Assembly (NCBI GenBank): GCA_002282015.1
Contig: NCIJ01000015.1
Span: 1-64,000 of the forward strand
DNA from: Sulfuricurvum sp. 17-40-25
Lineage (GTDB): Bacteria; Campylobacterota; Campylobacteria; Campylobacterales; Sulfurimonadaceae
Direction: 5' to 3'
Length of the DNA stretch: 64,000 nucleotides
This document shows positions 1-64,000 of this stretch, in pieces; positions within the stretch are counted from its first letter, which is position 1; every line of letters begins with the position of its first letter. Below the pieces are notes generated by a model, which saw nothing but the letters and a program-made list of their open reading frames with translations, did no database searches and was not told the origin of the DNA. Made by a program: the position numbers and the translations under genes.

Positions 1-5
1 ACTTT

Positions 6-22
6 AGCAAATTTAATTTGCT
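6..22 (+). terminator. Possible AT-rich hairpin at left edge
   Basis: A perfect 7-bp inverted repeat (AGCAAAT / ATTTGCT) with a 3-base loop is followed by a T-rich stretch. It could terminate a gene lying off the left edge. The stem is AT-rich and weak, so this is a tentative call. The remainder of 23-94 shows nothing recognisable. Confidence 0.25.
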
Positions 23-94
23 TCTTTAAGCTTTTGGTTGTAAAAACTACTTTTTAGCAGCTTTTTATACTGCCCATTTTAACTCCGCCGTTGA

Positions 95-310
95 CAAACA
101 GAGCAAATATATTCCTATCTTGAAGATCTCGAAGGTCATTATGCAGATTTAAGACCGTCTGAGGGTGGGAAACGTTCATATGAATTTGCTAACAACAAGT
201 TCAATCGACTAATATTTAAGAAATTAGAGGAATTAGAAATTGTTGGAAAAGTTAATACGGATGATGGTGAAATCACAGTGAATAGGAAAAAGAAACCGCG
301 AGAAGACTAA
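95..310 (+). pseudogene. C-terminal remnant of an unidentified protein
   Basis: An open frame of about 71 codons runs from just after an in-frame TGA (92-94) to a TAA at 308-310. It has no in-frame ATG and no plausible ribosome site. The translation is charged and helical, with a GGKRSYEFANNKFNR segment and a lysine/arginine-rich tail ending in KKKPRED, so it reads like the end of a nucleic-acid-binding protein. I do not recognise the family. The lack of a start and the neighbouring arsC remnant suggest a decayed insertion or rearrangement scar. Confidence 0.35.
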
Positions 311-540
311 TGTGTCTATAAAACGGGGGTCATTCCAACCATACTAATTTGATACCGTATAATTTCTATATCATTAAAGCTGTTTTGACAACAATCATGA
401 AAATGAAGAGAGAAATATATAGACAAGAATTTACGGAAAAGTCTATAAATGTGCTATAGTTTATATAGACTTTTAGACATAGTAACTATTCGCCTATATG
501 GTGCAAAAAGTTGACGGTCTATATTTTTTTATAAAATCCC
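311..540. promoter_or_regulatory. Non-coding spacer with five alternating GTCTATA motifs and a candidate promoter
   Basis: The 7-mer GTCTATA occurs at 314-320 (+), 418-424 (-), 441-447 (+), 464-470 (-) and 517-523 (+), strictly alternating in strand. The three central copies are spaced exactly 23 bases apart. A candidate promoter overlaps them: TTACGG at 434-439, an 18-base spacer, then TATAGT near 458-463. Arrays like this are typical operators for dimeric repressors, but neither the regulator nor an intact target gene is visible here. No coding region is seen in this stretch. Confidence 0.4.
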
Positions 541-543
541 TGA

Positions 544-714
544 GAAGACCTTTATAAAGAACTAGGATTAGCAAAAGTAGAAGATGAAGAGATGCTCATT
601 GACGCTCTTGCCAAATATCCTAAACTGATTGAACGTCCTATCCTTATTCAAGGCAATAAGGCAATTATCGGGCGTCCGATAGAAAAGGTTATCGAGTTTT
701 TGAAACACATTTAG
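544..714 (+). pseudogene. ArsC-family (arsenate reductase-like) C-terminal remnant
   Basis: The frame after an in-frame TGA at 541-543 reads EDLYKELGL, then a segment with PKLIERPI and IGRPIEKVIEFL, ending at TAG 712-714. This is the characteristic C-terminal third of ArsC/Spx-type thioredoxin-fold proteins, which reduce arsenate or act as redox regulators. The N-terminal half with the catalytic cysteine is absent, so the fragment (about 56 codons) cannot be active. Its last 26 bases overlap the 3' end of the convergent M15 peptidase gene. Confidence 0.75.
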
Positions 715-1450
715 AAGTTAAAAGCTCGGGGCGGTATTCAAAATGCATCGTATCGTAGTGATACCAGCGTCCCCCCCAGATAAATCCATGTTTTTCAAAA
801 ATTCGGACAATGGAGAGGGGCATGGTGTTTTTGTATCCGATTTTTGCGGTTTCACTGGTGGCTTCCCCTTTCCAATATTGAGTTTTGGTAGGGGCTAGGT
901 CGATTGCAATTCCAAAACTGTGCATGGAAAGGCGATCTGTATCTTTGATCACACGGTATTCATAGGTGGAAGCTCCCTCTGCCCAAATACGATCTTTTTT
1001 CGGAAGTTTTGCAATCTCTTGCCCTACCGCGTACAGTTTTTTATCCACTCCTGCAACCCTGTTTACCTGTAATCTTTTGACTCCTTTGAGCGTTGGCCAC
1101 TGGATTGATACTAGATTTTTTTGAATAGAGGGCTTGTCTTTACCGTAGAGAGCTTGAAAAAACGGCTGATATCGCAAGCGTCCCGGATCGAAGAGATACG
1201 CGGGAGGGGTATCAATACCGCCTGCGTCATAGCTTTGTGAAAGTTGTGTTGCCAAATCAGCATGGTCAATTTTATCATCCCATGTTATTTTTGACAAAGA
1301 GTTTTTATACGGAAGTATCGTACCATCTTTTAAAATTACTGAGGTTTCACTTGATGACTGTACTAAATTAGGATATCCCTGTTGCAGACACTCTGGATTA
1401 GCACTTAAAAGGGTTACAAAAGAGATAGGTAAGGTCCATCGAAAATTCAT
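689..1450 (-). CDS. M15 family peptidase (D-Ala-D-Ala carboxypeptidase/endopeptidase-like)
   Basis: This is a 253-residue exported zinc peptidase probably acting on peptidoglycan cross-links in the periplasm. A hydrophobic signal-like N-terminus (residues 5-17) precedes the catalytic part. The zinc-site pattern of the VanY/M15 group is complete: SMHSFGIAID gives H177 and D184, and TMHFEY gives H236. The start is supported by AAGGAAG just upstream on the minus strand and by an extended -10 box (TGCTATAAT) at 1480-1485. It sits alone between the arsC remnant and the diguanylate cyclase. Exact bond specificity (DD-carboxypeptidase or L,D-endopeptidase) cannot be told from sequence alone. Confidence 0.8.
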   Translation of the reverse strand: MNFRWTLPISFVTLLSANPECLQQGYPNLVQSSSETSVILKDGTILPYKNSLSKITWDDKIDHADLATQLSQSYDAGGIDTPPAYLFDPGRLRYQPFFQALYGKDKPSIQKNLVSIQWPTLKGVKRLQVNRVAGVDKKLYAVGQEIAKLPKKDRIWAEGASTYEYRVIKDTDRLSMHSFGIAIDLAPTKTQYWKGEATSETAKIGYKNTMPLSIVRIFEKHGFIWGGRWYHYDTMHFEYRPELLTSKCVSKTR

Positions 1451-1479
1451 CCATACTTCCTTATTTGACTAATGGGAGG

Positions 1480-1485
1480 ATTATA
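1480..1485 (-). promoter_or_regulatory. -10 promoter element for the M15 peptidase gene
   Basis: TATAAT preceded by TG (extended -10, TGCTATAAT) lies on the minus strand 30 bases before the ATG at 1450, behind a T-rich stretch as is usual for Campylobacterota housekeeping promoters. Confidence 0.55.
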
Positions 1486-1497
1486 GCAAAAACGTTA

Positions 1498-2508
1498 TTA
1501 TAAAGGGTGTGAATCAGGGTATAGCGGGAGTTCTTGGGCAATAGGAGGTTTCTTGCGAGAAGCTGCTTTGGCTCGCGGCTTTTTGCTTTTTGTTTTTTTG
1601 CGTAAGTACATTGCAACATCAGCCGCTTTAATCAGGGAGTCTGCATCGGTCGCATCGTCGGGATAGATTGCCATTCCGATACTTGCTTTGGCTGTTAGCG
1701 AGGTTCCATCTTCCAATTCTATAGGTTCTGCTATGGCGAATTCAATCGCGTTAAGCACAGACTCAATGTGCTCTTCTCCCTCTATATCTTCAACGATAAT
1801 GATGAACTCATCTCCACCAAAACGACTGATGGTATCACTGTTGCGCAAGCATGAACGCAAGGCCGCGGCAACAGTAATAAGGACTTTATCCCCTACTTCA
1901 TGCCCATAACGGTCATTTATAATTTTAAAATCGTTAAGATCAATAAAATAAAGGACGATTTTTGAATCGGCACGTTGAGCACGATCGATAGCATGATGAA
2001 GACGATCATCCATTACAGCACGGTTTGTTACCCCTGTGAGTGGATCATGACAGGCTTGATGCGTCAAAGTCGAGACATGAGAGGTTAATTCGGTAATATC
2101 TCGTGCTGTACAGAGAATACCAGGATGTTCATAATCTATTCTACTGTTATGCCATTCACAAAAGATCTCTTTTTTCTTTTTGGTAATGTTGAAGTTTTTG
2201 GAGTCACTTTTTCCTTTTTTAAGTGCTTTTAGTAAGGCAGTACGTACATGCTCTCGGTCTTTTAGTGGGACTATCAGTTCCAGGATAGGTTGACCTATTA
2301 CTTCGGATTCACTCCATCCGAACGTGTTTTGTGCATTGGTATTCCATCCGACAATATTGCAATTTTCATCAAGTTCAATAAGAGCTGAGGGGGAAGATTG
2401 AAAAAGGGTCTGATATCGGTTATTGCTATTAGGCGTGGTGCGTTTGATTAAATAGATGATCCAGCATGCCAAAGCGATAAAGGTAAGAGAAATAATGAGC
2501 GTTATCAA
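1498..2508 (-). CDS. PAS-GGDEF diguanylate cyclase
   Basis: A 336-residue membrane-anchored enzyme expected to make cyclic di-GMP. Residues 3-21 form one transmembrane helix. A PAS domain follows (about 30-140), then a GGDEF domain (about 150-305) with the intact GGDEF signature at 231-235. An RxxD product-inhibition site (R222-D225) lies five residues upstream of it. The C-terminus is a lysine-rich tail (KKTKSKKPRAKAASRKK). No EAL domain is present, so it is a synthase rather than a hydrolase. It is transcribed alone, between the peptidase and a non-coding gap (2509-2740) where I see no gene. Confidence 0.9.
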   Translation of the reverse strand: MITLIISLTFIALACWIIYLIKRTTPNSNNRYQTLFQSSPSALIELDENCNIVGWNTNAQNTFGWSESEVIGQPILELIVPLKDREHVRTALLKALKKGKSDSKNFNITKKKKEIFCEWHNSRIDYEHPGILCTARDITELTSHVSTLTHQACHDPLTGVTNRAVMDDRLHHAIDRAQRADSKIVLYFIDLNDFKIINDRYGHEVGDKVLITVAAALRSCLRNSDTISRFGGDEFIIIVEDIEGEEHIESVLNAIEFAIAEPIELEDGTSLTAKASIGMAIYPDDATDADSLIKAADVAMYLRKKTKSKKPRAKAASRKKPPIAQELPLYPDSHPL

Positions 2509-2740
2509 AGGATTGTTCTAAAGCACGAAGCAATGGTTCGCGAAGCAGTTATCCTGATAAAAAATGTATTACATATGCAGGAACTCATGGGAACGGGCAA
2601 TATCCTATCAATAATTTCCCATTATTGTATAGCGTTAAAAATAATTTTCTTATTAATATTATTCGTTAATTACTATTATCCACCTCTTTTCCAAATCAGA
2701 TGTTGTAGCTATAAGAATTTCAAGAGCAAGGAGTTAGAAG

Positions 2741-3505
2741 CTACTTACGTCCGATAATGTCAAAAATATTGACTCCATCTGGGAGTTTGGTAGCACCGTC
2801 TCGGAAACTACGCGTATGAGAGATGAGCCGCTTGAAGTGTTTACGTAGATGAAAGGCATCGGGAACATTGGGACGGAACCAGTCTCCTTTGGCACTGAAA
2901 AGCCAATCGATGCCTGATTTGATATCCAGAAGTGTGTAGTGGTCCGTTTGGATTAAATACTGAATCTGACGTGCCCAGCTCATGACATCAAAGGGCTCTT
3001 CAAATTGGGGATCCACAGAAGCTAAGCGGCGGATAAAATACTGTGCCATCTCAAATTGTTCACCTGATGGCTTACTCTCTTCTAGTTGTGATGCACTGGC
3101 TATGGCTGGGGCATTGGAAGCCAGAGATCTACGTATCCAGTGTAAATCCTGAAACGCTTCGTTGGAGAGATTGAGATAATGGTTACTGTCGCTGTATTGA
3201 GTTGCTATAGCTGTTGTAACAGCGCTCTCTTGAAGTGTTTGAATGGGCTCTAGGAGGTAGAGGATCATAACCCCATCAGAGGTCTTCTCCCGAATCGTTT
3301 TCAGAATCTTTTTGGCTACCAGATCATCAAGCGCATGGACGACTTCTTTGGGGCTATGACGTAAGTGTTCTGCTAAAAGTGATCCGCTTAGTGGTTTAAA
3401 TTTTTCGCCCCATGCAAAACTGTGACGAACGATGAGTGGAAGGAGTGCTCGCTGTAAGAGAGTTAAATCCTCTCTGTCAATCAATGCAACAGGGAGGGTA
3501 ATCAT
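2741..3505 (-). CDS. Unknown protein with winged-helix-like N-terminus
   Basis: A 254-residue protein I cannot assign to a family. Residues about 10-75 show alternating helices and a pattern (LLAEHLRHSPKEVVHALDDL, then VAKKILK) that resembles a winged-helix DNA-binding unit of the replication-initiator or DnaD type. The rest is helical with a tryptophan-rich segment (SGIDWLFSAKGDWFRP). Its ATG overlaps the stop of the upstream gene by four bases (ATGA), so the two are translationally coupled and probably act together. A DNA-related role is inference only. Confidence 0.6.
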   Translation of the reverse strand: MITLPVALIDREDLTLLQRALLPLIVRHSFAWGEKFKPLSGSLLAEHLRHSPKEVVHALDDLVAKKILKTIREKTSDGVMILYLLEPIQTLQESAVTTAIATQYSDSNHYLNLSNEAFQDLHWIRRSLASNAPAIASASQLEESKPSGEQFEMAQYFIRRLASVDPQFEEPFDVMSWARQIQYLIQTDHYTLLDIKSGIDWLFSAKGDWFRPNVPDAFHLRKHFKRLISHTRSFRDGATKLPDGVNIFDIIGRK

Positions 3506-4122
3506 AACCGTTTGGCACCAAGGACTACCTGGGTTTTATGGGCAATATTTTGGGTTTTATTGGCACGTTCTCGTTCTATGAGTAACTCTGAGTATTCACG
3601 TTGAATCCGGGTTTCAAATAATCCTCTGTCCAAGGTTACGTAGTCGTAAATCCATTGCTTGGTAACGTTTCGAATGACGTCAATGTCGAGAGAATCCAGT
3701 AAAAGTTCTTGAGAATCCGCACGTTTTATCGAGGTAAATTTGACATTTTCAAATCGTGTGAGGGCGCTGTGCTGTGCATTACGTTCTTCGGTGATGGTTC
3801 GGCGAAGATCGTACATAAGGTGATAAAGTTTTTGAGTACGTTCTTGTGCTTCTTTTGCCAAAGGAGAGAGTTGTTCTTCTAGCAGTTCTTGAGCAATAAG
3901 GGCAATTTTTTCGATTCCGGTTTTGAATGCCAATGTCCTGGTGGACAAACGATGCAGGAAGTCGCTGTAGCATGTAACGCTGATCGGACGGATTAGTTCA
4001 TCGATGTGAGAACGCAAAAATACATCCTCATCGATTTTGAAATAGTTCATAAGTGAACTGACAAACTGGCTACGAATTTGGTCATCGGTAGGGGTAAAAT
4101 GTTGCATAGAAGAGTGTAGCAT
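3502..4122 (-). CDS. Unknown helical protein, partner of the downstream winged-helix-like protein
   Basis: About 206 residues, rich in charged helices, with no recognised motif. The open frame extends further upstream to 4329, but that extension runs over the start of the divergent histidine kinase gene and reads as low-complexity hydrophobic sequence. The start is therefore more likely the ATG at 4122 or the one at 4107; neither has a clear ribosome site. A long helical region (residues about 75-190, many E/R/Q) suggests coiled-coil or DNA-contact structure. It is coupled by ATGA to the downstream gene. Confidence 0.55.
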   Translation of the reverse strand: MLHSSMQHFTPTDDQIRSQFVSSLMNYFKIDEDVFLRSHIDELIRPISVTCYSDFLHRLSTRTLAFKTGIEKIALIAQELLEEQLSPLAKEAQERTQKLYHLMYDLRRTITEERNAQHSALTRFENVKFTSIKRADSQELLLDSLDIDVIRNVTKQWIYDYVTLDRGLFETRIQREYSELLIERERANKTQNIAHKTQVVLGAKRL

Positions 4123-4251
4123 TTTCAGGCAAAAGATGAGATTAAAAAAAGGTACTTTTAAAGTAATGAAAAAGTATTTTTGTTTTTTAAGATTTATTTC
4201 GATTAATTGTAATATCATACATTGACGTGGAATATATAGAAAAGGGGTCGT

Positions 4252-5817
4252 ATGTCCCAGCAAGAACCTGAATTGATAACGATTGAAACGATCAAGCAAC
4301 GTTTGAATGACAAGGACCTTCAGTGTCATTATTATGAGGCTATCGTCAATTCAACGAAAGACATGATTGCTCTGACAGATGGGGAGCGTATCATTGATGC
4401 GAATACATCAATGATACATGTTTGCGAGTTGATGGGAAAAAAGATTTTTGCTGAGGATTTTAATTTTACGAATTTTTTTGAACACATTGATAAGTTCGGC
4501 TATATTTATGAGGGGTATAAAAACAAGCGGTGGTATGAGCTTGCATTAGAGCGTAGTGACGAGGGTTATCGGGTTGGAATAATGAACAGTAGCGCAATGC
4601 ACTCCTTTAATCTTACCCTAACACGACTAGCTCCTTTTGAAACAATCTATGTGATGTCTCTAACCGACGTAACAAGCTTGATGGGGTATAAAACAACGCT
4701 GGAAGAGGGAATTAAAAGCAGTATAAAAGATCGGGATAGAACGCAGTTTCTACTCCGTCAATACGATAAAGCCATTGACTCGGCGACGCTGGTGTACAAG
4801 TGCGACTTAAATGGCATTATTACGTATGCCAATAATGCGTTAAATAAAGTGCTCTTGTACGGATATGGCGGATTGGTGGGTAAGCATATCTCCATTTTAC
4901 GAGGACCTTCTACTAGTGATGAACAGTATCGCACAATGTGGAATAAGCTCAAGGCAGGAAAGATTCATAAAGCTATTATGGAAAATCTAGACAAGCTAGG
5001 CGGCATTCATTATTTTGATGTATCAATCATACCGATTCATGATGAGAGAGGGGATATTGTTGAATTTCTCTCTCTTCGTCACGAGATTACTGAGGTTATG
5101 CAGGCAAAGGAATCAGCGCTCAAAACACTTCAGGAAAAAAATAAATTTTTTGATCAGGTTTCTCATGAATTGCGTACGCCCCTCAATGCGATCATTAATT
5201 TTACCGACCAAGCACTCGAAAGTTTTGATGAGATTTTTTTAGATGAGGAAAGCCGTGATCTTGTGAAAATGTACATTGAACGTTCTCATAAAAACTCGCA
5301 ACAACTACTGCATTTGATCAATTCGCTTTTGGATATGGCGAAACTACGAGCAGGGAAAGAACAGTATGAGATGGTACGTACGGATATTGTTGCATTGATT
5401 GGTGATGTGTATGAAGCAACTGGTTCTTTAAATAGTAAAATAACCCTAGAATACCTTCTTATACGTCCAGATCATTCAATATTCATAGAGTGTGATGTGT
5501 TTAGATTGCGTCAGATCCTGACAAATCTTATTTCCAACGCGATCAAATTTACACACAATGGATACGTTCAAGTGCGCGTAAAAGAGGTAGGTGATGAGTG
5601 CTGGGTAGAAATCGAGGATACGGGTTCCGGAATTCCAGCGGATAAGATGGATCGTATCTTCGAGCCGTTTGAGCAAGTAGGTGTTCATGATCAGGGAACG
5701 GGTTTGGGACTTGGCATTGTCAATGAGTATGTCAAAGGAATGGGAATGAGGTTAGAAGTTGTTTCTTCTTTGGGAAAAGGGAGTTGCTTTACTCTCAAAG
5801 TCAGTATAAAAGGGTAA
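4252..5817 (+). CDS. PAS-domain sensor histidine kinase
   Basis: A 521-residue soluble kinase without obvious transmembrane helices. N-terminal PAS-like sensory regions (about 20-150 and 170-285, the second ending in a PAC-like motif) lead to a HisKA dimerisation domain with the phospho-acceptor in SHELRTPLN (H305). A HATPase domain follows, with N-box NLISNAIKFT (about 424-433), G1 box DTGSGIP (from D456) and G2 box GTGLGLGI. All catalytic boxes are intact. The ATG is preceded by AAAAGGGG. The cognate response regulator starts three bases after the stop codon, so the pair forms one operon. The ligand sensed is not evident; a cytoplasmic redox or metabolic cue is plausible. Confidence 0.9.
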   Translation: MSQQEPELITIETIKQRLNDKDLQCHYYEAIVNSTKDMIALTDGERIIDANTSMIHVCELMGKKIFAEDFNFTNFFEHIDKFGYIYEGYKNKRWYELALERSDEGYRVGIMNSSAMHSFNLTLTRLAPFETIYVMSLTDVTSLMGYKTTLEEGIKSSIKDRDRTQFLLRQYDKAIDSATLVYKCDLNGIITYANNALNKVLLYGYGGLVGKHISILRGPSTSDEQYRTMWNKLKAGKIHKAIMENLDKLGGIHYFDVSIIPIHDERGDIVEFLSLRHEITEVMQAKESALKTLQEKNKFFDQVSHELRTPLNAIINFTDQALESFDEIFLDEESRDLVKMYIERSHKNSQQLLHLINSLLDMAKLRAGKEQYEMVRTDIVALIGDVYEATGSLNSKITLEYLLIRPDHSIFIECDVFRLRQILTNLISNAIKFTHNGYVQVRVKEVGDECWVEIEDTGSGIPADKMDRIFEPFEQVGVHDQGTGLGLGIVNEYVKGMGMRLEVVSSLGKGSCFTLKVSIKG

Positions 5818-5820
5818 AAC

Positions 5821-6891
5821 ATGGAAAGTATAAAACTGCTAATCGTTGATGATGTTGAAGACAATCGGTTGGTATTAAGAGCGATTTGCCGGAAACTTGA
5901 AGGTTTTGAGATTTTTGAAGCCGTAGATGGACAGGATGCAGTCGAAAAGTGTGATGAATTACGACCGCAGATAATTCTCATGGATATTATGATGCCACGC
6001 TTGGATGGTTTTCAAGCGGCCAAAATAATAAAAGATCGCTATCCAGACACGATTATTATGGCAGTTACTGCGGTAATCGATCCTAAGATGGAAGCAAATA
6101 TGGCGGAAATAGGGGTGGCGGCGTATATCCGTAAGCCTATTGATAAAGATTTGATTCGTTTAAAGCTGCAAAGTTATGCGGGTGCTCTTTTGATTGGCAG
6201 AAGGGACAATAAGCCGCTCAATAATACGACTGCCATCAATCCATTCAGCAGTGAAATCAGAGATTTTAAAACTATATTTGACATCCGAAGCATCGAGTCT
6301 ATTATGGACTTTGGGGTATGGCTTTTAGTGCGTTTCGAGTGTGCACATGCTGCTGTGTGTACCAACATCGATGGAATTATTGAGTTACTTTATGAATTTC
6401 TAAACCTCGAATTGAAAAATAATACCCCGGTAACGATTACAATCGAAGAGAGCTTTGATGAGGTATTTATACACGCTACTTTGCCAAAAAAAGTAGAATT
6501 GGACCAAACAATGGAACATTTGATTCGCGGGTTAGGGAGTACGTGTATCATGAATGACACCATGATTGCTTTTCGTGTCAGAATGACTGCCAGTAAAGGG
6601 ATTATAAAAGATCATACTACAGCTGTCCAAGTGACTGTTGCTAATGAAAAGAAGCAGACAATCCCTCAACAGACTGAATCAACAGATAAAGTCAGCGTAA
6701 CCCGTTCTATGGGGGCAGTAGAGCAACAAGTGTTACGTGAAAGTTTTGCGAATAAGATTACCGCCAAAGAGTATGTTAAGAAGCTGATTTGGAATGGGCA
6801 TCATGGATTGGTACACTCGCAGATGAGCCGACAGAAGAAAATTTCAAGCATTTTAGCGATGAAGTTTTGGGGGCATATTCGAATGCAATAA
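5821..6891 (+). CDS. Response regulator, frameshifted (N-terminal part)
   Basis: The frame encodes an N-terminal receiver domain (residues 1-120) with acidic pocket DD at 10-11, phospho-acceptor D55 in ILMDIMMP, and the conserved lysine in IRKPID. A long output region of unknown type follows. The last 35 or so residues of this 356-residue frame do not look like protein. A coherent continuation exists in the -1 frame from 6780 to 7187. Adding one A in the run GTTAAGAAG (6776-6784) would fuse them as ...EYVKEADLEWASWIG..., giving about 455 residues. So this is a one-base deletion, either real inactivation or a sequencing error. No DNA-binding domain is visible. It is paired with the kinase immediately upstream. 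Confidence 0.8.
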   Translation: MESIKLLIVDDVEDNRLVLRAICRKLEGFEIFEAVDGQDAVEKCDELRPQIILMDIMMPRLDGFQAAKIIKDRYPDTIIMAVTAVIDPKMEANMAEIGVAAYIRKPIDKDLIRLKLQSYAGALLIGRRDNKPLNNTTAINPFSSEIRDFKTIFDIRSIESIMDFGVWLLVRFECAHAAVCTNIDGIIELLYEFLNLELKNNTPVTITIEESFDEVFIHATLPKKVELDQTMEHLIRGLGSTCIMNDTMIAFRVRMTASKGIIKDHTTAVQVTVANEKKQTIPQQTESTDKVSVTRSMGAVEQQVLRESFANKITAKEYVKKLIWNGHHGLVHSQMSRQKKISSILAMKFWGHIRMQ

Positions 6892-7187
6892 GTGCTTTGT
6901 ATGAGTTTTCAGGTCTTTCGTATGCTATCATCTCTCTTTCTACCTTGATCAAATCCAGTACCGGGATATTGATGACAGACGAGGTAAAACGTACAAAAGT
7001 ATTGGAGTTTTTAGGTTATTTTAAAAATGATCTATCGGCATGGATGGAACATGTATTCGAACTTCAAGACACGAAGGATATCCATTATCTCGACGGTTCA
7101 TTTTTCAGTTCGTGCATGCAAATTGAATCGATAATTACAGGCACAGAAGTAGATTTAGGAGAGGAAGGCGAAATCGAGTTTTTTTAA
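6780..7187 (+). pseudogene. C-terminal part of the frameshifted response regulator
   Basis: This open stretch of about 135 codons (first usable start TTG at 6789) continues the response regulator's output domain in the other frame. It is helical with a pattern such as SNAISALYEFSGLSYAI and ends in the acidic tail GEEGEIEFF. There is no ribosome site for the TTG, and the frame is open only from the point where the upstream frame loses sense. It is therefore best read as part of the same gene, separated by a one-base deletion. Confidence 0.7.
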
Positions 7188-7235
7188 GTCAAAATTTCGC
7201 TAAAATACTGTGGGCGTTATGGATGATGCCTAGAA

Positions 7236-8375
7236 ATGCTCACAAAGAGGCTCCCCTTGTTAACCATTAATTCTACAGTAATCCCTCACGGAGACGAAGA
7301 TCTCGGGGATAACCTTTTATACTATGACTATAATATTGACCATTTACTTTCGCTTGGAGCGAAGGGTCTTACAATGGAAGACGAAGCGTATGTAAGTGCT
7401 TTTCGCTCATTTGAGGGAGAAGTGTATGAAAACTACATCTATGAAAAACTGCTTCGTTACGCTGCAAATGAACCTCAAATTAAGCAATTCATTATCAAAG
7501 GTCCGCACAAAAAGCGTACTCATGCACAAAGTGATGCACTATCGGTAAGCTGGAAAGGGCAGATCATCTATCGTGCCCGCCACAAAGAGATCGGTGAGTT
7601 TGATGGATTGTTGTTTACGGATAAAGAACTTTATTTTGTAGAGATGACCCTGGTTAAATCGGTGAGCAATCTCAAAAAGAGGTTACGTAAGAAGCGGGCC
7701 TTACTTGAAGTACTTTTCCCTCGCTACAACGTCAAAGCGTTATTGGTTCTCAATGAAGGTGCAACAGGGACATCGGAACTACCTGAGTACGCGAGCGTAT
7801 GGATGACGCAGCCTTACAGTGCTCGTCATATCTTAGAGAGCCTCAGCAGCAGAGCTCCTAGGGCTGAGATGATGCGAGTACAGAGTGATAAAATCGCGCA
7901 TGCAGATGATCTTAAAGTTGCGGCATTTAAATATTACAGTACGCTCACATGGATGATACGCTCGTTACGAAACGGAGGCGCTCCTGTCAATTGGGATTTT
8001 TTCCGTAGAAGTGCAACGCAACGGTATCATGATATTTACACCAAAGTGTATGTCGGTTATATGAGCATTGAAGATTTTAGTATACTTACACCGAGTCTCG
8101 CTTTTGAGGGCAGTAATGCAAAACGGGCCATTGTTGCGATTGAAAAAGATCATTCGGGTGGTTATTTTCTCACCTATTTTTTACGGCATGCTGGAAAAAA
8201 ATTGGACAATGTGACGATCACGGATGGCAACGCTAGGGCGATAAAAAAAGATCCGCTGGGAATCACTCTCACAGAGATGAATCATCTGGATAAAGTAATG
8301 GATGAAAGTTTTCACCTCACATTAGAACAATTGTACGATATTCAAAAAACACTCAGTACTATTACTCATAAATAA
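7236..8375 (+). CDS. Unknown protein with PD-(D/E)xK-like signature
   Basis: A 379-residue protein I cannot name. Residues about 120-160 contain GEFDGLLFTDKELYFVEMT followed by a very basic helix (KKRLRKKRALLE). The spacing D-(hydrophobic)-E-x-T resembles the core of restriction-endonuclease-fold proteins (usually D...ExK), but the lysine position is threonine, so activity is doubtful. The ATG at 7236 has no strong ribosome site; a TTG at 7257 preceded by AGAGG is an alternative start. It follows the kinase/regulator pair by about 50 bases and ends five bases before the convergent MBL gene. A role linked to that two-component system is possible but unproven. Confidence 0.6.
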   Translation: MLTKRLPLLTINSTVIPHGDEDLGDNLLYYDYNIDHLLSLGAKGLTMEDEAYVSAFRSFEGEVYENYIYEKLLRYAANEPQIKQFIIKGPHKKRTHAQSDALSVSWKGQIIYRARHKEIGEFDGLLFTDKELYFVEMTLVKSVSNLKKRLRKKRALLEVLFPRYNVKALLVLNEGATGTSELPEYASVWMTQPYSARHILESLSSRAPRAEMMRVQSDKIAHADDLKVAAFKYYSTLTWMIRSLRNGGAPVNWDFFRRSATQRYHDIYTKVYVGYMSIEDFSILTPSLAFEGSNAKRAIVAIEKDHSGGYFLTYFLRHAGKKLDNVTITDGNARAIKKDPLGITLTEMNHLDKVMDESFHLTLEQLYDIQKTLSTITHK

Positions 8376-8379
8376 AAAA

Positions 8380-9288
8380 TTACGAAGATAAATCTGTTCC
8401 AGAGAATCGGTAGATCTCTCCGATTTTCAATATACGTGTTGAGAGAGTAGATGCTTCATTGGAAACACAGGTTTGGAACCATTCAAGCGGCTCATCCAAA
8501 GGTTCATCAGAGAGATCAAACGTTCCATAGTGAATGGGAATAAGCGTTTGTGCTCCTAGGTCATGGGCTGCTTGAAATGCTTGCTGGGGGTTTAGATGAT
8601 TTTGATTCATAATCCACTTAGGCTTATAGGCGCCAATGGGTAAAAAAGCCTGCTGGATCTCAAAACGTTCTCCAATCGTTTTAAAATGCTCTCCAGCAGC
8701 ACTGTCTCCACTATGATAGAGAGTGCGCTGTTCATTTTGAATGACATATCCTCCCCATAAGACTTTATTGGTATCAAAGAGTGTTCGACGACTCCAGTGT
8801 TTTGAAGGTACAAGAGTAATAAATAAACCTCCAACCATAAGCGATTCCCACCACTCCATCTCAAAGCATTGTTCCCGATCAACTATTTTTTTCATATAAC
8901 GCCAAAAGCCAGCTGGAGCGACGATAATCAAATCCGGGTTTTGGGTAAGCATGTATTGGATAGTCGCTTTATCGTAATGGTCATAATGAGCATGGGTAAT
9001 GAGGACAATATTTGCATGTAGTTGCTCTTTTGCTAGAGGGAGAGGTGTTAATCGAGTGTGCATGGGGATGTTACCAAAAACAGGATCGATAGCAACCGTT
9101 GTTTCTCCAAGCCGAAGCCACAGAGATGAGTGTCCAATCCACATGGCATAGTCATCTTGCGGAAGGTGTGTATGAGTGACAATATCAAGAGGTTTTTGAG
9201 GGTTTTTCTTTTTAGAAAAGAATCGACCTAGCTGCCAGCGAAGAATTTTGACAAATGAAACTCGCGGAGAGGTTAAATTTTTAGTCAT
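8380..9288 (-). CDS. MBL-fold metallohydrolase (UlaG/NAPE-PLD-like)
   Basis: A 302-residue cytoplasmic metallo-beta-lactamase-fold hydrolase. The metal-binding signature HAHYDHYD is intact. YHSGDSA and the late PIHYGTFDLSDEP region match the UlaG / N-acyl-phosphatidylethanolamine phospholipase D-like branch, which hydrolyses phosphoester or lactone substrates. The physiological substrate cannot be read from sequence. A good TATAAT (-10) lies 37 bases upstream on the minus strand (9325-9330), so it is probably transcribed on its own. It is convergent with the preceding gene, with only four bases between the stops. Confidence 0.85.
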   Translation of the reverse strand: MTKNLTSPRVSFVKILRWQLGRFFSKKKNPQKPLDIVTHTHLPQDDYAMWIGHSSLWLRLGETTVAIDPVFGNIPMHTRLTPLPLAKEQLHANIVLITHAHYDHYDKATIQYMLTQNPDLIIVAPAGFWRYMKKIVDREQCFEMEWWESLMVGGLFITLVPSKHWSRRTLFDTNKVLWGGYVIQNEQRTLYHSGDSAAGEHFKTIGERFEIQQAFLPIGAYKPKWIMNQNHLNPQQAFQAAHDLGAQTLIPIHYGTFDLSDEPLDEPLEWFQTCVSNEASTLSTRILKIGEIYRFSGTDLSS

Positions 9289-9324
9289 AAAAAGCCAATA
9301 AAAGTAGAATGGTTATATGAGGGG

Positions 9325-9330
9325 ATTATA
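9325..9330 (-). promoter_or_regulatory. -10 element for the MBL hydrolase gene
   Basis: TATAAT on the minus strand in the context AAGTATAATCC, between the tRNA-Ser gene and the MBL start codon. No clear -35 box, as is common in Campylobacterota. Confidence 0.5.
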
Positions 9331-9367
9331 CTTGATTATTGAATAAATGAGGAGGATTTTAATATGA

Positions 9368-9455
9368 TGGCGGGCCACCAAGGATTTGAACCTTGGGAGG
9401 TTTAACCCTCGCCGGTTTTCAAGACCGGTGCATTCGACCACTCTGCCAGTGACCC
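9368..9455 (-). tRNA. tRNA-Ser (UGA)
   Basis: 88 bases including an encoded CCA. Acceptor GGGTCAC pairs with GTGGCCC, discriminator G. The anticodon loop CTTGAAA gives anticodon UGA. A long variable arm is present, and the TTCAAAT T-loop sits in a 5-bp stem. It is the last of four tRNA genes in transcription order. Confidence 0.95.
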
Positions 9456-9482
9456 GCATAAAAATGAGCATATTTTACAATT

Positions 9483-9556
9483 TGGAGGTGGCACCCGGAT
9501 TCGAACCGGGGATCAAGGTTTTGCAAACCAGTGCCTTACCACTTGGCTATGCCACC
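9483..9556 (-). tRNA. tRNA-Cys (GCA)
   Basis: 74 bases with encoded CCA. Acceptor GGTGGCA pairs with TGCCACC, discriminator T (U). The anticodon loop TTGCAAA gives GCA, and the T-loop is TTCGAAT. Short variable loop, as expected for cysteine tRNA. Confidence 0.95.
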
Positions 9557-9566
9557 ACCCATGTAA

Positions 9567-9653
9567 TGGTGCCCGGAGCCGGACTTGAACCGGCACAGTG
9601 TTACCACCGAGGGATTTTAAGTCCCTTGCGTCTACCGATTTCGCCATCCGGGC
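9567..9653 (-). tRNA. tRNA-Leu (UAA)
   Basis: 87 bases with encoded CCA. Acceptor GCCCGGA pairs with TCCGGGC, discriminator A. The anticodon loop CTTAAAA gives UAA, and the long variable arm is typical of leucine tRNAs. Confidence 0.95.
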
Positions 9654-9663
9654 AACGATAACG

Positions 9664-9713
9664 AAAAAAATACCTCAGCTAAGACATCGATGTTCGATAT
9701 GTCAGCTGAGGTA
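9664..9713 (-). terminator. Intrinsic terminator between tRNA-Gly and tRNA-Leu
   Basis: On the minus strand a stem of 10 perfect base pairs (TACCTCAGCT / AGCTGAGGTA) starts directly after the CCA of tRNA-Gly. It is extended by GACAT/ATGTC across a 2-base bulge, with an 11-base loop, and is followed by seven consecutive T (9670-9664). This is a textbook rho-independent terminator shape placed inside the tRNA cluster. Confidence 0.8.
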
Positions 9714-9788
<75 letters not shown>

Positions 9789-9807
9789 ATCTTTTTCGTG
9801 GAGTGGA

Positions 9808-9836
9808 AGTATAGCAACTTTTTGGAGGTCTGTAAA
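9808..9836 (-). promoter_or_regulatory. Promoter of the tRNA cluster
   Basis: On the minus strand TTTACA (9836-9831), a 17-base spacer and TATACT (9813-9808) form a near-consensus sigma-70 promoter ending about 20 bases before tRNA-Gly. Confidence 0.7.
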
Positions 9837-9897
9837 GAGTTTTACTTAATTTTGTATTTTTGTAATTTAATGAAAGTTTTTGAGAGTTGTGCTGAGG

Positions 9898-9903
9898 TAT
9901 AAT
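9898..9903 (+). promoter_or_regulatory. -10 element for ilvD
   Basis: TATAAT in the context GAGGTATAATCG, about 40 bases before the ilvD start, behind T-rich DNA (TTTTTGAGAG) typical of Campylobacterota promoters. The ribosome site AAAGGA is at 9932-9937. Confidence 0.65.
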
Positions 9904-9942
9904 CGTATTAATTTAAAACACTAATTTATTCAAAGGAATTTT

Positions 9943-11634
9943 ATGCGCAGTGATACGATTAAAAAAGGGTTTGATAAGACTCCTCACCGAAGTTTGCTAC
10001 GGGCAACGGGACTTAAAGACGAAGATTTTGATAAGCCATTTATCGGGGTTGCTAACTCCCATATCGATATTATCCCGGGACACTTTTTTCTCCAAGAGTA
10101 CGGTCGTATCGTCAAAGAAGCAATTCGTGAAGCAGGAGGGGTTCCGTTTGAATTTAATACCATCGGGGTTGATGATGGTATTGCTATGGGTCATGATGGT
10201 ATGCTTTATTCACTTCCATCTCGTGAGCTAATTGCAGATTCTATTGAAACGGTGATGAATGCACATAAACTTGATGCAATGATTTGTATTCCTAACTGCG
10301 ACAAGATTGTTCCAGGTATGTTGATGGGGGCACTGCGTGTTAATGTCCCTACTATCTTTATCTCCGGTGGTCCTATGAAGGCGGGTCATAAAAAAGATGG
10401 TACGCCGATTGACTTGGCTACTGCTTTTGAAGCAGTTGGCAAACATGCTGAGGGTAAAATGACCGATGAAGAGCTTAAAGAGATTGAGTGTGAAGCGTGC
10501 CCGAGTGGTGGGTCATGTTCGGGTATGTTTACCGCAAACTCTATGAATACTTTATGTGAAGCTATGGGTGTCGCACTCCCGGGTAATGGTACTGTTTTAG
10601 CTATGACTCCTGAACGTATTGCTATGGTGAAAGTAGCGGCAAAGCGAATTGTTGAGATTGCTAAGATGGAAGATTCTAGCAAATACAATATGAAAAATAT
10701 ACTCAATCATAAAGCGATTAATAATGCTTTTGTTATTGATATGGCTATGGGTGGATCATCCAATACGGTTTTGCACCTTTTAGCTATTGCTAAAGAGGCA
10801 TATGTTGATTTTGACATCGCAGATATCAATAAAATCGGGGATAAAGTTGCCCATATTGCTAAGATCTCACCATCGCTTTCTACAGTACATATGGAAGATG
10901 TTAATAATGCCGGCGGTGTTAATGCTGTTATGCTGGAAGTAAGCCGCAGAGAGGGTAATGTTTTAGATACATCGGCTCTTATGATTACTGGCGAAACTTT
11001 AGCCGAGCGTATTAAAGACGCTGTCATTTTAGATGAAAATATCATTCATACTAATGAAAATGCGTTTTCTCCAGTAGGTGGATTATCGGTTTTATTTGGT
11101 AACCTTGCAGAAGAAGGTGCCGTTGTTAAAACTGCTGGTATTGCAAAAGGTATGCGTCAATTTAAAGGTAAAGCGATTTGCTTTAACTCTCAAGATGAAG
11201 CAATCAAGGGGATCATGGGCCATAAAGTAAAAGCGGGTGATGTTGTCGTTATTCGTTATGAAGGTCCTAAAGGTGGTCCGGGTATGCAAGAGATGCTTGC
11301 CCCTACATCATTGATTATGGGTATGGGTCTAGGTGAATCGGTTGCGCTTATTACCGATGGACGTTTTTCTGGAGCTACGCGTGGTGCATCTATTGGACAC
11401 GTAAGTCCTGAAGCTGCTGAGGGTGGTATGATTGGACTTATTGAAGATGGTGATGAGATCGAGATCGATGTTGATACTCACCTGCTTCAGTTAAATGTTT
11501 CTTATGAAACTCTTGAAAGACGCAGACACGGATTTAAACCGTATAAAAAAGAGATCACTTCTAAGTGGTTAAAACGTTATGCCCTTTTAGTATCAAACGC
11601 TTCCAATGGAGCTGTTCTCAAAACAGAATTATAA
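9943..11634 (+). CDS. ilvD: Dihydroxy-acid dehydratase
   Basis: A 563-residue cytoplasmic Fe-S enzyme that dehydrates 2,3-dihydroxy-isovalerate and 2,3-dihydroxy-3-methylvalerate in valine/isoleucine synthesis. The family's conserved segments are present: [12 protein letters not shown] and [18 protein letters not shown] carry the cluster cysteines, and the C-terminal part has [11 protein letters not shown] and [20 protein letters not shown]. Length and start fit the family; AAAGGA precedes the ATG. It has its own promoter and no other branched-chain amino acid gene nearby. Confidence 0.97.
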
Positions 11635-11663
11635 CCATTTTGCTCCATAAGGGGTAAAATATG

Positions 11664-11684
11664 CTATCATAAATAATATGATAG
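11664..11684. promoter_or_regulatory. Perfect inverted repeat just before the GGDEF-EAL gene
   Basis: CTATCATA and TATGATAG form 8-base perfect arms around a 5-base AT loop, ending one base before the ATG at 11686. With no T-run after it, it looks more like an operator or a ribosome-access hairpin than a terminator. Confidence 0.4.
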
Positions 11685-11685
11685 T

Positions 11686-13803
11686 ATGTTAATAATTGGG
11701 AGAATACATTTGTTTGGATTTGCGTATCACACTCCAGAGCCTGGAGTTGTTAAATTTAATCGATTGATCCTTGGACTTATTATAATTCTAGGGGTATTTT
11801 TTCAAAGTATAGAGCTTTTTTATATCTATTTTGCTGTTAACCTCGTGACCTTAGTGACAACACTCAAATTTTCCCCCACAAGTTGGCTTTTTAATGCTTT
11901 AAGCTATTTTTTAAAAGACCCTCAATGGTACATATCTCCTGTTTATGAGCGCTCCTATTTTATGAATCAGGAGAGTGAATGGTTTGAGATTCTTTCACGA
12001 CTTTTAATATCTCTTATTGCGATTGTTGTTTACCAGGACACTCCTCTTATCACATGGCTCATTGGAACGTTTATGGGTGTATTTATGATGATCAGTACTT
12101 TTTTTGGATTTTGCCTATCTGCGTTGGGTTACATCGGAGTGAAGAATGTTAAAAAAGTTTCTTGCCATATTGACAACAAGGTTAATACTAACTGCATTCT
12201 TGCACGTAATGGATTTAAGCCTTATTCGCGATGTGACTATTGTGAATTAACAGCTCCAAATTGTAGCGGGATGCAGTTTAATGGATTTGTATTCGCAATT
12301 GGATTCTTAGCCGCATTATTTATGTTTTTAGATGATCTTGTTTGGATACAGCTCAATATTGTCGCTATTGTCGGGTTGTTATTTTGGCTAGGGCATAAGG
12401 TAACGATTAATACAGATCAGTTGGCAAGTATTGACTTTAAAAACAGAGAGCTCAATGTGCAGCTTCAAAATCACAGTCAATCGTTGGAACTTGAAGTATC
12501 AAGACGTACAGAAGAACTTGAAAAAATGGTGAAGATCGATTCGATCACGGGACTGGTTAACCGTTATGAGTTTGAACGAAGACTAAAAGCTGTTATTCAA
12601 AGTGCGCAAAAAGATCAAACGAATCATGTGTTGTGCTATATCGATTTGGATCAATTTAAGATTGTAAATGATAAGTGTGGGCATATCGCTGGAGATGAAC
12701 TGTTACGTCAAATTGCATTGGTCTTGAAACGTTCGGCACGAGATAGTGATATTGTGGCCCGTCTTGGTGGAGATGAATTTGGAATTATCTATATTAATTC
12801 ATCCATTGAAGATGCGCTGCAACAAGCGCAACGACTTCTTAATTCAATCGGTGAGTATCGGTTTAGCTGGCATGGCAATACGTTTGGGATTGGTGCTAGT
12901 ATCGGGATGGTAGGGATTACCTGTGAATGCTGTACATTAACGAATCTTCTTTCGCAAGCGGATGCAGCATGCTATGCAGCAAAAGACGGTGGTAGAAATC
13001 GCATTCATGTTGCCTTTCCGGATGATGCAACTATACAAGATCGACGTAACGAAATGCAGTGGATTGGAAGACTTGAAGATGCGTTGATCAGTAATTCTTT
13101 TGTATTGTATGTTCAGCCAATTGTTCCTGTATTAGATCCATTACAGCGACATCACTACGAAGTTTTAGTCCGTCTTAGAGAAGAAAATGGTGATATGATT
13201 CCGCCCATGGCATTTATACCCGCAGCAGAACGATATGGCTTTATGCCTAAGCTTGATCGCTGGGTTATTGAAAATACATTTAAGGCATTTAGTAATATTA
13301 AAGATGAAGCTTCACGAGAAGTTCATTTTAGCATCAATGTGTCAGGTGCTTCAATGGGAGATGAAACGACAAAAAAGTTTTTGAGGGGACTATTTGGATA
13401 CTACGGAGTTCCATATCACATCATTACATTTGAGGTTACTGAAACAGAGGCGATTGGTAATATGACCAATGCCCTTTGCTTTATCAACGAATTTAGGGCT
13501 CTTGGATGTAAATTTGCACTTGATGATTTTGGATGCGGGCTTTCATCATTCTCATACTTACAAAATATGCCTATAGATTATCTAAAAATTGATGGCTCGT
13601 TTGTTCATGATATACACTTGAATTCGGTTAATCGTGCGATGGTAGCTGCTATTAACGACATCGGGCATGTCATGGGAATTGAAACCATCTGTGAATTTGT
13701 TGAAAATAAAGCAATCATGTATGTATTAAGTGACTTAGGTGTGGATTATGCACAAGGCTACCATATTGGTAGACCCATACCCATAGAAACCTTATGCGTT
13801 TGA
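11686..13803 (+). CDS. Membrane GGDEF-EAL protein (cyclic di-GMP turnover)
   Basis: 705 residues. Several transmembrane helices (within about 20-60, 105-150 and 200-235) are followed by a coiled linker and a GGDEF domain with intact GGDEF (361-365) and RxxD inhibition site (R352-D355). The EAL domain starts with E492-V-L and keeps DDFGCGLSSFSYL and LKIDGSF, so phosphodiesterase residues look preserved. The region between the helices is cysteine-rich (CDYCELTAPNC), possibly a metal or redox site. The ATG at 11686 has no ribosome site; TTG at 11710, preceded by GGGAG, is an alternative start. The 3' end overlaps the convergent pglF-like gene by 12 bases. Confidence 0.88.
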   Translation: MLIIGRIHLFGFAYHTPEPGVVKFNRLILGLIIILGVFFQSIELFYIYFAVNLVTLVTTLKFSPTSWLFNALSYFLKDPQWYISPVYERSYFMNQESEWFEILSRLLISLIAIVVYQDTPLITWLIGTFMGVFMMISTFFGFCLSALGYIGVKNVKKVSCHIDNKVNTNCILARNGFKPYSRCDYCELTAPNCSGMQFNGFVFAIGFLAALFMFLDDLVWIQLNIVAIVGLLFWLGHKVTINTDQLASIDFKNRELNVQLQNHSQSLELEVSRRTEELEKMVKIDSITGLVNRYEFERRLKAVIQSAQKDQTNHVLCYIDLDQFKIVNDKCGHIAGDELLRQIALVLKRSARDSDIVARLGGDEFGIIYINSSIEDALQQAQRLLNSIGEYRFSWHGNTFGIGASIGMVGITCECCTLTNLLSQADAACYAAKDGGRNRIHVAFPDDATIQDRRNEMQWIGRLEDALISNSFVLYVQPIVPVLDPLQRHHYEVLVRLREENGDMIPPMAFIPAAERYGFMPKLDRWVIENTFKAFSNIKDEASREVHFSINVSGASMGDETTKKFLRGLFGYYGVPYHIITFEVTETEAIGNMTNALCFINEFRALGCKFALDDFGCGLSSFSYLQNMPIDYLKIDGSFVHDIHLNSVNRAMVAAINDIGHVMGIETICEFVENKAIMYVLSDLGVDYAQGYHIGRPIPIETLCV

Positions 13804-15603
13804 TACGTCAGGGGTAAATTCAGGGACAATCTTTTTAAGCAGAGAAATAGGCTCGTGAGTAGTTAAAAGTGATTTTATATCATGGTTGAGTTGTTCAATG
13901 GGGTAGTGCGTTGAACCTGCAATCATAATTGACGTATAAGATGTTTTTTGTTCGCTATCATCAATCAAGAGTTCTTCATACAATTTCTCTCCAGGGCGCA
14001 AGCCTGTCATGACAATTTCCACATCATTAGTAGCGTAAAGTTTGATCATAGTACGTGCGAGATCGATGATTTTCACAGGTTCTCCCATATCCAAGATAAA
14101 GAGCTCCTTGCCTTTAGCAATAGCAGCTGCTTGCAGTACAAGTTGGCAGGCTTCACTGATGAGCATAAAATAGCGAGTGATATCAGGATGGGTTAACGTG
14201 ATAGGTCCACCTGATTCAAGTTGAGCTTTGAATTTAGGGATAACACTGCCACTGGACCCCAGTACATTTCCAAAACGAACTGCTGCGATTTCACTGTTTT
14301 TGGGATCAACATTTTGAGCATACAGTTCGACAATACGCTTGGTGGTTCCCATTACATTTGTAGGACGCACCGCTTTATCGGTGGAGATGATCACAATCTT
14401 CGGAACATCATGCGCAATGGCACTGTCGATGACGTTGCGGCTACCTTGGACGTTATTCATGATAGCAGACTGAATATTAGCTTCACATAGAGGAACGTGC
14501 TTGTAAGCAGCCGCATGGATCACTATATCGGGTTTTTCAAGTTCGATGATAGAGTCAAGAGCAATGCGATCCAAAATATTACACAAACGAAGCGTAGCGT
14601 TGGGAAGCTTTTCCCCGATTTGATAAAGGTTATATTCACTGTGATCGATTAAAATAAGTCTTTGGGCACCAAAATGGGCACATTGCAGTGATATTTCACT
14701 CCCAATACTTCCACCTGCTCCTGTGATTAAAACTTTTTTTCCTTTTATAAACTCTTCTATGGTTTGTGTATCGAGATCTTTGGGATGACGGGCTAAGAGG
14801 TCTTCAATCGATAATGACGTTATGTTACCGCTTCCCTCAGTCAGTAATGAAGAACGTTTAATATCTTGTATTCCTAAATTAGTTAAAAATTTATACGTTT
14901 CTCTGAGTTGGTCACGGGGGAGTGAACCATCAATTATTGCGGCGGTAATATTTTTTGATTTAATCAGGTCCGGAATCTCTTGCGGTCGTGAAACTTTTAG
15001 ATTACTGATATACGAACCAATCATATTACTATTTTTGTTTTGTATAGCGATAATGCCAACAGGGGTATATTCAATCACGCTTTCTAACGTACTTTTAATG
15101 AGATTAGCTGTGTTTGATGATATGCCTATTATCAGGGTTTGCTTATATTGGATTCTTTGACTAGTACGATCTAAAATTAGACGTTTAGTAAAGCGTAATT
15201 CTCCCAGTAAAATGATGGAGAGCGCCATATCTATGAGGACTACACTTCGAGGAAAAGGTGAAAACAAATCTGGTAGAAGAATAATGATCAGGCTAAAAAC
15301 GAAATAAGCGGCTAAATGGGCTAAAACGAGCTTCTTAGCGTCATTAAGACCATAAAAACGCCAGATAATCGAGTAATTTTTAAAAAGAAAAAGAAAGAGG
15401 ACCTTAATAGTGATGAGCACAATGGCAATCTGAAGGAAGTGCGTTAAAAATGTACTTGGAATTAAAAAGTTAAAACGAAGTAGATAAGCGCCATAAAGGC
15501 TCATTACCGATAGAAATATATCAGTAATGAGAAAAAAAGTAATCCGTTTACTGCTACTAGGAAGAAACAGCGTCAATTTTGAATTTTTATCGATTGACGC
15601 CAT
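13792..15603 (-). CDS. pglF: UDP-GlcNAc 4,6-dehydratase, PglF/CapD type
   Basis: A 603-residue membrane protein catalysing the first step of bacillosamine synthesis: UDP-GlcNAc to UDP-4-keto-6-deoxy-GlcNAc. Four N-terminal transmembrane helices (about 20-150) precede a PglF/FlaA1-like domain with NAD-binding GAGGSIGSE. The active-site segment is STDKAVRPTNVMG, in which the usual SDR tyrosine is replaced as is normal for this subfamily. The C-terminal GLRPGEKLYEELL is also typical. It is the last gene of the glycan array, three bases after pglB. Assignment to bacillosamine rather than another amino sugar is supported by the neighbouring PglE-, PglC- and PglB-like genes. Confidence 0.9.
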   Translation of the reverse strand: MASIDKNSKLTLFLPSSSKRITFFLITDIFLSVMSLYGAYLLRFNFLIPSTFLTHFLQIAIVLITIKVLFLFLFKNYSIIWRFYGLNDAKKLVLAHLAAYFVFSLIIILLPDLFSPFPRSVVLIDMALSIILLGELRFTKRLILDRTSQRIQYKQTLIIGISSNTANLIKSTLESVIEYTPVGIIAIQNKNSNMIGSYISNLKVSRPQEIPDLIKSKNITAAIIDGSLPRDQLRETYKFLTNLGIQDIKRSSLLTEGSGNITSLSIEDLLARHPKDLDTQTIEEFIKGKKVLITGAGGSIGSEISLQCAHFGAQRLILIDHSEYNLYQIGEKLPNATLRLCNILDRIALDSIIELEKPDIVIHAAAYKHVPLCEANIQSAIMNNVQGSRNVIDSAIAHDVPKIVIISTDKAVRPTNVMGTTKRIVELYAQNVDPKNSEIAAVRFGNVLGSSGSVIPKFKAQLESGGPITLTHPDITRYFMLISEACQLVLQAAAIAKGKELFILDMGEPVKIIDLARTMIKLYATNDVEIVMTGLRPGEKLYEELLIDDSEQKTSYTSIMIAGSTHYPIEQLNHDIKSLLTTHEPISLLKKIVPEFTPDVSNA

Positions 15604-15605
15604 TG

Positions 15606-17717
15606 TTATATTTTAAGTTTGTAAATTTTTGTTATAGGGTCTAAAATAACGGGGGTAAATAGATTTTTATCATATTGTTCAAATACAAACATCTGAATGT
15701 ATTGAGATTTTAGATAAGTATCATCAAGTAATAAAAACTGCCCATAGCTTGCCATATAGATGACATTTAATCCTTCGGAAGCAAAATTTTGTTGATTAAT
15801 TTGAACTTTCTGATTTTTATCATAGCCTACTTGATAGAAGGATTTGATTGGTATGCTTTGTGTTCCAAGCTTAATAGTGCTAGTTTCTTTTATAATTGAA
15901 AGTCCTTGCCCTAGTTCAAGGACTTTACCAGTATCTTGAATGGAACGAGTAGAATAAAAGAAGGGTTGTTGGGGTTGAGTTTTACCGGTGAGGTCAAGAT
16001 TGCTAAAGAGCGTAACGGTTGGGAATATTTCCATCATATGAAGTGGTAAATAAAGATAGACATCACGTGTTTTTTTAGGTGTCTTATAGTCAGGCTTACC
16101 TATAGCAGCTATAAAGTCATTAGGATCTTTAAATCCTTCGTTTTGTAACATAGTCTCGAATTGGTTCTTAGTATTGTTTGTTTCTTTTGCAGATAGGACG
16201 TATTGCTCCGTATAAAGGCGCATCATATGTGCGGCCGAGAAAGAGTCTTTAGCAGTTAAAACAAAGGAAGCTGGATAGTTAGAATCACCTCCATGTTGTG
16301 CTCCATCAATCCATGTTTTAGTGTCACTGTAATATCGGATCGGAAAGCCATAATCCCACCAAGCTACAACGTAATCTTCTGGTGAGGCTATCTTTTTTAA
16401 TTCATTAAGCGCTGATACTTCCTTGGTTGTCATAACGGTTGGCATTATGTATTCTTTGATATGTAGAAGATTTGGATAGATAGCACTGGAAGTTAGTAGA
16501 AAGACAAAACCGTAGCGAAGAGTTTTTTGCTGAATAAATTGCGTTGTATACATAATGAGGTATGCAATTCCAAGAGCCAGTCCAGGTACGGCATAAATAG
16601 TAAAGCGTAAGCCTGAAGACATCGCGATAAATCCAAGGGCTGTAAGTGGAAGTGTTATTAAAAGTGGGCGATAGACATAAAGTGCGCCAAGATAGCCAAT
16701 TAATGCAAGTACAAATGTGATAGTATGGCCACTGATACGCTCTGCAAAAAGGGTAAATGGAATCTGACCAGCTTCTCTTATTGTTGACGCTACGTTGTAG
16801 TAATTAAGTGCTGAACCTATAACAATTTTGTCGTGGCCTCTAAAAATATACCCTTCTATAAAATGCCAAATAACAGTAACCCCTCCAGTGTAGAAGTAAA
16901 TCCCGGTAATCACAACAAAGATTGGTAATAAAAATTTAGAGGAGAGATCTTGTTTAAAGTGAAAAAAAGAAAAAACTGCAATTGCTAATCCAATTTTTAC
17001 TAAAAAAGGAAGGGATAAAATTCCGATTAAAATGAAGAGTGCAATTTTATAGATATAACTATTTTTACGGTCAAATAAAAGGGCGTAAGCGATGATCAAT
17101 ACAAATAAAGCAGTATCTAATGCATAGGCTTGAGGGTACCACCACTGATAAAGAGCAATTGAGAGCGTAATAGGAAGAAGATAGCGGTTTCTCTGATGTG
17201 TTAGTGCAAGAATAAGCGAATAGGTTTCAAAAACAGGAAACACAATATTCAGCATATCTGTATCGTAGTATCCGGTCATAGTACGATTGTAATAGCTATG
17301 AGCTATAGAACCGATGAGTGCAGCAATAAAACCGAGTGTTGTTTGATTAAGAGCGCGACCTATCAAAATCAGTGGAATGACGATAAGTGATCCTAAAAAT
17401 GCGGGCATATAAAGAATCAAGGTTTCAAAACTTACGGGGATGATTTTGGAGAGAAGTGCCGTTAGTTGTGAAGCAGCATCATCTACAGGTGATGAATCAT
17501 TTTGTTCATGCTGATTGGCTAAAATATCCCGGGCTCCCTCAGCATAATAATACCCATCATTGTTGTTGATCATGAGCTCACTGTTCCAATGAAATTGGGG
17601 AATGGTATCTACGGTATTAACCCAAATAAAGCGCATAGAGATAGAAAAAAGATAGGCAATGGTAATGAGAATAAGTAAGACACGTAATGAGGTATGTTCC
17701 TCTTTTAATTTTAGCAT
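15606..17717 (-). CDS. pglB: Oligosaccharyltransferase PglB (STT3 family)
   Basis: 703 residues, the size of bacterial PglB. It transfers lipid-linked glycan to asparagine in N-glycosylation sequons on the periplasmic side. About a dozen hydrophobic helices occupy residues 1-430. Conserved parts are NDGYYYAEGARD in the first external loop, GYYDTDML, the invariant catalytic/binding motif WWDYG at 453-457, and a downstream MxxI-type motif within LHMMEIFPTV. The periplasmic C-terminal domain is complete. Start at ATG; a 60-base gap separates it from the upstream transaminase gene, the largest gap in this part of the array. The glycan it transfers is presumably made by the genes upstream in the same array. 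Confidence 0.95.
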   Translation of the reverse strand: MLKLKEEHTSLRVLLILITIAYLFSISMRFIWVNTVDTIPQFHWNSELMINNNDGYYYAEGARDILANQHEQNDSSPVDDAASQLTALLSKIIPVSFETLILYMPAFLGSLIVIPLILIGRALNQTTLGFIAALIGSIAHSYYNRTMTGYYDTDMLNIVFPVFETYSLILALTHQRNRYLLPITLSIALYQWWYPQAYALDTALFVLIIAYALLFDRKNSYIYKIALFILIGILSLPFLVKIGLAIAVFSFFHFKQDLSSKFLLPIFVVITGIYFYTGGVTVIWHFIEGYIFRGHDKIVIGSALNYYNVASTIREAGQIPFTLFAERISGHTITFVLALIGYLGALYVYRPLLITLPLTALGFIAMSSGLRFTIYAVPGLALGIAYLIMYTTQFIQQKTLRYGFVFLLTSSAIYPNLLHIKEYIMPTVMTTKEVSALNELKKIASPEDYVVAWWDYGFPIRYYSDTKTWIDGAQHGGDSNYPASFVLTAKDSFSAAHMMRLYTEQYVLSAKETNNTKNQFETMLQNEGFKDPNDFIAAIGKPDYKTPKKTRDVYLYLPLHMMEIFPTVTLFSNLDLTGKTQPQQPFFYSTRSIQDTGKVLELGQGLSIIKETSTIKLGTQSIPIKSFYQVGYDKNQKVQINQQNFASEGLNVIYMASYGQFLLLDDTYLKSQYIQMFVFEQYDKNLFTPVILDPITKIYKLKI

Positions 17718-17777
17718 AGATATATTTGCTCCGATTTGTAATTGGTGTATTTTAGCTAAATGAGTAAACTTTCACAA

Positions 17778-18905
17778 CTATAGTGAAACTAGTTTTTGTT
17801 TGATGGTTGAAATAATCATTTCAATATCATTATTTCTTAGAGAGGAACCACTTGGAAGGCAGATTCCCTGAGTAAATAAAGTGTCACTGACCCCATTAAT
17901 GCAACCGTTTGCGTCTTTAAACAGTGGTTGAGCATGCATCGGTTTCCATAAAGGTCGTGATTCAATATTATGTTCTTCTAGGTGAGCTCTAATGCATTCA
18001 GGGGATACGTTTTCAGGTAGTAGAAGCGTGGTTAGCCATCTATTCCCATATGAGGTTTCTAGCTCTGGCATAAAAGTAATACCATGAACTTGATCAAGTT
18101 CTGTCTTGTAAAGAGTAAAAATTTCTCTACGGCGCTTGATCCGTTCAGTTAAGACTTCCATTTGCCCTCGTCCGATACCCGCAATAATATTACTCATTCT
18201 ATAGTTATAGCCGTATTCAGTATGTTCATAATGAGCGGCAGCATCACGTGCTTGTGTAGATAGATGACGAGCGTGTTCAATAAGTTTAGCATCGTCACTT
18301 ACGAGAACACCTCCGCCGCTGGTAGTAATGATTTTATTACCATTAAAGCTGTATATGCCCATATCTCCAAATGTTCCTGTGTGTTGGCCAGCCATTGTTG
18401 CACCTAAGCTTTCAGCCGCATCTTCTATGAGATAAACGCCATAGTGTTGACAAATCGCTTGTATGCGGAGAATATGGGCACATTGCCCGTAAAGATGGGT
18501 TAGAATCAATGCTTTAGGCTGCTTTGAACCTTTTACTGAACGTTTAGCCAATTCTTCTTCAAGTAAATCAGGGTCTAGATTCCAGCTGGTACTATCAGAG
18601 TCAATAAAAAATGGAATGCATCGTTCATACAGTATAGGCGCTACTGAACCAATAAAAGTAAATGTGCTTGCCATGACTTCATCGCCGTCTTTAATGCCTA
18701 AAACTCGTAGGGCTAAATGGATTGCTGCAGTTCCGCTTATAAGTGCCAAGGCGTATTTTGCACCAGTGTACTCTTTGATCTGTTCTTCAAATAAATCAAC
18801 ATTATGTCCTAGTGGCGCGATGTAGTTGCTTTGGAAGGCTTCGTTAATGTAGGCTTGTTCATTGCCGCCCATATGGGGAGGAGAGAGAAATATTCGTTGA
18901 TTCAT
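17778..18905 (-). CDS. pglE: PglE-like UDP-sugar C4 aminotransferase
   Basis: A 375-residue PLP-dependent transaminase of the DegT/DnrJ/EryC1 family. Given PglF next door, it most likely converts UDP-4-keto-6-deoxy-GlcNAc to the 4-amino sugar. The PLP lysine lies in FNGNKIITTSGGGV; GTAAIHLAL and EDAAESLGA are the usual cofactor-binding segments. Length and N-terminus (IFLSPPHMGGNE) match PglE-type enzymes. It starts two bases after the stop of the acyltransferase gene. Several other transaminases in the array have similar folds, so the PglE name rests on position and on the N-terminal motif. Confidence 0.85.
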   Translation of the reverse strand: MNQRIFLSPPHMGGNEQAYINEAFQSNYIAPLGHNVDLFEEQIKEYTGAKYALALISGTAAIHLALRVLGIKDGDEVMASTFTFIGSVAPILYERCIPFFIDSDSTSWNLDPDLLEEELAKRSVKGSKQPKALILTHLYGQCAHILRIQAICQHYGVYLIEDAAESLGATMAGQHTGTFGDMGIYSFNGNKIITTSGGGVLVSDDAKLIEHARHLSTQARDAAAHYEHTEYGYNYRMSNIIAGIGRGQMEVLTERIKRRREIFTLYKTELDQVHGITFMPELETSYGNRWLTTLLLPENVSPECIRAHLEEHNIESRPLWKPMHAQPLFKDANGCINGVSDTLFTQGICLPSGSSLRNNDIEMIISTIKQKLVSL

Positions 18906-18907
18906 TA

Positions 18908-19450
18908 TTAGAGTCCAAATTCTTTTCTTAGTTTTCGCTCTAAATCAATAATCCCATTTTGATCCCGTTCACCAACTTTTTTTGGATTGTATCCTATGTA
19001 AATGGACCATGGTTCTAAATCTTTTGCAACAATACCTCCAGCGCCTACAGTGGCCCCTTCTCCTATCGTAATATTTGGTAATATTATTGCGTTAGAACCA
19101 ATTATTGCGTGCTTGCCAATATTGATAATACCGGATTTAACATTCTTATACTTCGCAGGTACTGTAGGATTGGAAAGATATGGGCCGCTAAAATCATCTG
19201 AACCAGTTATAATACGGCAACCAGCACTAAGACCAGAGAAATCTTCCATATACAGTTCTCCCCCTCCTATAATAGAAGTAAACGATGAAATGTGGACAAA
19301 TTTCCCAATGCTAGTTTGTATTCCTGCATTTATGAAAACAAAATCATCAACTTGACTATATTCATCAATTGAAAAATTATTGCCATTAGAAATGATTTTT
19401 GCTAAATCATAAATTTTGACATTCTTAGCTATTGAGTAATTATTTATCAT
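18908..19450 (-). CDS. Left-handed beta-helix acyltransferase (PglD position)
   Basis: 180 residues built of hexapeptide repeats (for example [20 protein letters not shown]) with a CatB/LacA-type C-terminal extension. It should transfer an acetyl or acyl group to a sugar hydroxyl or amine. Its location between PglE- and PglC-like genes is where N-acetyltransferase PglD is normally encoded. Unlike PglD it has no N-terminal Rossmann-like GGGGH domain; a PglD/NeuD-type protein is instead at 45258-45839. It may therefore be a non-orthologous replacement for PglD or act on another sugar. The reading frame overlaps the end of the PglC-like gene by 11 bases. Confidence 0.75.
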
Positions 19451-20054
19451 CCATATTCCCTTTAAATACCGTTGTTGTTAACATATTTTCTTTATTGATA
19501 TTTTCCCTCGCGGAAACTTTTTTCAGGGTAAGGCAAAAGATTTTAAAATCAACCCTAAAAGAGAGTGTATTAACATAATCAACATCATAACGAAATTTTT
19601 CTTCCCAACTGATAGCATTACGACCATTGACTTGCGCCCATCCTGTGATACCTGGTTTGACATCATGTCGTTTGGCCTGAGTTGGGGTATAGAGAGGGAG
19701 GTATTCGCTCAACAAAGGGCGTGGTCCGATGAAGCTCATATCTCCTTTGAGGACATTCCAAAGTTGGGGTAACTCGTCAAGGCTAGTTGAGCGAATAAAT
19801 TGCCCAAACTTTCCAAGACGTTGTTCATCGCTTAACAGTTCTCCATTGAGATCTTTTACATTGCTCATAGTGCGAAACTTGTAGATGGTAAAAACCTTTC
19901 CTTTATATCCGGGTCGTGATTGAGTAAATAAAATTTGACGGCCCAATTTAATACGAATAAGAAGTGCAGTTAGCAGAATAATAGGAAAAAAAAGTATAAG
20001 TAAAATCAATGCTCCTGTAAAATCTATCAGAGGTTTTAGTATTGATTTATACAT
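19440..20054 (-). CDS. pglC: PglC-like phosphoglycosyl transferase
   Basis: A 204-residue monotopic phosphoglycosyl transferase that loads the first sugar-1-phosphate onto undecaprenyl phosphate, starting glycan assembly on the inner membrane. An N-terminal re-entrant hydrophobic segment (about 10-35) precedes [21 protein letters not shown]. The catalytic Asp-Glu dyad is in [18 protein letters not shown], followed by GPRPLL. I chose ATG at 20054 because GGGA lies six bases upstream; the frame also has TTG/ATG starts at 20066/20060. The start overlaps the end of the GT4 gene. Small size (no large N-terminal domain) fits PglC rather than WbaP. Confidence 0.9.
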
Positions 20055-21210
20055 GTACATTCCCAATATTAGCTAAAAGTGAATCGAGTTCATTGTGTAG
20101 CTTCTCCCAGTAAACATGTTGATCGTAACGTTTAAGGATACTTGCTCGTGCATTGGCTTTAAGTTTGTCATACAGAATCGTATTTGTAAGAAGTGTTTCT
20201 ATAGCGTTGGCTAAAGCGTCAACGTTTTTAGGGGAGATTAGCAGACCGTTTTCACCTTCTATAATTACCTCGTTACAGCCGTTGATATTTGTAGCTATAA
20301 GAGGAAGGCCACAGCTTCCACCTTCGATAAGTACATTTGGAAGTCCTTCTCTATAAGAGGGGAGTATGAGTAAATCGGCAATACAAAAGTAGGGACGAAT
20401 ATCGCTTTGAAAAGGGACTGTGTGGATTCGTGAATTGGTCTGAATTAAGGAAAGTGTATTGGGTTGAATAGGATCAAGATGATGTTCATGATCACCCACC
20501 AAAAGAAGGTGAATGTGAGGGTGCTTTTTACAAAGTGTATCAAATGCTTTGACTAGTTCATTAATCCCTTTATCGCTGACGATACGACCAGTGAAGAGTA
20601 GTAAAAAATCTTTATCCTTGATTCCAAAACGATTTCTAAGGGTAACTTTATCCTCGAGACTCATAGAATCTTTAAAGTAAGACGTATCGACGCCATTGAC
20701 AGAGCCAAAACCGATTACGTTAACAGATTTTAATGTTAAATTAGTAGCGATGAACTTTGCAAGATTGACGCTATTTGCATAAAGATGCGTAGCAAAAAGA
20801 TAGGTGATTTTTTCGATGGTTTGCAGTAGTAGCCGGCGCATTCCAAAAGAGCCGAAATAGGCAAGTCCCACAACGAGGTGTAGCCGTATAGGCACACATG
20901 CCAGCCATGCAGCTATCATTCCTAGCAATCCTGCTTTTGGGGTGATAGAGTACACCATATCAGGTTTGGTGTGGCGAAAATGGCGCCAAAGAGAAAAGAG
21001 AGTTTTTAGATCTTTAATAGGATTGATCTGTCGTGTGAAATCAAAGAGGGTAATGGTGACATTTTCATACGCACGGATTTTCTCAATACTTTGACTATTG
21101 GAGGTTATGAGTTCAATATCGTAAAAATTGGACAAGTATCGAGCCTGCCCTTTGAGCCATGTTTCCAATGAGATGGGGACAGTGATAATAATGGTAATTT
21201 TCTTTTTCAT
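20047..21210 (-). CDS. GT4-family glycosyltransferase (PglA-like)
   Basis: A 387-residue GT-B glycosyltransferase. The donor-binding half shows [21 protein letters not shown] and the [11 protein letters not shown]-type motif (here [21 protein letters not shown]), with the family 4 E-x7-E pattern. The N-terminal domain resembles capsule and PglA enzymes ([11 protein letters not shown]). Directly upstream of pglC, it is the obvious candidate for adding the second sugar, as PglA adds GalNAc in Campylobacter jejuni. The sugar specificity is not readable. It begins three bases after the end of the SDR gene. Confidence 0.85.
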
Positions 21211-21213
21211 TGG

Positions 21214-22029
21214 TTAAGTTGTAAGCTGTTCTAAAAGATAATCTTCGACTTTTTTAAATTCATGATGACCTAATAAGGCAATCATTATAGCGTTATCTGC
21301 CGTAGAAATTTTGAGCTCATCACGTGATAGAGTTTGTGTTTTGAGATTGATATGGTTATTTCTTAAAAAATCGAGGATATGGCGAATAGAGGTGCCATGA
21401 CCGCTTCCAATATTGATGAGCGGGATGTTAGTGGTATTTAGTAATCTGTTATAAACTTCGACGACATAATCGATGTGGATGAAATCACGAATAGCATTTC
21501 CATTGTTGATGATGGTAAGAACTCCATTTTGGGTGTAGGCGGCGAAGATTTTACTGATAATGGAAAAAACGTCATTTCCTCCAAACATGTTAAAAATACG
21601 GGTGATCGTGTAATCAATTTGACGATTTTGAGAATATCTTTCAATTAGTTTCTCATTACTTACTTTAAGCGCAGCATGTAGACTAAGAGGCTTAACTTCG
21701 TCCGATTCATTGCATAGGATATTGTTACCATAGACAGAGCTGCTACTTGTATAGATGATTTTTCTAATCTGTGTTTCTTTGAAATAATCTAAAACATTTG
21801 CGGTGATATTAATAGAATTTTCGATGTATTGGGTGAGATTGTCGGTTTCATTAAGACGTGTAGCTGTTTGAAAATTATTGAATATCAGATTTATGATTTG
21901 ATCTTTAAAGGGGAGGAGTAGATCGATATTAGAGGAGAGTTCTCTAGAAGAAATTATGTGAGAATCGGGGATATTATTAGAAAGTTTTTGAGTGAGATTG
22001 CTGTTTTTGCCGATGATGAGGGTTTTCAT
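21214..22029 (-). CDS. NAD-dependent epimerase/dehydratase with altered active site
   Basis: A 271-residue extended-SDR protein: IIYTSSSSVYG, then a segment aligning with the usual P-Y-x-x-S-K motif, then RIFNMFGG and NAIRDFIHIDYVVEVY, all typical of nucleotide-sugar epimerases and reductases. The catalytic tyrosine is replaced: the codon is CAT, giving H118-A-A-L-K122. The N-terminal glycine motif is also unusual (IIGKNSNLTQ rather than GxxGxxG). The protein may be inactive, use different chemistry, or have become regulatory. It lies between GT4 and GT2 genes, with five bases before the latter's stop. Confidence 0.75.
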   Translation of the reverse strand: MKTLIIGKNSNLTQKLSNNIPDSHIISSRELSSNIDLLLPFKDQIINLIFNNFQTATRLNETDNLTQYIENSINITANVLDYFKETQIRKIIYTSSSSVYGNNILCNESDEVKPLSLHAALKVSNEKLIERYSQNRQIDYTITRIFNMFGGNDVFSIISKIFAAYTQNGVLTIINNGNAIRDFIHIDYVVEVYNRLLNTTNIPLINIGSGHGTSIRHILDFLRNNHINLKTQTLSRDELKISTADNAIMIALLGHHEFKKVEDYLLEQLTT

Positions 22030-22034
22030 TGTAA

Positions 22035-22949
22035 TTAGCCTCTACTCTTTAACTTATCAGCGATATTCCATGCTGTTTTGGAAAAACTTAGAGTGTAGAG
22101 GAGAAAAAATGCAGGAGATAAAAATTTATATGGGGAGAGGACTGAACGAGCCTCTTCTTTTTCATTTGATTGCATTAAAAACTTAGCACGGAAGTAAGCA
22201 GTTTTTCCCTTAAAATAGGTTACTCCATACGATGTGGAAAGCTCAGGGTAGAGTGCAAGGAGTTTATCAAGGATGATTTCGTTTTCAAGAGAGGCTTTTT
22301 CAAAGTGGCGATTGGTAATTTGATTATTGTGTATCCGATACATAGCAAGTGGCTCAGAGATGCAAATGGCATCATTTTCATGTAGAAGTCTGAGAAAAAA
22401 GTCATACTCTTCTGAAAAAGACAATCTATTGTCAAAATAATGGTCAACTGATTTGAGAATCTGAGTGTTAAAAAGTACGGTTTGAAGGTTGATAGGGTAG
22501 TGACGAAAAATATCGGTAAAGGTATAGATTTTTTTGGAACACGGGCGGATAACAACTTCCCTCTTTGATATTTGAAAATAACGTACATAAGAGCCAAAAC
22601 AAAAAAAGATTTTAGGATTTTCACGTAATATGGAGAGTTGAAGAAAAAGTTTATTGGTTACCCATCTATCATCACAATCCAAAAAAGCAATATATTCACC
22701 AGTACATTCCTTCAGGGCATAATTCCGCCCCTCCCCAAGTGAAGTATGGTTTTTGGCATAAAAATACTTGATTCTTTTGTCTTTATACGATTGAACGATT
22801 TTGGCACTCTCATCAGTCGATTGATTGTCCCAAAAAATGATTTCCAAGTGGGGGTAGCTTTGATTTAAGACACTTTCAATTGCCTCACGTAAGTACGTTT
22901 CACTGTTATAACAGTTCATAATGACAGAGACAAGAGGTGTCTTATTCAT
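22035..22949 (-). CDS. Family 2 glycosyltransferase
   Basis: 304 residues. The N-terminal GT-A domain has VSVIMNCYNSETYLREAI and EIIFWDNQSTDES, followed by the metal/nucleotide site FLDCDDRW and a conserved region FSEEYDFFLRLL. It should add one sugar from a nucleotide donor on the cytoplasmic face. The start ATG overlaps the end of the upstream transaminase gene by eight bases. A C-terminal helical segment may associate with the membrane. Donor and acceptor are unknown. Confidence 0.88.
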   Translation of the reverse strand: MNKTPLVSVIMNCYNSETYLREAIESVLNQSYPHLEIIFWDNQSTDESAKIVQSYKDKRIKYFYAKNHTSLGEGRNYALKECTGEYIAFLDCDDRWVTNKLFLQLSILRENPKIFFCFGSYVRYFQISKREVVIRPCSKKIYTFTDIFRHYPINLQTVLFNTQILKSVDHYFDNRLSFSEEYDFFLRLLHENDAICISEPLAMYRIHNNQITNRHFEKASLENEIILDKLLALYPELSTSYGVTYFKGKTAYFRAKFLMQSNEKEEARSVLSPYKFLSPAFFLLYTLSFSKTAWNIADKLKSRG

Positions 22950-24054
22950 AGAAAGCCTTTATGGTCTCTATCACTCTGCTCTGATCTTCTTCGGTCAGAT
23001 CAAAATGGCAAGGAAGTGTTAAAATGCTCTCATACACGGCTTCAGTGATTGGGAGTGGTTCAGCAGATTGATATTTAGTAAGGAGATGGTTTGGTTTGTA
23101 ATGAATACCACATTCGATATTATGTGAGAGTAAATATTCGCGTAGATTATCTCTTCGTTTTGCCTTAATGACAAAAATATGGGGAATGATTTGCTCATAA
23201 TTCAGCTCTAAACATGTGACTGCTTGCACCGCTTTAAGCCCCCGAAGATAGCGCGAAGCAATCTCTTGACGTTTGGCTTTAAAGTCATTTATGCGTGTAA
23301 GTTGCACTCTTCCAATAGCGGCCATAATATTACTCATATGGTATCTAAACCCTTGCTCTTTGACATCAAAGTCCCAGCTTCTTTGTGCAGTATATCGATT
23401 GTCAGTATCTTTTTCTACTGCTAACAGACGGGCATCTTTGACGTGATCTATGATGTTTTGATCACTAGATACGATAGCTCCACCTTCGCCACTGGTAATA
23501 TTTTTGATGCCATCAAAACTAAAACAGATAATATCGCCTTTTGTTCCTACTGCGGTTAGATCTTCGTATAAAGAACCAAAAGCTTGAGCAGCGTCCTCTA
23601 TGACGCGGAGATTAAATTCATGTGCTAAAGTATAAATTCCTTCTAGCCCTTTGGCACTGCTTGCGTAAAGAACGGGGATAATCACTTTGGTCTTTTTAGT
23701 AATCTTTTGGCGTGCATCATTGTGGTCAATAAAGAGCGTTAACGGATCAATTTCGCATGAGATAGGAGTAGCACCGACAGCGGAAATTGCTTGATAGGTT
23801 GCTATATAGGTGAGGGATGGAACGAGTACTTCATCTCCTGGACTTATTTGTAGGGCGCTTAGCGATAGATGCAGTGCCGAGGTTCCCGTACTTACACAGA
23901 CAACACTGCGAGAGGTATTGAGATAGGTTTTGAGATCTTGTTCGAAAAGATTAACTTCATCCCCCATTCCAAGAAATTCCTTGTCTAGTACAGTTATCAC
24001 GGCATCTTTTTCATGTTGTGAAATAGATGATTTTGAAAGGCGGATTTTATTCAT
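22942..24054 (-). CDS. DegT/DnrJ-family sugar aminotransferase
   Basis: A 370-residue PLP transaminase. The lysine is in FSFDGIKNITSGEGGA; STGTSALHLSL and EDAAQAFGS are the cofactor segments. N-terminus IRLSKSSISQHEKDAVITVLD resembles enzymes making amino-dideoxy sugars (FdtB/DesV-like and relatives). It sits downstream of the CDP-glucose genes, the RmlC-like cupin and a methyltransferase, so it could aminate a CDP-keto-deoxy sugar. The start overlaps the methyltransferase stop (ATGA). Confidence 0.85.
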   Translation of the reverse strand: MNKIRLSKSSISQHEKDAVITVLDKEFLGMGDEVNLFEQDLKTYLNTSRSVVCVSTGTSALHLSLSALQISPGDEVLVPSLTYIATYQAISAVGATPISCEIDPLTLFIDHNDARQKITKKTKVIIPVLYASSAKGLEGIYTLAHEFNLRVIEDAAQAFGSLYEDLTAVGTKGDIICFSFDGIKNITSGEGGAIVSSDQNIIDHVKDARLLAVEKDTDNRYTAQRSWDFDVKEQGFRYHMSNIMAAIGRVQLTRINDFKAKRQEIASRYLRGLKAVQAVTCLELNYEQIIPHIFVIKAKRRDNLREYLLSHNIECGIHYKPNHLLTKYQSAEPLPITEAVYESILTLPCHFDLTEEDQSRVIETIKAFYE

Positions 24055-24767
24055 TTAGCAATCCCCTTAATCCAATAGGTTCCATTTTCCAAAAAACCAT
24101 CTTGAAAAGAGTTAAATCCAGCGTCAATAAGAGCATTTTGGTATTCTTTGCGTGTTCTAAGATAGCCCCAGAATTGACCTTTCGGAATAAGCCCCAGATT
24201 AGAAGCAATCTGTTTAAGATGATATTTTAAAGAATCTTTTAATCGGGAAGATTGAAAGCTTGCGCTGATTAGTAAAACTTCAGATATTGGGTATTGTTGG
24301 ATTGATTGTAAAAAAAGATGAAAATCATCCACAGTAAAGACGTAATCGATAGCATTGGCATAGGCAAAATCAAAATCTTGATTATTAGGGACATCTTTTG
24401 GAAAATATCCTAGGATTCTTTCAATTTTTGTGTTGGTGTCAAGCCATCGTGTTACATTAGATTTTGCAGGGTCGATAACAGTCAATTTTCCATCCCATAA
24501 TTTAGAAAGAGAATCTTCTACATATCCTATACCGCAGCCAATACTTAATACTGAGGTTCTATTTTGAATTTGGGATAATACTAATTGAGTCACTTGATCT
24601 TTTGTATTGCACCATTGAGGTTCGATGTCGTTATAGCTGTAATATTTTTGGAAAAATTGGTCATAAAATTTGGTATAAAAGGTTTCACTTGCAATGTGTT
24701 GGCTGTCTTGGATAGTAAAATTCTCAAAAGGGATACCAAACCAGGATGTTTGAAAAAATTTTCTCAT
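24051..24767 (-). CDS. Class I SAM-dependent methyltransferase
   Basis: About 238 residues. Motif I is VLSIGCGIGYVEDSL; an acidic residue follows in TVIDPAKS, and an FDFAYANAIDYV segment takes the place of motif II. Probably methylates a sugar or a glycan end in the cytoplasm. I chose ATG at 24767 (GGGGGA eight bases upstream, overlapping the cupin stop as TGATG) over the TTG at 24782. It is coupled on both sides in the CDP-sugar section of the array. Confidence 0.78.
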   Translation of the reverse strand: MRKFFQTSWFGIPFENFTIQDSQHIASETFYTKFYDQFFQKYYSYNDIEPQWCNTKDQVTQLVLSQIQNRTSVLSIGCGIGYVEDSLSKLWDGKLTVIDPAKSNVTRWLDTNTKIERILGYFPKDVPNNQDFDFAYANAIDYVFTVDDFHLFLQSIQQYPISEVLLISASFQSSRLKDSLKYHLKQIASNLGLIPKGQFWGYLRTRKEYQNALIDAGFNSFQDGFLENGTYWIKGIAK

Positions 24768-25177
24768 CAAATAGTCCCCCAACTGTAATTGATCTCTTGA
24801 AGTAAAATATTGATGGATTCTTGTGGGTCGTGCTCTAAATCTGCAAGATTCAGGAGGAGGTTTTCCTTCTCAATACCTCGAAATGCAACACATAATCCTG
24901 GAGATACCGTGAGTCGTTGATAGTTATTTCTAGAGAGTTTTACCGTAAGAAAATCAGTACCGTTAAAAATAACAAATTCAATTTCCCCAGTGATGACAAT
25001 AAGGTTTAACGTCATCTTTGTATGTTTTTTCCACCCTTTGATATCACCTTTGTGGATGGTTGAAAAATAGGCTTCGCTAAATCCAGCGTATCCTATATCA
25101 CTTTTTTTCATCCCATGGAATACATCTCCCTTTGGGTGATGTATTTGTTTGAGTGGGGTCAGTATCACACCGTCCAT
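24767..25177 (-). CDS. RmlC-like cupin, sugar epimerase or ketoisomerase
   Basis: 136 residues matching the small RmlC/WxcM-like cupins: HPKGDVFHGMKKSD, GFSEAYFSTIHKGDIKGWKKH and a beta-rich remainder. Such proteins epimerise or isomerise keto-deoxy nucleotide sugars. Next to CDP-glucose 4,6-dehydratase it would act on a CDP-4-keto-6-deoxy sugar, which differs from the dTDP substrates of the classic enzymes. The ATG overlaps the out-of-frame end of rfbG by 13 bases. Confidence 0.7.
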   Translation of the reverse strand: MDGVILTPLKQIHHPKGDVFHGMKKSDIGYAGFSEAYFSTIHKGDIKGWKKHTKMTLNLIVITGEIEFVIFNGTDFLTVKLSRNNYQRLTVSPGLCVAFRGIEKENLLLNLADLEHDPQESINILLQEINYSWGTI

Positions 25178-25375
25178 TGCAACTCTTTTTCCCTTGCCAT
25201 AGCTTGATAGGTTTCGATTTGTTCTTGGGTTTTATGCCACATATCGGTATCGGTTTTATAAAAGGAATAATACCACTCTCCGGTTAATCGGATGGTATCA
25301 GTGTAATGAAGATTGGCTTGCCATTTGAGATAAAACAGCGCTTTATCGCAGTTGAGTTTTAATAATCCTGCTTCA
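25165..25375 (-). pseudogene. rfbG: C-terminal part of frameshifted rfbG
   Basis: In a different frame from the upstream open reading frame, the sequence continues as HEAGLLKLNCDKALFYLKW... and ends ...MAREKELQWTV before TGA at 25165-25167. This is the normal C-terminal end of CDP-glucose 4,6-dehydratase (helical WKxxxxLxxT/EWYxxF pattern). Restoring one C in GCCATG at about 25376 (to GCCCATG) joins it to the upstream part, giving about 357 residues, the family's normal length. Confidence 0.75.
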
Positions 25376-26237
25376 TGGCTTTATCGGTTTCGGAAATATT
25401 CCAATACACACTCAAATCTTTTAATAGCTGAACCACGGTATGGTTTTGTTCAGCTTTCGGACCAAAATTAAATGCTTCTCCATGGAATGCTGAGTTTATA
25501 TATAATTGTGAACCTAAATGTAAATATCCACTCAAGGGTTCTAAAACATGCTGCCATGGGCGGGTAGCGTCTGGGCTTCGGATTTCTACCTTTTCACCTT
25601 TACTCCATGCAACCATGCAATCAACTACAATGCGATCTTTGGCCCAATCTCCTCCACCAATGACGTTTCCAGCTCTTCCAACTGCTAATTTAATGTTTGA
25701 TTTTGCAGATTTAAAAAAAGAATGGTAATACGATTTGATTATGAGTTCAGCGGCACCTTTACTTCCGCTATAAATATCTTTACCGCCCATTTTATCATCT
25801 TCTTTGTACCCCCACACTTGTTCTACGTTGTCATATGCTTTATCACTGGTGATGATAATAGCAGTGCACGGGTGATTCGAAGTTTTTAATGCTTCAAGAA
25901 TATTAGCAGTTCCCATCACATTTGAACTGATGGTCTCTATAGGATCGAAATACGAAGTTGAAACTATTGGCTGTGCTGCAAGATGGAATAAAAAATCTGG
26001 TTGCTCATTTGATATTATTTCTGTCATTTTTGACAAGTCTCTAATGTCTTCTTGGTAGTGTTTTATTTTAGTTTCTAATTCAAGTTTTTGGAACATGGAT
26101 GGTATTGTGGGAATGTCTTTTGCAATACCTATGACATTTGCCTCCAACTGTATAAGCCAAGTTGTCAGCCAGCTACCTTTAAAACCAGTGTGCCCGGTAA
26201 TTAGTACTTTTTTATTTTTATAAATATTCGCAAACAT
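25359..26237 (-). CDS. rfbG: CDP-glucose 4,6-dehydratase, frameshifted (N-terminal part)
   Basis: An extended-SDR enzyme converting CDP-glucose to CDP-4-keto-6-deoxyglucose, the branch point for CDP-linked deoxy sugars. N-terminal GHTGFKGSWL is the NAD motif. TSDKAYDNVEQVWGYKEDD and the catalytic Y-S-G-S-K are intact, as is GRAGNVIGGGDWAKDRI. The 292-residue frame stops about 65 residues early because of a one-base deletion; the rest of the gene follows in another frame. If real, the lesion removes the C-terminal substrate-binding lobe. It is coupled to rfbF (TAATG-type overlap at 26237). Confidence 0.88.
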   Translation of the reverse strand: MFANIYKNKKVLITGHTGFKGSWLTTWLIQLEANVIGIAKDIPTIPSMFQKLELETKIKHYQEDIRDLSKMTEIISNEQPDFLFHLAAQPIVSTSYFDPIETISSNVMGTANILEALKTSNHPCTAIIITSDKAYDNVEQVWGYKEDDKMGGKDIYSGSKGAAELIIKSYYHSFFKSAKSNIKLAVGRAGNVIGGGDWAKDRIVVDCMVAWSKGEKVEIRSPDATRPWQHVLEPLSGYLHLGSQLYINSAFHGEAFNFGPKAEQNHTVVQLLKDLSVYWNISETDKAMKQDY

Positions 26238-27016
26238 TATTTATCCCATACTTTCCAGGGGGCACTTTTATCTTGCCACATTTCATTAAGCTTGATCTTG
26301 TCTCTTAACGTATCCATTGGCATCCAGAAATCATGATGCTTATAGGTAAATATCTCACCATTTCTTGCTAGATTTTTGAGAGGGTCTTGCTCAAATACGG
26401 TAGCATCTCCATCCAAAATATAATCAAATACTTTTGCTTCACATACAAAATAACCAGCGTTTATCCAGCTTCCATCACCTTTTGGTTTTTCTTTAAATTC
26501 TTTTACTTGATTATTTTCATCAATTTCCAAGGCACCAAATCTGCCATCAGGCTGAGCTGATGTCATCGTCAAAAGCTTGCCATGAGATTTATGGAACTTG
26601 ACTAACTTTGAAATATTAATATCTGCTACTCCATCCCCATAGGTCAGCATAAATGGTTCATTGCCAATGAAGTCTTGCGCTTTTTTAATTCGTCCACCTG
26701 TCATGCTGTCTAGGCCGGTATCGAGTAGAGTAACTTTCCATGGTTCGCTTGAGTTATTATGTATTTTCATCTTATTATTGGCTAGATCTATCGTTACGTT
26801 GCTTTGGTGTAAAAAGTAATTTGCAAAGTACTCTTTTATGTAATAACCTTTATAGCCGAGGAGAATTACGAACTCATTAAATCCATAGTGGGAGTATGTT
26901 TTCATAATATGCCATAAAATAGGTTTCCCACCGATTTCTACCATGGGCTTTGGTTTAATATCGGTCTCTTCGCTGAGGCGTGTTCCAAAACCGCCGGCTA
27001 ATAATAATACTTTCAT
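26237..27016 (-). CDS. rfbF: Glucose-1-phosphate cytidylyltransferase
   Basis: 259 residues. Makes CDP-glucose from glucose-1-phosphate and CTP. The nucleotide-binding signature LLLAGGFGTRLSEET and KPKPMVEIGGKPILWHIM are exactly of the RfbF type. TYGDGVADIN and the C-terminal FWMPMDTLRDK also fit. It directly precedes rfbG and follows a transaminase gene with an ATGA overlap, forming a CDP-sugar subset within the large array. Confidence 0.95.
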   Translation of the reverse strand: MKVLLLAGGFGTRLSEETDIKPKPMVEIGGKPILWHIMKTYSHYGFNEFVILLGYKGYYIKEYFANYFLHQSNVTIDLANNKMKIHNNSSEPWKVTLLDTGLDSMTGGRIKKAQDFIGNEPFMLTYGDGVADINISKLVKFHKSHGKLLTMTSAQPDGRFGALEIDENNQVKEFKEKPKGDGSWINAGYFVCEAKVFDYILDGDATVFEQDPLKNLARNGEIFTYKHHDFWMPMDTLRDKIKLNEMWQDKSAPWKVWDK

Positions 27017-28305
27017 AGCACTCTTTCCTTGGTGATAATATCACCTGAATTTTTCAGTTCCAGTAATAGTTTTTTCAGTTTTTCAGGCTTTATTTGATTA
27101 TGAGTAGGGAGATTAAATATATGATCACATACATATTCCGATATTTGATTGGAACCTTTTATATAAAAAATTTCCTCAAACTTGTTATTTCTTCCCGAAG
27201 CTATTGTTTTGAACCAAATAGATAAATCAATTTTAGATGAAAATTTATTTTCCCAATACTCTCTATTGGTAACTAGAAAAGAATATCGCAAAAATATATT
27301 TTTTTCATTTTGAATATAGTCATCTGAATAAATTTTAACAATATTATTATAGTACATTGCAGTGTTTTTTCTATAAAGAATATTATTTTTTAAGTTTTTT
27401 ATTTGAGAAATACCAATCTTGGCAAAAATATTTGACAATCTGGCCGGATATGGATAGTTTTTTATTTGTTTTATACTTGTATAAGGTTCATCTAGAAAAT
27501 AAGTCATAATAGAAAATTTACTGAGTATGGCATTGATAAATTTACCAAGCCAATAGACGTATGGATTGAGGGTAAATATATTTATGATGAATGTGAGAGC
27601 AATTTTTTTTGTCAAAGTTGTATCTAGATAAGGGATCCTTTGATAAAAATTCTCAAAGTGGTCAGTATATTTAGAATTGTTTACACTTACTATACCACCA
27701 AGTCCTGTATTGATTACTTTACTCCGATCGGTAGAGTAGTATCCAAAATCTCCAATTGTTCCTGCAAACCGTTCATCACATTTTGCACCAAGTGCCAATG
27801 CTGCATCTTCGATTACAACTAAGTTATATTTGTGGGCTATGTCCATAATAGCATTAATATTACACATTTGCCCGAAAGTGTGCTGGGCATAAATCACTTT
27901 TGTTTTTTCGGTAATAAGTGATTCTATTTTTGTTATATCAATATTAAAATCATCTTTGCAAATGTCACAATAAATAGGCTTTGCTCCACTATAAAGAATG
28001 GCATTTGGTACAACAATACATGTATAGGACGGAATGATAATTTCATCTTCATCTTGAATATTGATTGATTTCAAGATACTGTAAAATCCCATTCTACCAC
28101 TGGCGAATGTATAGATTTTTTTAGATTCTAAGCTTTTTTTCAATAAAGTATGATAGTTTTCGACATCTTCTCCTTCAAGCATAGAGGGAGAACCAAGGGT
28201 ACTTAAAACACTTTTAACTTCTTCAATGCTATTGGTGCCACTAAATACGTTCATCTTGTAATGGGGATAAGTTGGAAGATGCTTAAATAGTTTTTTTAGG
28301 GTCAT
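27013..28305 (-). CDS. DegT/DnrJ-family aminotransferase, divergent
   Basis: 430 residues, longer than the usual 370. PSYTCIVVPNAILYSGAKPIYCDI and EDAALALGAKCDERFAGTIGDFGYYSTDRSKVINTGLGG carry the PLP fold, with lysine in DRSK. The lysine means it is a transaminase rather than RfbH (the 3-dehydrase has histidine there). The C-terminal half is AT-rich and poorly conserved, with hydrophobic stretches (FIINIFTLNPYVYWLGKFINA). It could act on the CDP-keto sugar, but an ArnB-like or unrelated role is possible. The end overlaps the rfbF start by four bases. Confidence 0.72.
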   Translation of the reverse strand: MTLKKLFKHLPTYPHYKMNVFSGTNSIEEVKSVLSTLGSPSMLEGEDVENYHTLLKKSLESKKIYTFASGRMGFYSILKSINIQDEDEIIIPSYTCIVVPNAILYSGAKPIYCDICKDDFNIDITKIESLITEKTKVIYAQHTFGQMCNINAIMDIAHKYNLVVIEDAALALGAKCDERFAGTIGDFGYYSTDRSKVINTGLGGIVSVNNSKYTDHFENFYQRIPYLDTTLTKKIALTFIINIFTLNPYVYWLGKFINAILSKFSIMTYFLDEPYTSIKQIKNYPYPARLSNIFAKIGISQIKNLKNNILYRKNTAMYYNNIVKIYSDDYIQNEKNIFLRYSFLVTNREYWENKFSSKIDLSIWFKTIASGRNNKFEEIFYIKGSNQISEYVCDHIFNLPTHNQIKPEKLKKLLLELKNSGDIITKERVL

Positions 28306-29804
28306 TTATAAAATCCAAATGTATTTCTTATATTTTCATCTGTTAAAGGTATGAAAAAATTATCTTTATAGTATTTTCTTATAGTTTGAATCTTTTGTCT
28401 ATTATTTTCCCTGTACGCGATCAATTGAGTAAAAATCCTTTCAATATCATTCGCTTCAAAAGCAATATCCCAAATTTGACCTTGTCCGTACTTAACCAAA
28501 GGATTGGCAGTCAGGTTCTCTTTACTAGCTATAACAATGACTGAAACCCCGCATGCAACTGCTTCAACTAATGTGCCTGATGCTGTTCCAATAATTAATT
28601 TTGCATTTTCAAAAAGTGTGTAAATATTTTCATCAGATACCGTAATATTTTTTGGTAGTTTTCCAAATTTTGTTATATCAACTGCCGGGTGATTTTTAAA
28701 TATTATATTGTCGAAATATGTCATGTTTTCCAACATATTCTTGGTCTCTTGTTCTATGTAGGATCCTAAAAGAATAATATTTATTTCTTTTTTAATTTCT
28801 TGAAATTCGAATATATCTTTATATCTTAAGGAGACTCCTGTGCGATAGCTTATTTTTTCTTTATGTTGTAGATAATATTTCCCATTTACTAAGACTTGAT
28901 GCGGGGCTGACAACATTTCATAGTCTAAATCATCTGCATAAGCGTTAAAATATATCTCATAGTTGAGATAAAATTGGCAGGCAATTATTTTGATTCTCTC
29001 ATTGTTTTTTCGTATTCCAAAGTTAAAACTTCTTTCAATGACTTGAAATTCACTCCAAGAATATATTCTTTCAACACTATCGAGATCAGCTATCTTTTTT
29101 CCAAAAATATATCGTGTGAAACTATCAAAAGAAGAGTTTTTTATATCTTCAATCAATGCTTGATTGAAAATTTTATCGCTGATAATATTTTCATTTTGTA
29201 ATAATCGTAAGGTTTTAAACGGATAAAGCGTAATCAAGACAAAAAGTTCAATAAAATCTTTGAGTGATAAAAATTCGTATTCAAAAACAAAGTCTCGTTG
29301 TTCTTGGTTGATGATTTTAAAAAATAAAATTAGTTTAAACGGATTTTTACCAATTTTATAGGGGCGGAGTAATATTGTATAGTCTTCGTTGTATTGCTCG
29401 AAAATCTCATATATTCCAGTTAGATAATTTTCATTAAAAGTACCACCTTCATTTGTTTTATCAATGAGTCCAAACGTATCTATGATCGTTTTTATATTAT
29501 ATTTTCTTTCTTTCTTATAGTACATTTTATATACAATGAAAGCTATAGAATACGTGCTAAATAGGTAGAAGTTTTTTGCATAAAATTTGATTGTATTAAG
29601 AAGGAATAAGAGTGTTTTTTTTTGAAGGGAGGCCTTATGCTCAAAAAATCTTTTAGGAAAACTACTTGTGTAAGGGTTTTTTATAATTGTTGGATTGACG
29701 ATAGTAAAAATGTCCCATGGAGCATTTTGTTTTACTTTAGTAATATAGGCATGAAAGAGACTCTTTTTTTGCTGATAGGATTGTTCTAGATCTTTAGGGG
29801 TCAC
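28302..29804 (-). CDS. Putative GT-B-fold transferase, surface glycan
   Basis: A 500-residue protein I cannot place firmly. The C-terminal third reads like the donor-binding half of GT-B enzymes: INIILLGSYIEQETKNML, IIFKNHPAV, then AKLIIGTASGTLVEAVACGVSVIVI. This pattern is shared by capsule and teichoic-acid type transferases. The N-terminal two thirds are aromatic and AT-rich, with hydrophobic patches that may contact the membrane. It overlaps both neighbours by four bases, so it is part of the glycan operon. Most likely an unclassified glycosyl- or glycerophosphotransferase. Confidence 0.6.
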   Translation of the reverse strand: MTPKDLEQSYQQKKSLFHAYITKVKQNAPWDIFTIVNPTIIKNPYTSSFPKRFFEHKASLQKKTLLFLLNTIKFYAKNFYLFSTYSIAFIVYKMYYKKERKYNIKTIIDTFGLIDKTNEGGTFNENYLTGIYEIFEQYNEDYTILLRPYKIGKNPFKLILFFKIINQEQRDFVFEYEFLSLKDFIELFVLITLYPFKTLRLLQNENIISDKIFNQALIEDIKNSSFDSFTRYIFGKKIADLDSVERIYSWSEFQVIERSFNFGIRKNNERIKIIACQFYLNYEIYFNAYADDLDYEMLSAPHQVLVNGKYYLQHKEKISYRTGVSLRYKDIFEFQEIKKEINIILLGSYIEQETKNMLENMTYFDNIIFKNHPAVDITKFGKLPKNITVSDENIYTLFENAKLIIGTASGTLVEAVACGVSVIVIASKENLTANPLVKYGQGQIWDIAFEANDIERIFTQLIAYRENNRQKIQTIRKYYKDNFFIPLTDENIRNTFGFYK

Positions 29805-30418
29805 GGCTGAAATCCGGAAAATGTTTCAATATAGTTCCCAAGCAATCGAAGCTTTTCATTGTTGTACCCGTAAAAATGAACTCCAGTCACTTTTGCAGCC
29901 TCGTAATCATTGATGCTGTCTCCAATCAAGATGGTGTTTTCAGGTCGGTAGTGATTATTTTCAAGTAAATCGGTGATGAGGGTGCTTTTGATAGTTGGAG
30001 ATCCGTGAATAGATTTGAAATACTGTGTTATCGCTAAATGTGAGCATAGCTCCTTTAGTTCATGGTCTTCAGCCCCAGAGACAATATGGCAATGGTAGTG
30101 AGTATAATTGTTCTTAATAAAGGTAACGGTTTCAGCAATAAGATTAGCAGGGTCAAATAGTTTTTCAGCGATAATCTCTCCAAATTGTACTGCTAACGAT
30201 TGAATCTTCTGCTCTGATGTCTTTCTTTGGAGTATGACATGAAAAAAATAGCGTATTTTTTCAAATCGTGAAACGCCACCGTTGGCATAGTGATACGTTT
30301 CGAGCATTTGAACGCTGTTTTTAGGATATTCTTGGAGGAGCTCAACGAATCCGTCGCCTTTGATTTTCATACTGTTTAGGATGACGCCGTCAAAATCAAA
30401 TAAAATATTCTTGATCAT
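29801..30418 (-). CDS. HAD-superfamily phosphatase
   Basis: 205 residues. DxD nucleophile motif ILFDFDGVILNS (D8, D10), a helical cap, then HIVSGAEDHEL (motif II), a lysine in TIKSTLI (motif III), and IGDSINDYEAA (motif IV). It should dephosphorylate a small phosphate ester. Between the cyclase-family gene and the GT-B-like gene, it could act on a phosphorylated precursor of the unusual keto-acid cassette, much as KdsC does for Kdo-8-phosphate. That parallel is inference. It overlaps both neighbours by four bases. Confidence 0.85.
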   Translation of the reverse strand: MIKNILFDFDGVILNSMKIKGDGFVELLQEYPKNSVQMLETYHYANGGVSRFEKIRYFFHVILQRKTSEQKIQSLAVQFGEIIAEKLFDPANLIAETVTFIKNNYTHYHCHIVSGAEDHELKELCSHLAITQYFKSIHGSPTIKSTLITDLLENNHYRPENTILIGDSINDYEAAKVTGVHFYGYNNEKLRLLGNYIETFSGFQP

Positions 30419-31074
30419 GCCAATGTTGCCATCACAGTACAGGGTAAACCATCACATTGCTCAATTCGAAGTGGAGCTATGATAATCGATGAAAAATTAG
30501 TATAAGCATCTACTTGAGTTAAATCCATGTCTTCCAGTAGTAAAATTGGTTTATTGGGATTTAAAAACCGTTTATGGGCTTCTTTGCCTATGTCTCTATG
30601 TTGAAAACTTGAAACTGATATTGTATCAAAGCCAAAAATACGAATATCAGGGAATTTCTTTACTATTACATCATAGATGTCGGGATGAAAACCATAGTTT
30701 CTTTCCCAATATTGTTGATCGTTTCGATAATTACATGCTCCGGTTTTTACAATTAATATCTCATAAGATTTGTCTTCAATGTTTTGCAATAGGTCAATTA
30801 GCTCATCCTTAATAATAGAAGCTTTTGTTTGGACTTCTAAAAATAAGATTTTGGTAAAAGAAAAAAAATCAGCATCATATGATTCTATCGTTTGTCCATC
30901 TTCAAAAAAATGGTACGGCATATCCAAATGGGTCCCTATATGAACAGTCGTAGTAATAGTGCTATCGTTTGCAGTTCCCCCCTGTGTAATAGAACTTTGT
31001 TTTTCTATTTTAAAAGCATTTCGATTGCCATAGGAGGGTGTCTTCGGATGAAGAGTATAGGATAAAAAAATCAT
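30415..31074 (-). CDS. Cyclase-family (kynurenine-formamidase-like) hydrolase
   Basis: 219 residues. The metal-binding signature HxGTHxDxPxH is complete: H45, H49, D51 and H55 in VHIGTHLDMPYHF. Enzymes of this family hydrolyse formamides or lactones, or cyclise polyketides. No tryptophan-degradation gene is near, and it is tightly coupled (four-base overlaps) to an NAD-epimerase and a HAD phosphatase. In this setting a lactonase or deformylase acting on a sugar-acid intermediate is plausible but unproven. Presence of this family in a glycan array is unusual. Confidence 0.8.
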   Translation of the reverse strand: MIFLSYTLHPKTPSYGNRNAFKIEKQSSITQGGTANDSTITTTVHIGTHLDMPYHFFEDGQTIESYDADFFSFTKILFLEVQTKASIIKDELIDLLQNIEDKSYEILIVKTGACNYRNDQQYWERNYGFHPDIYDVIVKKFPDIRIFGFDTISVSSFQHRDIGKEAHKRFLNPNKPILLLEDMDLTQVDAYTNFSSIIIAPLRIEQCDGLPCTVMATLA

Positions 31075-31955
31075 TCAGAATCGAGTTCGTTATGTATAGT
31101 CTGGATACATTCAAGAAGCCCTTGTCCTAAATCGATATAAGGATTTGCCACCAATTTCTTAGCAACACTTGGATGGAAGGAATAAGGGGTGATCTTATAG
31201 TGTCCCATATTGGTCTCATTGATTTGGAGGATCTCGAGAGTATTATTCATAATTTCATTAATCATAATTAATAGTTCAAGCCGTTTGAGTTTTTCGATAC
31301 CAGTAAGAATAATATGTTCATTCTCGTATTGAGGGTCTTCGATAATGTCGACAGACAGTTTGGCGGCATCAGCAGCATGGATATATTCACGTAAGTCCTC
31401 ACCATCACCTTTATACTCCAATTGTCGAGTTGTCAAGGCATCTTTGAGCAGGTTATAGATGTAATTATTATGGCTTGCCCGTTCTCCATACAGTGAACCG
31501 TAACGGATAACCGTATATTTTAGCCCATAGCGTTTGTAGTACTCTTCGGTTAATTTTTCTGAAGAGTGTTTACTAATACCATAAAATGAGCCGTCACTGC
31601 TGAGTGCATAAGCGCTACTAGCATAGATAAACCGTTCTATCCCCTCATCTTGACGGCATGCCTCCAAGATGTTAAGATTTCCCATAACATTGATGGCAAA
31701 GGTATTTATAGGCTTATGGATTGCTTCATCTAGATTAGCGATGGCAACGAAGTTATAAACAAATGAGGAGCCTTTAATGACTTCTACTACTTCTGCCATC
31801 TCCATAATATTGATATTAACAAATCGCTGCGTCGGTTGTAAATAGGAGGAGGGGCTAATGTCTGCTATGACAACTTCATAACCGCGTCGGGTAAATTCAT
31901 CTGCGACATAACTTCCTAAAAAACCGCTTCCGCCGAAAATTACTACTTTTTTCAT
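31071..31955 (-). CDS. NAD-dependent sugar epimerase/dehydratase
   Basis: 294 residues, extended SDR. N-terminal FGGSGFLGSYVADEF binds NAD, YASSAYALSS supplies the serine, and the catalytic motif Y-G-I-S-K is intact. GDGEDLREYIHAADAAK is the conserved substrate-side segment. It should epimerise, reduce or dehydrate a nucleotide sugar. Coupled by four-base overlaps to the hydroxyacid dehydrogenase upstream and the cyclase-family gene downstream, hence a member of the same cassette. Confidence 0.85.
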   Translation of the reverse strand: MKKVVIFGGSGFLGSYVADEFTRRGYEVVIADISPSSYLQPTQRFVNINIMEMAEVVEVIKGSSFVYNFVAIANLDEAIHKPINTFAINVMGNLNILEACRQDEGIERFIYASSAYALSSDGSFYGISKHSSEKLTEEYYKRYGLKYTVIRYGSLYGERASHNNYIYNLLKDALTTRQLEYKGDGEDLREYIHAADAAKLSVDIIEDPQYENEHIILTGIEKLKRLELLIMINEIMNNTLEILQINETNMGHYKITPYSFHPSVAKKLVANPYIDLGQGLLECIQTIHNELDSE

Positions 31956-32872
31956 ATGTTAAAATACTCTCTTAAATGGTGAATAGCGCTCAACCCCATA
32001 GCTTCAACCGCTTCTTTGGCATTGCCCCCGATATGAGGGGTACAGATGAGATTAGGCAGTTTTAATAATTCCATGTCTGTCGGCGGTTCCTCGATATAGG
32101 CATCAATAGCCGCTCCGGCGATAATGTAATTTTGTAACGCATATTTTAAATCATTTTCATTAATAATTCCACCTCGCGCACTATTGAGAATATAGGCACT
32201 TTTTTTCATTTGTTTAAAAACGTTTAGATTTATCATTGATAGCGTATTTGTATCCAAGGGAGTATGGATTGTCACAATATCTGAACGAGTGTATAGTTCT
32301 TCTTTGCTCACTTCAATGAGTTGATTCTGTGTATAGTAATCGTTTTGATCAATAATGTCATTGACCAGTATCGTGCATCCAAAAGGTTCTAATAATCTCA
32401 CCAGTTCTTTTCCGATATAACCAACCCCAATGATACCGACAGTTTTACCACTGAGCTGAAATCCCCCCGACTTATTCCAAATACCCTGTTTGAGTTCATT
32501 GGATGTGATATAAAGATTTCGGCAGAGCATCAGCATATATCCTAGTGTCATTTCAGCAACACTGAGACGATTTACTCCGCCGGTCCAGCCGATTTGAATA
32601 TTGCGCTTTTTACACGCATCTAAATCAATATTATTGAGTCCGACACCGTATTTGGCAATAATTTTGAGTTTTGGGAGGTGACTGAGAACTTCATCAGTAA
32701 TCTCTTCTAATCCAACGACGACTGCTTCACTATTGCTGACAAATTTGACAAAATCATCCTTGTTGAAGCGGATTCCTTCAAGATTTAATTTGACATTTTT
32801 GAAATGCGCTTTTATCTCTTTTTGGAGTAATTTATTTTTTGAAAAAGAGGGAGATGTAACTGCAATATTCAT
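31952..32872 (-). CDS. D-isomer-specific 2-hydroxyacid dehydrogenase
   Basis: About 306 residues. The NAD-binding motif GIIGVGYIGKEL, the arginine in NSARGGIINENDL, a following glutamate and the histidine in CTPHIGGNAKEA form the standard catalytic triad. The family reduces 2-keto acids or oxidises 2-hydroxy acids (SerA, glycerate and lactate dehydrogenases). In a glycan array it may reduce a keto acid made by the nearby aldolase, or supply a glycerate/lactate-type substituent. I chose ATG at 32872 (ATGA overlap with the upstream stop) over the GTG at 32884. Confidence 0.85.
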   Translation of the reverse strand: MNIAVTSPSFSKNKLLQKEIKAHFKNVKLNLEGIRFNKDDFVKFVSNSEAVVVGLEEITDEVLSHLPKLKIIAKYGVGLNNIDLDACKKRNIQIGWTGGVNRLSVAEMTLGYMLMLCRNLYITSNELKQGIWNKSGGFQLSGKTVGIIGVGYIGKELVRLLEPFGCTILVNDIIDQNDYYTQNQLIEVSKEELYTRSDIVTIHTPLDTNTLSMINLNVFKQMKKSAYILNSARGGIINENDLKYALQNYIIAGAAIDAYIEEPPTDMELLKLPNLICTPHIGGNAKEAVEAMGLSAIHHLREYFNI

Positions 32873-33606
32873 ATCTTTATGCACCTAATGATTTTTTCAA
32901 AAAATAAACTGTGCCCTTCTTTCGTATAATGAACTCCATCATATGAGAAAGACATGTCTTTGACATCTATAAGTCTACTGAAAGAAGTTGAATTTACCAT
33001 TTTTCTTATCAAAGTATTTGTATGGGCAAGTTGTGCAAAAAAGGAGGATGGTCTTTGTCGTGAGAATGTGATGCTTTCATCCATGATAGGGGTATTGATA
33101 AAATAGAGCATCTTAAATTTTTGCTCTAAAAAACGAGTAATATCATGCAAGTAACGATCTGAGTATTCTAAGTTTTTTAGAATTTCTATTGTTCCATCAC
33201 TAAGTTGATATGCATTATGGTGCTTAACTGTAGAATCATTGATATCAAATTGAGTCATTTGAATTTCAATATCGCGTATATTGCTCTCTTTTTTGGGCGT
33301 ACAATCGACAAATCCTAGATTTGTGATGAGATTGTCAAATTTAAGTTCTGGATTCAGTTGTAAGAAGTTGTCTAAAGTTGCGAAAACTGTCAAATTTTTC
33401 GGACGAGAAATTGCCAAAAATGATTTACCAGCGTTCTTTAAATGATTTATTAGTAAATATAAATGAGATTTTTCAAAATCGGGCTCGTTGATCGTCAATC
33501 CCCGTGAATCAAAAAATAAAAGATAATTGATTGAAGTAACATCAGTATAATTTTCATAAATTGTATTCTCTTTAGAAATACTTTCTTCACCAATTCCAAA
33601 AATCAT
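32869..33606 (-). CDS. SGNH/GDSL-like protein
   Basis: About 245 residues. Three blocks of the SGNH hydrolase fold can be seen: FFDSRGLTIN (block I, with GDS replaced by FDSRG), ITNLGFVDCTPK (glycine/asparagine block) and SYDGVHYTKEGHSLF (block V D-x-x-H). Members add or remove acyl groups on sugars. The first block is atypical, but the serine and the D/H pair remain. The ATG at 33606 follows the methyltransferase stop closely (a TTG at 33615 is also possible). It is part of the aldolase/cytidylyltransferase cassette. Confidence 0.6.
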   Translation of the reverse strand: MIFGIGEESISKENTIYENYTDVTSINYLLFFDSRGLTINEPDFEKSHLYLLINHLKNAGKSFLAISRPKNLTVFATLDNFLQLNPELKFDNLITNLGFVDCTPKKESNIRDIEIQMTQFDINDSTVKHHNAYQLSDGTIEILKNLEYSDRYLHDITRFLEQKFKMLYFINTPIMDESITFSRQRPSSFFAQLAHTNTLIRKMVNSTSFSRLIDVKDMSFSYDGVHYTKEGHSLFFEKIIRCIKI

Positions 33607-33608
33607 TT

Positions 33609-34457
33609 TTACCAATCTAAGTATCTTTTAGAATACGAGTTATTTTTTTTCAAGATGACTCCATAAAATCCATCAAAATCTAATTTTTGCCAAAAATATT
33701 TGGTTAGGTTAAATGGAAAACTTTTTGGATATTGAGTATATTTGTCATTGTACACTATTTCCCAGCCAGAAAATTTGAAGATAACATCCCAATCTAGTGG
33801 GGATAATTCAAAAACATGTGTATTTTCAGCTTGAAATTCACCTTCATATTGCTGTTTAACAAATTGCAAAGCAACACGACTTCTCTGTACATATGGCACA
33901 GTAATAATAAAGTATTCACATTCACTTTTCTCAGCCATATTATGCATAAAACTAATAGGATTAAATAAATGTTCTAACATTTCATAGGAAAGAAAAATAT
34001 CTGCTTTTATCCCATCAGGTTGTAAGTGCAATTCTTCTGCTTTAGACAATATCGCATTTAAGCCTTTAGCTTTTATTTTTTCTACAGCAACAGGGTCTAA
34101 ATTGACTGATAATGCTTGTACATTATGAATATTTTTCTCAGCTAAAAGTTTCTCTAAATAAATCAAATGAGTACCTGATGAGTCTCCGATATCGACAAGA
34201 TTAATACTCTCCTTCTCATCTTTTAATAACTCAATTGCTTTTAATGCAAGCGACATTTGAAAGGAATGCTGGCATCTTATTTTATTTACTAAATAAGTAT
34301 TTTTCATATCAATTTTAAATGTTGTATATTGATTCGTTAGATCAGGAACTATTTTTGAGAGTTTTTGCTTTAGTGAATATTCACCCCTCTCATGATTGCT
34401 TAATTTAAGAGAAACAGTAAGCATCTTATAAACGAAATTTTTTATCAAACTTTTCAA
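33609..34457 (-). CDS. SAM-dependent methyltransferase
   Basis: 282 residues. Motif I is VDIGDSSGTHLIYL, less canonical than GxGxG. LSYEMLEHLFNPISFMHNMAE is the usual post-motif II helix of small-molecule methyltransferases. YFIITVPYVQRSRVALQF follows. Likely methylates a glycan component or its precursor. It starts four bases inside the end of the KdsB-like gene, so the two are coupled. Confidence 0.75.
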   Translation of the reverse strand: MKSLIKNFVYKMLTVSLKLSNHERGEYSLKQKLSKIVPDLTNQYTTFKIDMKNTYLVNKIRCQHSFQMSLALKAIELLKDEKESINLVDIGDSSGTHLIYLEKLLAEKNIHNVQALSVNLDPVAVEKIKAKGLNAILSKAEELHLQPDGIKADIFLSYEMLEHLFNPISFMHNMAEKSECEYFIITVPYVQRSRVALQFVKQQYEGEFQAENTHVFELSPLDWDVIFKFSGWEIVYNDKYTQYPKSFPFNLTKYFWQKLDFDGFYGVILKKNNSYSKRYLDW

Positions 34458-35224
34458 AGGTATATTCCTTTAAATAGTACATCTTTTAGCATCATTTCTT
34501 GCACAAGCTTAAGATCTTCAATCGTATCCACTGCTTTTGTCTTATAGTTAGTTGGAATCATTTTTACTTTTTGACCATTTTCTAAAATCCGCATCATATC
34601 GACCGATTCGATGATTTCAAGAGGTGTTGGCTCCATAGCATTGTATTCCAATAAAAAATCGCGAGTGAAAGGGATAACGCAGACCTGTTTTTTCATGGGA
34701 ACTTCCAGTACCCCTTTTTTACGGCTTGGGATCGGTTCGCGTGAAAAATAGAGAGCAAACCCTTGCATATCCATGACGACCTTAACTTCATTAGGATTTT
34801 CAAAGGCTTCGATACTTTCCAAATCGGCTACCAAATTGGTAATGACCAAAGAGCTGTCTTGTATCATTGGTTGGACTGCTTCATCAATCATTTCTGGAAA
34901 TGTCAATGGTTCATCGCCTTGTACCATAACCATGATATCAACTTTGATATTTTCATTTTTTTCTATTGTTAACATCGCTTCAGCGCAACGATCCGTACAT
35001 CTCTCATGACAATCACTGGTCATAACGGCTTTGCCGCCTATGGACTCTATGTAATCGAAAATAATCTGATCGCAGGTAGCGACGTATACTTCATTTAAAA
35101 GCTTACTCATTTTAACGCGTTTATACACATGTCCAATCATCGGAATCCCGAGAATATCGGCCATAGGTTTGCCTGGAAAACGACTTGAGCCCATTCTTGC
35201 CGGGATTATTGATATTATCTTCAT
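34454..35224 (-). CDS. KdsB-like CMP-sugar-acid synthetase
   Basis: 256 residues of the cytidylyltransferase family that activates 3-deoxy-manno-octulosonate and related acids with CTP. N-terminal IIPARMGSSRFPGKPMADILG is the nucleotide loop. VMVQGDEPLTFPEMIDE has the conserved GDEP site, and a late AVDTIEDL matches KdsB. It begins immediately after the aldolase gene (no gap), and no KdsA or KdsC gene lies nearby. It may therefore activate a different 2-keto-3-deoxy acid made by that aldolase rather than Kdo for lipid A. Confidence 0.82.
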   Translation of the reverse strand: MKIISIIPARMGSSRFPGKPMADILGIPMIGHVYKRVKMSKLLNEVYVATCDQIIFDYIESIGGKAVMTSDCHERCTDRCAEAMLTIEKNENIKVDIMVMVQGDEPLTFPEMIDEAVQPMIQDSSLVITNLVADLESIEAFENPNEVKVVMDMQGFALYFSREPIPSRKKGVLEVPMKKQVCVIPFTRDFLLEYNAMEPTPLEIIESVDMMRILENGQKVKMIPTNYKTKAVDTIEDLKLVQEMMLKDVLFKGIYL

Positions 35225-35992
35225 TTATTTATCTATCTCTTGTTTTAATTTACTCATTCCACTTATTGCTGCATCCCTCATAAAGAAGTAATCTATGCCA
35301 TAAGCTAAAAAAGTGCAACCTTGATCTATTTTATCTTGCAATTTTTTTGGATCAGTATCGACTACATGAAAACCTGAAGGCAAATTGTATTCTTTGCATC
35401 TATTGAGTACTCGTGCAACTGCATTTTGCACATCAGTTCTTTCAAATTCTCCCGGGTATCCCATAGAACCGGATAAATCATATGGACCTATTATTGTTCC
35501 ATCTATTCCATCCACTTGCACTATCTCATCTATATTATTAACAGCTTCAATATGTTCTATTTGGGCTATTATGACTAGATCTTCATTAACCCATTTTTTA
35601 TATTCTTCAAACTTTGTACCATATTTTGTGGCACGATAAAGTCCTACCCCCCTTTTACCTATCGGAGGGTATTTTGCATAATTGACCGCTTGAATAGCAT
35701 CTTCTTTCGAGCATACCATAGGCACTATAATACCATCAGCTCCCATATCTAAAACTCTTTTTATAACAACTTCTTCATTTTTACTGACTCTTACAAGCGC
35801 TTTCATATTATTTGCTTGAATCGTTCGAATTAAGTTTTCAGTTGTTTCTAAATCTGTAGAAGTGTGTTCTATATCTATCACAAGCCATTCAAATCCAGCC
35901 AGTGCCATAACCTCGACACTGATAGGATTGCCAATCATTATCCAGCTTCCTATAGTGAGGGTGTTATTTTTGAGTTTATTTTTTAAAGACAC
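35225..35992 (-). CDS. HpcH/HpaI-family aldolase
   Basis: 255 residues, class II pyruvate aldolase fold. FEWLVIDIEHT, ALVRVSKNEE (arginine), GADGIIVPMV, IIAQIEHIEAVNNIDEI (metal-binding glutamate) and GTIIGPYDLSGSMG (metal-binding aspartate) match the family that joins or splits pyruvate and an aldehyde (RhmA, GarL, HpaI). In a biosynthetic setting it could build a 2-keto-3-deoxy acid. Placement directly before a KdsB-like gene is striking. The gene overlaps the flippase end by 17 bases. Confidence 0.88.
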   Translation of the reverse strand: MSLKNKLKNNTLTIGSWIMIGNPISVEVMALAGFEWLVIDIEHTSTDLETTENLIRTIQANNMKALVRVSKNEEVVIKRVLDMGADGIIVPMVCSKEDAIQAVNYAKYPPIGKRGVGLYRATKYGTKFEEYKKWVNEDLVIIAQIEHIEAVNNIDEIVQVDGIDGTIIGPYDLSGSMGYPGEFERTDVQNAVARVLNRCKEYNLPSGFHVVDTDPKKLQDKIDQGCTFLAYGIDYFFMRDAAISGMSKLKQEIDK

Positions 35993-37478
35993 CGATCAAC
36001 CTTATTGTAACAAGCTTAATTTCATTTCTGTTAGTTGCAAAAACTTTTGGAAAAATATATGCTGCTATGGTAACTAAAAATATATATACTAAAGATGAAG
36101 TGCAAAGGCGTATATAGATATTATCAGAGACTGTACTGATATGGGTTGCTATATATGCCATTACAATAAAAAAACCAATCGAATATACTTGGTGCCAGAC
36201 AAAGGGTTTCATCTTAAAATCTAAAAACTTAGCATTAAAATAGAGCTGAATATTTGTTACAATGAATTGAATGATAACCATTTTTAAGGCTAAACCTATT
36301 GCCCCAAGATTTAAAAAGTAAATAAACAATCCTGTAAAAAGAAGTCCAAAAAGCATCGAAAAAATACCTATATTTCGATAAAGTTTTGTTTGACCTGTTG
36401 CATAGAAAATTGACCCACTGAGTTGTCCGTATGTTTGATGGAGAGGGTAAAAAGCCATAATTACTAATACCCAATAGGCATCTTTAAACTTTCCATCTGT
36501 AAAAATAGCCAATATATTTTCACTTTGAAATGATAAAAATATCCCGAAGAAAGCGGCTATGCTATAAAGCATAGGAATGTATCGATAAAAATTATTGCGC
36601 ATTTGCTCTATGTTCTTCTCTTCATATGACTTGCTAAACTCTCGTGTAATAATTGGTGTCATGGCACTGGTAAATAAAAAACTAGCAGCAACGATTGAGT
36701 AAGCTAATCCATAAAATCCGCTCTGTATAGAGCCACCCATTTTTTGCAAAAGCCAAATATCCAAAAAACCGACACCTAAGCCAACTGTAGAATATACAAC
36801 CAAAGGGGAAGAAAAATGGAAAAACTCTCTACCAATTTGTTTAAATCCAAAACGAAGCGTTAGTAAATGGCGATTAAAGATATTACTTTTAACGAATAAA
36901 AGTCCAACAATGGTAATAAAAGCAACCATTGAAATGTAGTGAAAATAAAAATAATGTGTTAAATCAAAAGCGGTATAAGAGACGAAATAAAGTAATAAAC
37001 AAAGTGAAAGAATTTTATGAATGATTTTAAGCCATTCTACCGATACGGTCAAAGCATTCGCATCGGAAATTTTGATGAACATCTGAGTGATCCATGTCAG
37101 TATTCCAAAGCTAAGCCCCATATAAATATAGTTATTTGGAATACCTGGGAAAAGGGTATCCGTGTATTTTAAAGTATTAATCGAATAGATAAACAGTACG
37201 ATTAAAAAGCTTACAACTAATATGTAAAACATATAAAAAGTGATCAGTTCTTTTCTTTTTTGATTGGCGGACAATTTGGTGAAAAATGCGATAGAAGTGC
37301 CTGTATCAAGAAAACCGATTATTTGAGTATAAAATTGTTGCAGAAAACTAAAATGACCATATTGAATAGGCCCCAATGCACTTGGAACAATCATGATAAT
37401 AATGACTCCTAGCAGTCCATTGATGATGTTAGATAAAAGTTTTATCCCGTATCTTTTTTTGAGGCTATCTTCAGACAA
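35976..37478 (-). CDS. Wzx-type oligosaccharide flippase
   Basis: 500 residues with about 12-14 hydrophobic helices and the MATE/Wzx pattern (for example FSFLQQFYTQIIGFLDTG near the N-terminus). It should move a lipid-linked glycan across the inner membrane. Start is TTG at 37478, preceded by AAGGACC. No ABC-type PglK flippase and no polymerase (Wzy) are visible in the window, so Wzx may feed PglB directly. Base composition is markedly AT-rich, as for other variable glycan genes. Confidence 0.85.
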   Translation of the reverse strand: MSEDSLKKRYGIKLLSNIINGLLGVIIIMIVPSALGPIQYGHFSFLQQFYTQIIGFLDTGTSIAFFTKLSANQKRKELITFYMFYILVVSFLIVLFIYSINTLKYTDTLFPGIPNNYIYMGLSFGILTWITQMFIKISDANALTVSVEWLKIIHKILSLCLLLYFVSYTAFDLTHYFYFHYISMVAFITIVGLLFVKSNIFNRHLLTLRFGFKQIGREFFHFSSPLVVYSTVGLGVGFLDIWLLQKMGGSIQSGFYGLAYSIVAASFLFTSAMTPIITREFSKSYEEKNIEQMRNNFYRYIPMLYSIAAFFGIFLSFQSENILAIFTDGKFKDAYWVLVIMAFYPLHQTYGQLSGSIFYATGQTKLYRNIGIFSMLFGLLFTGLFIYFLNLGAIGLALKMVIIQFIVTNIQLYFNAKFLDFKMKPFVWHQVYSIGFFIVMAYIATHISTVSDNIYIRLCTSSLVYIFLVTIAAYIFPKVFATNRNEIKLVTIRLIGVFKK

Positions 37479-37529
37479 TTAGGTCCTTCATGTTCAAATA
37501 TTAGATTTTAATAACAATATTAGAATATT

Positions 37530-38693
37530 TCATTTATCTAATATGGATACAAGAACATTCCAAATGCTTTTTTTGTCAAAAACATCTGATTTTTCATAGA
37601 TGAGGTAGTCTAATAAATAATTTTCATATCCACTTGTATTTTCTAACTCTAGATCTATCTCCTCTTTTAGTGAGACAGTTTTATCGATGTAAATCAATTT
37701 TTTACGAGTTGAATTGGCAAAAGATTTTGCGTAAGATTCAAAAAATAAAACTTCAGTCATCATAAAAAATATGAATGGTTTATGATAAATTATTGGATAT
37801 GAAATAGCAGTTGTTGCTTCACAAATACAAAATTCACAATATTTTACAAGAGTATTTGTCTTGTACTTATAGTAAGAAAATCCGTTAAACTCTCCTTCGT
37901 TTTCTGTCAACAATAGAGAGGTAGGGTGAGCTGCTATTATAACTTTTAAATTGTATTCATTTTCTAAAAAAGTCAAAAAGTCAAAAAGCTTTTTGTAATA
38001 AGACTTTTTATCAATCGTATGCTTGATATCTAATGTAATGTAGTCTGAGGCATCAGCAACGCTAGTGTCAATATATACTATATATTTTTCAATTTCATTA
38101 TTATTTTCCATTGATGTACAGGTCGAAATAATATTTTCAATATCCATAGTATGTGCGTGGACTATTTTTGTATATTTTCCAAGCACGCCACTTTTATGTA
38201 AATATTCGACATTTTTTTTTGATCCTGCCAATAAAAGGTTTACTTTTGGGAAAAAACAACTGAATATAATTCTTTTTAACAATAGTTTAGCAATATTAGG
38301 TATATTAAAAACTGAATATGCTAAAGAGCTAAAAACTGGCGGGATAATATTCGTTGCATATTGTATTTGTTGTATTAGAGGATAACGTTGATGTATAAAT
38401 CTCATTATTTTTAATGTTTTTAAGTCGTTGGGTAGGATGGGAAATAATCTATCATTATCTGAAGTTATTAATACATCTAAAATAACTTTCAATTCATCTA
38501 AAGACTTTATTTCATGATAACCATTGAAGTAAAATGGCTTCATATCAGGTAGCTTAAGATACAGATTATCATAGTAGATGAAGGACAAGTTGAGTAAATA
38601 GACTTCAATATTAGATTTTAAAATCTGTTTTAATCCAAAACGATCATAATCCCTTTCTGTGAAGATATGAGAATATAGATATATTATTTTCAT
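37530..38693 (-). CDS. Unknown glycan-locus protein, possible GT-B transferase
   Basis: 387 residues, AT-rich, no clear family. VNLLLAGSKKNVEYLHKSGVLGKYTKIVHAH resembles the interdomain region of GT-B glycosyltransferases. The late CEATTAISYPIIYHKPFIFF (small residues followed by hydrophobics) recalls the donor site of polysialyl/capsule transferases. It is flanked by an SDR and the flippase, with a four-base overlap on the SDR side and a 51-base gap before the flippase. A glycosyltransferase is the best guess. Confidence 0.5.
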   Translation of the reverse strand: MKIIYLYSHIFTERDYDRFGLKQILKSNIEVYLLNLSFIYYDNLYLKLPDMKPFYFNGYHEIKSLDELKVILDVLITSDNDRLFPILPNDLKTLKIMRFIHQRYPLIQQIQYATNIIPPVFSSLAYSVFNIPNIAKLLLKRIIFSCFFPKVNLLLAGSKKNVEYLHKSGVLGKYTKIVHAHTMDIENIISTCTSMENNNEIEKYIVYIDTSVADASDYITLDIKHTIDKKSYYKKLFDFLTFLENEYNLKVIIAAHPTSLLLTENEGEFNGFSYYKYKTNTLVKYCEFCICEATTAISYPIIYHKPFIFFMMTEVLFFESYAKSFANSTRKKLIYIDKTVSLKEEIDLELENTSGYENYLLDYLIYEKSDVFDKKSIWNVLVSILDK

Positions 38694-39460
38694 AAACTAA
38701 ACCCATCATCGACAATAATATTTTGGCCATTCACATATTTGGACATATCTGAAAGAAGATAGACAAGCGTTCCGCGTAAATCTTCTGCGTCTAGCATTCC
38801 TTTTGAGGAAGCCAGCTTGTTGTATTTATCTAAAAAATCTTGCGGTTGATTATTAAGAATTCCGCCAGGGCTTATTGCGTTAACTCGAATATTCATCTCT
38901 TTGAAATATTTTGCCATATATTTGGTCAAATGGATCAAGGCTGATTTGATTGCGGCATATTCTATGGGCATACTCATAGTTGTCCCCTCATATATTTCAA
39001 ATCTTGGGGCTATTACTCCATAAATTGAGGAGATATTGATGATATTTCCATAGCCTTGTTTTTGGAAGTAGTGTGCTATTTGTTGGCTTGCTAAAAAATA
39101 ACCGCCAAGATTGAGATTAAGATTTTCACAGAAATCTTCATATTCGACATCAAAAAAGTTTCTGCCATAGCGTTTGTTCCGGGGATATGCATTATTGACA
39201 AAGGCATCAATACGCCCATATTTATTATCCAAGTGGACAATCATGTGCTGTAATGATTCTTTTGATGTGATGTCTAATAATACAAAATCAATATTTTTTG
39301 TATTTAACTCTTTTGATAACTTATCTTTGACCTGGTTACCTATACCTTCATTAATATCAGCGATAATAGCGATACCGTTTTGTGAGACTATGGCCTGTAC
39401 AAACTCTTTACCGATGAGTCCTGCTCCACCGGTAATGATAATGACTTTATTTTCTAACAT
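38690..39460 (-). CDS. SDR oxidoreductase (PtmA-like)
   Basis: 256 residues, classical SDR. N-terminal ITGGAGLIGKEFVQAI binds NAD(P), VNNAYPRN follows, SSIYG gives the serine, and the active site is Y-A-A-I-K. GGILNNQP and the C-terminal NGQNIIVDDGFSL complete the fold. It resembles PtmA, a short-chain dehydrogenase of flagellin-modification loci that carry legionaminic acid genes. Its ATG overlaps the stop of the aminomutase-like gene by one base. Confidence 0.83.
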   Translation of the reverse strand: MLENKVIIITGGAGLIGKEFVQAIVSQNGIAIIADINEGIGNQVKDKLSKELNTKNIDFVLLDITSKESLQHMIVHLDNKYGRIDAFVNNAYPRNKRYGRNFFDVEYEDFCENLNLNLGGYFLASQQIAHYFQKQGYGNIINISSIYGVIAPRFEIYEGTTMSMPIEYAAIKSALIHLTKYMAKYFKEMNIRVNAISPGGILNNQPQDFLDKYNKLASSKGMLDAEDLRGTLVYLLSDMSKYVNGQNIIVDDGFSL

Positions 39461-40767
39461 TAGTTGTATTTCCTAAATACAGGTTTTATCGGATTACCAA
39501 TTAAAAGTTTTTCTACTTTATTGGTCTCGATTGCATATTGTAATACGTTTAATGCTTTTTCAAAGGCTTCTATTGTTTGAGACACTTCGCTTTCCCTATG
39601 GGAGAAAGATGGAACAATCCCTTGCATTAAAATTCCTTGCTTAATCATCTCTTGTTGAAAAAGTGTTCTCATATAATTGTCTTTGAAATAAAAATAGGGG
39701 CGACAATCAATACCTGAGATATTTACAAATTCAGTCAGTTCAAATTGCCTGGCAAGGGCATTGAAAGCATCTTTTATTTTTTTGCCAGTATCCCATATAT
39801 GTTTAGTTACGGCATAATTATTTTGATTCAGAATTTCAATGGTTTTTTGGGCAGCTCTTAGATGATGGGGCTCACCACCATAGGTTGTTGATAATAAAAA
39901 AACTCTCTCTTTGTTGTGTTCCAGCCCACCTAACTCCATGATTTCTTTTTTCCCGACGAGTGCAGAAATGGAATAGCCATTCGCCATTGCTTTTCCAAAC
40001 GTGGACAAATCAGGTGTGACTCCGTAAAGATATTGTGCACCTTTGGGATGAAATCTAAATCCACTAACAACTTCATCAAAAATTAATACGATATGCTCTC
40101 GTGTACATAGGTCTCTAATAGCTTGAAGATATCCTTCATTTGGTTCTTCTGTAGCAGCAGGCTCGATAATCAAGCATGCTATTCCCTTCTCTTTATTAAG
40201 TTCTATGACGTTTTTGAGATTTTCGATATCGTTATATTTAAAATGTTTTGTATTGCTTTTTGTTTCTTCTGTGACACCACTGCTAATATCAGTATCTCCA
40301 ATAAACCAATCATCGATACTAAAAAAGGGTTGGTCTATGCATCGTAAGACTACTTCTTTGCCGGTATAGGCACGGGAAAGCTTGACTGCTGAAGTTGTTG
40401 CATTTGAACCATTTTTGGCGAATTTAACCATTTGTGCAGATGGAATCTGCATGCTTATTTGCTCTGCTAATTCTGCCTCTATAAAGGAGGGTCTGATAAA
40501 ATTCACACCATTGTCTAACTCTTTTTTTATCACTTCAACGATAGGATCGTATGCATGGCCGAGGATTACCGAAGTAAGGCCCATGCCCCAGTCAACAAAT
40601 TCATTACCGTCAACATCCCAGATTCTTGCACCTTTGCCTTTTACAATAGAATGCGGGCTAAGTTGCGGAAATTGATCATCTCCTTTACTGTACGTGTGCG
40701 CACCACCTGGGATTAGTGAAGCGGCTTTTTTTCTTAATTCATTTGATTTTGCAAAATTTGTTATCAT
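39460..40767 (-). CDS. Class III aminotransferase (glutamate-1-semialdehyde aminomutase-like)
   Basis: 435 residues of the HemL-like fold-type I PLP family. IPGGAHTYSKG, FAKNGSNATTSAVKLSRAYTG, IFDEVVSGFR and TFGKAMANGYSISALVG (PLP lysine) are conserved. It is unlikely to be the tetrapyrrole enzyme because it is embedded in a nonulosonic-acid-type module and coupled by four bases to the fused nucleotidyltransferase. HemL-like transaminases recur in surface glycan clusters with undetermined substrates. Confidence 0.82.
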   Translation of the reverse strand: MITNFAKSNELRKKAASLIPGGAHTYSKGDDQFPQLSPHSIVKGKGARIWDVDGNEFVDWGMGLTSVILGHAYDPIVEVIKKELDNGVNFIRPSFIEAELAEQISMQIPSAQMVKFAKNGSNATTSAVKLSRAYTGKEVVLRCIDQPFFSIDDWFIGDTDISSGVTEETKSNTKHFKYNDIENLKNVIELNKEKGIACLIIEPAATEEPNEGYLQAIRDLCTREHIVLIFDEVVSGFRFHPKGAQYLYGVTPDLSTFGKAMANGYSISALVGKKEIMELGGLEHNKERVFLLSTTYGGEPHHLRAAQKTIEILNQNNYAVTKHIWDTGKKIKDAFNALARQFELTEFVNISGIDCRPYFYFKDNYMRTLFQQEMIKQGILMQGIVPSFSHRESEVSQTIEAFEKALNVLQYAIETNKVEKLLIGNPIKPVFRKYN

Positions 40768-42479
40768 GTGATATCTCCAAACATGGTATGGTATTCTACA
40801 TGGGCTTTGTAAAAATCTTCAGGACGGCCAATATCTACCCAGTAATCATTTATTTTATATATTCCAATTTTTCGCTTTTCTAATAGAAGTTTTTCAAATA
40901 AAGATGTTATATCATAGTATTTGTTTTTTGGTATTTCATTTAATAGATTTGCATTTAATATGTAAACCCCAGCACTTACGCTAAATTTTTTGATTGGTTT
41001 TTCTTCAATTGCTGTTATAGTATCTGTTGCATCGTACTCAATAACCCCATAGGGGATAGCATGTTGATGTTCAATAGATGCAATAGTGATTTCAAAGTTA
41101 TTTTTAGTATGAAAGTTAAGCATATCCTGAAAATCAACATTCGTTAAAACATCTCCATTCATAACAAAAAATGGGTCTTCTAAAGTTTCGTTTATTAAGC
41201 TCAAACATCCAATAGTTCCTAGTTTTTCAGTCTCAACAAGATAGTTTATACTCACATCAAAACGATTTCCATTATCGAAATAATTAGTGATTTGTTCTGA
41301 CAAGTGGTTTACGCTGATGTAAAAAGTATTAAAATTAAAATGTTTAAATTGTTCAATAATCGTTTGTAAGATCGGTTTGTCACCAATTTTGAGCATCGGT
41401 TTAGGTGTACTAATAGTAATGTCTTTTAATCTAGTACCTAATCCTCCAGCCATTAAAATAACTTTGTTTTTGAGGGCCCAATAACTTTTTGTTTTTTGAA
41501 ATTCTATTAATTCAAGATTTTTATTTAGAACAGGTAGATATTTAAATTTTTGCAGTTCTATGATTTCATTATTATCATAATCCTTGCCTGCTTCAATATA
41601 ATGAAACTTTGTATTTGCTATTTTAATGACTTGATCATTATTGGTGATGTTTCCATAAATAAGAGACCTGCGTATATCGCTACTAGCTAAAGTTCCTATA
41701 ACTTTATTGCCATTTATAATATAAAGGGAATCACGCTCATCGTCGATTATTTCTTCAAGTTTTTTCATTGCATATCGAAGAGTTTGATTTGATTCGATAA
41801 GGTATTTATTCACACTACTCGTGATAGAGAGGGCTGCTTTCCAGCTAAAATCAACATTCTTATGCAATTCGTAAAAATCTTTAAAAAAATAAAAATCATC
41901 AATAGTGTCTAATGTCCATCGAATGTAAGAATAATCTATATCATTTTTTAGATGAGAAATTTTAAATGACTCTGGATGCGTATATATATATTTTGTTACA
42001 TGTTCTTTTTCAGTTTCTTGCTGCGCATTAAGATAGGCAGTTTTTAGGGCTTTATAACTGAAAACTTCAACGTCTAGCCCATCTGGATAGCTTCTTTCGA
42101 CAGCATTAGAGGCATAATCGGAATGCTCTCTTTGAAAAAGAGATATTACATCATCAATAATCATAGGATCGATAATTGGGCAGTCTCCGGTTAACCTTAC
42201 AATGATATCAGCATTGTATGCAGTGGCACAGTCATAAAAACGTTTTAGAACGTTACCTAAGTCGCCTCTATAGCAAGCAATATTATTATCTTCAGCAAAA
42301 GATTCCAACGCATCATCTTCCGAATTAACAGATGTAGCAAGAATTATTTTTTCTATCTTTTTAGATTGCTTAATACGGTCTATTTCATACGCCAAAACAG
42401 GTCTTTCGTTGATTTTTTTAAGAACTTTTCCCGGTAAACGACTTGAACTCATTCGTGCTTGTAAAATGGCGAGAATCAT
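40764..42479 (-). CDS. Fused SpsF-like cytidylyltransferase, CBS pair and PtmE-like nucleotidyltransferase
   Basis: 571 residues in three parts. Residues 1-225: SpsF/NeuA-family cytidylyltransferase (ILQARMSSSRLPGKVLKKI, RLTGDCPIIDP). About 232-325: a CBS-type pair (SLYIINGNKVIGTLASSDIRR and FKYLPVLNKN). About 340-565: a sugar-1-phosphate nucleotidyltransferase (VILMAGGLGTRLKDI from M343, MNGDVLTNVDF, YWVDIGRPEDF). CBS plus the last domain is the architecture of PtmE, the glucosamine-1-phosphate guanylyltransferase of legionaminic acid synthesis. The fusion would join sugar activation at the start of the route with CMP activation at the end. No internal stop or start suggests a split. Confidence 0.85.
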   Translation of the reverse strand: MILAILQARMSSSRLPGKVLKKINERPVLAYEIDRIKQSKKIEKIILATSVNSEDDALESFAEDNNIACYRGDLGNVLKRFYDCATAYNADIIVRLTGDCPIIDPMIIDDVISLFQREHSDYASNAVERSYPDGLDVEVFSYKALKTAYLNAQQETEKEHVTKYIYTHPESFKISHLKNDIDYSYIRWTLDTIDDFYFFKDFYELHKNVDFSWKAALSITSSVNKYLIESNQTLRYAMKKLEEIIDDERDSLYIINGNKVIGTLASSDIRRSLIYGNITNNDQVIKIANTKFHYIEAGKDYDNNEIIELQKFKYLPVLNKNLELIEFQKTKSYWALKNKVILMAGGLGTRLKDITISTPKPMLKIGDKPILQTIIEQFKHFNFNTFYISVNHLSEQITNYFDNGNRFDVSINYLVETEKLGTIGCLSLINETLEDPFFVMNGDVLTNVDFQDMLNFHTKNNFEITIASIEHQHAIPYGVIEYDATDTITAIEEKPIKKFSVSAGVYILNANLLNEIPKNKYYDITSLFEKLLLEKRKIGIYKINDYWVDIGRPEDFYKAHVEYHTMFGDIT

Positions 42480-43357
42480 AAGCGTGAACCTTCCGATATG
42501 ACATTGAGCAAATTAAGGGTATGTGCAGGTGCTATAGGTTGCTGAGAAGACTTAATCATTAAAGCAAAGTTTTGCATTGTTCGTTTAAAAGCTGAAAAAG
42601 CGTCCAAACAGTCTGCTTTATAGTAATCTGTTTCACTGTAAAACTCTATTCGTAATGCTAATGGTGCTTGATCTCCTAGACAATTTATTTCTACCAAAAA
42701 TCCTTCTTTTGTCTCTATGGTAAAAGATTCATGCATACAAGCATTTTTTGTGATCTTGATTGGTTCAAAAGGAATAACGCTAAAAATTCCTTCTAACATG
42801 TGTATTGAATATTTTTCCCAGCTTTTTACAATAGTACCTTTAATAAGTTTGATTTTTCCAAAATTACTTAAATCACGTTTGATTGTATCAAGCTCAGGTG
42901 AATAGCGTATGCCCGAGCAAGTCATAAGTTGAGCTTGTTCCAAATAGGGTTTAAAATAATCTAATTCATCTTTATCTAAGGATAAAGGCTTGTCTATAAA
43001 TACATATTTTCCTGCTTTCAGAAATGGAGAAGAAATTTCTTTATGACTTTGCCAATCATCTCTTGCAATAATGACAGCATCTATGTGTTCAATCATATCA
43101 ATATAGTTTTTGACTATATTGGCTATGTTAGATGCTTTAGCTATTTTTTTGCTATCGCTGATATTTTGAGTCCATATATGTGTTATTTTAGCTTCACAAA
43201 TACCGAAATCCGAAATGTCTCTAGCTTTTAGATAGGTATGAATATTGGTCCACCCAGATTCTAGCATTCCATCTTCATCATAGCCATTGAAAACAGCAGA
43301 AAAAGAGTATGGATGGCCATTCCCTTCACTCAATCCTATCATCCCTATTTTAATCAT
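42476..43357 (-). CDS. Gfo/Idh/MocA-family oxidoreductase (PtmF-like)
   Basis: About 293 residues. The N-terminal Rossmann part begins KIGMIGLSEG, less canonical than GxGxxG; DAVIIARDDWQSHKEISSPFLKAGKYVFIDKPLSLD contains the family's conserved D-K-P segment. Comparable oxidoreductases (PtmF) accompany legionaminic acid genes in Campylobacter. ATG at 43357 was preferred to TTG at 43366. It follows the neuB-like stop by one base and ends in an ATGA overlap with the fused nucleotidyltransferase. Confidence 0.72.
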   Translation of the reverse strand: MIKIGMIGLSEGNGHPYSFSAVFNGYDEDGMLESGWTNIHTYLKARDISDFGICEAKITHIWTQNISDSKKIAKASNIANIVKNYIDMIEHIDAVIIARDDWQSHKEISSPFLKAGKYVFIDKPLSLDKDELDYFKPYLEQAQLMTCSGIRYSPELDTIKRDLSNFGKIKLIKGTIVKSWEKYSIHMLEGIFSVIPFEPIKITKNACMHESFTIETKEGFLVEINCLGDQAPLALRIEFYSETDYYKADCLDAFSAFKRTMQNFALMIKSSQQPIAPAHTLNLLNVISEGSRL

Positions 43358-43358
43358 G

Positions 43359-44420
43359 TTAGACAATATCCTCAGACGTTAATATATGATCATACTGGAG
43401 ATCTTTATTAACTGTTCTCCCGATGACAAAATTACTCATTTCCGGATCAAACCCTCCGCCAGGTCTTTTATAGTCTATGTCATCTGCTTGGATAACATCT
43501 CCGGTGTGCAGATTCTTTGTTAGTACAATACTTCTTCTAAACTCTCTTTTTTTCTCATTACTTTCTGTTGCACTGATTCTAAAGGATCCCATGGCTTCTG
43601 CAATTCTTTTTGAACCCTCTATAATCTGTAGCATTTCATCTTTGGTAGCAGAAACTTTATGATCCCATCCTTCCATATTTTTGTCCAAAGTAAAATGCTT
43701 TTCGATTAAACATACGCCCAATGCTACTGAGGCTAAGGGGATAATGGTACCAAGTGTGTGATCAGAAAATCCTACTGGGTATTCAGGATACGCTCTCATG
43801 AGGGTTTTTATATTGTTAAGATTGACATCCTTGTCTTCTGGAGGATATGTTGAAACACAATGAAGTATGACAATATTTTTATTGCCTGTATTTTCTATCG
43901 TTTTGACAGCCTTGTCGATTTCATGTAATTCGCTTAATCCTGTAGCAATCACCATCGGTTTCCCTTTTTCAGCTAAGTATTCCAAGAAAGGGTAGTTATT
44001 TAAATCCATTGAAGCCACTTTGATAAATGGAGTGTTGAGTTTATCCACCAAGAAATCGGCTTCCTTTTTACTAAAGGGTGTTGAAGTACAGTCGATATCC
44101 AGTTCATCAGCAAACTTTTTCATCTCAAAAAGTTCTTCTTCTGAAATGGAATAGGCTTCTACAATCTCTTCGAGTGTATAGTCGCTACGATCACGATAAT
44201 CATCGGCAATAAAATAGTTGTCATCATATTTTTTTCGCGCAAAAATGGTATCTTTTGACCAACTTTGAAACTTTACACAATCTGCACCAGCCTCCTTGGC
44301 TTCTCGTATCAGTTTTTTGGCCAACTCCATGTTTCCATTATGATTGGAACCTAATTCCGCAATGATGTATGGAGTACAAAAATTGAAAACTTTTTTTGTA
44401 GCTGTTAATTGCATAGCCAT
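43359..44420 (-). CDS. neuB: NeuB-family nonulosonic acid synthase (LegI/PseI-like)
   Basis: About 353 residues. It condenses PEP with a hexose or hexosamine to give a nine-carbon keto-deoxy acid. YIIAELGSNHNGNMELAKKLI, ADCVKFQSW, STPFSKKEADFL, IKVASMDLNNYPFL, VGFSDHTLG and IEKHFTLDKN are all conserved. A C-terminal SAF (antifreeze-like) domain follows (TKNLHTGDVIQADDI, RPGGGF). Start ATG at 44420 has AAAAGG seven bases upstream; an upstream TTG in frame is less likely. Whether the product is legionaminic, pseudaminic or another acid is not decided by sequence reading. Confidence 0.92.
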   Translation of the reverse strand: MAMQLTATKKVFNFCTPYIIAELGSNHNGNMELAKKLIREAKEAGADCVKFQSWSKDTIFARKKYDDNYFIADDYRDRSDYTLEEIVEAYSISEEELFEMKKFADELDIDCTSTPFSKKEADFLVDKLNTPFIKVASMDLNNYPFLEYLAEKGKPMVIATGLSELHEIDKAVKTIENTGNKNIVILHCVSTYPPEDKDVNLNNIKTLMRAYPEYPVGFSDHTLGTIIPLASVALGVCLIEKHFTLDKNMEGWDHKVSATKDEMLQIIEGSKRIAEAMGSFRISATESNEKKREFRRSIVLTKNLHTGDVIQADDIDYKRPGGGFDPEMSNFVIGRTVNKDLQYDHILTSEDIV

Positions 44421-44436
44421 AAACAAGCCTTTTTAT

Positions 44437-45261
44437 TTATATATAAAGTTCCCACCAAAATGGGTGTTTTATTGATGAAATACTCAAATTTGAGACATCT
44501 TTAGTGTTGTCTAATTCTATAACATTGTTATATAGTTCTTGATAATAAGGGAGGTATTTTCGCATTAAACCGTAGTGTATTGTTTTAACTTTTAGTATAT
44601 TCTTTATCGTTTCAGGTGTTCTTTCACCTATTCCTATAGTATTAGCTGAATATTGTCGATAAAAAGTTTGCGTCTCATTGGTAAATATGGCATGTTTTGC
44701 TTTTAATAAAAGAAGAGAAAATAAATACCAGTCTACAGCTATGAGATTGGGATCAAAGTTAATGCAATCTACTAGATTCAATCTTATAGCAGTATTTGAT
44801 AACCCAAAAATATTTTTTTCGAGAATAAAATCAAAATCAATAATTGACAAGTTTTGAATTCTGTGTGATATATATTTTTGCTCATAAACACCATTGTCAT
44901 CAAAAAGACTTAAGTCATTTACAACAATATCGTGGGTCTTTAACAATTCAAGAGATTTTTCAATCCTATTATTTTCAAAGTAATCATCACTATCGCCTAG
45001 TACAACTATATCATAGCCCATCATTTTTACGTTGTTAATGCCATATTCTCTATTTTTAGACGGGGTGTTTTTATAGGGCAATTCAATAATGTTGAGGTTA
45101 ATGTATTTTTTTGTAATCGTATCGAACTTTTTATATCCATCATTTACAACGATGATATCAAAGTTTTTAAATGTTTGCTTTTCAAGTGAATCAAAACAAG
45201 CAGTTAAAAATTCATCATTCATAGGGAAAATAGTGGTCAAAAATGCAACTTTTTGCTTCAT
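44437..45261 (-). CDS. Family 2 glycosyltransferase
   Basis: 274 residues. N-terminal VAFLTTIFPMNDEFLTACFDSLEKQ, then DIIVVNDGYKKFD and the metal site VLGDSDDYFENNRI show a GT-A fold. ISHRIQNLSIIDFDFILEKN and a C-terminal tryptophan pair follow. Positioned between NeuB-like and NeuD-like genes, it could attach the nonulosonic acid or an adjacent sugar, although NulO transferases are usually of other families. It overlaps the NeuD-like gene by four bases. Confidence 0.82.
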   Translation of the reverse strand: MKQKVAFLTTIFPMNDEFLTACFDSLEKQTFKNFDIIVVNDGYKKFDTITKKYINLNIIELPYKNTPSKNREYGINNVKMMGYDIVVLGDSDDYFENNRIEKSLELLKTHDIVVNDLSLFDDNGVYEQKYISHRIQNLSIIDFDFILEKNIFGLSNTAIRLNLVDCINFDPNLIAVDWYLFSLLLLKAKHAIFTNETQTFYRQYSANTIGIGERTPETIKNILKVKTIHYGLMRKYLPYYQELYNNVIELDNTKDVSNLSISSIKHPFWWELYI

Positions 45262-45839
45262 TTTATAAGACTACCAGCTTTAATAAATGCTCCTGGAGCA
45301 ATCGTGATGGACTCTTTAGTAGCGGCATTGCTTCCGAAAAAAGTTCCTTCACCGATAGTGGTTCCACCGTTTATGACTGCGCCCGTAGAGATATGGCAAT
45401 GATCTGCGATATTACAATCATGTTCGATCAGAGCTTTTGAATTAATAATACAATTTTTCCCTATCCGTGCTTCGGAATTGATAAGAGCATCGTGTAGAAC
45501 TACTGTCCCTTTATCAACTGATGCATGTTTTGATATATAGGCTCGCGGAGATATGATAGTAGGGGTTTCAAAACCGATTGAATTCAAATGGTTAAAAAGC
45601 TTGATACGTAACTCGGGGGATTTGATCTGACCAACAGAAACGATGGCATATTTGTATTTTTGAAAAAGATCATTTAAATCATCATCGCAGCCGATAATCT
45701 TGTATCCCAATACGGTTTGGCCGATCATTTCTTTTTTATCGATAATCCCAGCGACTTCAAAAGAACCTTCCATCTCAATTACATCAATAAGTGATTTACA
45801 ATGCCCGCCGCCTCCGATTAAAATGATTTTCTGTTTCAC
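45258..45839 (-). CDS. NeuD/PglD-type sugar N-/O-acyltransferase
   Basis: 193 residues. N-terminal Rossmann-like part starts IILIGGGGHCKSLIDVI, then a left-handed beta-helix (RIGKNCIINSKALIEHDCNIADHCHISTGAV) with the catalytic histidine in EHDC. This is the PglD/NeuD/LegH architecture, so it most likely acetylates the 4-amino group made by the LegC-type transaminase. It sits directly between that transaminase and a GT2 gene with four-base overlaps. It might also serve the bacillosamine route, since no other PglD-type protein occurs in the window. Confidence 0.85.
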   Translation of the reverse strand: MKQKIILIGGGGHCKSLIDVIEMEGSFEVAGIIDKKEMIGQTVLGYKIIGCDDDLNDLFQKYKYAIVSVGQIKSPELRIKLFNHLNSIGFETPTIISPRAYISKHASVDKGTVVLHDALINSEARIGKNCIINSKALIEHDCNIADHCHISTGAVINGGTTIGEGTFFGSNAATKESITIAPGAFIKAGSLIK

Positions 45840-46975
45840 AGGCGTACACTACTGGGAATATTCACGACACGTTCTTCCAGAAAAAGGGAATTTTCGAGAT
45901 TATCGCACTGGCACGCTTTAAACATTTCGAGTTTGTTCATCAACGCCCATATCGGACGGGTCATAACCCCATTGGTGTTAGTATAGTCCAGAAATTCGTC
46001 ACGCGCTTGCATATTATCCAAAAGGATGGTATTAAGCCAATAGTTTGATTTAGCATTTAGTGGCTCTTCAACAAAACGGATGTTTTGGGACATAAAAAAC
46101 TCTTTATATTCAGCAGCCACTATCCGTTTGTTTTCCAAGAATCTTTCCAGTTGCTCCAGCTGAGCACAAAGAAGAGCTGCATTGAGATTCGGGAGACGAT
46201 AGTTGTAACCAATCTCATCATGCACGTATTCCCATTTATGAGGAACTTTGGCAGTAGTTGTTATATGCTTGGCCCGCTTTGCCAAAAGCTCATCATCCGT
46301 GACGATGATTCCGCCTCCGCCGCTCGTGATGATCTTATTCCCATTGAAGCTGAATGCCCCTACGCATCCGAATGTGCCGGTATGTTTGCCCTTGTAATAG
46401 CTTCCAAGAGATTCTGCCGCATCTTCGACCAAAGCAATATGCCATTCATCGCAGATTTTTTTGAGTTCATCTATTCTGCACGGATGCCCGAATGTATGCA
46501 TCGGCACGCACGCTTTGATCGTCTTTCCGGTCGTGCCGTTGAGACATTTTTCATCCGTTAGTACGCAATGTTTTTCCAAGAAGTCTCTAACAGCTTTGGG
46601 GCTTAGTCCCATCGTATCGAGATCAACATCCAAAAAAATGGGCTTAGCCCCGATGTAGCTTATAGCATTGCAGGTCGCGATAAAGGTAAGCGGTTGTGTT
46701 ATTACTTCATCATCACGTTCTACCCCTGCTAAAATCAGAGAGATATGTAATGCAGCCGTTCCATTAACCGTTGCAATAGCATATTTAGCTCCAACAGTAC
46801 GGGCAAACTCGGTTTCAAATTGATCGACAAACTTACCCACGCTCGAGACAAAGGTACTGTCGATACACTCATTCAAGTATTTTTTTTCATTCCCGACAAA
46901 CCGTGGTTCGTGTAGAGGAATAAATGCTTCTGTTTGGTAAAGATTTTGGATAAACTTTACAGTTTCGGTAACCAT
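45836..46975 (-). CDS. legC: LegC-family aminotransferase
   Basis: 379 residues, PLP transaminase that aminates C4 of a 4-keto-6-deoxy-hexosamine nucleotide. FIPLHEPRFVGNEKKYL is the N-terminal signature of the LegC group. VNGTAALHISLILAGV, EDAAESLGSYYKG and FSFNGNKIITSGGGG (PLP lysine) are conserved. The open frame extends to 47020, but ATG at 46975, with GGAAG seven bases upstream and one base after the legB stop, is clearly the better start. Confidence 0.9.
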   Translation of the reverse strand: MVTETVKFIQNLYQTEAFIPLHEPRFVGNEKKYLNECIDSTFVSSVGKFVDQFETEFARTVGAKYAIATVNGTAALHISLILAGVERDDEVITQPLTFIATCNAISYIGAKPIFLDVDLDTMGLSPKAVRDFLEKHCVLTDEKCLNGTTGKTIKACVPMHTFGHPCRIDELKKICDEWHIALVEDAAESLGSYYKGKHTGTFGCVGAFSFNGNKIITSGGGGIIVTDDELLAKRAKHITTTAKVPHKWEYVHDEIGYNYRLPNLNAALLCAQLEQLERFLENKRIVAAEYKEFFMSQNIRFVEEPLNAKSNYWLNTILLDNMQARDEFLDYTNTNGVMTRPIWALMNKLEMFKACQCDNLENSLFLEERVVNIPSSVRL

Positions 46976-46976
46976 A

Positions 46977-48164
46977 CTACATCTTCCCATCAAGATATTT
47001 TCCGGTCTCTTTATGACCAAAATCAGGAATCATTTCAAAAAACAACTCGACAATCTGATCTTTGCTCCACTTCCGTGCTACTTTCATTTCATTAATCGTT
47101 TCAGTAAAGTGCTGCAGTTTCGATTCATCATATATTGGGTCATTTTTGATAACACCAAGATTGTCAAATCGCTGCATATCCAGTGTTTCATTCTCTGTAA
47201 AAAATTCTTCAAAATCTTTTTCACCCGTAGTATCGCTGGGAGTAAAAAGACATGGCCATTGACCCTGATCGGGTAATGTTTCTACTAAAGCTCTTGCTTC
47301 ATCTTCGCTTGTGCATAAATAAGGTTTGAATCCTAACGTTTTCAAATATTTGATGGCAATATCCGAAAATGTACTTAGATGAAGCGTTTCACTGAGTTTT
47401 GGAAAAAAAACATCTCTATTTTCGCCGAAAATACAGGACATCAAACATAGTTCTCCGGATTCTTTGGGTGTAACAAAATAGCGCTTGATATCATTGGGGG
47501 CAACGATAGGCTGACGTTTTTGAATTCTCTGATTAAAGCCATGTAGTAATGACCCGTCGCTAAAAGCGACATTGGCAAAACGGGCGGTTGAAATAGAGAT
47601 CTCACGGCTACGACGCATCAAAAACATTTCCATAATCCGTTTGCTGGCTCCCATCATATTGACAGGATTGGCTGCTTTATCGGTGGAAACACAAAAGTAT
47701 TTTTTTGTCCCTTTTAGAATTGACTGTTGCAGTGTCTTATCGGTATTAAAAATATTGACATCACACATCCGCATCAGCGTAAAGGGATCTTTTTCGCTGC
47801 GAACATGCTTGAGTGCCGATAGATTCAAAACGTAATCGTAGTGTCCGTCTGCCTCAATAAAAGCATCGTATTCAATCGAACCAATGTCCAATGCAAAGGT
47901 TTGAAAATCTCCGTCAATGTATCCGTATGAACTGCGAATATCCCGTACCAATTCGACCATATTGTTTTCACTGATGTCAACTATATGAAGTTTTTGAGGG
48001 TTACGTTTGAAGATCTCTTTGGTTACGGCTTGTCCGATTGAACCGGCACCTCCGATTACGAGGAAAGTGGATGAAGAAACAACTTTGAGTAACTCTACTT
48101 CATGAGAATCAATATCTTCTCCAAAAAGTTCTTTTTCTCGACCAATTAGAGATAATATATTCAC
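46977..48164 (-). CDS. legB: LegB-like NDP-sugar 4,6-dehydratase
   Basis: 395 residues, PglF/CapD-type SDR without membrane helices. FLVIGGAGSIGQAVTKEIF binds NAD. SVDK-type catalytic segment: VSTDKAANPVNMMGASKRIME. It makes a 4-keto-6-deoxy-HexNAc nucleotide, which the following LegC would aminate. The C-terminal extension (about 280-395) with TSEDEARALVETLPDQGQWP is usual for LegB. It overlaps the metK stop by four bases. Confidence 0.87.
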   Translation of the reverse strand: MNILSLIGREKELFGEDIDSHEVELLKVVSSSTFLVIGGAGSIGQAVTKEIFKRNPQKLHIVDISENNMVELVRDIRSSYGYIDGDFQTFALDIGSIEYDAFIEADGHYDYVLNLSALKHVRSEKDPFTLMRMCDVNIFNTDKTLQQSILKGTKKYFCVSTDKAANPVNMMGASKRIMEMFLMRRSREISISTARFANVAFSDGSLLHGFNQRIQKRQPIVAPNDIKRYFVTPKESGELCLMSCIFGENRDVFFPKLSETLHLSTFSDIAIKYLKTLGFKPYLCTSEDEARALVETLPDQGQWPCLFTPSDTTGEKDFEEFFTENETLDMQRFDNLGVIKNDPIYDESKLQHFTETINEMKVARKWSKDQIVELFFEMIPDFGHKETGKYLDGKM

Positions 48165-49363
48165 CCAAGTAGCCTTGTGAATTTATCAAGTTCATCTAAT
48201 TTTTCCCACGGGTAATCACTCTGCCCCACTTGTCCACGACTGGCAACATCAGCATATAAAAAAGTCTCTTCACTTGGATGATCAAGATCAAATTTACGAG
48301 TAATCCAGTTAGGGGTTAAAGAAAAATTATCCATCACAAACTGGGAGAGGATATCATCATTAAGACCCTCGATTGAAGTACCATAAGTATCTACAGCAAT
48401 AGAGGTGGGTTTGGAAACTCCGATTGCGTAGGATATCTGTACGACACATTTTTTGGCCAGTTCTGCTGCTACGATATGTTTGGCGATCCATCGGGCTGCA
48501 TACAATCCAGATCGGTCAACTTTTGTGTAGTCTTTTGAGCTTTGTGCACCTCCGCCGATAGGAGAGTAGCCGCCAAAACTGTCCACGATGAGTTTGCGTC
48601 CGGTCAGACCGCTGTCGTGTAGACTGGAGTGCGAAACGTATTTACCGGTCGGATTAATATGGATGATACATGTCTTTGGATCAAACAGATTGGTAGGTAA
48701 TCCAGTATCGAGGATCAGCTCCATGATCAGTTCACGTACCTGGTCAATGTTCATGGTATGAACGCATGGTGCAGAGACAACGATCGTATGGATATGTTGT
48801 GGGTTACAGTTTTCAAAGTTGTCTTTGACACCATAATCCATAGTGACTTGTGTTTTGATATCAACGCCGAGTTTATGTGGATGAGCTAATGCATAGTGAT
48901 AGACTTTTTCCATAAGCATACGGGCATAGGTGATAGCGCTTGGCATGTAGTTGGCAGTTTCGCAGTCAGCATAACCAAACATAATTCCCTGATCTCCTGC
49001 ACCAGTTTCTCCATCGTCTTGGTCGACACCTTGATTGATATCAGCGCTTTGGCGGTTTAGTAGAACTTGCAGTTCAACATCATCAGGATGCAGGCACTCC
49101 TCCCGAGTAAAATTTGGATTGCCGTCATAACCGATTTTTTTGAGTGCATCGATAACTATTTGTTTGTAGCCTTCAATACTAAGCTCAGTAGCGGACGTCA
49201 CTTCTCCTCCGATGACAACATGTTTACCGGCCACAAATACTTCACTGGCAACACGGCTTTTTGAGTCGCCGATGATAAGGCGATCCACTATACTGTCTGC
49301 AATAATATCGGCACATTTATCGGGATGGCCTGGACTGACCGCTTCGCTGGTAAAAAGGTACAC
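48161..49363 (-). CDS. metK: S-adenosylmethionine synthase
   Basis: 400 residues. Makes SAM from methionine and ATP. SEAVSPGHPDKCADIIADS, GAGDQGIMFGYA, the GGGAQSSKDYTKVDRSGLYAAR loop and a C-terminal DLDHPSEETFLYADVA are diagnostic. Start is GTG with AAGGA eight bases upstream. A housekeeping gene placed as the first member of the minus-strand glycan array and coupled to legB by a four-base overlap; it may tie expression of the array to a constitutive promoter and supply SAM for its methyltransferases. Confidence 0.96.
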   Translation of the reverse strand: MYLFTSEAVSPGHPDKCADIIADSIVDRLIIGDSKSRVASEVFVAGKHVVIGGEVTSATELSIEGYKQIVIDALKKIGYDGNPNFTREECLHPDDVELQVLLNRQSADINQGVDQDDGETGAGDQGIMFGYADCETANYMPSAITYARMLMEKVYHYALAHPHKLGVDIKTQVTMDYGVKDNFENCNPQHIHTIVVSAPCVHTMNIDQVRELIMELILDTGLPTNLFDPKTCIIHINPTGKYVSHSSLHDSGLTGRKLIVDSFGGYSPIGGGAQSSKDYTKVDRSGLYAARWIAKHIVAAELAKKCVVQISYAIGVSKPTSIAVDTYGTSIEGLNDDILSQFVMDNFSLTPNWITRKFDLDHPSEETFLYADVASRGQVGQSDYPWEKLDELDKFTRLLG

Positions 49364-49410
49364 TATTACTGTCCTTGCAGGTAAATTTTATTAAAAATTA
49401 ATGTTAATCG

Positions 49411-49416
49411 ATTATA
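49411..49416 (-). promoter_or_regulatory. -10 element upstream of metK and the glycan array
   Basis: TATAAT on the minus strand in TTTTGTATAATCG, 47 bases before the GTG start of metK, behind a T-rich stretch. It is the only clear promoter seen at the head of the roughly 35-kb co-directional array. Confidence 0.6.
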
Positions 49417-49424
49417 CAAAAGAG

Positions 49425-51062
49425 TTAATTAAATGGCTCTTTTGTTTCTGTCATATTGATACTCTTATAGAGCGCTTTTGAAAAATTTCGAGTAAGATGG
49501 GTGATATTCATAAAAATCGCCGTCATATGCTTGGAGATTTTATAGTTGGCGATCATGTCATTTAAAATACCGATACTGTTTTTATAGCTTGTATCGAGTT
49601 TGGTAAAGAGTTTTTCGAGTTCATCTTTGGCTTGAGCATCTCCGTTAAGCCAGTTGTTGTAGGCCATACAAATAGCGAGTATTTGATAGCGAAGTTCATG
49701 ATAGAAAGCGGCCATCTCCAACGTATCGGATTCGGAAAGCATGGTGATATCTTCAGTAAGGTCTTTGATGTATTTGGAAGCGGCAATTAGCTGTGTGGCC
49801 ATGCTAAGTGTTTGATCGAACTCTTCGCGTACATTTGGGAGCTGAATAACCGCGGATAGGGAGGAAGCATATTCTAAAATATCACCCTGCAGACGCTGAA
49901 GTTCATGATAGAGAGTAGTATAGGGAACATCGATGGGTGTTTCGTATGTCTCGAGAAGTTTTGAAATAGATGCATGGTGTTTTAGCCCTTCAGCAGGGGG
50001 AATTTTAATAGCCCATACGGCAAAAGCACATACTTGGCTCCCTAAATGAACCACTTCTTTACGAAGGGCTTCATGTGCGAGTGCCGGAATACTTTGAGAA
50101 ACGTTATGAATATAGAGGGTTGGTGTTGGATTGGGGGTATCAAAATGTTTCATGAGCCATGTGCTAAGAGGGGTTATCATAGGGTACCAGATGATGACTC
50201 CTGTGACATTAAACAGGGTATGAAAGAGGGCAAGGGCTTCGACGCTTTCATGCAGACCTGTATATTTTATCAGCCACAACATAGGGGTCAATAAAATGAA
50301 GGCCACCACTCCAGTGCTGAAATTAAAGAGCAGATGGGCAACTGCAGAGCGTTTTTTATCAGCAGAACCTCCAAGTGCACCGATTAGGACAGTAGCCGTT
50401 GTGCCGATATTAGCACCGATTACTAGTGCTGCAGATTGTTCAAACGATAAAACACCGGTAAAAAGTGCACTTTGAGCGATGGCGATGGACGCTGAACTGC
50501 TTTGAATAATGGCGGTTAAAATAATCCCTGTTATCACGAAAACAAAAATATTATAGTGTTGAAGTGTTTCAATGTTGATGGTTGAGGAGAGTGCAGTAAA
50601 ACTCTCTTTTAATCCCTCAATCCCTAAAAATATGAGGCCAAAACCGGCAATAGCTCCAAAGGTATGACGGCTTTTCCCCTCACCTGCCAGTACGCTTCCG
50701 ATTCCCCCAAAGCCAATCATGAACATGGCAATGATCTTGATATTGAACTTAAAACCAATGAGGGCGATGATCCATCCCGTAGCCGTTGTCCCAATATTGG
50801 ATCCAAAAATAATACCGATACCGCTTTGCAAAGTCATAATCCCAGCTCCAATAAGCGAGAGTGCCATGAGTGTGACTGCTGAAGAGCTTTGCAGCAAGGT
50901 TGTAGCAACACCACCAGTTAAGAGAGCTTTAGCGTTGGTGTTGGTCGAGATTTTGACCCATCGCTTAAAGGCGGAACCGGCTGCTTTTTTGAGTGAATCT
51001 TCCAAATAGAGCATTCCAAACAAAAAAAGACCCAGCGCTGAAAATGCTTCGATATAAATCAT
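49425..51062 (-). CDS. Na+/phosphate symporter (NptA/YjbB family) with PhoU-like domain
   Basis: About 545 residues. Eight or so helices with the two inverted QSSSA repeats (TTLLQSSSAVTLMALSLIGAG and AIIQSSSASIAIAQSALF) and two GANIGTT/GSNIGTT motifs, the hallmark of Na/Pi cotransporters. The C-terminal part (about 350-545) is helical and PhoU-like. The open frame extends to 51425, but that part overlaps the divergent methyltransferase gene and is not protein-like, so ATG at 51062 is the start. Confidence 0.9.
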   Translation of the reverse strand: MIYIEAFSALGLFLFGMLYLEDSLKKAAGSAFKRWVKISTNTNAKALLTGGVATTLLQSSSAVTLMALSLIGAGIMTLQSGIGIIFGSNIGTTATGWIIALIGFKFNIKIIAMFMIGFGGIGSVLAGEGKSRHTFGAIAGFGLIFLGIEGLKESFTALSSTINIETLQHYNIFVFVITGIILTAIIQSSSASIAIAQSALFTGVLSFEQSAALVIGANIGTTATVLIGALGGSADKKRSAVAHLLFNFSTGVVAFILLTPMLWLIKYTGLHESVEALALFHTLFNVTGVIIWYPMITPLSTWLMKHFDTPNPTPTLYIHNVSQSIPALAHEALRKEVVHLGSQVCAFAVWAIKIPPAEGLKHHASISKLLETYETPIDVPYTTLYHELQRLQGDILEYASSLSAVIQLPNVREEFDQTLSMATQLIAASKYIKDLTEDITMLSESDTLEMAAFYHELRYQILAICMAYNNWLNGDAQAKDELEKLFTKLDTSYKNSIGILNDMIANYKISKHMTAIFMNITHLTRNFSKALYKSINMTETKEPFN

Positions 51063-51134
51063 CAAGACTAAAAACCCTATATACGTATTTGTATGATAAT
51101 AACGTATAATTGTGAAAAAAGAGGGTAAAAAGCG

Positions 51135-51716
51135 ATGAGCCGCGTTGATAATACTACTTTTTATCATGCGTCGATTGCCGAATATGGATTGGATGCGCGA
51201 GGGGTTCATTGGCATTCTCATCATGCGCAAGAAATCCGGTTTAAGCAGTTGTTGGCACTTTTGCCATCGGATGCAAAAGAGATTGTGGATGCGGGATGCG
51301 GCTTTGGAGACCTGTATTGGTATATGAGCGATCAGCAAAGAGCATCCATTGAGTATATTGGTCTGGATGCGCTTGAGGTGATGGTAAGTGAAGCGAAGAT
51401 ACGAACAGCGAAAATAATATATCAATGTGACATACTCAATGACACGTTAGTGCAAGGGGATTTTTACCTTTGCAGCGGTGCGCTGAATATTTTGACTCGC
51501 TATGAAGCCCATCGGTTTATACGGCGCTGTTTTGATGCATCCAATAGAGGCATTATTTTTAATTTTTTAGAGGGGGAAGATACCTCGCTAACCTATAATT
51601 ATTTACAAAAAACGCAAATTGAAGCACTGGGGAATCATTTGGGTGCACGTATGGCGTTTCGAACAGGGTATTACAAAGAGGATTGTACTGTCGCGTTTTA
51701 CAAGGATATTGGCTGA
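51135..51716 (+). CDS. Class I SAM-dependent methyltransferase
   Basis: 193 residues. Motif I is EIVDAGCGFGDLYWYM, with an acidic residue in YIGLDAL and LCSGALNIL at the motif II position. Small and soluble; the substrate is unknown. It overlaps the asnB start by one base (TGATG), so the two are translationally coupled, suggesting a shared role in modifying an amino acid or small metabolite. Confidence 0.8.
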   Translation: MSRVDNTTFYHASIAEYGLDARGVHWHSHHAQEIRFKQLLALLPSDAKEIVDAGCGFGDLYWYMSDQQRASIEYIGLDALEVMVSEAKIRTAKIIYQCDILNDTLVQGDFYLCSGALNILTRYEAHRFIRRCFDASNRGIIFNFLEGEDTSLTYNYLQKTQIEALGNHLGARMAFRTGYYKEDCTVAFYKDIG

Positions 51717-53521
51717 TGTGCGGTGTTTTTGGAATTGTGGGGGAATACTCACCAGCTAAAGCGCGTGAGGCTTTGGCAACCTTAGGTCATCGTGGAAAAG
51801 ACCACTGCGGTATTGTAGAAAAACAGGGGCTTTTTTTGGCGCACCAGCGCCTCTCGATTACGGATACGCATGAGCGCTCGCATCAACCTATGCGTCACAA
51901 AGAACTCCTTCTGAGCTTTAACGGAGAGATTTACAACCATCGGCAGTTACGTGCACAGCTTGAAATCTTTTCTTGGCAAACGCACAGTGACGCTGAGGTA
52001 ATCTTGGCGGCCTATGAACGATGGGGTATTGATTGCATCCAGCGTTTTGAGGGAATGTTTGCGTTTGCTCTTGTTGATGGCGAAAAAACGTATTTAGTGC
52101 GTGATCGGTTTGGTAAAAAGCCGATGTTTTATCATCAAAGCAAAGATTCTTTTATCTTTGCATCAGAGATCAAAGCGATTAAGCCTTTTTTATCAACCGT
52201 TGCTATGAATGAAGATGCGATGCGCTCGTATCTTAGCTTCTTAGCTCCTGCGCCACCTCATACATTTTATCAGGGAATTGAGAAACTCGAATCGGGGGAA
52301 TGGCTTTGTTTTGAAAAAGGGGTTGTTAGGAAGCATCGTTATTATGATATCTTGGATACTCCATCGTCTAAAATAACCACTTATAATGAGGCATTTGAGA
52401 ATATTGAGCGAGAACTTCACCGATCCATTGCGATGCGATTGGAATCGAGGCAGTCCACTGTGGCATTACTCTCAGGGGGAATTGACAGTGCATTGATCTG
52501 TGCCATTTCGGCTCAGCAAGGACAAAAGCTGCCAACATTTACGCTTGGATATGATGAATACAGTGGCTACGATGAGCGTGCTAATGCAAACCAAAGTGCA
52601 AAAGAACTAGGGCTTGAACATACGGAAGTCGTGATTGGACGTCATGATTTTATCGATCATTTGGACAAGGTGCTTGATCATATGGATGAACCGCTAAACG
52701 ATCCTGCGGCAGTGCCTCTGTATTTGTTGTTTGAAGCAATCGCTAAAGAGGGGCATAAAGTCGTGCTAAGCGGTGAAGGATCGGATGAACTTTTTTTAGG
52801 GTATCGGCAATATTTTGAGTATCTGGATATTGAAAAAGCGGCATCATTGCACCATAAAAATTGGCTCAAAAAATACTTTCATAGCAATTTTTCTATGAAC
52901 CGAGAGTGGGAGTGGTATAAGCGTATTTTTGATGATACGCTGTTGTTTCGATCATCGGGAGAAAAGTTTACCGATTTACAGCAAAATCTTTTATTGCGAC
53001 ACAATGTTCGGGATAATGAATCGTTACGTTTTTTACAAGGCTATAGAACTGAGTTTGAAAGAAGTGGACATACACATCCAGCACAGTGGTACAGTGCCAT
53101 TGATCTAAAATTGTTTGTGGGTGAACATTTCCTTACCAAGCTGGATCGGGTATCCATGGCACATACACTCGAAGCGCGCACCCCATTTTTGGATCATACT
53201 TTGGCAGAAAAAGTCTTTACAATCTCTCCTGAGCTACGCATTGGAGAGGGTGGGACAAAATACCTGCTCAAGCAAGTGGGAAAAAAATACCTCAGTGATA
53301 CGATTTTAAACCGTAAGAAAAAAGGATTTGCCAATCCGTACATGGAGTGGCTGATCGCATCGGGAAAAATTGATTTAATAACTGAGGTCAATAACAAAAC
53401 GGGGCTGTTTCAACCCGATGAGGTTGAAAAATACATTCAACTGGCGCGTAGAGGTAAATTTAAGCAGCATGTATGGGGATTATACGTATTAAGTCACTGG
53501 ATAAATAGGGAACTGCTCTAG
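51716..53521 (+). CDS. asnB: Asparagine synthetase (glutamine-hydrolysing)
   Basis: 601 residues. N-terminal class II glutaminase with nucleophile Cys2 (MCGVFGIVG), the FNGEIYNH loop and a complete C-terminal synthetase domain with the ATP pyrophosphatase motif SGGIDSAL. GEGSDELFLGY and LEARTPFLDH also match. Start is ATG at 51716, which places Cys at position 2 as the mechanism requires; longer frames starting at 51683 are wrong. AsnB-type enzymes in glycan settings can also amidate sugar acids, but with the coupled methyltransferase the simple assignment is preferred. Confidence 0.92.
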   Translation: MCGVFGIVGEYSPAKAREALATLGHRGKDHCGIVEKQGLFLAHQRLSITDTHERSHQPMRHKELLLSFNGEIYNHRQLRAQLEIFSWQTHSDAEVILAAYERWGIDCIQRFEGMFAFALVDGEKTYLVRDRFGKKPMFYHQSKDSFIFASEIKAIKPFLSTVAMNEDAMRSYLSFLAPAPPHTFYQGIEKLESGEWLCFEKGVVRKHRYYDILDTPSSKITTYNEAFENIERELHRSIAMRLESRQSTVALLSGGIDSALICAISAQQGQKLPTFTLGYDEYSGYDERANANQSAKELGLEHTEVVIGRHDFIDHLDKVLDHMDEPLNDPAAVPLYLLFEAIAKEGHKVVLSGEGSDELFLGYRQYFEYLDIEKAASLHHKNWLKKYFHSNFSMNREWEWYKRIFDDTLLFRSSGEKFTDLQQNLLLRHNVRDNESLRFLQGYRTEFERSGHTHPAQWYSAIDLKLFVGEHFLTKLDRVSMAHTLEARTPFLDHTLAEKVFTISPELRIGEGGTKYLLKQVGKKYLSDTILNRKKKGFANPYMEWLIASGKIDLITEVNNKTGLFQPDEVEKYIQLARRGKFKQHVWGLYVLSHWINRELL

Positions 53522-53531
53522 GGAATGGGTA

Positions 53532-54032
53532 TTATTTTTTAGTACCCTCTATGATAAGAGCTAATTCGAGCGTCCCGCTGATGTAGTTGGCAAAAAAGCT
53601 CATGACTCCTTCATCACTTTCATCAAAATCTCCATTGTACTTGTTTAACAGTTGAATCACACCGACAACATTTTGTTTGGAATTAAAGATAGGAACCGTC
53701 AAAATATTACGGGTCACAAACCCACTTTTTTCATCGATTTTAGATAAAAATCGCTTATCTTCATAAGGGTTATTGACAATAACGGATTGTTCCGTGGTTG
53801 CAGTGACACCTACAATACCGGAGCTCATGTCTATAGCGATACGCCCGATTCCATCACTGAGTTTTGTCCAAAGCATATTACTGTCGTGATCGACAATAAA
53901 AATAGAGCATCGTTCCGTGTTAATAATAGCTTTTGCTTCTTCGGAGATGGCAGGAAGAGTATCGTCAATGTTATCAAACTGCGCTAATTGCTTTCCAAAT
54001 ACGGCTATGCGCTGATAGATTTCAATTCCCAT
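53532..54032 (-). CDS. GAF-domain protein
   Basis: About 166 residues comprising one GAF domain: AKAIINTERCSIFIVDH, GIVGVTATTEQSVIVNNPYEDKRF and LTVPIFNSKQNVVGVIQLLNK. Such stand-alone domains bind small ligands or redox cofactors, or act as partners of cyclases and kinases. ATG at 54032 is preferred (AAGGAA five bases upstream) over a longer frame from 54068. It overlaps the end of its upstream paralogue by 11 bases. Confidence 0.82.
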   Translation of the reverse strand: MGIEIYQRIAVFGKQLAQFDNIDDTLPAISEEAKAIINTERCSIFIVDHDSNMLWTKLSDGIGRIAIDMSSGIVGVTATTEQSVIVNNPYEDKRFLSKIDEKSGFVTRNILTVPIFNSKQNVVGVIQLLNKYNGDFDESDEGVMSFFANYISGTLELALIIEGTKK

Positions 54033-54567
54033 AGGTTTCCTTTTTGAGCAAAGATCCCTGACGGTCAAAAGAGAGTGCTAGTTCGAGATAGGTGCTGATA
54101 TAGTGTGCGAAAAAAATCATAAATTTGGAGTCTTCAGGGCTGAAACCATCGGGTTTATTGAGCAATTGAAATACACCAATAATACGACGCTGCGAATCAA
54201 AAATAGGGATGGACGCGATGTTGTTCGTGATAAATCCGGTTTTGTCATCAATGGCATGGTGAAAATGCTCATCATTGTAGGGGTCATTAATCAGTAGAGG
54301 CTTGCTCTCTTTAATTGTTTGCCCAGCAATACCATCACTTTCATGAATCGTAATGGTGTCAGTTCCATCGGCAAGCGTCGTCCAAAGAGTTTTAGCAACA
54401 GGATTGCGGATAAAAATTGAACAGCGTTCCGCGCCGCTTACTTGTTTTGCGTATTGGGAAATTAACGGAAGCCCCTCTAGTAAAGTGGGGTGAGACAAAA
54501 GTGCGCGCCCAAAATCAGCTAGTTTACTAAACGTCGGATTAGAATCCATGTGTTCTCCTATAATCAA
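54022..54567 (-). CDS. GAF-domain protein (paralogue)
   Basis: 181 residues, one GAF domain with the same layout as its downstream neighbour: GAERCSIFIRNP, GIAGQTIKESKPLLINDPYNDEHF and SIPIFDSQRRIIGVFQLLNK. Clearly a tandem duplicate with diverged ends. Start is ATG at 54567 with AGGAGA a few bases upstream. No effector domain is attached. Confidence 0.82.
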   Translation of the reverse strand: MIIGEHMDSNPTFSKLADFGRALLSHPTLLEGLPLISQYAKQVSGAERCSIFIRNPVAKTLWTTLADGTDTITIHESDGIAGQTIKESKPLLINDPYNDEHFHHAIDDKTGFITNNIASIPIFDSQRRIIGVFQLLNKPDGFSPEDSKFMIFFAHYISTYLELALSFDRQGSLLKKETYGN

Positions 54568-54652
54568 AGTTAATATATAATAATAGAGAATAATACTAAC
54601 ATTGGAAACCTAAAAGTTGACTCAAACAAGAAAAATGCTAACAAAGGAAGAT

Positions 54653-54676
54653 AAAACCTCAAGAAGAGGAGGTTTT
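54653..54676 (-). terminator. Terminator-like hairpin after the DUF465 gene
   Basis: AAAACCTC and GAGGTTTT form 8-bp arms with an 8-base loop just beyond the stop of the DUF465 gene on the minus strand, ending in TTTT. The remainder of 54568-54683 shows no gene. Confidence 0.45.
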
Positions 54677-54683
54677 GAGAGGC

Positions 54684-54911
54684 TTAAAGGTTGTGCGTCT
54701 TTTTGTAATCGACGATCATTGCGTATGCTTCGTCTTTAAGCAATAATTTTTCTTTTTTGAGACCTTCCAGCTCTACGTCTGTCATTGGGGTGTCACCATT
54801 TTCAGCTTTAGTGATCTGGTCATCAAGTGTGTTGTGCTTGTCGAAAATCTTCAAAAAATGAGCGTTTGCTGCATTGTTTTCTTTCATAATATCACGGTAT
54901 TCATGTAACAT
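54684..54911 (-). CDS. DUF465 (YdcH-like) small protein
   Basis: 75 residues: LHEYRDIMKENNAANAHFLKIFDKHNTLDDQI, an acidic turn, then LEGLKKEKLLLKDEAYAMI. This helical-hairpin family is widespread in proteobacteria and of unknown function. Start ATG at 54911 with AAGGAAA in front. It lies alone between the GAF pair and the broken dcd gene. Confidence 0.85.
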   Translation of the reverse strand: MLHEYRDIMKENNAANAHFLKIFDKHNTLDDQITKAENGDTPMTDVELEGLKKEKLLLKDEAYAMIVDYKKTHNL

Positions 54912-54950
54912 GGCTTTTCCTTAAGGGATGGATTTTTGGAATTTTACCAT

Positions 54951-55476
54951 TTATTGTTTTAAAATACGTGGAAGAGTGATTCCCTCTTGCCCTTGATACT
55001 TGCCACTTTTATCTTTATAGCTGGTTTCACACACTTCATCACCTTGTAAAAAGAGGACTTGTGCTATCCCCTCATTGGCATAGATTTTAGCAGGAAGCGG
55101 CGTAGTGTTAGAGATTTCAATCGTAATGTGTCCCTCGAACTCTGGCTCAAACGGGGTGACATTAACAATAATGCCACAGCGAGCATAGGTTGATTTACCC
55201 AAACAAATAGCGAGGACATCTCGGGGTATTTTAAAATACTCAACGGTCCGTGCCAATGCAAAGGAGTTGGGAGGGACGATACAAACATCACCGATAAAAT
55301 CAACAACATTCGCATCATCAAAATGTTTGGGATCAACAACAGTCGAATTAAGATTCGTAAAAATTTTAAATTCATTGACTAACGACGCCAAGACCTACTT
55401 GATCTTCACAAAAAGGGGTGATCATCCCCTCGTTTAATGCCATTTTTCGTATCCATCCGTCGCTTTTGAGACCCAT
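54951..55476 (-). pseudogene. dcd: dCTP deaminase gene with internal deletion
   Basis: Intact Dcd (about 187 residues) deaminates dCTP to dUTP. Here the first 29 or so codons (MGLKSDGWIRKMALNEG... to GVVS) are in one frame starting at ATG 55476 with GGAT upstream. From [16 protein letters not shown] onward the protein continues in another frame to 54951. The conserved YGLSSYGYDIRVG-type segment between them is missing. The length fits a deletion of 35 or 38 bases. The remaining part ([52 protein letters not shown]) is perfectly conserved, so the lesion is recent or an assembly artefact. A shortened product from TTG at 55391 is unlikely to work. Confidence 0.85.
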
Positions 55477-55509
55477 TGACTTATCCATTGTTAAAATATT
55501 TTGTGGTAG

Positions 55510-55515
55510 TATAAC
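55510..55515 (+). promoter_or_regulatory. -10 element for accB-accC
   Basis: TATAAC in GTAGTATAACAC, 36 bases before the accB ATG; ribosome site TAGGAG at 55535-55540. Confidence 0.5.
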
Positions 55516-55550
55516 ACATCTATTACCCTACTTTTAGGAGCCATTATCTT

Positions 55551-55997
55551 ATGGATATGAAACAAATTAAAAGCCTTTTGTCAGATTTTGATGCAAGTAG
55601 TTTATCGAAGTTAAAAATTACGCAAGAAGCATTTTCGATTGAACTTGAAAAGAGTACAGGTGCTGTTATGGCACCAATAGCAGCTGTTCAAGCTGCGGCT
55701 CCTGTTGCTGTATCAGCAGCTCCTTCTATTGTTGCTAGTGAGACACCGGTCCTAACTGGTGATGCAATTTTGTCACCGATGGTGGGAACGTTTTACTCAG
55801 CTCCGTCACCTGATTCAGCTCCATTTGTTAAAGTTGGTGAGCGTGTGAAAAAAGGTCAAGTTATCGCAGTATTAGAAGCGATGAAAATTATGAATGAGCT
55901 TGAAGCAGAATTTGACTGTAAAATACTCAGTGTTTTGATTTCAGATGGAGATGCTGTTGAATACGATATGCCACTTTTCGCGGTTGAGAAACTTTAA
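55551..55997 (+). CDS. accB: Biotin carboxyl carrier protein of acetyl-CoA carboxylase
   Basis: 148 residues. Carries biotin between AccC and the carboxyltransferase in fatty-acid synthesis. N-terminal helical part, an alanine/proline-rich linker (about 38-65), then the biotinyl domain with LSPMVGTFYSAPSPDSAPFV and the biotin lysine in EAMKIMNE (K112). TAGGAG precedes the ATG. accC starts two bases after the stop. Confidence 0.95.
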   Translation: MDMKQIKSLLSDFDASSLSKLKITQEAFSIELEKSTGAVMAPIAAVQAAAPVAVSAAPSIVASETPVLTGDAILSPMVGTFYSAPSPDSAPFVKVGERVKKGQVIAVLEAMKIMNELEAEFDCKILSVLISDGDAVEYDMPLFAVEKL

Positions 55998-55999
55998 TC

Positions 56000-57340
56000 A
56001 TGGCAGAAATTAAACGTATTCTTGTTGCAAACAGGGGCGAAATAGCTCTTCGAGCTATTCGCACAATAAAAGAGATGGGAAAGGAAGCAATTGCCGTTTA
56101 TTCAACAGCGGATAAAGATGCTTCTTATTTGAAACTTGCAGATGCAGCTATTTGTATCGGTGCAGCTCCAAGTTCACAAAGCTATTTGAATATCCCAGCT
56201 ATTATCTCTGCAGCAGAAATTAGTGGATGTGATGCCATATTCCCTGGATATGGATTTTTGAGTGAAAATCAACATTTTGTTGAGATCTGTACCCATCATG
56301 GGATCAAGTTTATCGGACCAACACCTGAAGTCATGGTGATGATGTCGGATAAGTCTAAAGCAAAAGACGTCATGATTGAAGCAGGCGTTCCTGTTGTTCC
56401 AGGTTCCGATGGTTCGATCAAAGATATCGCAGATGCAGCACAACGTGCAAAAGTAGTCGGCTATCCGGTTATTCTTAAAGCGGCAGCTGGCGGTGGCGGA
56501 CGTGGGATGCGTGTGGTAGAGGATGAAAGCTATCTTGAAAATGCTTTTTTAGCAGCAGAAGCAGAAGCGATTACCGCATTTGGTGATGGTACTATCTACA
56601 TGGAAAAATTCATTAAAAATCCACGTCATATCGAAGTACAGATCATTGCTGACAGTCATGGTAATGTGTTGCACATTGGCGAGCGTGATTGTTCGATGCA
56701 GCGTCGACACCAAAAATTAATTGAAGAATCTCCTGCAGTTGCTTTGACGCCAGAAATCCGGGCAGCTTTGCATGCTTCGGCTGTTCGTGCGACTAAATAC
56801 ATCAAGTATGAAGGTGCTGGAACGTTTGAGTATCTTTTGGATGCGGATAAAAATTTCTATTTTATGGAAATGAACACACGATTACAAGTAGAACATACTG
56901 TTTCTGAGATGGTAAGCGGTTTGGATTTAATCGAGATGATGATTCGTGTTGCGCAAGGTGAAGCTTTACCTGCGCAAGATGCGGTTGTCCTTTCAGGACA
57001 TTCGATCGAGTGCCGCATCACCGCAGAAGACCCTATCAAATTTTTGCCATGTCCTGGTAAAATCACGCAATGGATCGCTCCAGGTGGACGTAATATCCGT
57101 ATCGATACGCATGTCCATGCCAGTTATATCGTTCCACCAACCTATGATTCGATGATTGCAAAGTTAATTGTTTATGGAAAAGATCGTAATGATGCGATTG
57201 CACGTATGCATCGGGCACTTAGTGAATTTACGGTTACCGGGATCAAAACAACCATCCCTTTTCATCTAAAAATGATGGAGAATCCGGATTTTATTAACAA
57301 TGACTTCGATACAAAATACCTCGAAAATTATAACGGCTGA
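56000..57340 (+). CDS. accC: Biotin carboxylase subunit of acetyl-CoA carboxylase
   Basis: 446 residues, the normal AccC length. It carboxylates biotin on AccB with bicarbonate and ATP. ILVANRGEIALRAIRTIKEMG, the ATP-grasp loop KAAAGGGGRGMR, ERDCSMQRRHQKLIEE and EMNTRLQVEHTVSEMV (catalytic glutamates and arginine) are all present. It forms an operon with accB. Confidence 0.97.
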   Translation: MAEIKRILVANRGEIALRAIRTIKEMGKEAIAVYSTADKDASYLKLADAAICIGAAPSSQSYLNIPAIISAAEISGCDAIFPGYGFLSENQHFVEICTHHGIKFIGPTPEVMVMMSDKSKAKDVMIEAGVPVVPGSDGSIKDIADAAQRAKVVGYPVILKAAAGGGGRGMRVVEDESYLENAFLAAEAEAITAFGDGTIYMEKFIKNPRHIEVQIIADSHGNVLHIGERDCSMQRRHQKLIEESPAVALTPEIRAALHASAVRATKYIKYEGAGTFEYLLDADKNFYFMEMNTRLQVEHTVSEMVSGLDLIEMMIRVAQGEALPAQDAVVLSGHSIECRITAEDPIKFLPCPGKITQWIAPGGRNIRIDTHVHASYIVPPTYDSMIAKLIVYGKDRNDAIARMHRALSEFTVTGIKTTIPFHLKMMENPDFINNDFDTKYLENYNG

Positions 57341-57350
57341 TTGCCGTTAT
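57330..57350 (+). terminator. Hairpin at the end of accC
   Basis: ATAACGGC and GCCGTTAT form a perfect 8-bp stem with a 5-base loop that includes the accC stop codon. The downstream tract is T-rich but interrupted (TCACCTCTAATTTCTTTT), so termination is probable rather than certain. Confidence 0.5.
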
Positions 57351-57461
57351 TCACCTCTAATTTCTTTTCATTAAATATTTTATTTATTTATTTATACAAT
57401 TTTTATGCTTTTACGGTAGGATACTCTTTAGTTGGGTAATTTTACTTAAAAAAGGGAAGCC

Positions 57462-59597
57462 ATGATGAACAATATGAGCATTGGACAAAAAGTACATATT
57501 CCGTTGATTGTATCAATCGGAATAGGATTTATTATTGTATTGATCAATTATTTTATTTCAGTGAGTGAAATAAAAGACAATGTTTATGAGACTCAAGCCA
57601 AAGAGATGAAAACGGTATTTGAAGAAGCATTGGACTCGAAGAAAAATGTTGGTATTACCAATGCGATTAGTATTGCAACCAATGCCGGAGTAGTTAATGG
57701 TTTAGCCAGTGGCGATCGTCAACAGACTCTTGGAAGTTTAAAATCACTTTCCAAAGAGTTTAAAGAAAATACTAAATTTGGTAATATTAAAATTCATGTA
57801 CACGATAAAGATGTGCACAGTTTTATACGCGTATGGAAACCGGAAAAATTCGGTGATGACTTATCGGGTTTTCGTAAAACTATTCTTGCGGTAAAAGAGA
57901 CTAGAAAGCCTTTAGTAGCTATAGAAGTTGGTAATGCAGGGATGGAGCTTCGGGGGATTGCACCGGTAATCTCAGGAGGTACTTACTTAGGTTCCATTGA
58001 GTTCATGCAAGGGCTTAATTCGGTAATTAAGGATTTGAAAAAGAACTTTGATACGGATTTGATTGTTGCATTGGATAATAAGTACTTGGATACTGCAAAC
58101 GAGTTAAAAGGCAAGCCAAAAATTGGGGAGAAGTTAACCCTTGCTGTCAAAGAAGACGTGATTGATAAAGAACTGATGCAAGAATTGGCCGAAGCTAAAT
58201 TTGATCCACAAGCAAAATCATTTACGACCTCAAACTTCTATGTTACCTTGATTCCAATCAATGATTTTTCTGGAGAAAAGGTAGGGTATGCTTTTTCAGC
58301 CAAAAAGCTTGATATAGTAGAAGCGATTATCAATGAGTCTGAAAACTCTTTGTTACGCCAAGTTGTGATTATGTCTGTTGTTGATGTGATTATATTGTTG
58401 TTACTTATTTCAATTATTCGCAAGGTTGTCACTTCTCCGATAGAAAACCTTGATACTATTGCTCGGGAACTTGCAGCGGGTGATGCTGATCTGACTAAGA
58501 GAATCAGTATAAACTCAAATGATGAAATTGGGCAAGCAGCAAAAAGTTTTAATGTCTTTATTGATAAAGTTCAAAAAATTGCTCTGGAAGCAGAAGATCA
58601 CGCAAAAGAAGCAATGGATGCCAAAGGGCAATCAGAGAAGCAGTTGCAAAAGAATGAAGTATCCATTGCGCTTGCTCATGAGATGATTGGTGGAACGATT
58701 GATAATGCAGGAAGCTTGCGCACCAGCTTGGAGAGAAGTATTCAAGACTTAAATGGAGTCAATATCCTGAATGAAGAGACAGGTGAAGTTGTTGAGAAGG
58801 TAAATACACAAACCGATGAGATCATGACCAGTATTGCGAACATTACGGAAATGATTAATGATTCACGTGCCAATTCAGAGCAATTGACACATAATGTCAG
58901 TGAGATTTCGAACGTTATAACCTTAATTAAAGATATCTCGGATCAAACCAACTTGTTGGCATTGAATGCGGCTATTGAAGCTGCACGAGCAGGGGAACAT
59001 GGACGTGGATTCGCGGTTGTTGCAGATGAAGTACGAAAACTTGCTGAACGAACGCAAAAAGCAACGAGCGAAGTAGAAGCAAACATTAGCGTACTGAAAC
59101 AAAACTCGATTGGGATGTTAGAAAACAGTGAACGCGTCGAAGTCTATGCTACTGATTCAACACGACGTTTGGATGAGTTTAAACAGATTATGTCTCATAT
59201 GATAGGCAATGTCGAGAAAATTAAAGGTGATAATCAAACAGTCAGTTATGGGATCTTTACCAACATGGCAAAACTCGATCATATGATCTTTAAAGCCAAT
59301 GCCTATGAAGTAGGTTTTGATGGCAAGTCAAAGAGTGAGTTCACCGATCATCATTCATGCGCTCTTGGTAAGTGGTATGAGCAGGGAGATGGTAAGGCTA
59401 TCTTCGGAAAATCCAATGCCTATAGTCGTTTAGCAGAACCGCATAAAAAAGTACATGATGAAATTCATAAAGCAATAGGATTGTTGAAAAAAGAGTCGAC
59501 GGTGAAAAGTGATAAAGAGATTGTTGATTGTTTTAAAGAGGCTGAAAAAGCAAGTAAAGAGTTGTTTACGGTGTTAAATGAAATAGTAGAAAGTTAA
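57462..59597 (+). CDS. Methyl-accepting chemotaxis protein with Cache-type sensor and CZB domain
   Basis: 711 residues. TM1 at about 13-33, a periplasmic Cache-like sensor (about 40-285, with [24 protein letters not shown] as in double-Cache/CHASE-type receptors), TM2 at about 300-320, HAMP ([23 protein letters not shown]), and the conserved signalling tip [28 protein letters not shown]. The C-terminus is a chemoreceptor zinc-binding (CZB) domain: [26 protein letters not shown] and [12 protein letters not shown] provide the His/Cys zinc ligands. CZB receptors respond to hypochlorite or zinc in other bacteria. Preceded by AAGGGAAG and transcribed alone. Confidence 0.9.
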
Positions 59598-59615
59598 ATC
59601 AGGTAATACTTCCCA

Positions 59616-60449
59616 TTAGGGAAGTCGAAGGACTTTTATCTCTGCGCTGAGACGCAGCCTGGTAAAATAATCATTTAATACTTGATTGCGTTTTTCCCCC
59701 ATAATTGTATTGGTAATTTGAGGACGTACTGAATCTAAATTTTCAGTGATTAGATTTTGTTTATCTTTCATGTAAAAACTCATAAAACTATTCTTTCCAT
59801 TGGGCAAAATTGGTCCAAATTTCCCCACCTCTATTTTATTTAAGATTTGTGATAGCTGCGGATTGATGTTTTTAGTAGGGATGTTTTCATCTTTGGTGGT
59901 GATGTCGGGGATATTACGCATGGGGTCATCAATCTTGGCTTGTAGCACTTCAGCTGAAGAGGCAATATAGGTTGTAACGGTATAACTGTCAGGATGTGAG
60001 AACTCATCAAGATGCAGTTGATAATATTCGGCTTCTTCTGCAGGTGTTGGTTGGGCCATTTTGGAAAAAGCAATACTGCTGTAGAGTTTTTGGCCGCGTA
60101 TGCTTTCTTCAATTCTAGCTTTCAATTCACTTTCGTTGATTCCGCGGGCGGTTTGCATGGCATCTATGAGTTGCTCAACAGAGAGATTATTTTGCTTGGC
60201 CATTCTCTCCATCTCTTCTTTTATTTCTGAAGCGCTAACCGAGATCTTTTTTTCTTGTGCTTCTAGTTGCTCGAGTTTTTTTCGAATAAGAGTATCCGCA
60301 CTTTTAGTAGCATCGGTTCCGCTTAGTTTCATTTCTTGAGTGATTTCATACAAAGTGATCGGACTGTTTTTGACCAAGACAGCGACGCCGCCGACTGGGG
60401 CACCAAAAGCAAAGGTCAGTAATAATGACGATAGGACGAGTGAACGCAT
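59616..60449 (-). CDS. SurA/PEB4-like periplasmic chaperone (PPIase family)
   Basis: About 277 residues. Cleavable-type signal peptide (RSLVLSSLLLTFAFGAPVGG), then the SurA N-terminal fold starting VAVLVKNSPITLYEI, helical DTLIRKKLEQLEAQEKKI, and a parvulin-like insert (HPDSYTVTTYIASS ... GKFGPILPNGKNSF). It should help outer-membrane proteins fold. ATG at 60449 with AAGGAG five bases upstream is preferred to TTG at 60452. The parvulin domain is short, so isomerase activity is uncertain. Confidence 0.83.
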   Translation of the reverse strand: MRSLVLSSLLLTFAFGAPVGGVAVLVKNSPITLYEITQEMKLSGTDATKSADTLIRKKLEQLEAQEKKISVSASEIKEEMERMAKQNNLSVEQLIDAMQTARGINESELKARIEESIRGQKLYSSIAFSKMAQPTPAEEAEYYQLHLDEFSHPDSYTVTTYIASSAEVLQAKIDDPMRNIPDITTKDENIPTKNINPQLSQILNKIEVGKFGPILPNGKNSFMSFYMKDKQNLITENLDSVRPQITNTIMGEKRNQVLNDYFTRLRLSAEIKVLRLP

Positions 60450-60535
60450 CAAAGCTCCTTGAGATAATGGCCTATTTTACCCGCATTTAACCTAGTCTTA
60501 ACTAAAATTCGTCAATTGTAAAAAAGGATTTTCTC

Positions 60536-61918
60536 ATGGTAGTCACACGCTTCGCCCCTAGTCCGACAGGATATTTACATATCGGAGGTCTTCGTACGGC
60601 TTTGTTGAGCTATTTATGGGCGCGTAAAAATAATGGAACTTTTTTATTGCGTATTGAAGATACCGATTTTAGTCGAAATGATGAAGCGGCGGCATTGGCA
60701 ATCGTAGAAGCTTTTAAATGGGTTGGTTTACAGCATGATGGAGCTATTGAATATCAATCAAGCCGTCTTGAGATTTACAAACAGCATATCCAGAAGCTTT
60801 TAGATGAGGGCAAAGCTTATAAGTGCTATATGTCCAAAGAAGAACTTGAAGCTCTTCGTGAAGAACAAACACAGCGTAAAGAACGTCCGAAGTATGACAA
60901 TCGTTATCGTGACTTTACAGGTACTCCCCCAGAAGGCAGAGAAGCGGTTGTCCGTATCAAAGCACCATTAGAGGGAAGTATAACCGTACATGACGGCGTC
61001 AAAGGGGATGTGGTTTTTAATGTACATGACATTCTCGATGATTTTATCATAGCACGTTCGGATGGTACGCCTACGTATAATTTTGTGGTTGCAGTGGATG
61101 ATGCCTTAATGGGGGTTACGGATGTCATTCGCGGGGATGATCATCTCTCTAATACTCCAAAACAAATCGTTGTGTATCAAGCGTTTGGATTTCCTGTTCC
61201 GAAGTTTTTCCATGTACCGATGATCCATAACCATGATGGTAAAAAACTGTCAAAACGTGATGGTGCTACTGATGTAATGGCGTATAAAACGATGGGGTAT
61301 ACACCGCAGAGCTTATTGAACTTTTTGGTTCGATTGGGATGGAGTCATGGAGATCAGGAGATATTTTCGATGGCCGAAATGCTGGAACTGTTTGATCCTA
61401 GTGATATTAATCGTTCTGCATCCGTTTACAATGTTGAAAAACTTGATTGGCTAAATGGTCATTATCTCAAAAACATGAGTAATGAACAATTGTGCGAATT
61501 GCTTGAGTTTCATGGTGTGATGTTGATCAGTCATGACAAGCGGGAAATTTTACTCGATGCGGTCAAAGAGCGTGCTAAGACTTTAGCTGAGATGGCAATG
61601 CTTATCAGCGAGATATTGGTCAAACCTGCAGCTTTTGAGGAAGCGGTTTTGAAAAAAGGGTATAAAGAGGACAGTAAAGAAGTCCTCGAGAAGTTTTGTG
61701 TAGCACTAAAGGCGGCACAAGAGCTTCATTTACCGAGCGATTATCATCATGTGATGGAAAGTGTTGTGACTGAAATGGGAATCGGTTTTGGGAAAATTGG
61801 ACAGCCTCTTCGTATTGCCTTGCTGGGTAAACTGTCAGGACCTGGTCTTGACAGCGTTATGGCGATTATCGGTGTTGACGAAACACTGGCGCGTATTAAT
61901 ACACTAATCTCATACTGA
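60536..61918 (+). CDS. gltX: Glutamyl-tRNA synthetase
   Basis: 460 residues. Charges tRNA-Glu (and in this phylum one paralogue may serve tRNA-Gln). Class I motifs: APSPTGYLHIGGLRTAL (HIGG at 15-18) and KKLSKRDGATD (KMSKS equivalent). RIEDTDFSRN and VIRGDDHLSNTPKQ also match. AAAAAGGA precedes the ATG. Campylobacterota often have two GltX proteins; which one this is cannot be settled here. The end overlaps convergent mqnA by nine bases. Confidence 0.95.
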   Translation: MVVTRFAPSPTGYLHIGGLRTALLSYLWARKNNGTFLLRIEDTDFSRNDEAAALAIVEAFKWVGLQHDGAIEYQSSRLEIYKQHIQKLLDEGKAYKCYMSKEELEALREEQTQRKERPKYDNRYRDFTGTPPEGREAVVRIKAPLEGSITVHDGVKGDVVFNVHDILDDFIIARSDGTPTYNFVVAVDDALMGVTDVIRGDDHLSNTPKQIVVYQAFGFPVPKFFHVPMIHNHDGKKLSKRDGATDVMAYKTMGYTPQSLLNFLVRLGWSHGDQEIFSMAEMLELFDPSDINRSASVYNVEKLDWLNGHYLKNMSNEQLCELLEFHGVMLISHDKREILLDAVKERAKTLAEMAMLISEILVKPAAFEEAVLKKGYKEDSKEVLEKFCVALKAAQELHLPSDYHHVMESVVTEMGIGFGKIGQPLRIALLGKLSGPGLDSVMAIIGVDETLARINTLISY

Positions 61919-62602
61919 GGTATATCGGATGGTTCCCAATGAGGGAACCAATCTTTTTGTCTTTGCTTCCTTCATAAACCGCTTTAACCCCCGTTTTTCT
62001 TGCTCACCGATACGATAGGTTATGTGTTGTAAATAAAACTGTAGTTGCTCAGGGGTGAGATTACTTTTAGTAGCGCTTGCTTTTAATATGTAGTAGGGGA
62101 TTTTGACAGGATAACGGATAAAGGCACGGCTTAGGCGTTTGAGTTCGTCGTTGTGATGGTGGGTACATAGTAAGGCAAAGACAAAGGGTAAAGCGGTTTG
62201 TTCATACCAGACCTGTGCCAAGTCAATCGATTCTCCTCCGCTGTAATAATAACGCAAGGCTTTATCTCCGATCAGTACCTCTCCCTCAATATCCAACACT
62301 TGCGCCAGTAAATTCGAGGTTGCGGAAGCCGTATCGTCTTTATGAAAATTACTTGGCAAAGACAAAACGCTTAGGACACTTTTTTTGGCGACGATTCCAA
62401 TGTTGAAATGTTTGCAGTGACGCGCAGTGATACTCGAGATAAAAGCGGCATCTATTCGTCGTGCGGCGAATGATTGATTCAGGGTTGATGGGACCCCTTT
62501 ATGGTAGTTCAAGCTTTGATGGACTTTGAGTGTTTTGGCGTAACGTTTCATAAAAACGTGAAACGGTAAGAGGTTTAAAAAATCAATTTTTCCAAAAATC
62601 AC
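61910..62602 (-). CDS. mqnA: Chorismate dehydratase, futalosine pathway (MqnA)
   Basis: About 230 residues. First committed enzyme of the futalosine route to menaquinone, the route used by Campylobacterota. IFGKIDFLNLLPFHVFMKRY at the N-terminus is diagnostic, with FAARRIDAAFISSITAR, a VLSVLSLPS segment and LIGDKALRYYYS. I chose GTG at 62602, with AAAAGG upstream, because family members start at IFGKID; an in-frame ATG at 62623 has no ribosome site. Confidence 0.88.
   Translation of the reverse strand: MIFGKIDFLNLLPFHVFMKRYAKTLKVHQSLNYHKGVPSTLNQSFAARRIDAAFISSITARHCKHFNIGIVAKKSVLSVLSLPSNFHKDDTASATSNLLAQVLDIEGEVLIGDKALRYYYSGGESIDLAQVWYEQTALPFVFALLCTHHHNDELKRLSRAFIRYPVKIPYYILKASATKSNLTPEQLQFYLQHITYRIGEQEKRGLKRFMKEAKTKRLVPSLGTIRYTSV
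61931..61960 (+). terminator. Intrinsic terminator of gltX inside the 3' end of mqnA
   Basis: GGTTCCC and GGGAACC form a perfect 7-bp stem with a 5-base loop 12 bases after the gltX stop, followed by AATCTTTTTG. It lies within the coding part of the convergent mqnA gene. Confidence 0.6.
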
Positions 62603-62668
62603 ACTAAAGACCTTTTCATACAAGAGGTGCTATTATACTAAATTACAATGCTATTTAGAGGTATTTTT

Positions 62669-62890
62669 ATGATAACTGTAGAATTTTTAGGGCCGATTCA
62701 AAAGCCTGTTTTGAACATGGAAGCGTCTACGTTGCATGATGTTGCACGTGTGTTAAAAGAAGATGCCCAAATGGGAGAATGGATTGACAGCTGTGCGGTT
62801 GCGGTGAACGATACTTTGGTCTCATCACTGGACACGGTTCTAAAAAACGGCGATAAAGTCTCTCTTTTACCTCCGGTATGTGGAGGATGA
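62669..62890 (+). CDS. moaD: Molybdopterin synthase small subunit
   Basis: 73 residues with a ubiquitin-like fold, ending in PPVCGG; the C-terminal Gly-Gly is thiocarboxylated to donate sulfur in molybdopterin synthesis. ATG at 62669 is favoured by AGAGG upstream over the ATG at 62648. It lies just upstream of moaE. Confidence 0.9.
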   Translation: MITVEFLGPIQKPVLNMEASTLHDVARVLKEDAQMGEWIDSCAVAVNDTLVSSLDTVLKNGDKVSLLPPVCGG

Positions 62891-62892
62891 AC

Positions 62893-63339
62893 ATGGTAGA
62901 GCTTTACGATGGAGCGTTAAATGTTCCTGAGGTTTTGACCCGTTGGTACGCGCAAGAATCGACCAGTAATTACGGTGCCTACATTCCCTTTGTAGGAACG
63001 GTTCGTGATGAGGGAGGAATCGAAGGTTTGAGTTTTGATGTGTATGAACCAATCTTACAAAGCTGGTTTGACGCTTGGGTGAGCAAAGTGGCTCCTTTGG
63101 GAGCAACACTCAAAATGGCACACAGTCGTGGTGATGTTTTGCTCCATGAATCATCCTATATTGCAGCCGTATTTTCTCCCAAGCGACGTGTGGCACTTGA
63201 GACGATCGAAGCATTTGTGGAAGATTTCAAAGCTTCTGCCCCTATCTGGAAGTACGATCTTATAAACGGTGACCGTATCTATGCACGTGAACGCTCAACA
63301 GCGATTGCAGGTGCTGGAATATTAGGAGCAAAATCATGA
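62893..63339 (+). CDS. moaE: Molybdopterin synthase catalytic subunit
   Basis: About 148 residues. YIPFVGTVRDEGG, LSFDVYEPILQSWFDAW, MAHSRGDVLLHE and APIWKYDLINGD (catalytic lysine region) match MoaE. ATG at 62893 has GGAGG six bases upstream and begins two bases after the moaD stop. The stop overlaps the moeA start (ATGA). Confidence 0.93.
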   Translation: MVELYDGALNVPEVLTRWYAQESTSNYGAYIPFVGTVRDEGGIEGLSFDVYEPILQSWFDAWVSKVAPLGATLKMAHSRGDVLLHESSYIAAVFSPKRRVALETIEAFVEDFKASAPIWKYDLINGDRIYARERSTAIAGAGILGAKS

Positions 63340-64000
63340 TATCGTACGAAACATCCCAAAATATGATCAGCCTTTTACCTGTGGGTGCATTGAGAAGTGA
63401 ACGTGTCTTTTTGAGTGCTGCACTAGGGCGTGTATTGGCTCAAGACATTGTGGCACAAGAAGACTATCCAACACATCCTACCTCGGCAATGGATGGATAT
63501 GCAGTGGTTCATACCGATTTTGCACAGCATAAGGCGCTTGGAATTTTGGGAGATAACCCTGCCGGAGCAGATGAAGTGGCTCAAGTAGAAAGTGGTATCT
63601 GTATCAAAACGTTTACGGGTTCATTGATGCCACTTGGTTCTGATACCCTTATCCCTATTGAAAATGTGACGGTCAAAGAGGGTGTGATACAAATCGATAA
63701 ACCCGTTCCCTTTGGATTTGCGGTACGTCCAGTGGGTGAGAACTATCGAAAAGATGAGGTTTTGATTTCACGTGGAACGACGCTGGGCTTTGCTGAGATT
63801 GGAGTACTAGCCGGGATCAATCATGTTATGGTTTCGGTTGCTCAACGTCCAAGAGTAAGTGTCATTGCAACGGGAAGTGAGCTACTGGATATCGGTGAGA
63901 ATGCACGCAATGTTGGACAGATCCGAAGTTCTAATAGTTACACACTTCAAGCATTGGTTGAGCAATTAGGCGGGGAATGTGTTCAAATGGGGATTGTAGG
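63336..64000 (+). CDS. moeA: Molybdopterin molybdenumtransferase, 3' end outside window
   Basis: Open from ATG at 63336 to the right edge (about 221 codons seen). It inserts molybdenum into molybdopterin. SYETSQNMISLL, PTSAMDGYAV, IKTFTGSLMPLGSDTLIPIEN, RPVGENYRKDEVL and the start of the MoCF-binding domain VSVIATGSELLDIG are typical. Coupled to moaE; together with moaD this is a molybdenum cofactor operon. Confidence 0.93.
   Translation, partial: MISYETSQNMISLLPVGALRSERVFLSAALGRVLAQDIVAQEDYPTHPTSAMDGYAVVHTDFAQHKALGILGDNPAGADEVAQVESGICIKTFTGSLMPLGSDTLIPIENVTVKEGVIQIDKPVPFGFAVRPVGENYRKDEVLISRGTTLGFAEIGVLAGINHVMVSVAQRPRVSVIATGSELLDIGENARNVGQIRSSNSYTLQALVEQLGGECVQMGIV

Follow-up and report, generated by a model that had tools for sequence, protein, structure and literature searches.

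The window analysed here is a 64,000-nucleotide stretch of Sulfuricurvum sp. 17-40-25 (contig NCIJ01000015.1), and it contains, on the minus strand between positions 29801 and 35992, eight ORFs that the first-pass annotation had described as linked and coupled. All eight are present and the description was borne out by profile matches to the families and by the junctions, which show translational coupling, mostly through 4-base overlaps, with the ATG of the KdsB-like gene placed directly after the TAA stop of the aldolase gene. The unit exceeds these limits, with the gene for a Wzx-like flippase overlapping the aldolase gene at one end and that for a GT-B-fold protein (u28) overlapping the HAD gene at the other, and both belong to it. 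The features are listed below, with the short names used in the text.

35976..37478, minus strand: Wzx-like flippase, with a 17-base overlap with the ALD gene
35225..35992, minus strand: ALD, HpcH/HpaI class II aldolase, 255 aa (PF03328 HpcH_HpaI)
34454..35224, minus strand: KdsB-like cytidylyltransferase, 256 aa (PF02348 CTP_transf_3/KdsB)
33609..34457, minus strand: MT, SAM methyltransferase-like protein (PF13489, weak, below cut-off); optional
32869..33615, minus strand: SGNH/GDSL-fold hydrolase-like protein (predicted fold); optional
31952..32884, minus strand: HADH, D-2-hydroxyacid dehydrogenase of the phosphoglycerate-dehydrogenase type (PF02826/PF00389); core
31071..31955, minus strand: SDR31, extended short-chain dehydrogenase/epimerase (PF01370 NAD epimerase/dehydratase)
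30415..31074, minus strand: CYC, kynurenine-formamidase-like (arylformamidase-like) metal hydrolase (PF04199 Cyclase)
29801..30418, minus strand: HAD-family phosphatase (HAD_2)
28302..29804, minus strand: u28, predicted GT-B-fold protein and candidate glycosyltransferase (structure model)

The setting of the cassette is that of polysaccharide loci with Wzx and glycosyltransferases, and a separate NeuB operon carrying its own CTP enzyme neighbours it in the window. The structure model of u28 points to the general GT-B fold only, with TM of about 0.3-0.4 by query length, and does not specify a donor class.

The earlier family calls hold for the aldolase, the KdsB-like enzyme, the 2-hydroxyacid dehydrogenase, the epimerase, the cyclase and the HAD protein, while the methyltransferase is a weak match and the SGNH assignment comes from predicted fold. 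The window SGNH protein has no Pfam match, and the top six PDB matches to its predicted fold are five GDSL/PAF-acetylhydrolase-type hydrolases and the putative hydrolase BT3161; its DSR and DxxH motifs show little or no variation across four homologues. MT and the SGNH protein had been proposed as parts of the pathway, a role that we reject as a core function on account of their variable presence, each being detected in just two of the 35 loci with good flanks. MT also occurs in L032 and L046, and the SGNH protein in L016/L023, L027 and L032.

The aldolase and the KdsB-like enzyme

ALD shares its fold family and catalytic residues with the catabolic class II aldolases GarL, HpaI and RhmA. The metal- and pyruvate-binding residues of the HpcH/HpaI family are kept, and H43, R68, Q144, E146, G169, P170 and D172 show no variation across seven orthologues and align with those of GarL (1dxe). 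These features would fit a degradative enzyme of the GarL/HpaI/RhmA type in an accidental neighbourhood, but ALD forms a separate clade in a biosynthetic context and falls far below the cut-off of every curated degradative equivalog model (HpaI, 203.5 bits against 368.8; GarL, 198.7 against 406.75; RhmA, 165.3 against 441). Neither a sugar-acid transporter nor a dehydratase was seen beside it in the window, and its biosynthetic neighbours are conserved across phyla, all of which makes a degradative role extremely improbable.

The KdsB-like protein passes two curated kdsB models, PRK13368 with 315.8 bits (cut-off 255) and TIGR00466 with 159.3 (cut-off 155.2), and its CTP and metal residues R10, R15, K19, R78, Q98, D100 and D235 are invariant in 22 of 22 cassette copies. 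The same 22 copies all carry the replacements H181Q, Y185I, E210D and Q211M (E. coli numbering) in the sugar domain, at positions that contact the sugar in KdsB/KpsU structures; canonical KdsB has H, Y and E at 181, 185 and 210 in 12 of 12 sequences. Kdo is bound by the C-terminal domain of KdsB (PMC3149649).

Another, normal KdsB is retained in all 22 cassette genomes tested, and the cassette is therefore an addition to Kdo synthesis. In the window's own genome the canonical KdsB and the single KdsA both lie outside the cassette, the latter on another contig. The earlier remark that KdsA and KdsC are absent thus stands for the cassette, which has no KdsA and whose HAD protein lacks a kdsC model match; KdsA itself is found elsewhere in the genome. 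A second CMP-Kdo synthetase is not without precedent, KpsU serving this purpose for capsules, and the two kdsB cut-offs passed would agree with such a role beside an unrelated aldolase. This reading is nevertheless very unlikely and was rejected, given the altered sugar-domain residues in every cassette copy, the linkage to ALD, exclusive in the 397 genomes described below, and the substitution of NeuA-like enzymes for the KdsB-like one.

Distribution and gene linkage of the cassette

In a phylum survey of 397 evenly drawn Campylobacterota genomes the ALD clade was found in 11, of which six have it adjoining a KdsB-like enzyme and five an unrelated NeuA-like enzyme, and neither CTP-enzyme clade was found without ALD among the 397. 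A wider scan, with ALD as its only seed, recovered 51 loci of the clade from at least 10 phyla; a CTP enzyme is present in 47 of these (19 KdsB-like, 28 NeuA-like, never both, with a median gap of 36 bases), although the loci share descent and transfer and their counts are not independent. The other four are all cut by contig ends, and none of 13 aldolases outside the clade has a CTP enzyme. Co-occurrence of the neighbourhood in other genomes had been set as a test by the first-pass annotation, and ALD and a cytidylyltransferase do recur together, and frequently, with HADH, SDR, cyclase and HAD genes in at least 10 phyla.

What that annotation missed is that the KdsB-like enzyme swaps with the unrelated NeuA-like one, and that a 6-phosphogluconolactonase-family protein can fill the cyclase slot. 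On the ALD tree the KdsB- and NeuA-partnered aldolases interleave, the KdsB label requiring six changes, at least four of them forced by supported branches, so that one CTP enzyme has repeatedly given way to the other next to what is the same aldolase. The possibility that it serves the neighbouring NeuB operon was rejected, since that operon already includes a CTP enzyme and NeuB lies near only 8 of the 35 well-covered cassettes.

Two types of cassette can be distinguished, one with SDR31 and HAD, the other with a Gfo/Idh enzyme, a SIS isomerase, an AroB-like phospholyase and an SDR, and these may make different sugars. Wzx upstream of ALD is conserved in the KdsB-type loci (mostly 47-61% identity), as is u28 with the KdsB-type cassette (mostly 51-64% identity). 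Two loci, L043 and L044, have ALD and the KdsB-like gene without other cassette genes in the sequence at hand.

Near the cassette of one genome (G278) lie a protein of the GT42 sialyltransferase family and one resembling MptE, and near that of another (G222) an MptE-like protein; GT42 as a general feature is not supported, being found in one of 21 cassette genomes. No cassette relative was found in the viral contigs searched, the only phage match was a partial one of 36%, in two Staphylococcus records, and among the plasmid matches listed relatives appear only at about 43% identity or less.

Remaining core enzymes and a proposed route

The core of the cassette consists of ALD, the CTP enzyme, HADH, a sugar dehydrogenase (SDR or Gfo/Idh) and a hydrolase slot. 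HADH, with R237, E266 and H284 kept, is found in 34 of the 35 well-covered loci. SDR31 occurs in 25 of these and a Gfo/Idh/MocA enzyme in eight, never together; SDR31 retains S113/S114, Y125 and K129, and its closest solved relatives are nucleotide-sugar epimerases/dehydratases. The hydrolase slot shows the same exclusivity, with CYC in 24 of the 35 and 6-phosphogluconolactonase (PGL) in three, never together, and neither detected in eight; in L060 and L074 the PGL family occupies the CYC position between SDR31 and HAD. Judged by sequence, CYC falls in the kynurenine formamidase family and is probably no KynB equivalog, as the metal-site motif H45-x-G-T-H49-x-D51-x-P-x-H55 is kept while the KynB score is 67.1 against a cut-off of 223.05. 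The HAD protein keeps D8, D10, K144, D167 and D171 and matches phosphoglycolate phosphatase/beta-PGM-type models, the kdsC model being absent from its NCBIfam matches.

The families, the intact catalytic residues, the near-obligate pairing of ALD with either of two unrelated CTP enzymes, the altered KdsB sugar domain and the separate normal KdsB suggest that the cassette probably, though with real reservation, makes an ulosonic (2-keto sugar) acid for a surface glycan, CMP-activated and distinct from Kdo. The polysaccharide setting and the YhcH/DUF386, GT42 and MptE-like genes of some cassettes point the same way. ALD, as a metal-dependent enzyme of the pyruvate type, would join pyruvate or hydroxypyruvate to a sugar aldehyde, forming the C3-C4 bond of a 2-keto acid; the HAD protein would strip phosphate from this product or its precursor, and the KdsB-like enzyme would use CTP to place CMP on the anomeric hydroxyl. 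SDR31, CYC and HADH may form an oxidative arm that takes a sugar through its lactone and sugar acid to a 2-keto acid and either supplies one of the aldol partners or tailors the sugar. Transfer of the CMP-sugar would follow, with u28 as a possible catalyst, and the linked Wzx would flip the glycan. We infer the synthetic direction of ALD, the identity of its product with the CMP acceptor and the role given to each dehydrogenase.

A CMP-activated keto-deoxy acid made by a pyruvate aldolase had been suggested at the outset. A CMP-keto acid sugar made without a PEP synthase is still the best-supported reading, but the 'keto-deoxy' part is not established: enzymes of the HpcH/HpaI family are also able to accept hydroxypyruvate (PMC7610986), and an ulosonic acid formed from it would not be a deoxy sugar.

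The placement of HADH counts against this main reading and finds no explanation in the sequence. If it reduced the ALD product, the keto group on which CMP transfer depends would be lost, and HADH must therefore act elsewhere or oxidatively. Further points against the main reading are the two loci with ALD and the KdsB-like gene alone, the possibly different sugars of the two cassette types, the two curated kdsB cut-offs that the window protein passes and the lack of YhcH in the window cassette. An alternative that we consider rather unlikely is that the oxidative arm itself builds the ulosonic acid and that ALD cleaves or exchanges its three-carbon end (hydroxypyruvate against pyruvate) instead of building the chain from an aldehyde pool. 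Oxidation of an aldose phosphate by SDR31 or Gfo/Idh would yield a lactone for CYC or PGL to open, HADH would oxidise C2 to give a 2-ketoaldonate, and dephosphorylation by HAD and activation by the CTP enzyme would follow. The mutual exclusivity within both the SDR31/Gfo/Idh and the CYC/PGL slots is what would be expected of lactone-forming and lactone-opening pairs, and PGL in the CYC position and a near-universal HADH with its R-E-H residues also fit. Yet ALD is no less obligate than the CTP enzyme, a poor fit with a side role, the nearest solved structures to SDR31 are those of the epimerases/dehydratases noted above, and neither CYC nor PGL is detected in eight of the 35 loci.

Enzymes of the HADH family mostly act as reductases of 2-keto acids, and bacterial glycans can carry dihydroxy-acyl groups. 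ALD and HADH might thus make a 2,4-dihydroxy acid, by aldol addition and then reduction, as an acyl or ether decoration, with the CTP enzyme serving a different sugar acid, for which the separate NeuB operon in the window could be invoked. This appears quite improbable, since ALD is tied to CTP enzymes of two unrelated families, NeuB is seldom nearby and here has its own CTP enzyme, and the window cassette showed neither an acyl-activating enzyme nor an acyl carrier.

Relation to known pathways

The best-known CMP-activated acidic sugars, namely Kdo and the sialic, pseudaminic and legionaminic acids, are built by PEP-dependent synthases. With the Kdo pathway (KdsD, KdsA, KdsC, KdsB) the cassette shares the logic of an aldose phosphate, a three-carbon addition, a phosphatase and CTP activation. 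It differs in that an HpcH/HpaI aldolase replaces the PEP-dependent KdsA, the HAD protein fails to match the KdsC model, the CTP enzyme is a KdsB relative with changed sugar-domain residues, and two dehydrogenases and a hydrolase are added. The nonulosonic acid pathways (NeuB/PseI/LegI with NeuA/PseF/LegF) likewise place CMP-activated 2-keto acid sugars in surface-glycan loci, and they resemble the cassette in its alternative PseF/NeuA-like CTP enzyme and in the GT42-family transferase near one cassette; here the cassette has an aldolase and no NeuB, and the NeuA-like protein scores 91.1 bits against the PseF cut-off of 205.7.

Sialic acid catabolism by NanA and the YhcH anomerase also pairs an aldolase with a DUF386 anomerase acting on a 2-keto-3-deoxy sugar acid, but NanA is a class I, degradative aldolase unrelated to ALD, and the context of the cassette is biosynthetic. 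YhcH/DUF386 genes are found in about 10 NeuA-type cassettes and are absent from that of the window. In the case of Neu5Ac, an anomerase of this family provides the open-chain form on which an aldolase acts (PMC8141875).

No description of the pathway was found in the parts of the literature covered by our search, the nearest being a table of genes differing between clades that includes Campylobacter coli 76339 BN865_07080-07150 (PMC3928612). The genes are named there as hypothetical, aldolase, phosphoglycerate dehydrogenase, epimerase, cyclase, conserved hypothetical 22, HAD and sialyltransferase, in a family order that equals that of locus L092 up to HAD; no pathway or product was found in the passages covered.

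Taken together, this set of about six genes in at least 10 phyla looks like an undescribed route to an activated acidic sugar of cell-surface glycans, one that relies on a pyruvate-type aldolase of a kind usually classed as degradative in place of a PEP synthase. More tentatively, and with the balance somewhat against it, it may be a third general route to CMP-ulosonic acids beside those of KdsA and NeuB, in which the sugar acid is made by a class II aldolase acting on pyruvate or hydroxypyruvate and activated by either a KdsB-like or a NeuA-like enzyme, the two being interchangeable. In one branch an AroB-like phospholyase (TIGR04425), a SIS isomerase and Gfo/Idh replace the SDR/phosphatase pair, possibly leading to an unusual or carbocyclic acidic sugar hitherto unseen in nature. 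The defined enzyme pairs of the cassette are open to in vitro testing, and the way in which two unrelated CTP enzymes have repeatedly replaced each other next to a single aldolase offers a useful natural experiment in substrate specificity. If the proposed route is correct, this widespread aldolase-based counterpart of the PEP-dependent pathways would mean a further class of surface sugar acids in bacteria, a human-associated Campylobacter among them, and would account for many glycan-locus genes annotated as degradation or amino-acid enzymes.

Gene content and setting of the cassette

The genes around the HpcH/HpaI class II aldolase (ALD) are tightly packed, and almost all junctions from Wzx to u28 are short gene overlaps.

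Genes of the cassette and its flanks in the window
37530-49363, NeuB/LegC-type nonulosonic acid operon, upstream of the cassette
35976-37478, -, Wzx
35225-35992, -, ALD
34454-35224, -, KdsB-like cytidylyltransferase
33609-34457, -, methyltransferase-like protein
32869-33615, -, SGNH-like protein (predicted fold and conserved DSR and DxxH motifs)
31952-32884, -, D-2-hydroxyacid dehydrogenase (HADH)
31071-31955, -, extended short-chain dehydrogenase/epimerase (SDR31)
30415-31074, -, PF04199 kynurenine-formamidase-like hydrolase (CYC)
29801-30418, -, HAD-family phosphatase (HAD)
28302-29804, -, u28, predicted GT-B-fold protein
Downstream of the cassette, CDP-glucose synthase, 4,6-dehydratase, glycosyltransferases and STT3/PglB oligosaccharyltransferase

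The gene families named in the first-pass annotation were borne out by domain searches. The SGNH-like protein of the window has no Pfam match, and here the earlier assignment is supported by the two conserved motifs and by the best PDB matches of its predicted fold, which are mostly hydrolases of the GDSL/PAF-acetylhydrolase type. Catalytic residues are retained in ALD and throughout in CYC, HAD, SDR31 and HADH.

The NeuB/LegC operon, the CDP-glucose genes, the glycosyltransferases and the oligosaccharyltransferase mark this as a surface-glycan locus. Within the operon, a single ORF (40764-42479) fuses a CTP_transf_3 domain, CMP-sugar-acid synthetase-like, to an NTP_transferase (sugar-1-phosphate nucleotidyltransferase) domain. 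The stretch after u28 (25359-28305) encodes CDP-glucose synthase (TIGR02623, 409 bits), a CDP-glucose 4,6-dehydratase of 292 aa against 352 positions in the TIGR02622 model, and a 430-aa DegT-like protein whose resemblance to aminotransferases is strongest in its first 220 residues; u28 is likewise followed by CDP-glucose synthase in L015, L016 and L096, three other loci. The glycan locus ends (13792-17717) with STT3/PglB-type oligosaccharyltransferase and PglF-like dehydratase genes, which suggest protein N-glycosylation in the host organism.

Conservation of the neighbourhood and exchange of the CTP enzyme

ALD orthologues are scattered, being found in seven genomes among 150 relatives. Four of the six other carriers retain the order Wzx-ALD-KdsB-like-[variable]-HADH-SDR31-CYC-HAD-u28, and the remaining two have a different CTP enzyme, of PseF/NeuA type (224-229 aa), directly before ALD. 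In a survey of 397 evenly drawn genomes of the phylum, 11 carried a member of the ALD clade (identity of at least 67%), adjoined by the KdsB-like clade in six and the NeuA-like clade in the other five; neither CTP enzyme clade occurred without ALD in these genomes at the cut-offs used. By our own arithmetic, which ignores relatedness, the chance of such nesting is about 1e-10 for the KdsB-like clade.

A search of 84,980 species genomes seeded with ALD alone returned 64 loci, 51 of them in the ALD clade. A CTP enzyme accompanies the aldolase in 47 of these 51 (19 KdsB-like, 28 NeuA-like, none with both), at a median distance of 36 bases, and the four loci lacking a CTP enzyme all lie at contig ends. 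None of the 13 aldolases outside the clade has a CTP enzyme beside it. The clade spans Campylobacterota, Thermodesulfobacteriota, Bacteroidota, Deferribacterota, Bdellovibrionota, Ignavibacteriota, Actinomycetota, Myxococcota, Pseudomonadota and Omnitrophota; its carriers are mostly MAGs, with isolates including Maribacter flavus, Mucilaginibacter phenanthrenivorans and Kiloniella laminariae.

On a tree of 54 ALD sequences the KdsB-like and NeuA-like labels interleave, the KdsB label needing six changes, at least four of them forced by well-supported branches, and the CTP enzyme has therefore been swapped several times beside the same aldolase. The two enzymes are unrelated in the sense of belonging to different PF02348 subfamilies with low mutual identity, not of having different folds. 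This repeated exchange is, in our view, the strongest evidence from sequence that aldolase and CTP enzyme would act in one pathway.

The KdsB-like enzyme is probably not the Kdo enzyme of its genome. Another KdsB is retained in all 22 cassette genomes tested, and KdsA scored above the cut-off in eight of nine tested genomes outside the immediate relatives. The cassette copies fall on one side of a branch with SH-aLRT 98, in a quick tree with several long branches. Compared with 12 canonical KdsBs, all 22 carry the replacements H181 to Q, Y185 to I, E210 to D and Q211 to M, at positions that, going by KdsB/KpsU structures, probably contact the sugar. The same four are found in alphaproteobacterial copies only about 45% identical to that of the window, and R10, R15, K19, R78, Q98, D100 and D235 are unchanged in the cassette copies. 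In CMP-Kdo synthetases, Kdo is bound by the C-terminal domain (PMC3149649).

Core genes, variable genes and a candidate route

Composition was counted in 35 loci with good flanks by similarity searches, which miss diverged copies. HADH is present in 34; SDR31 (25) and the sugar dehydrogenase Gfo/Idh (8) never occur together, nor do CYC (24) and a 6-phosphogluconolactonase (PGL)-type lactonase (3). HAD is found in 25 loci, Wzx in nine, u28 and NeuB in eight each, and the methyltransferase and SGNH genes in two each. The stretch between the KdsB-like gene and HADH is a variable decoration slot in several loci; in L018 (12166-13068), L019, L029 and L038 it is occupied by genes for a radical SAM/SPASM protein and a classical SDR. 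L043 and L044 retain Wzx-ALD-KdsB-like, followed by a different set including proteins of about 304, 625 and 365 aa, and the available sequence of either showed no HADH, SDR31, CYC or HAD.

In a second type of cassette (L055, L062-L064, L067, L069, L084, L091), Gfo/Idh, a GmhA-like SIS protein, a classical SDR and an AroB-like phospholyase (in L084, TIGR04425, 455 bits against a cut-off of 400) replace SDR31 and HAD. An AroB-related 'cyclizing phospholyase' linked with this same aldolase and its CTP enzymes is possibly a route to a carbocyclic acidic sugar. About ten NeuA-type cassettes contain YhcH/DUF386 genes; YhcH is a Neu5Ac anomerase that feeds open-chain substrate to an aldolase (PMC8141875).

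In the route we propose, ALD would couple a sugar aldehyde with pyruvate or hydroxypyruvate, HAD would take off the phosphate and the CTP enzyme would form the CMP-ulosonate. SDR31 or Gfo/Idh, CYC or PGL, and HADH would constitute an oxidative arm. Since a 6-phosphogluconolactonase-family protein takes the CYC slot in L060 and L074, CYC is suggested to open a lactone, which SDR31 or Gfo/Idh would thus make; HADH could oxidise the 2-hydroxy acid left by the opening. This arm may make the aldol partner; it may instead make the ulosonic acid itself, with ALD exchanging its three-carbon end. For the product, the description '3-deoxy' is likely but not certain, because HpcH-family enzymes take hydroxypyruvate as well as pyruvate (PMC7610986).

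Relation to known pathways

The Campylobacter coli 76339 genes BN865_07080-07150 are given by name in a gene table, and the passages covered state no pathway for them (PMC3928612). The gene order listed there is that of the cassette in G278, the genome carrying locus L092, where genes for an MptE-like protein and a member of the GT42 sialyltransferase family lie upstream. The ALD gene of G278 is interrupted (L092:7417-8176), matching in two pieces in different frames, with the rest of the cassette intact, and the GT42 gene lies about 6 kb upstream of it. No description of the pathway was found in the open-access papers searched, and one may exist elsewhere. The proposed pathway would be a new variation on a known kind, CMP-ulosonic acid biosynthesis.
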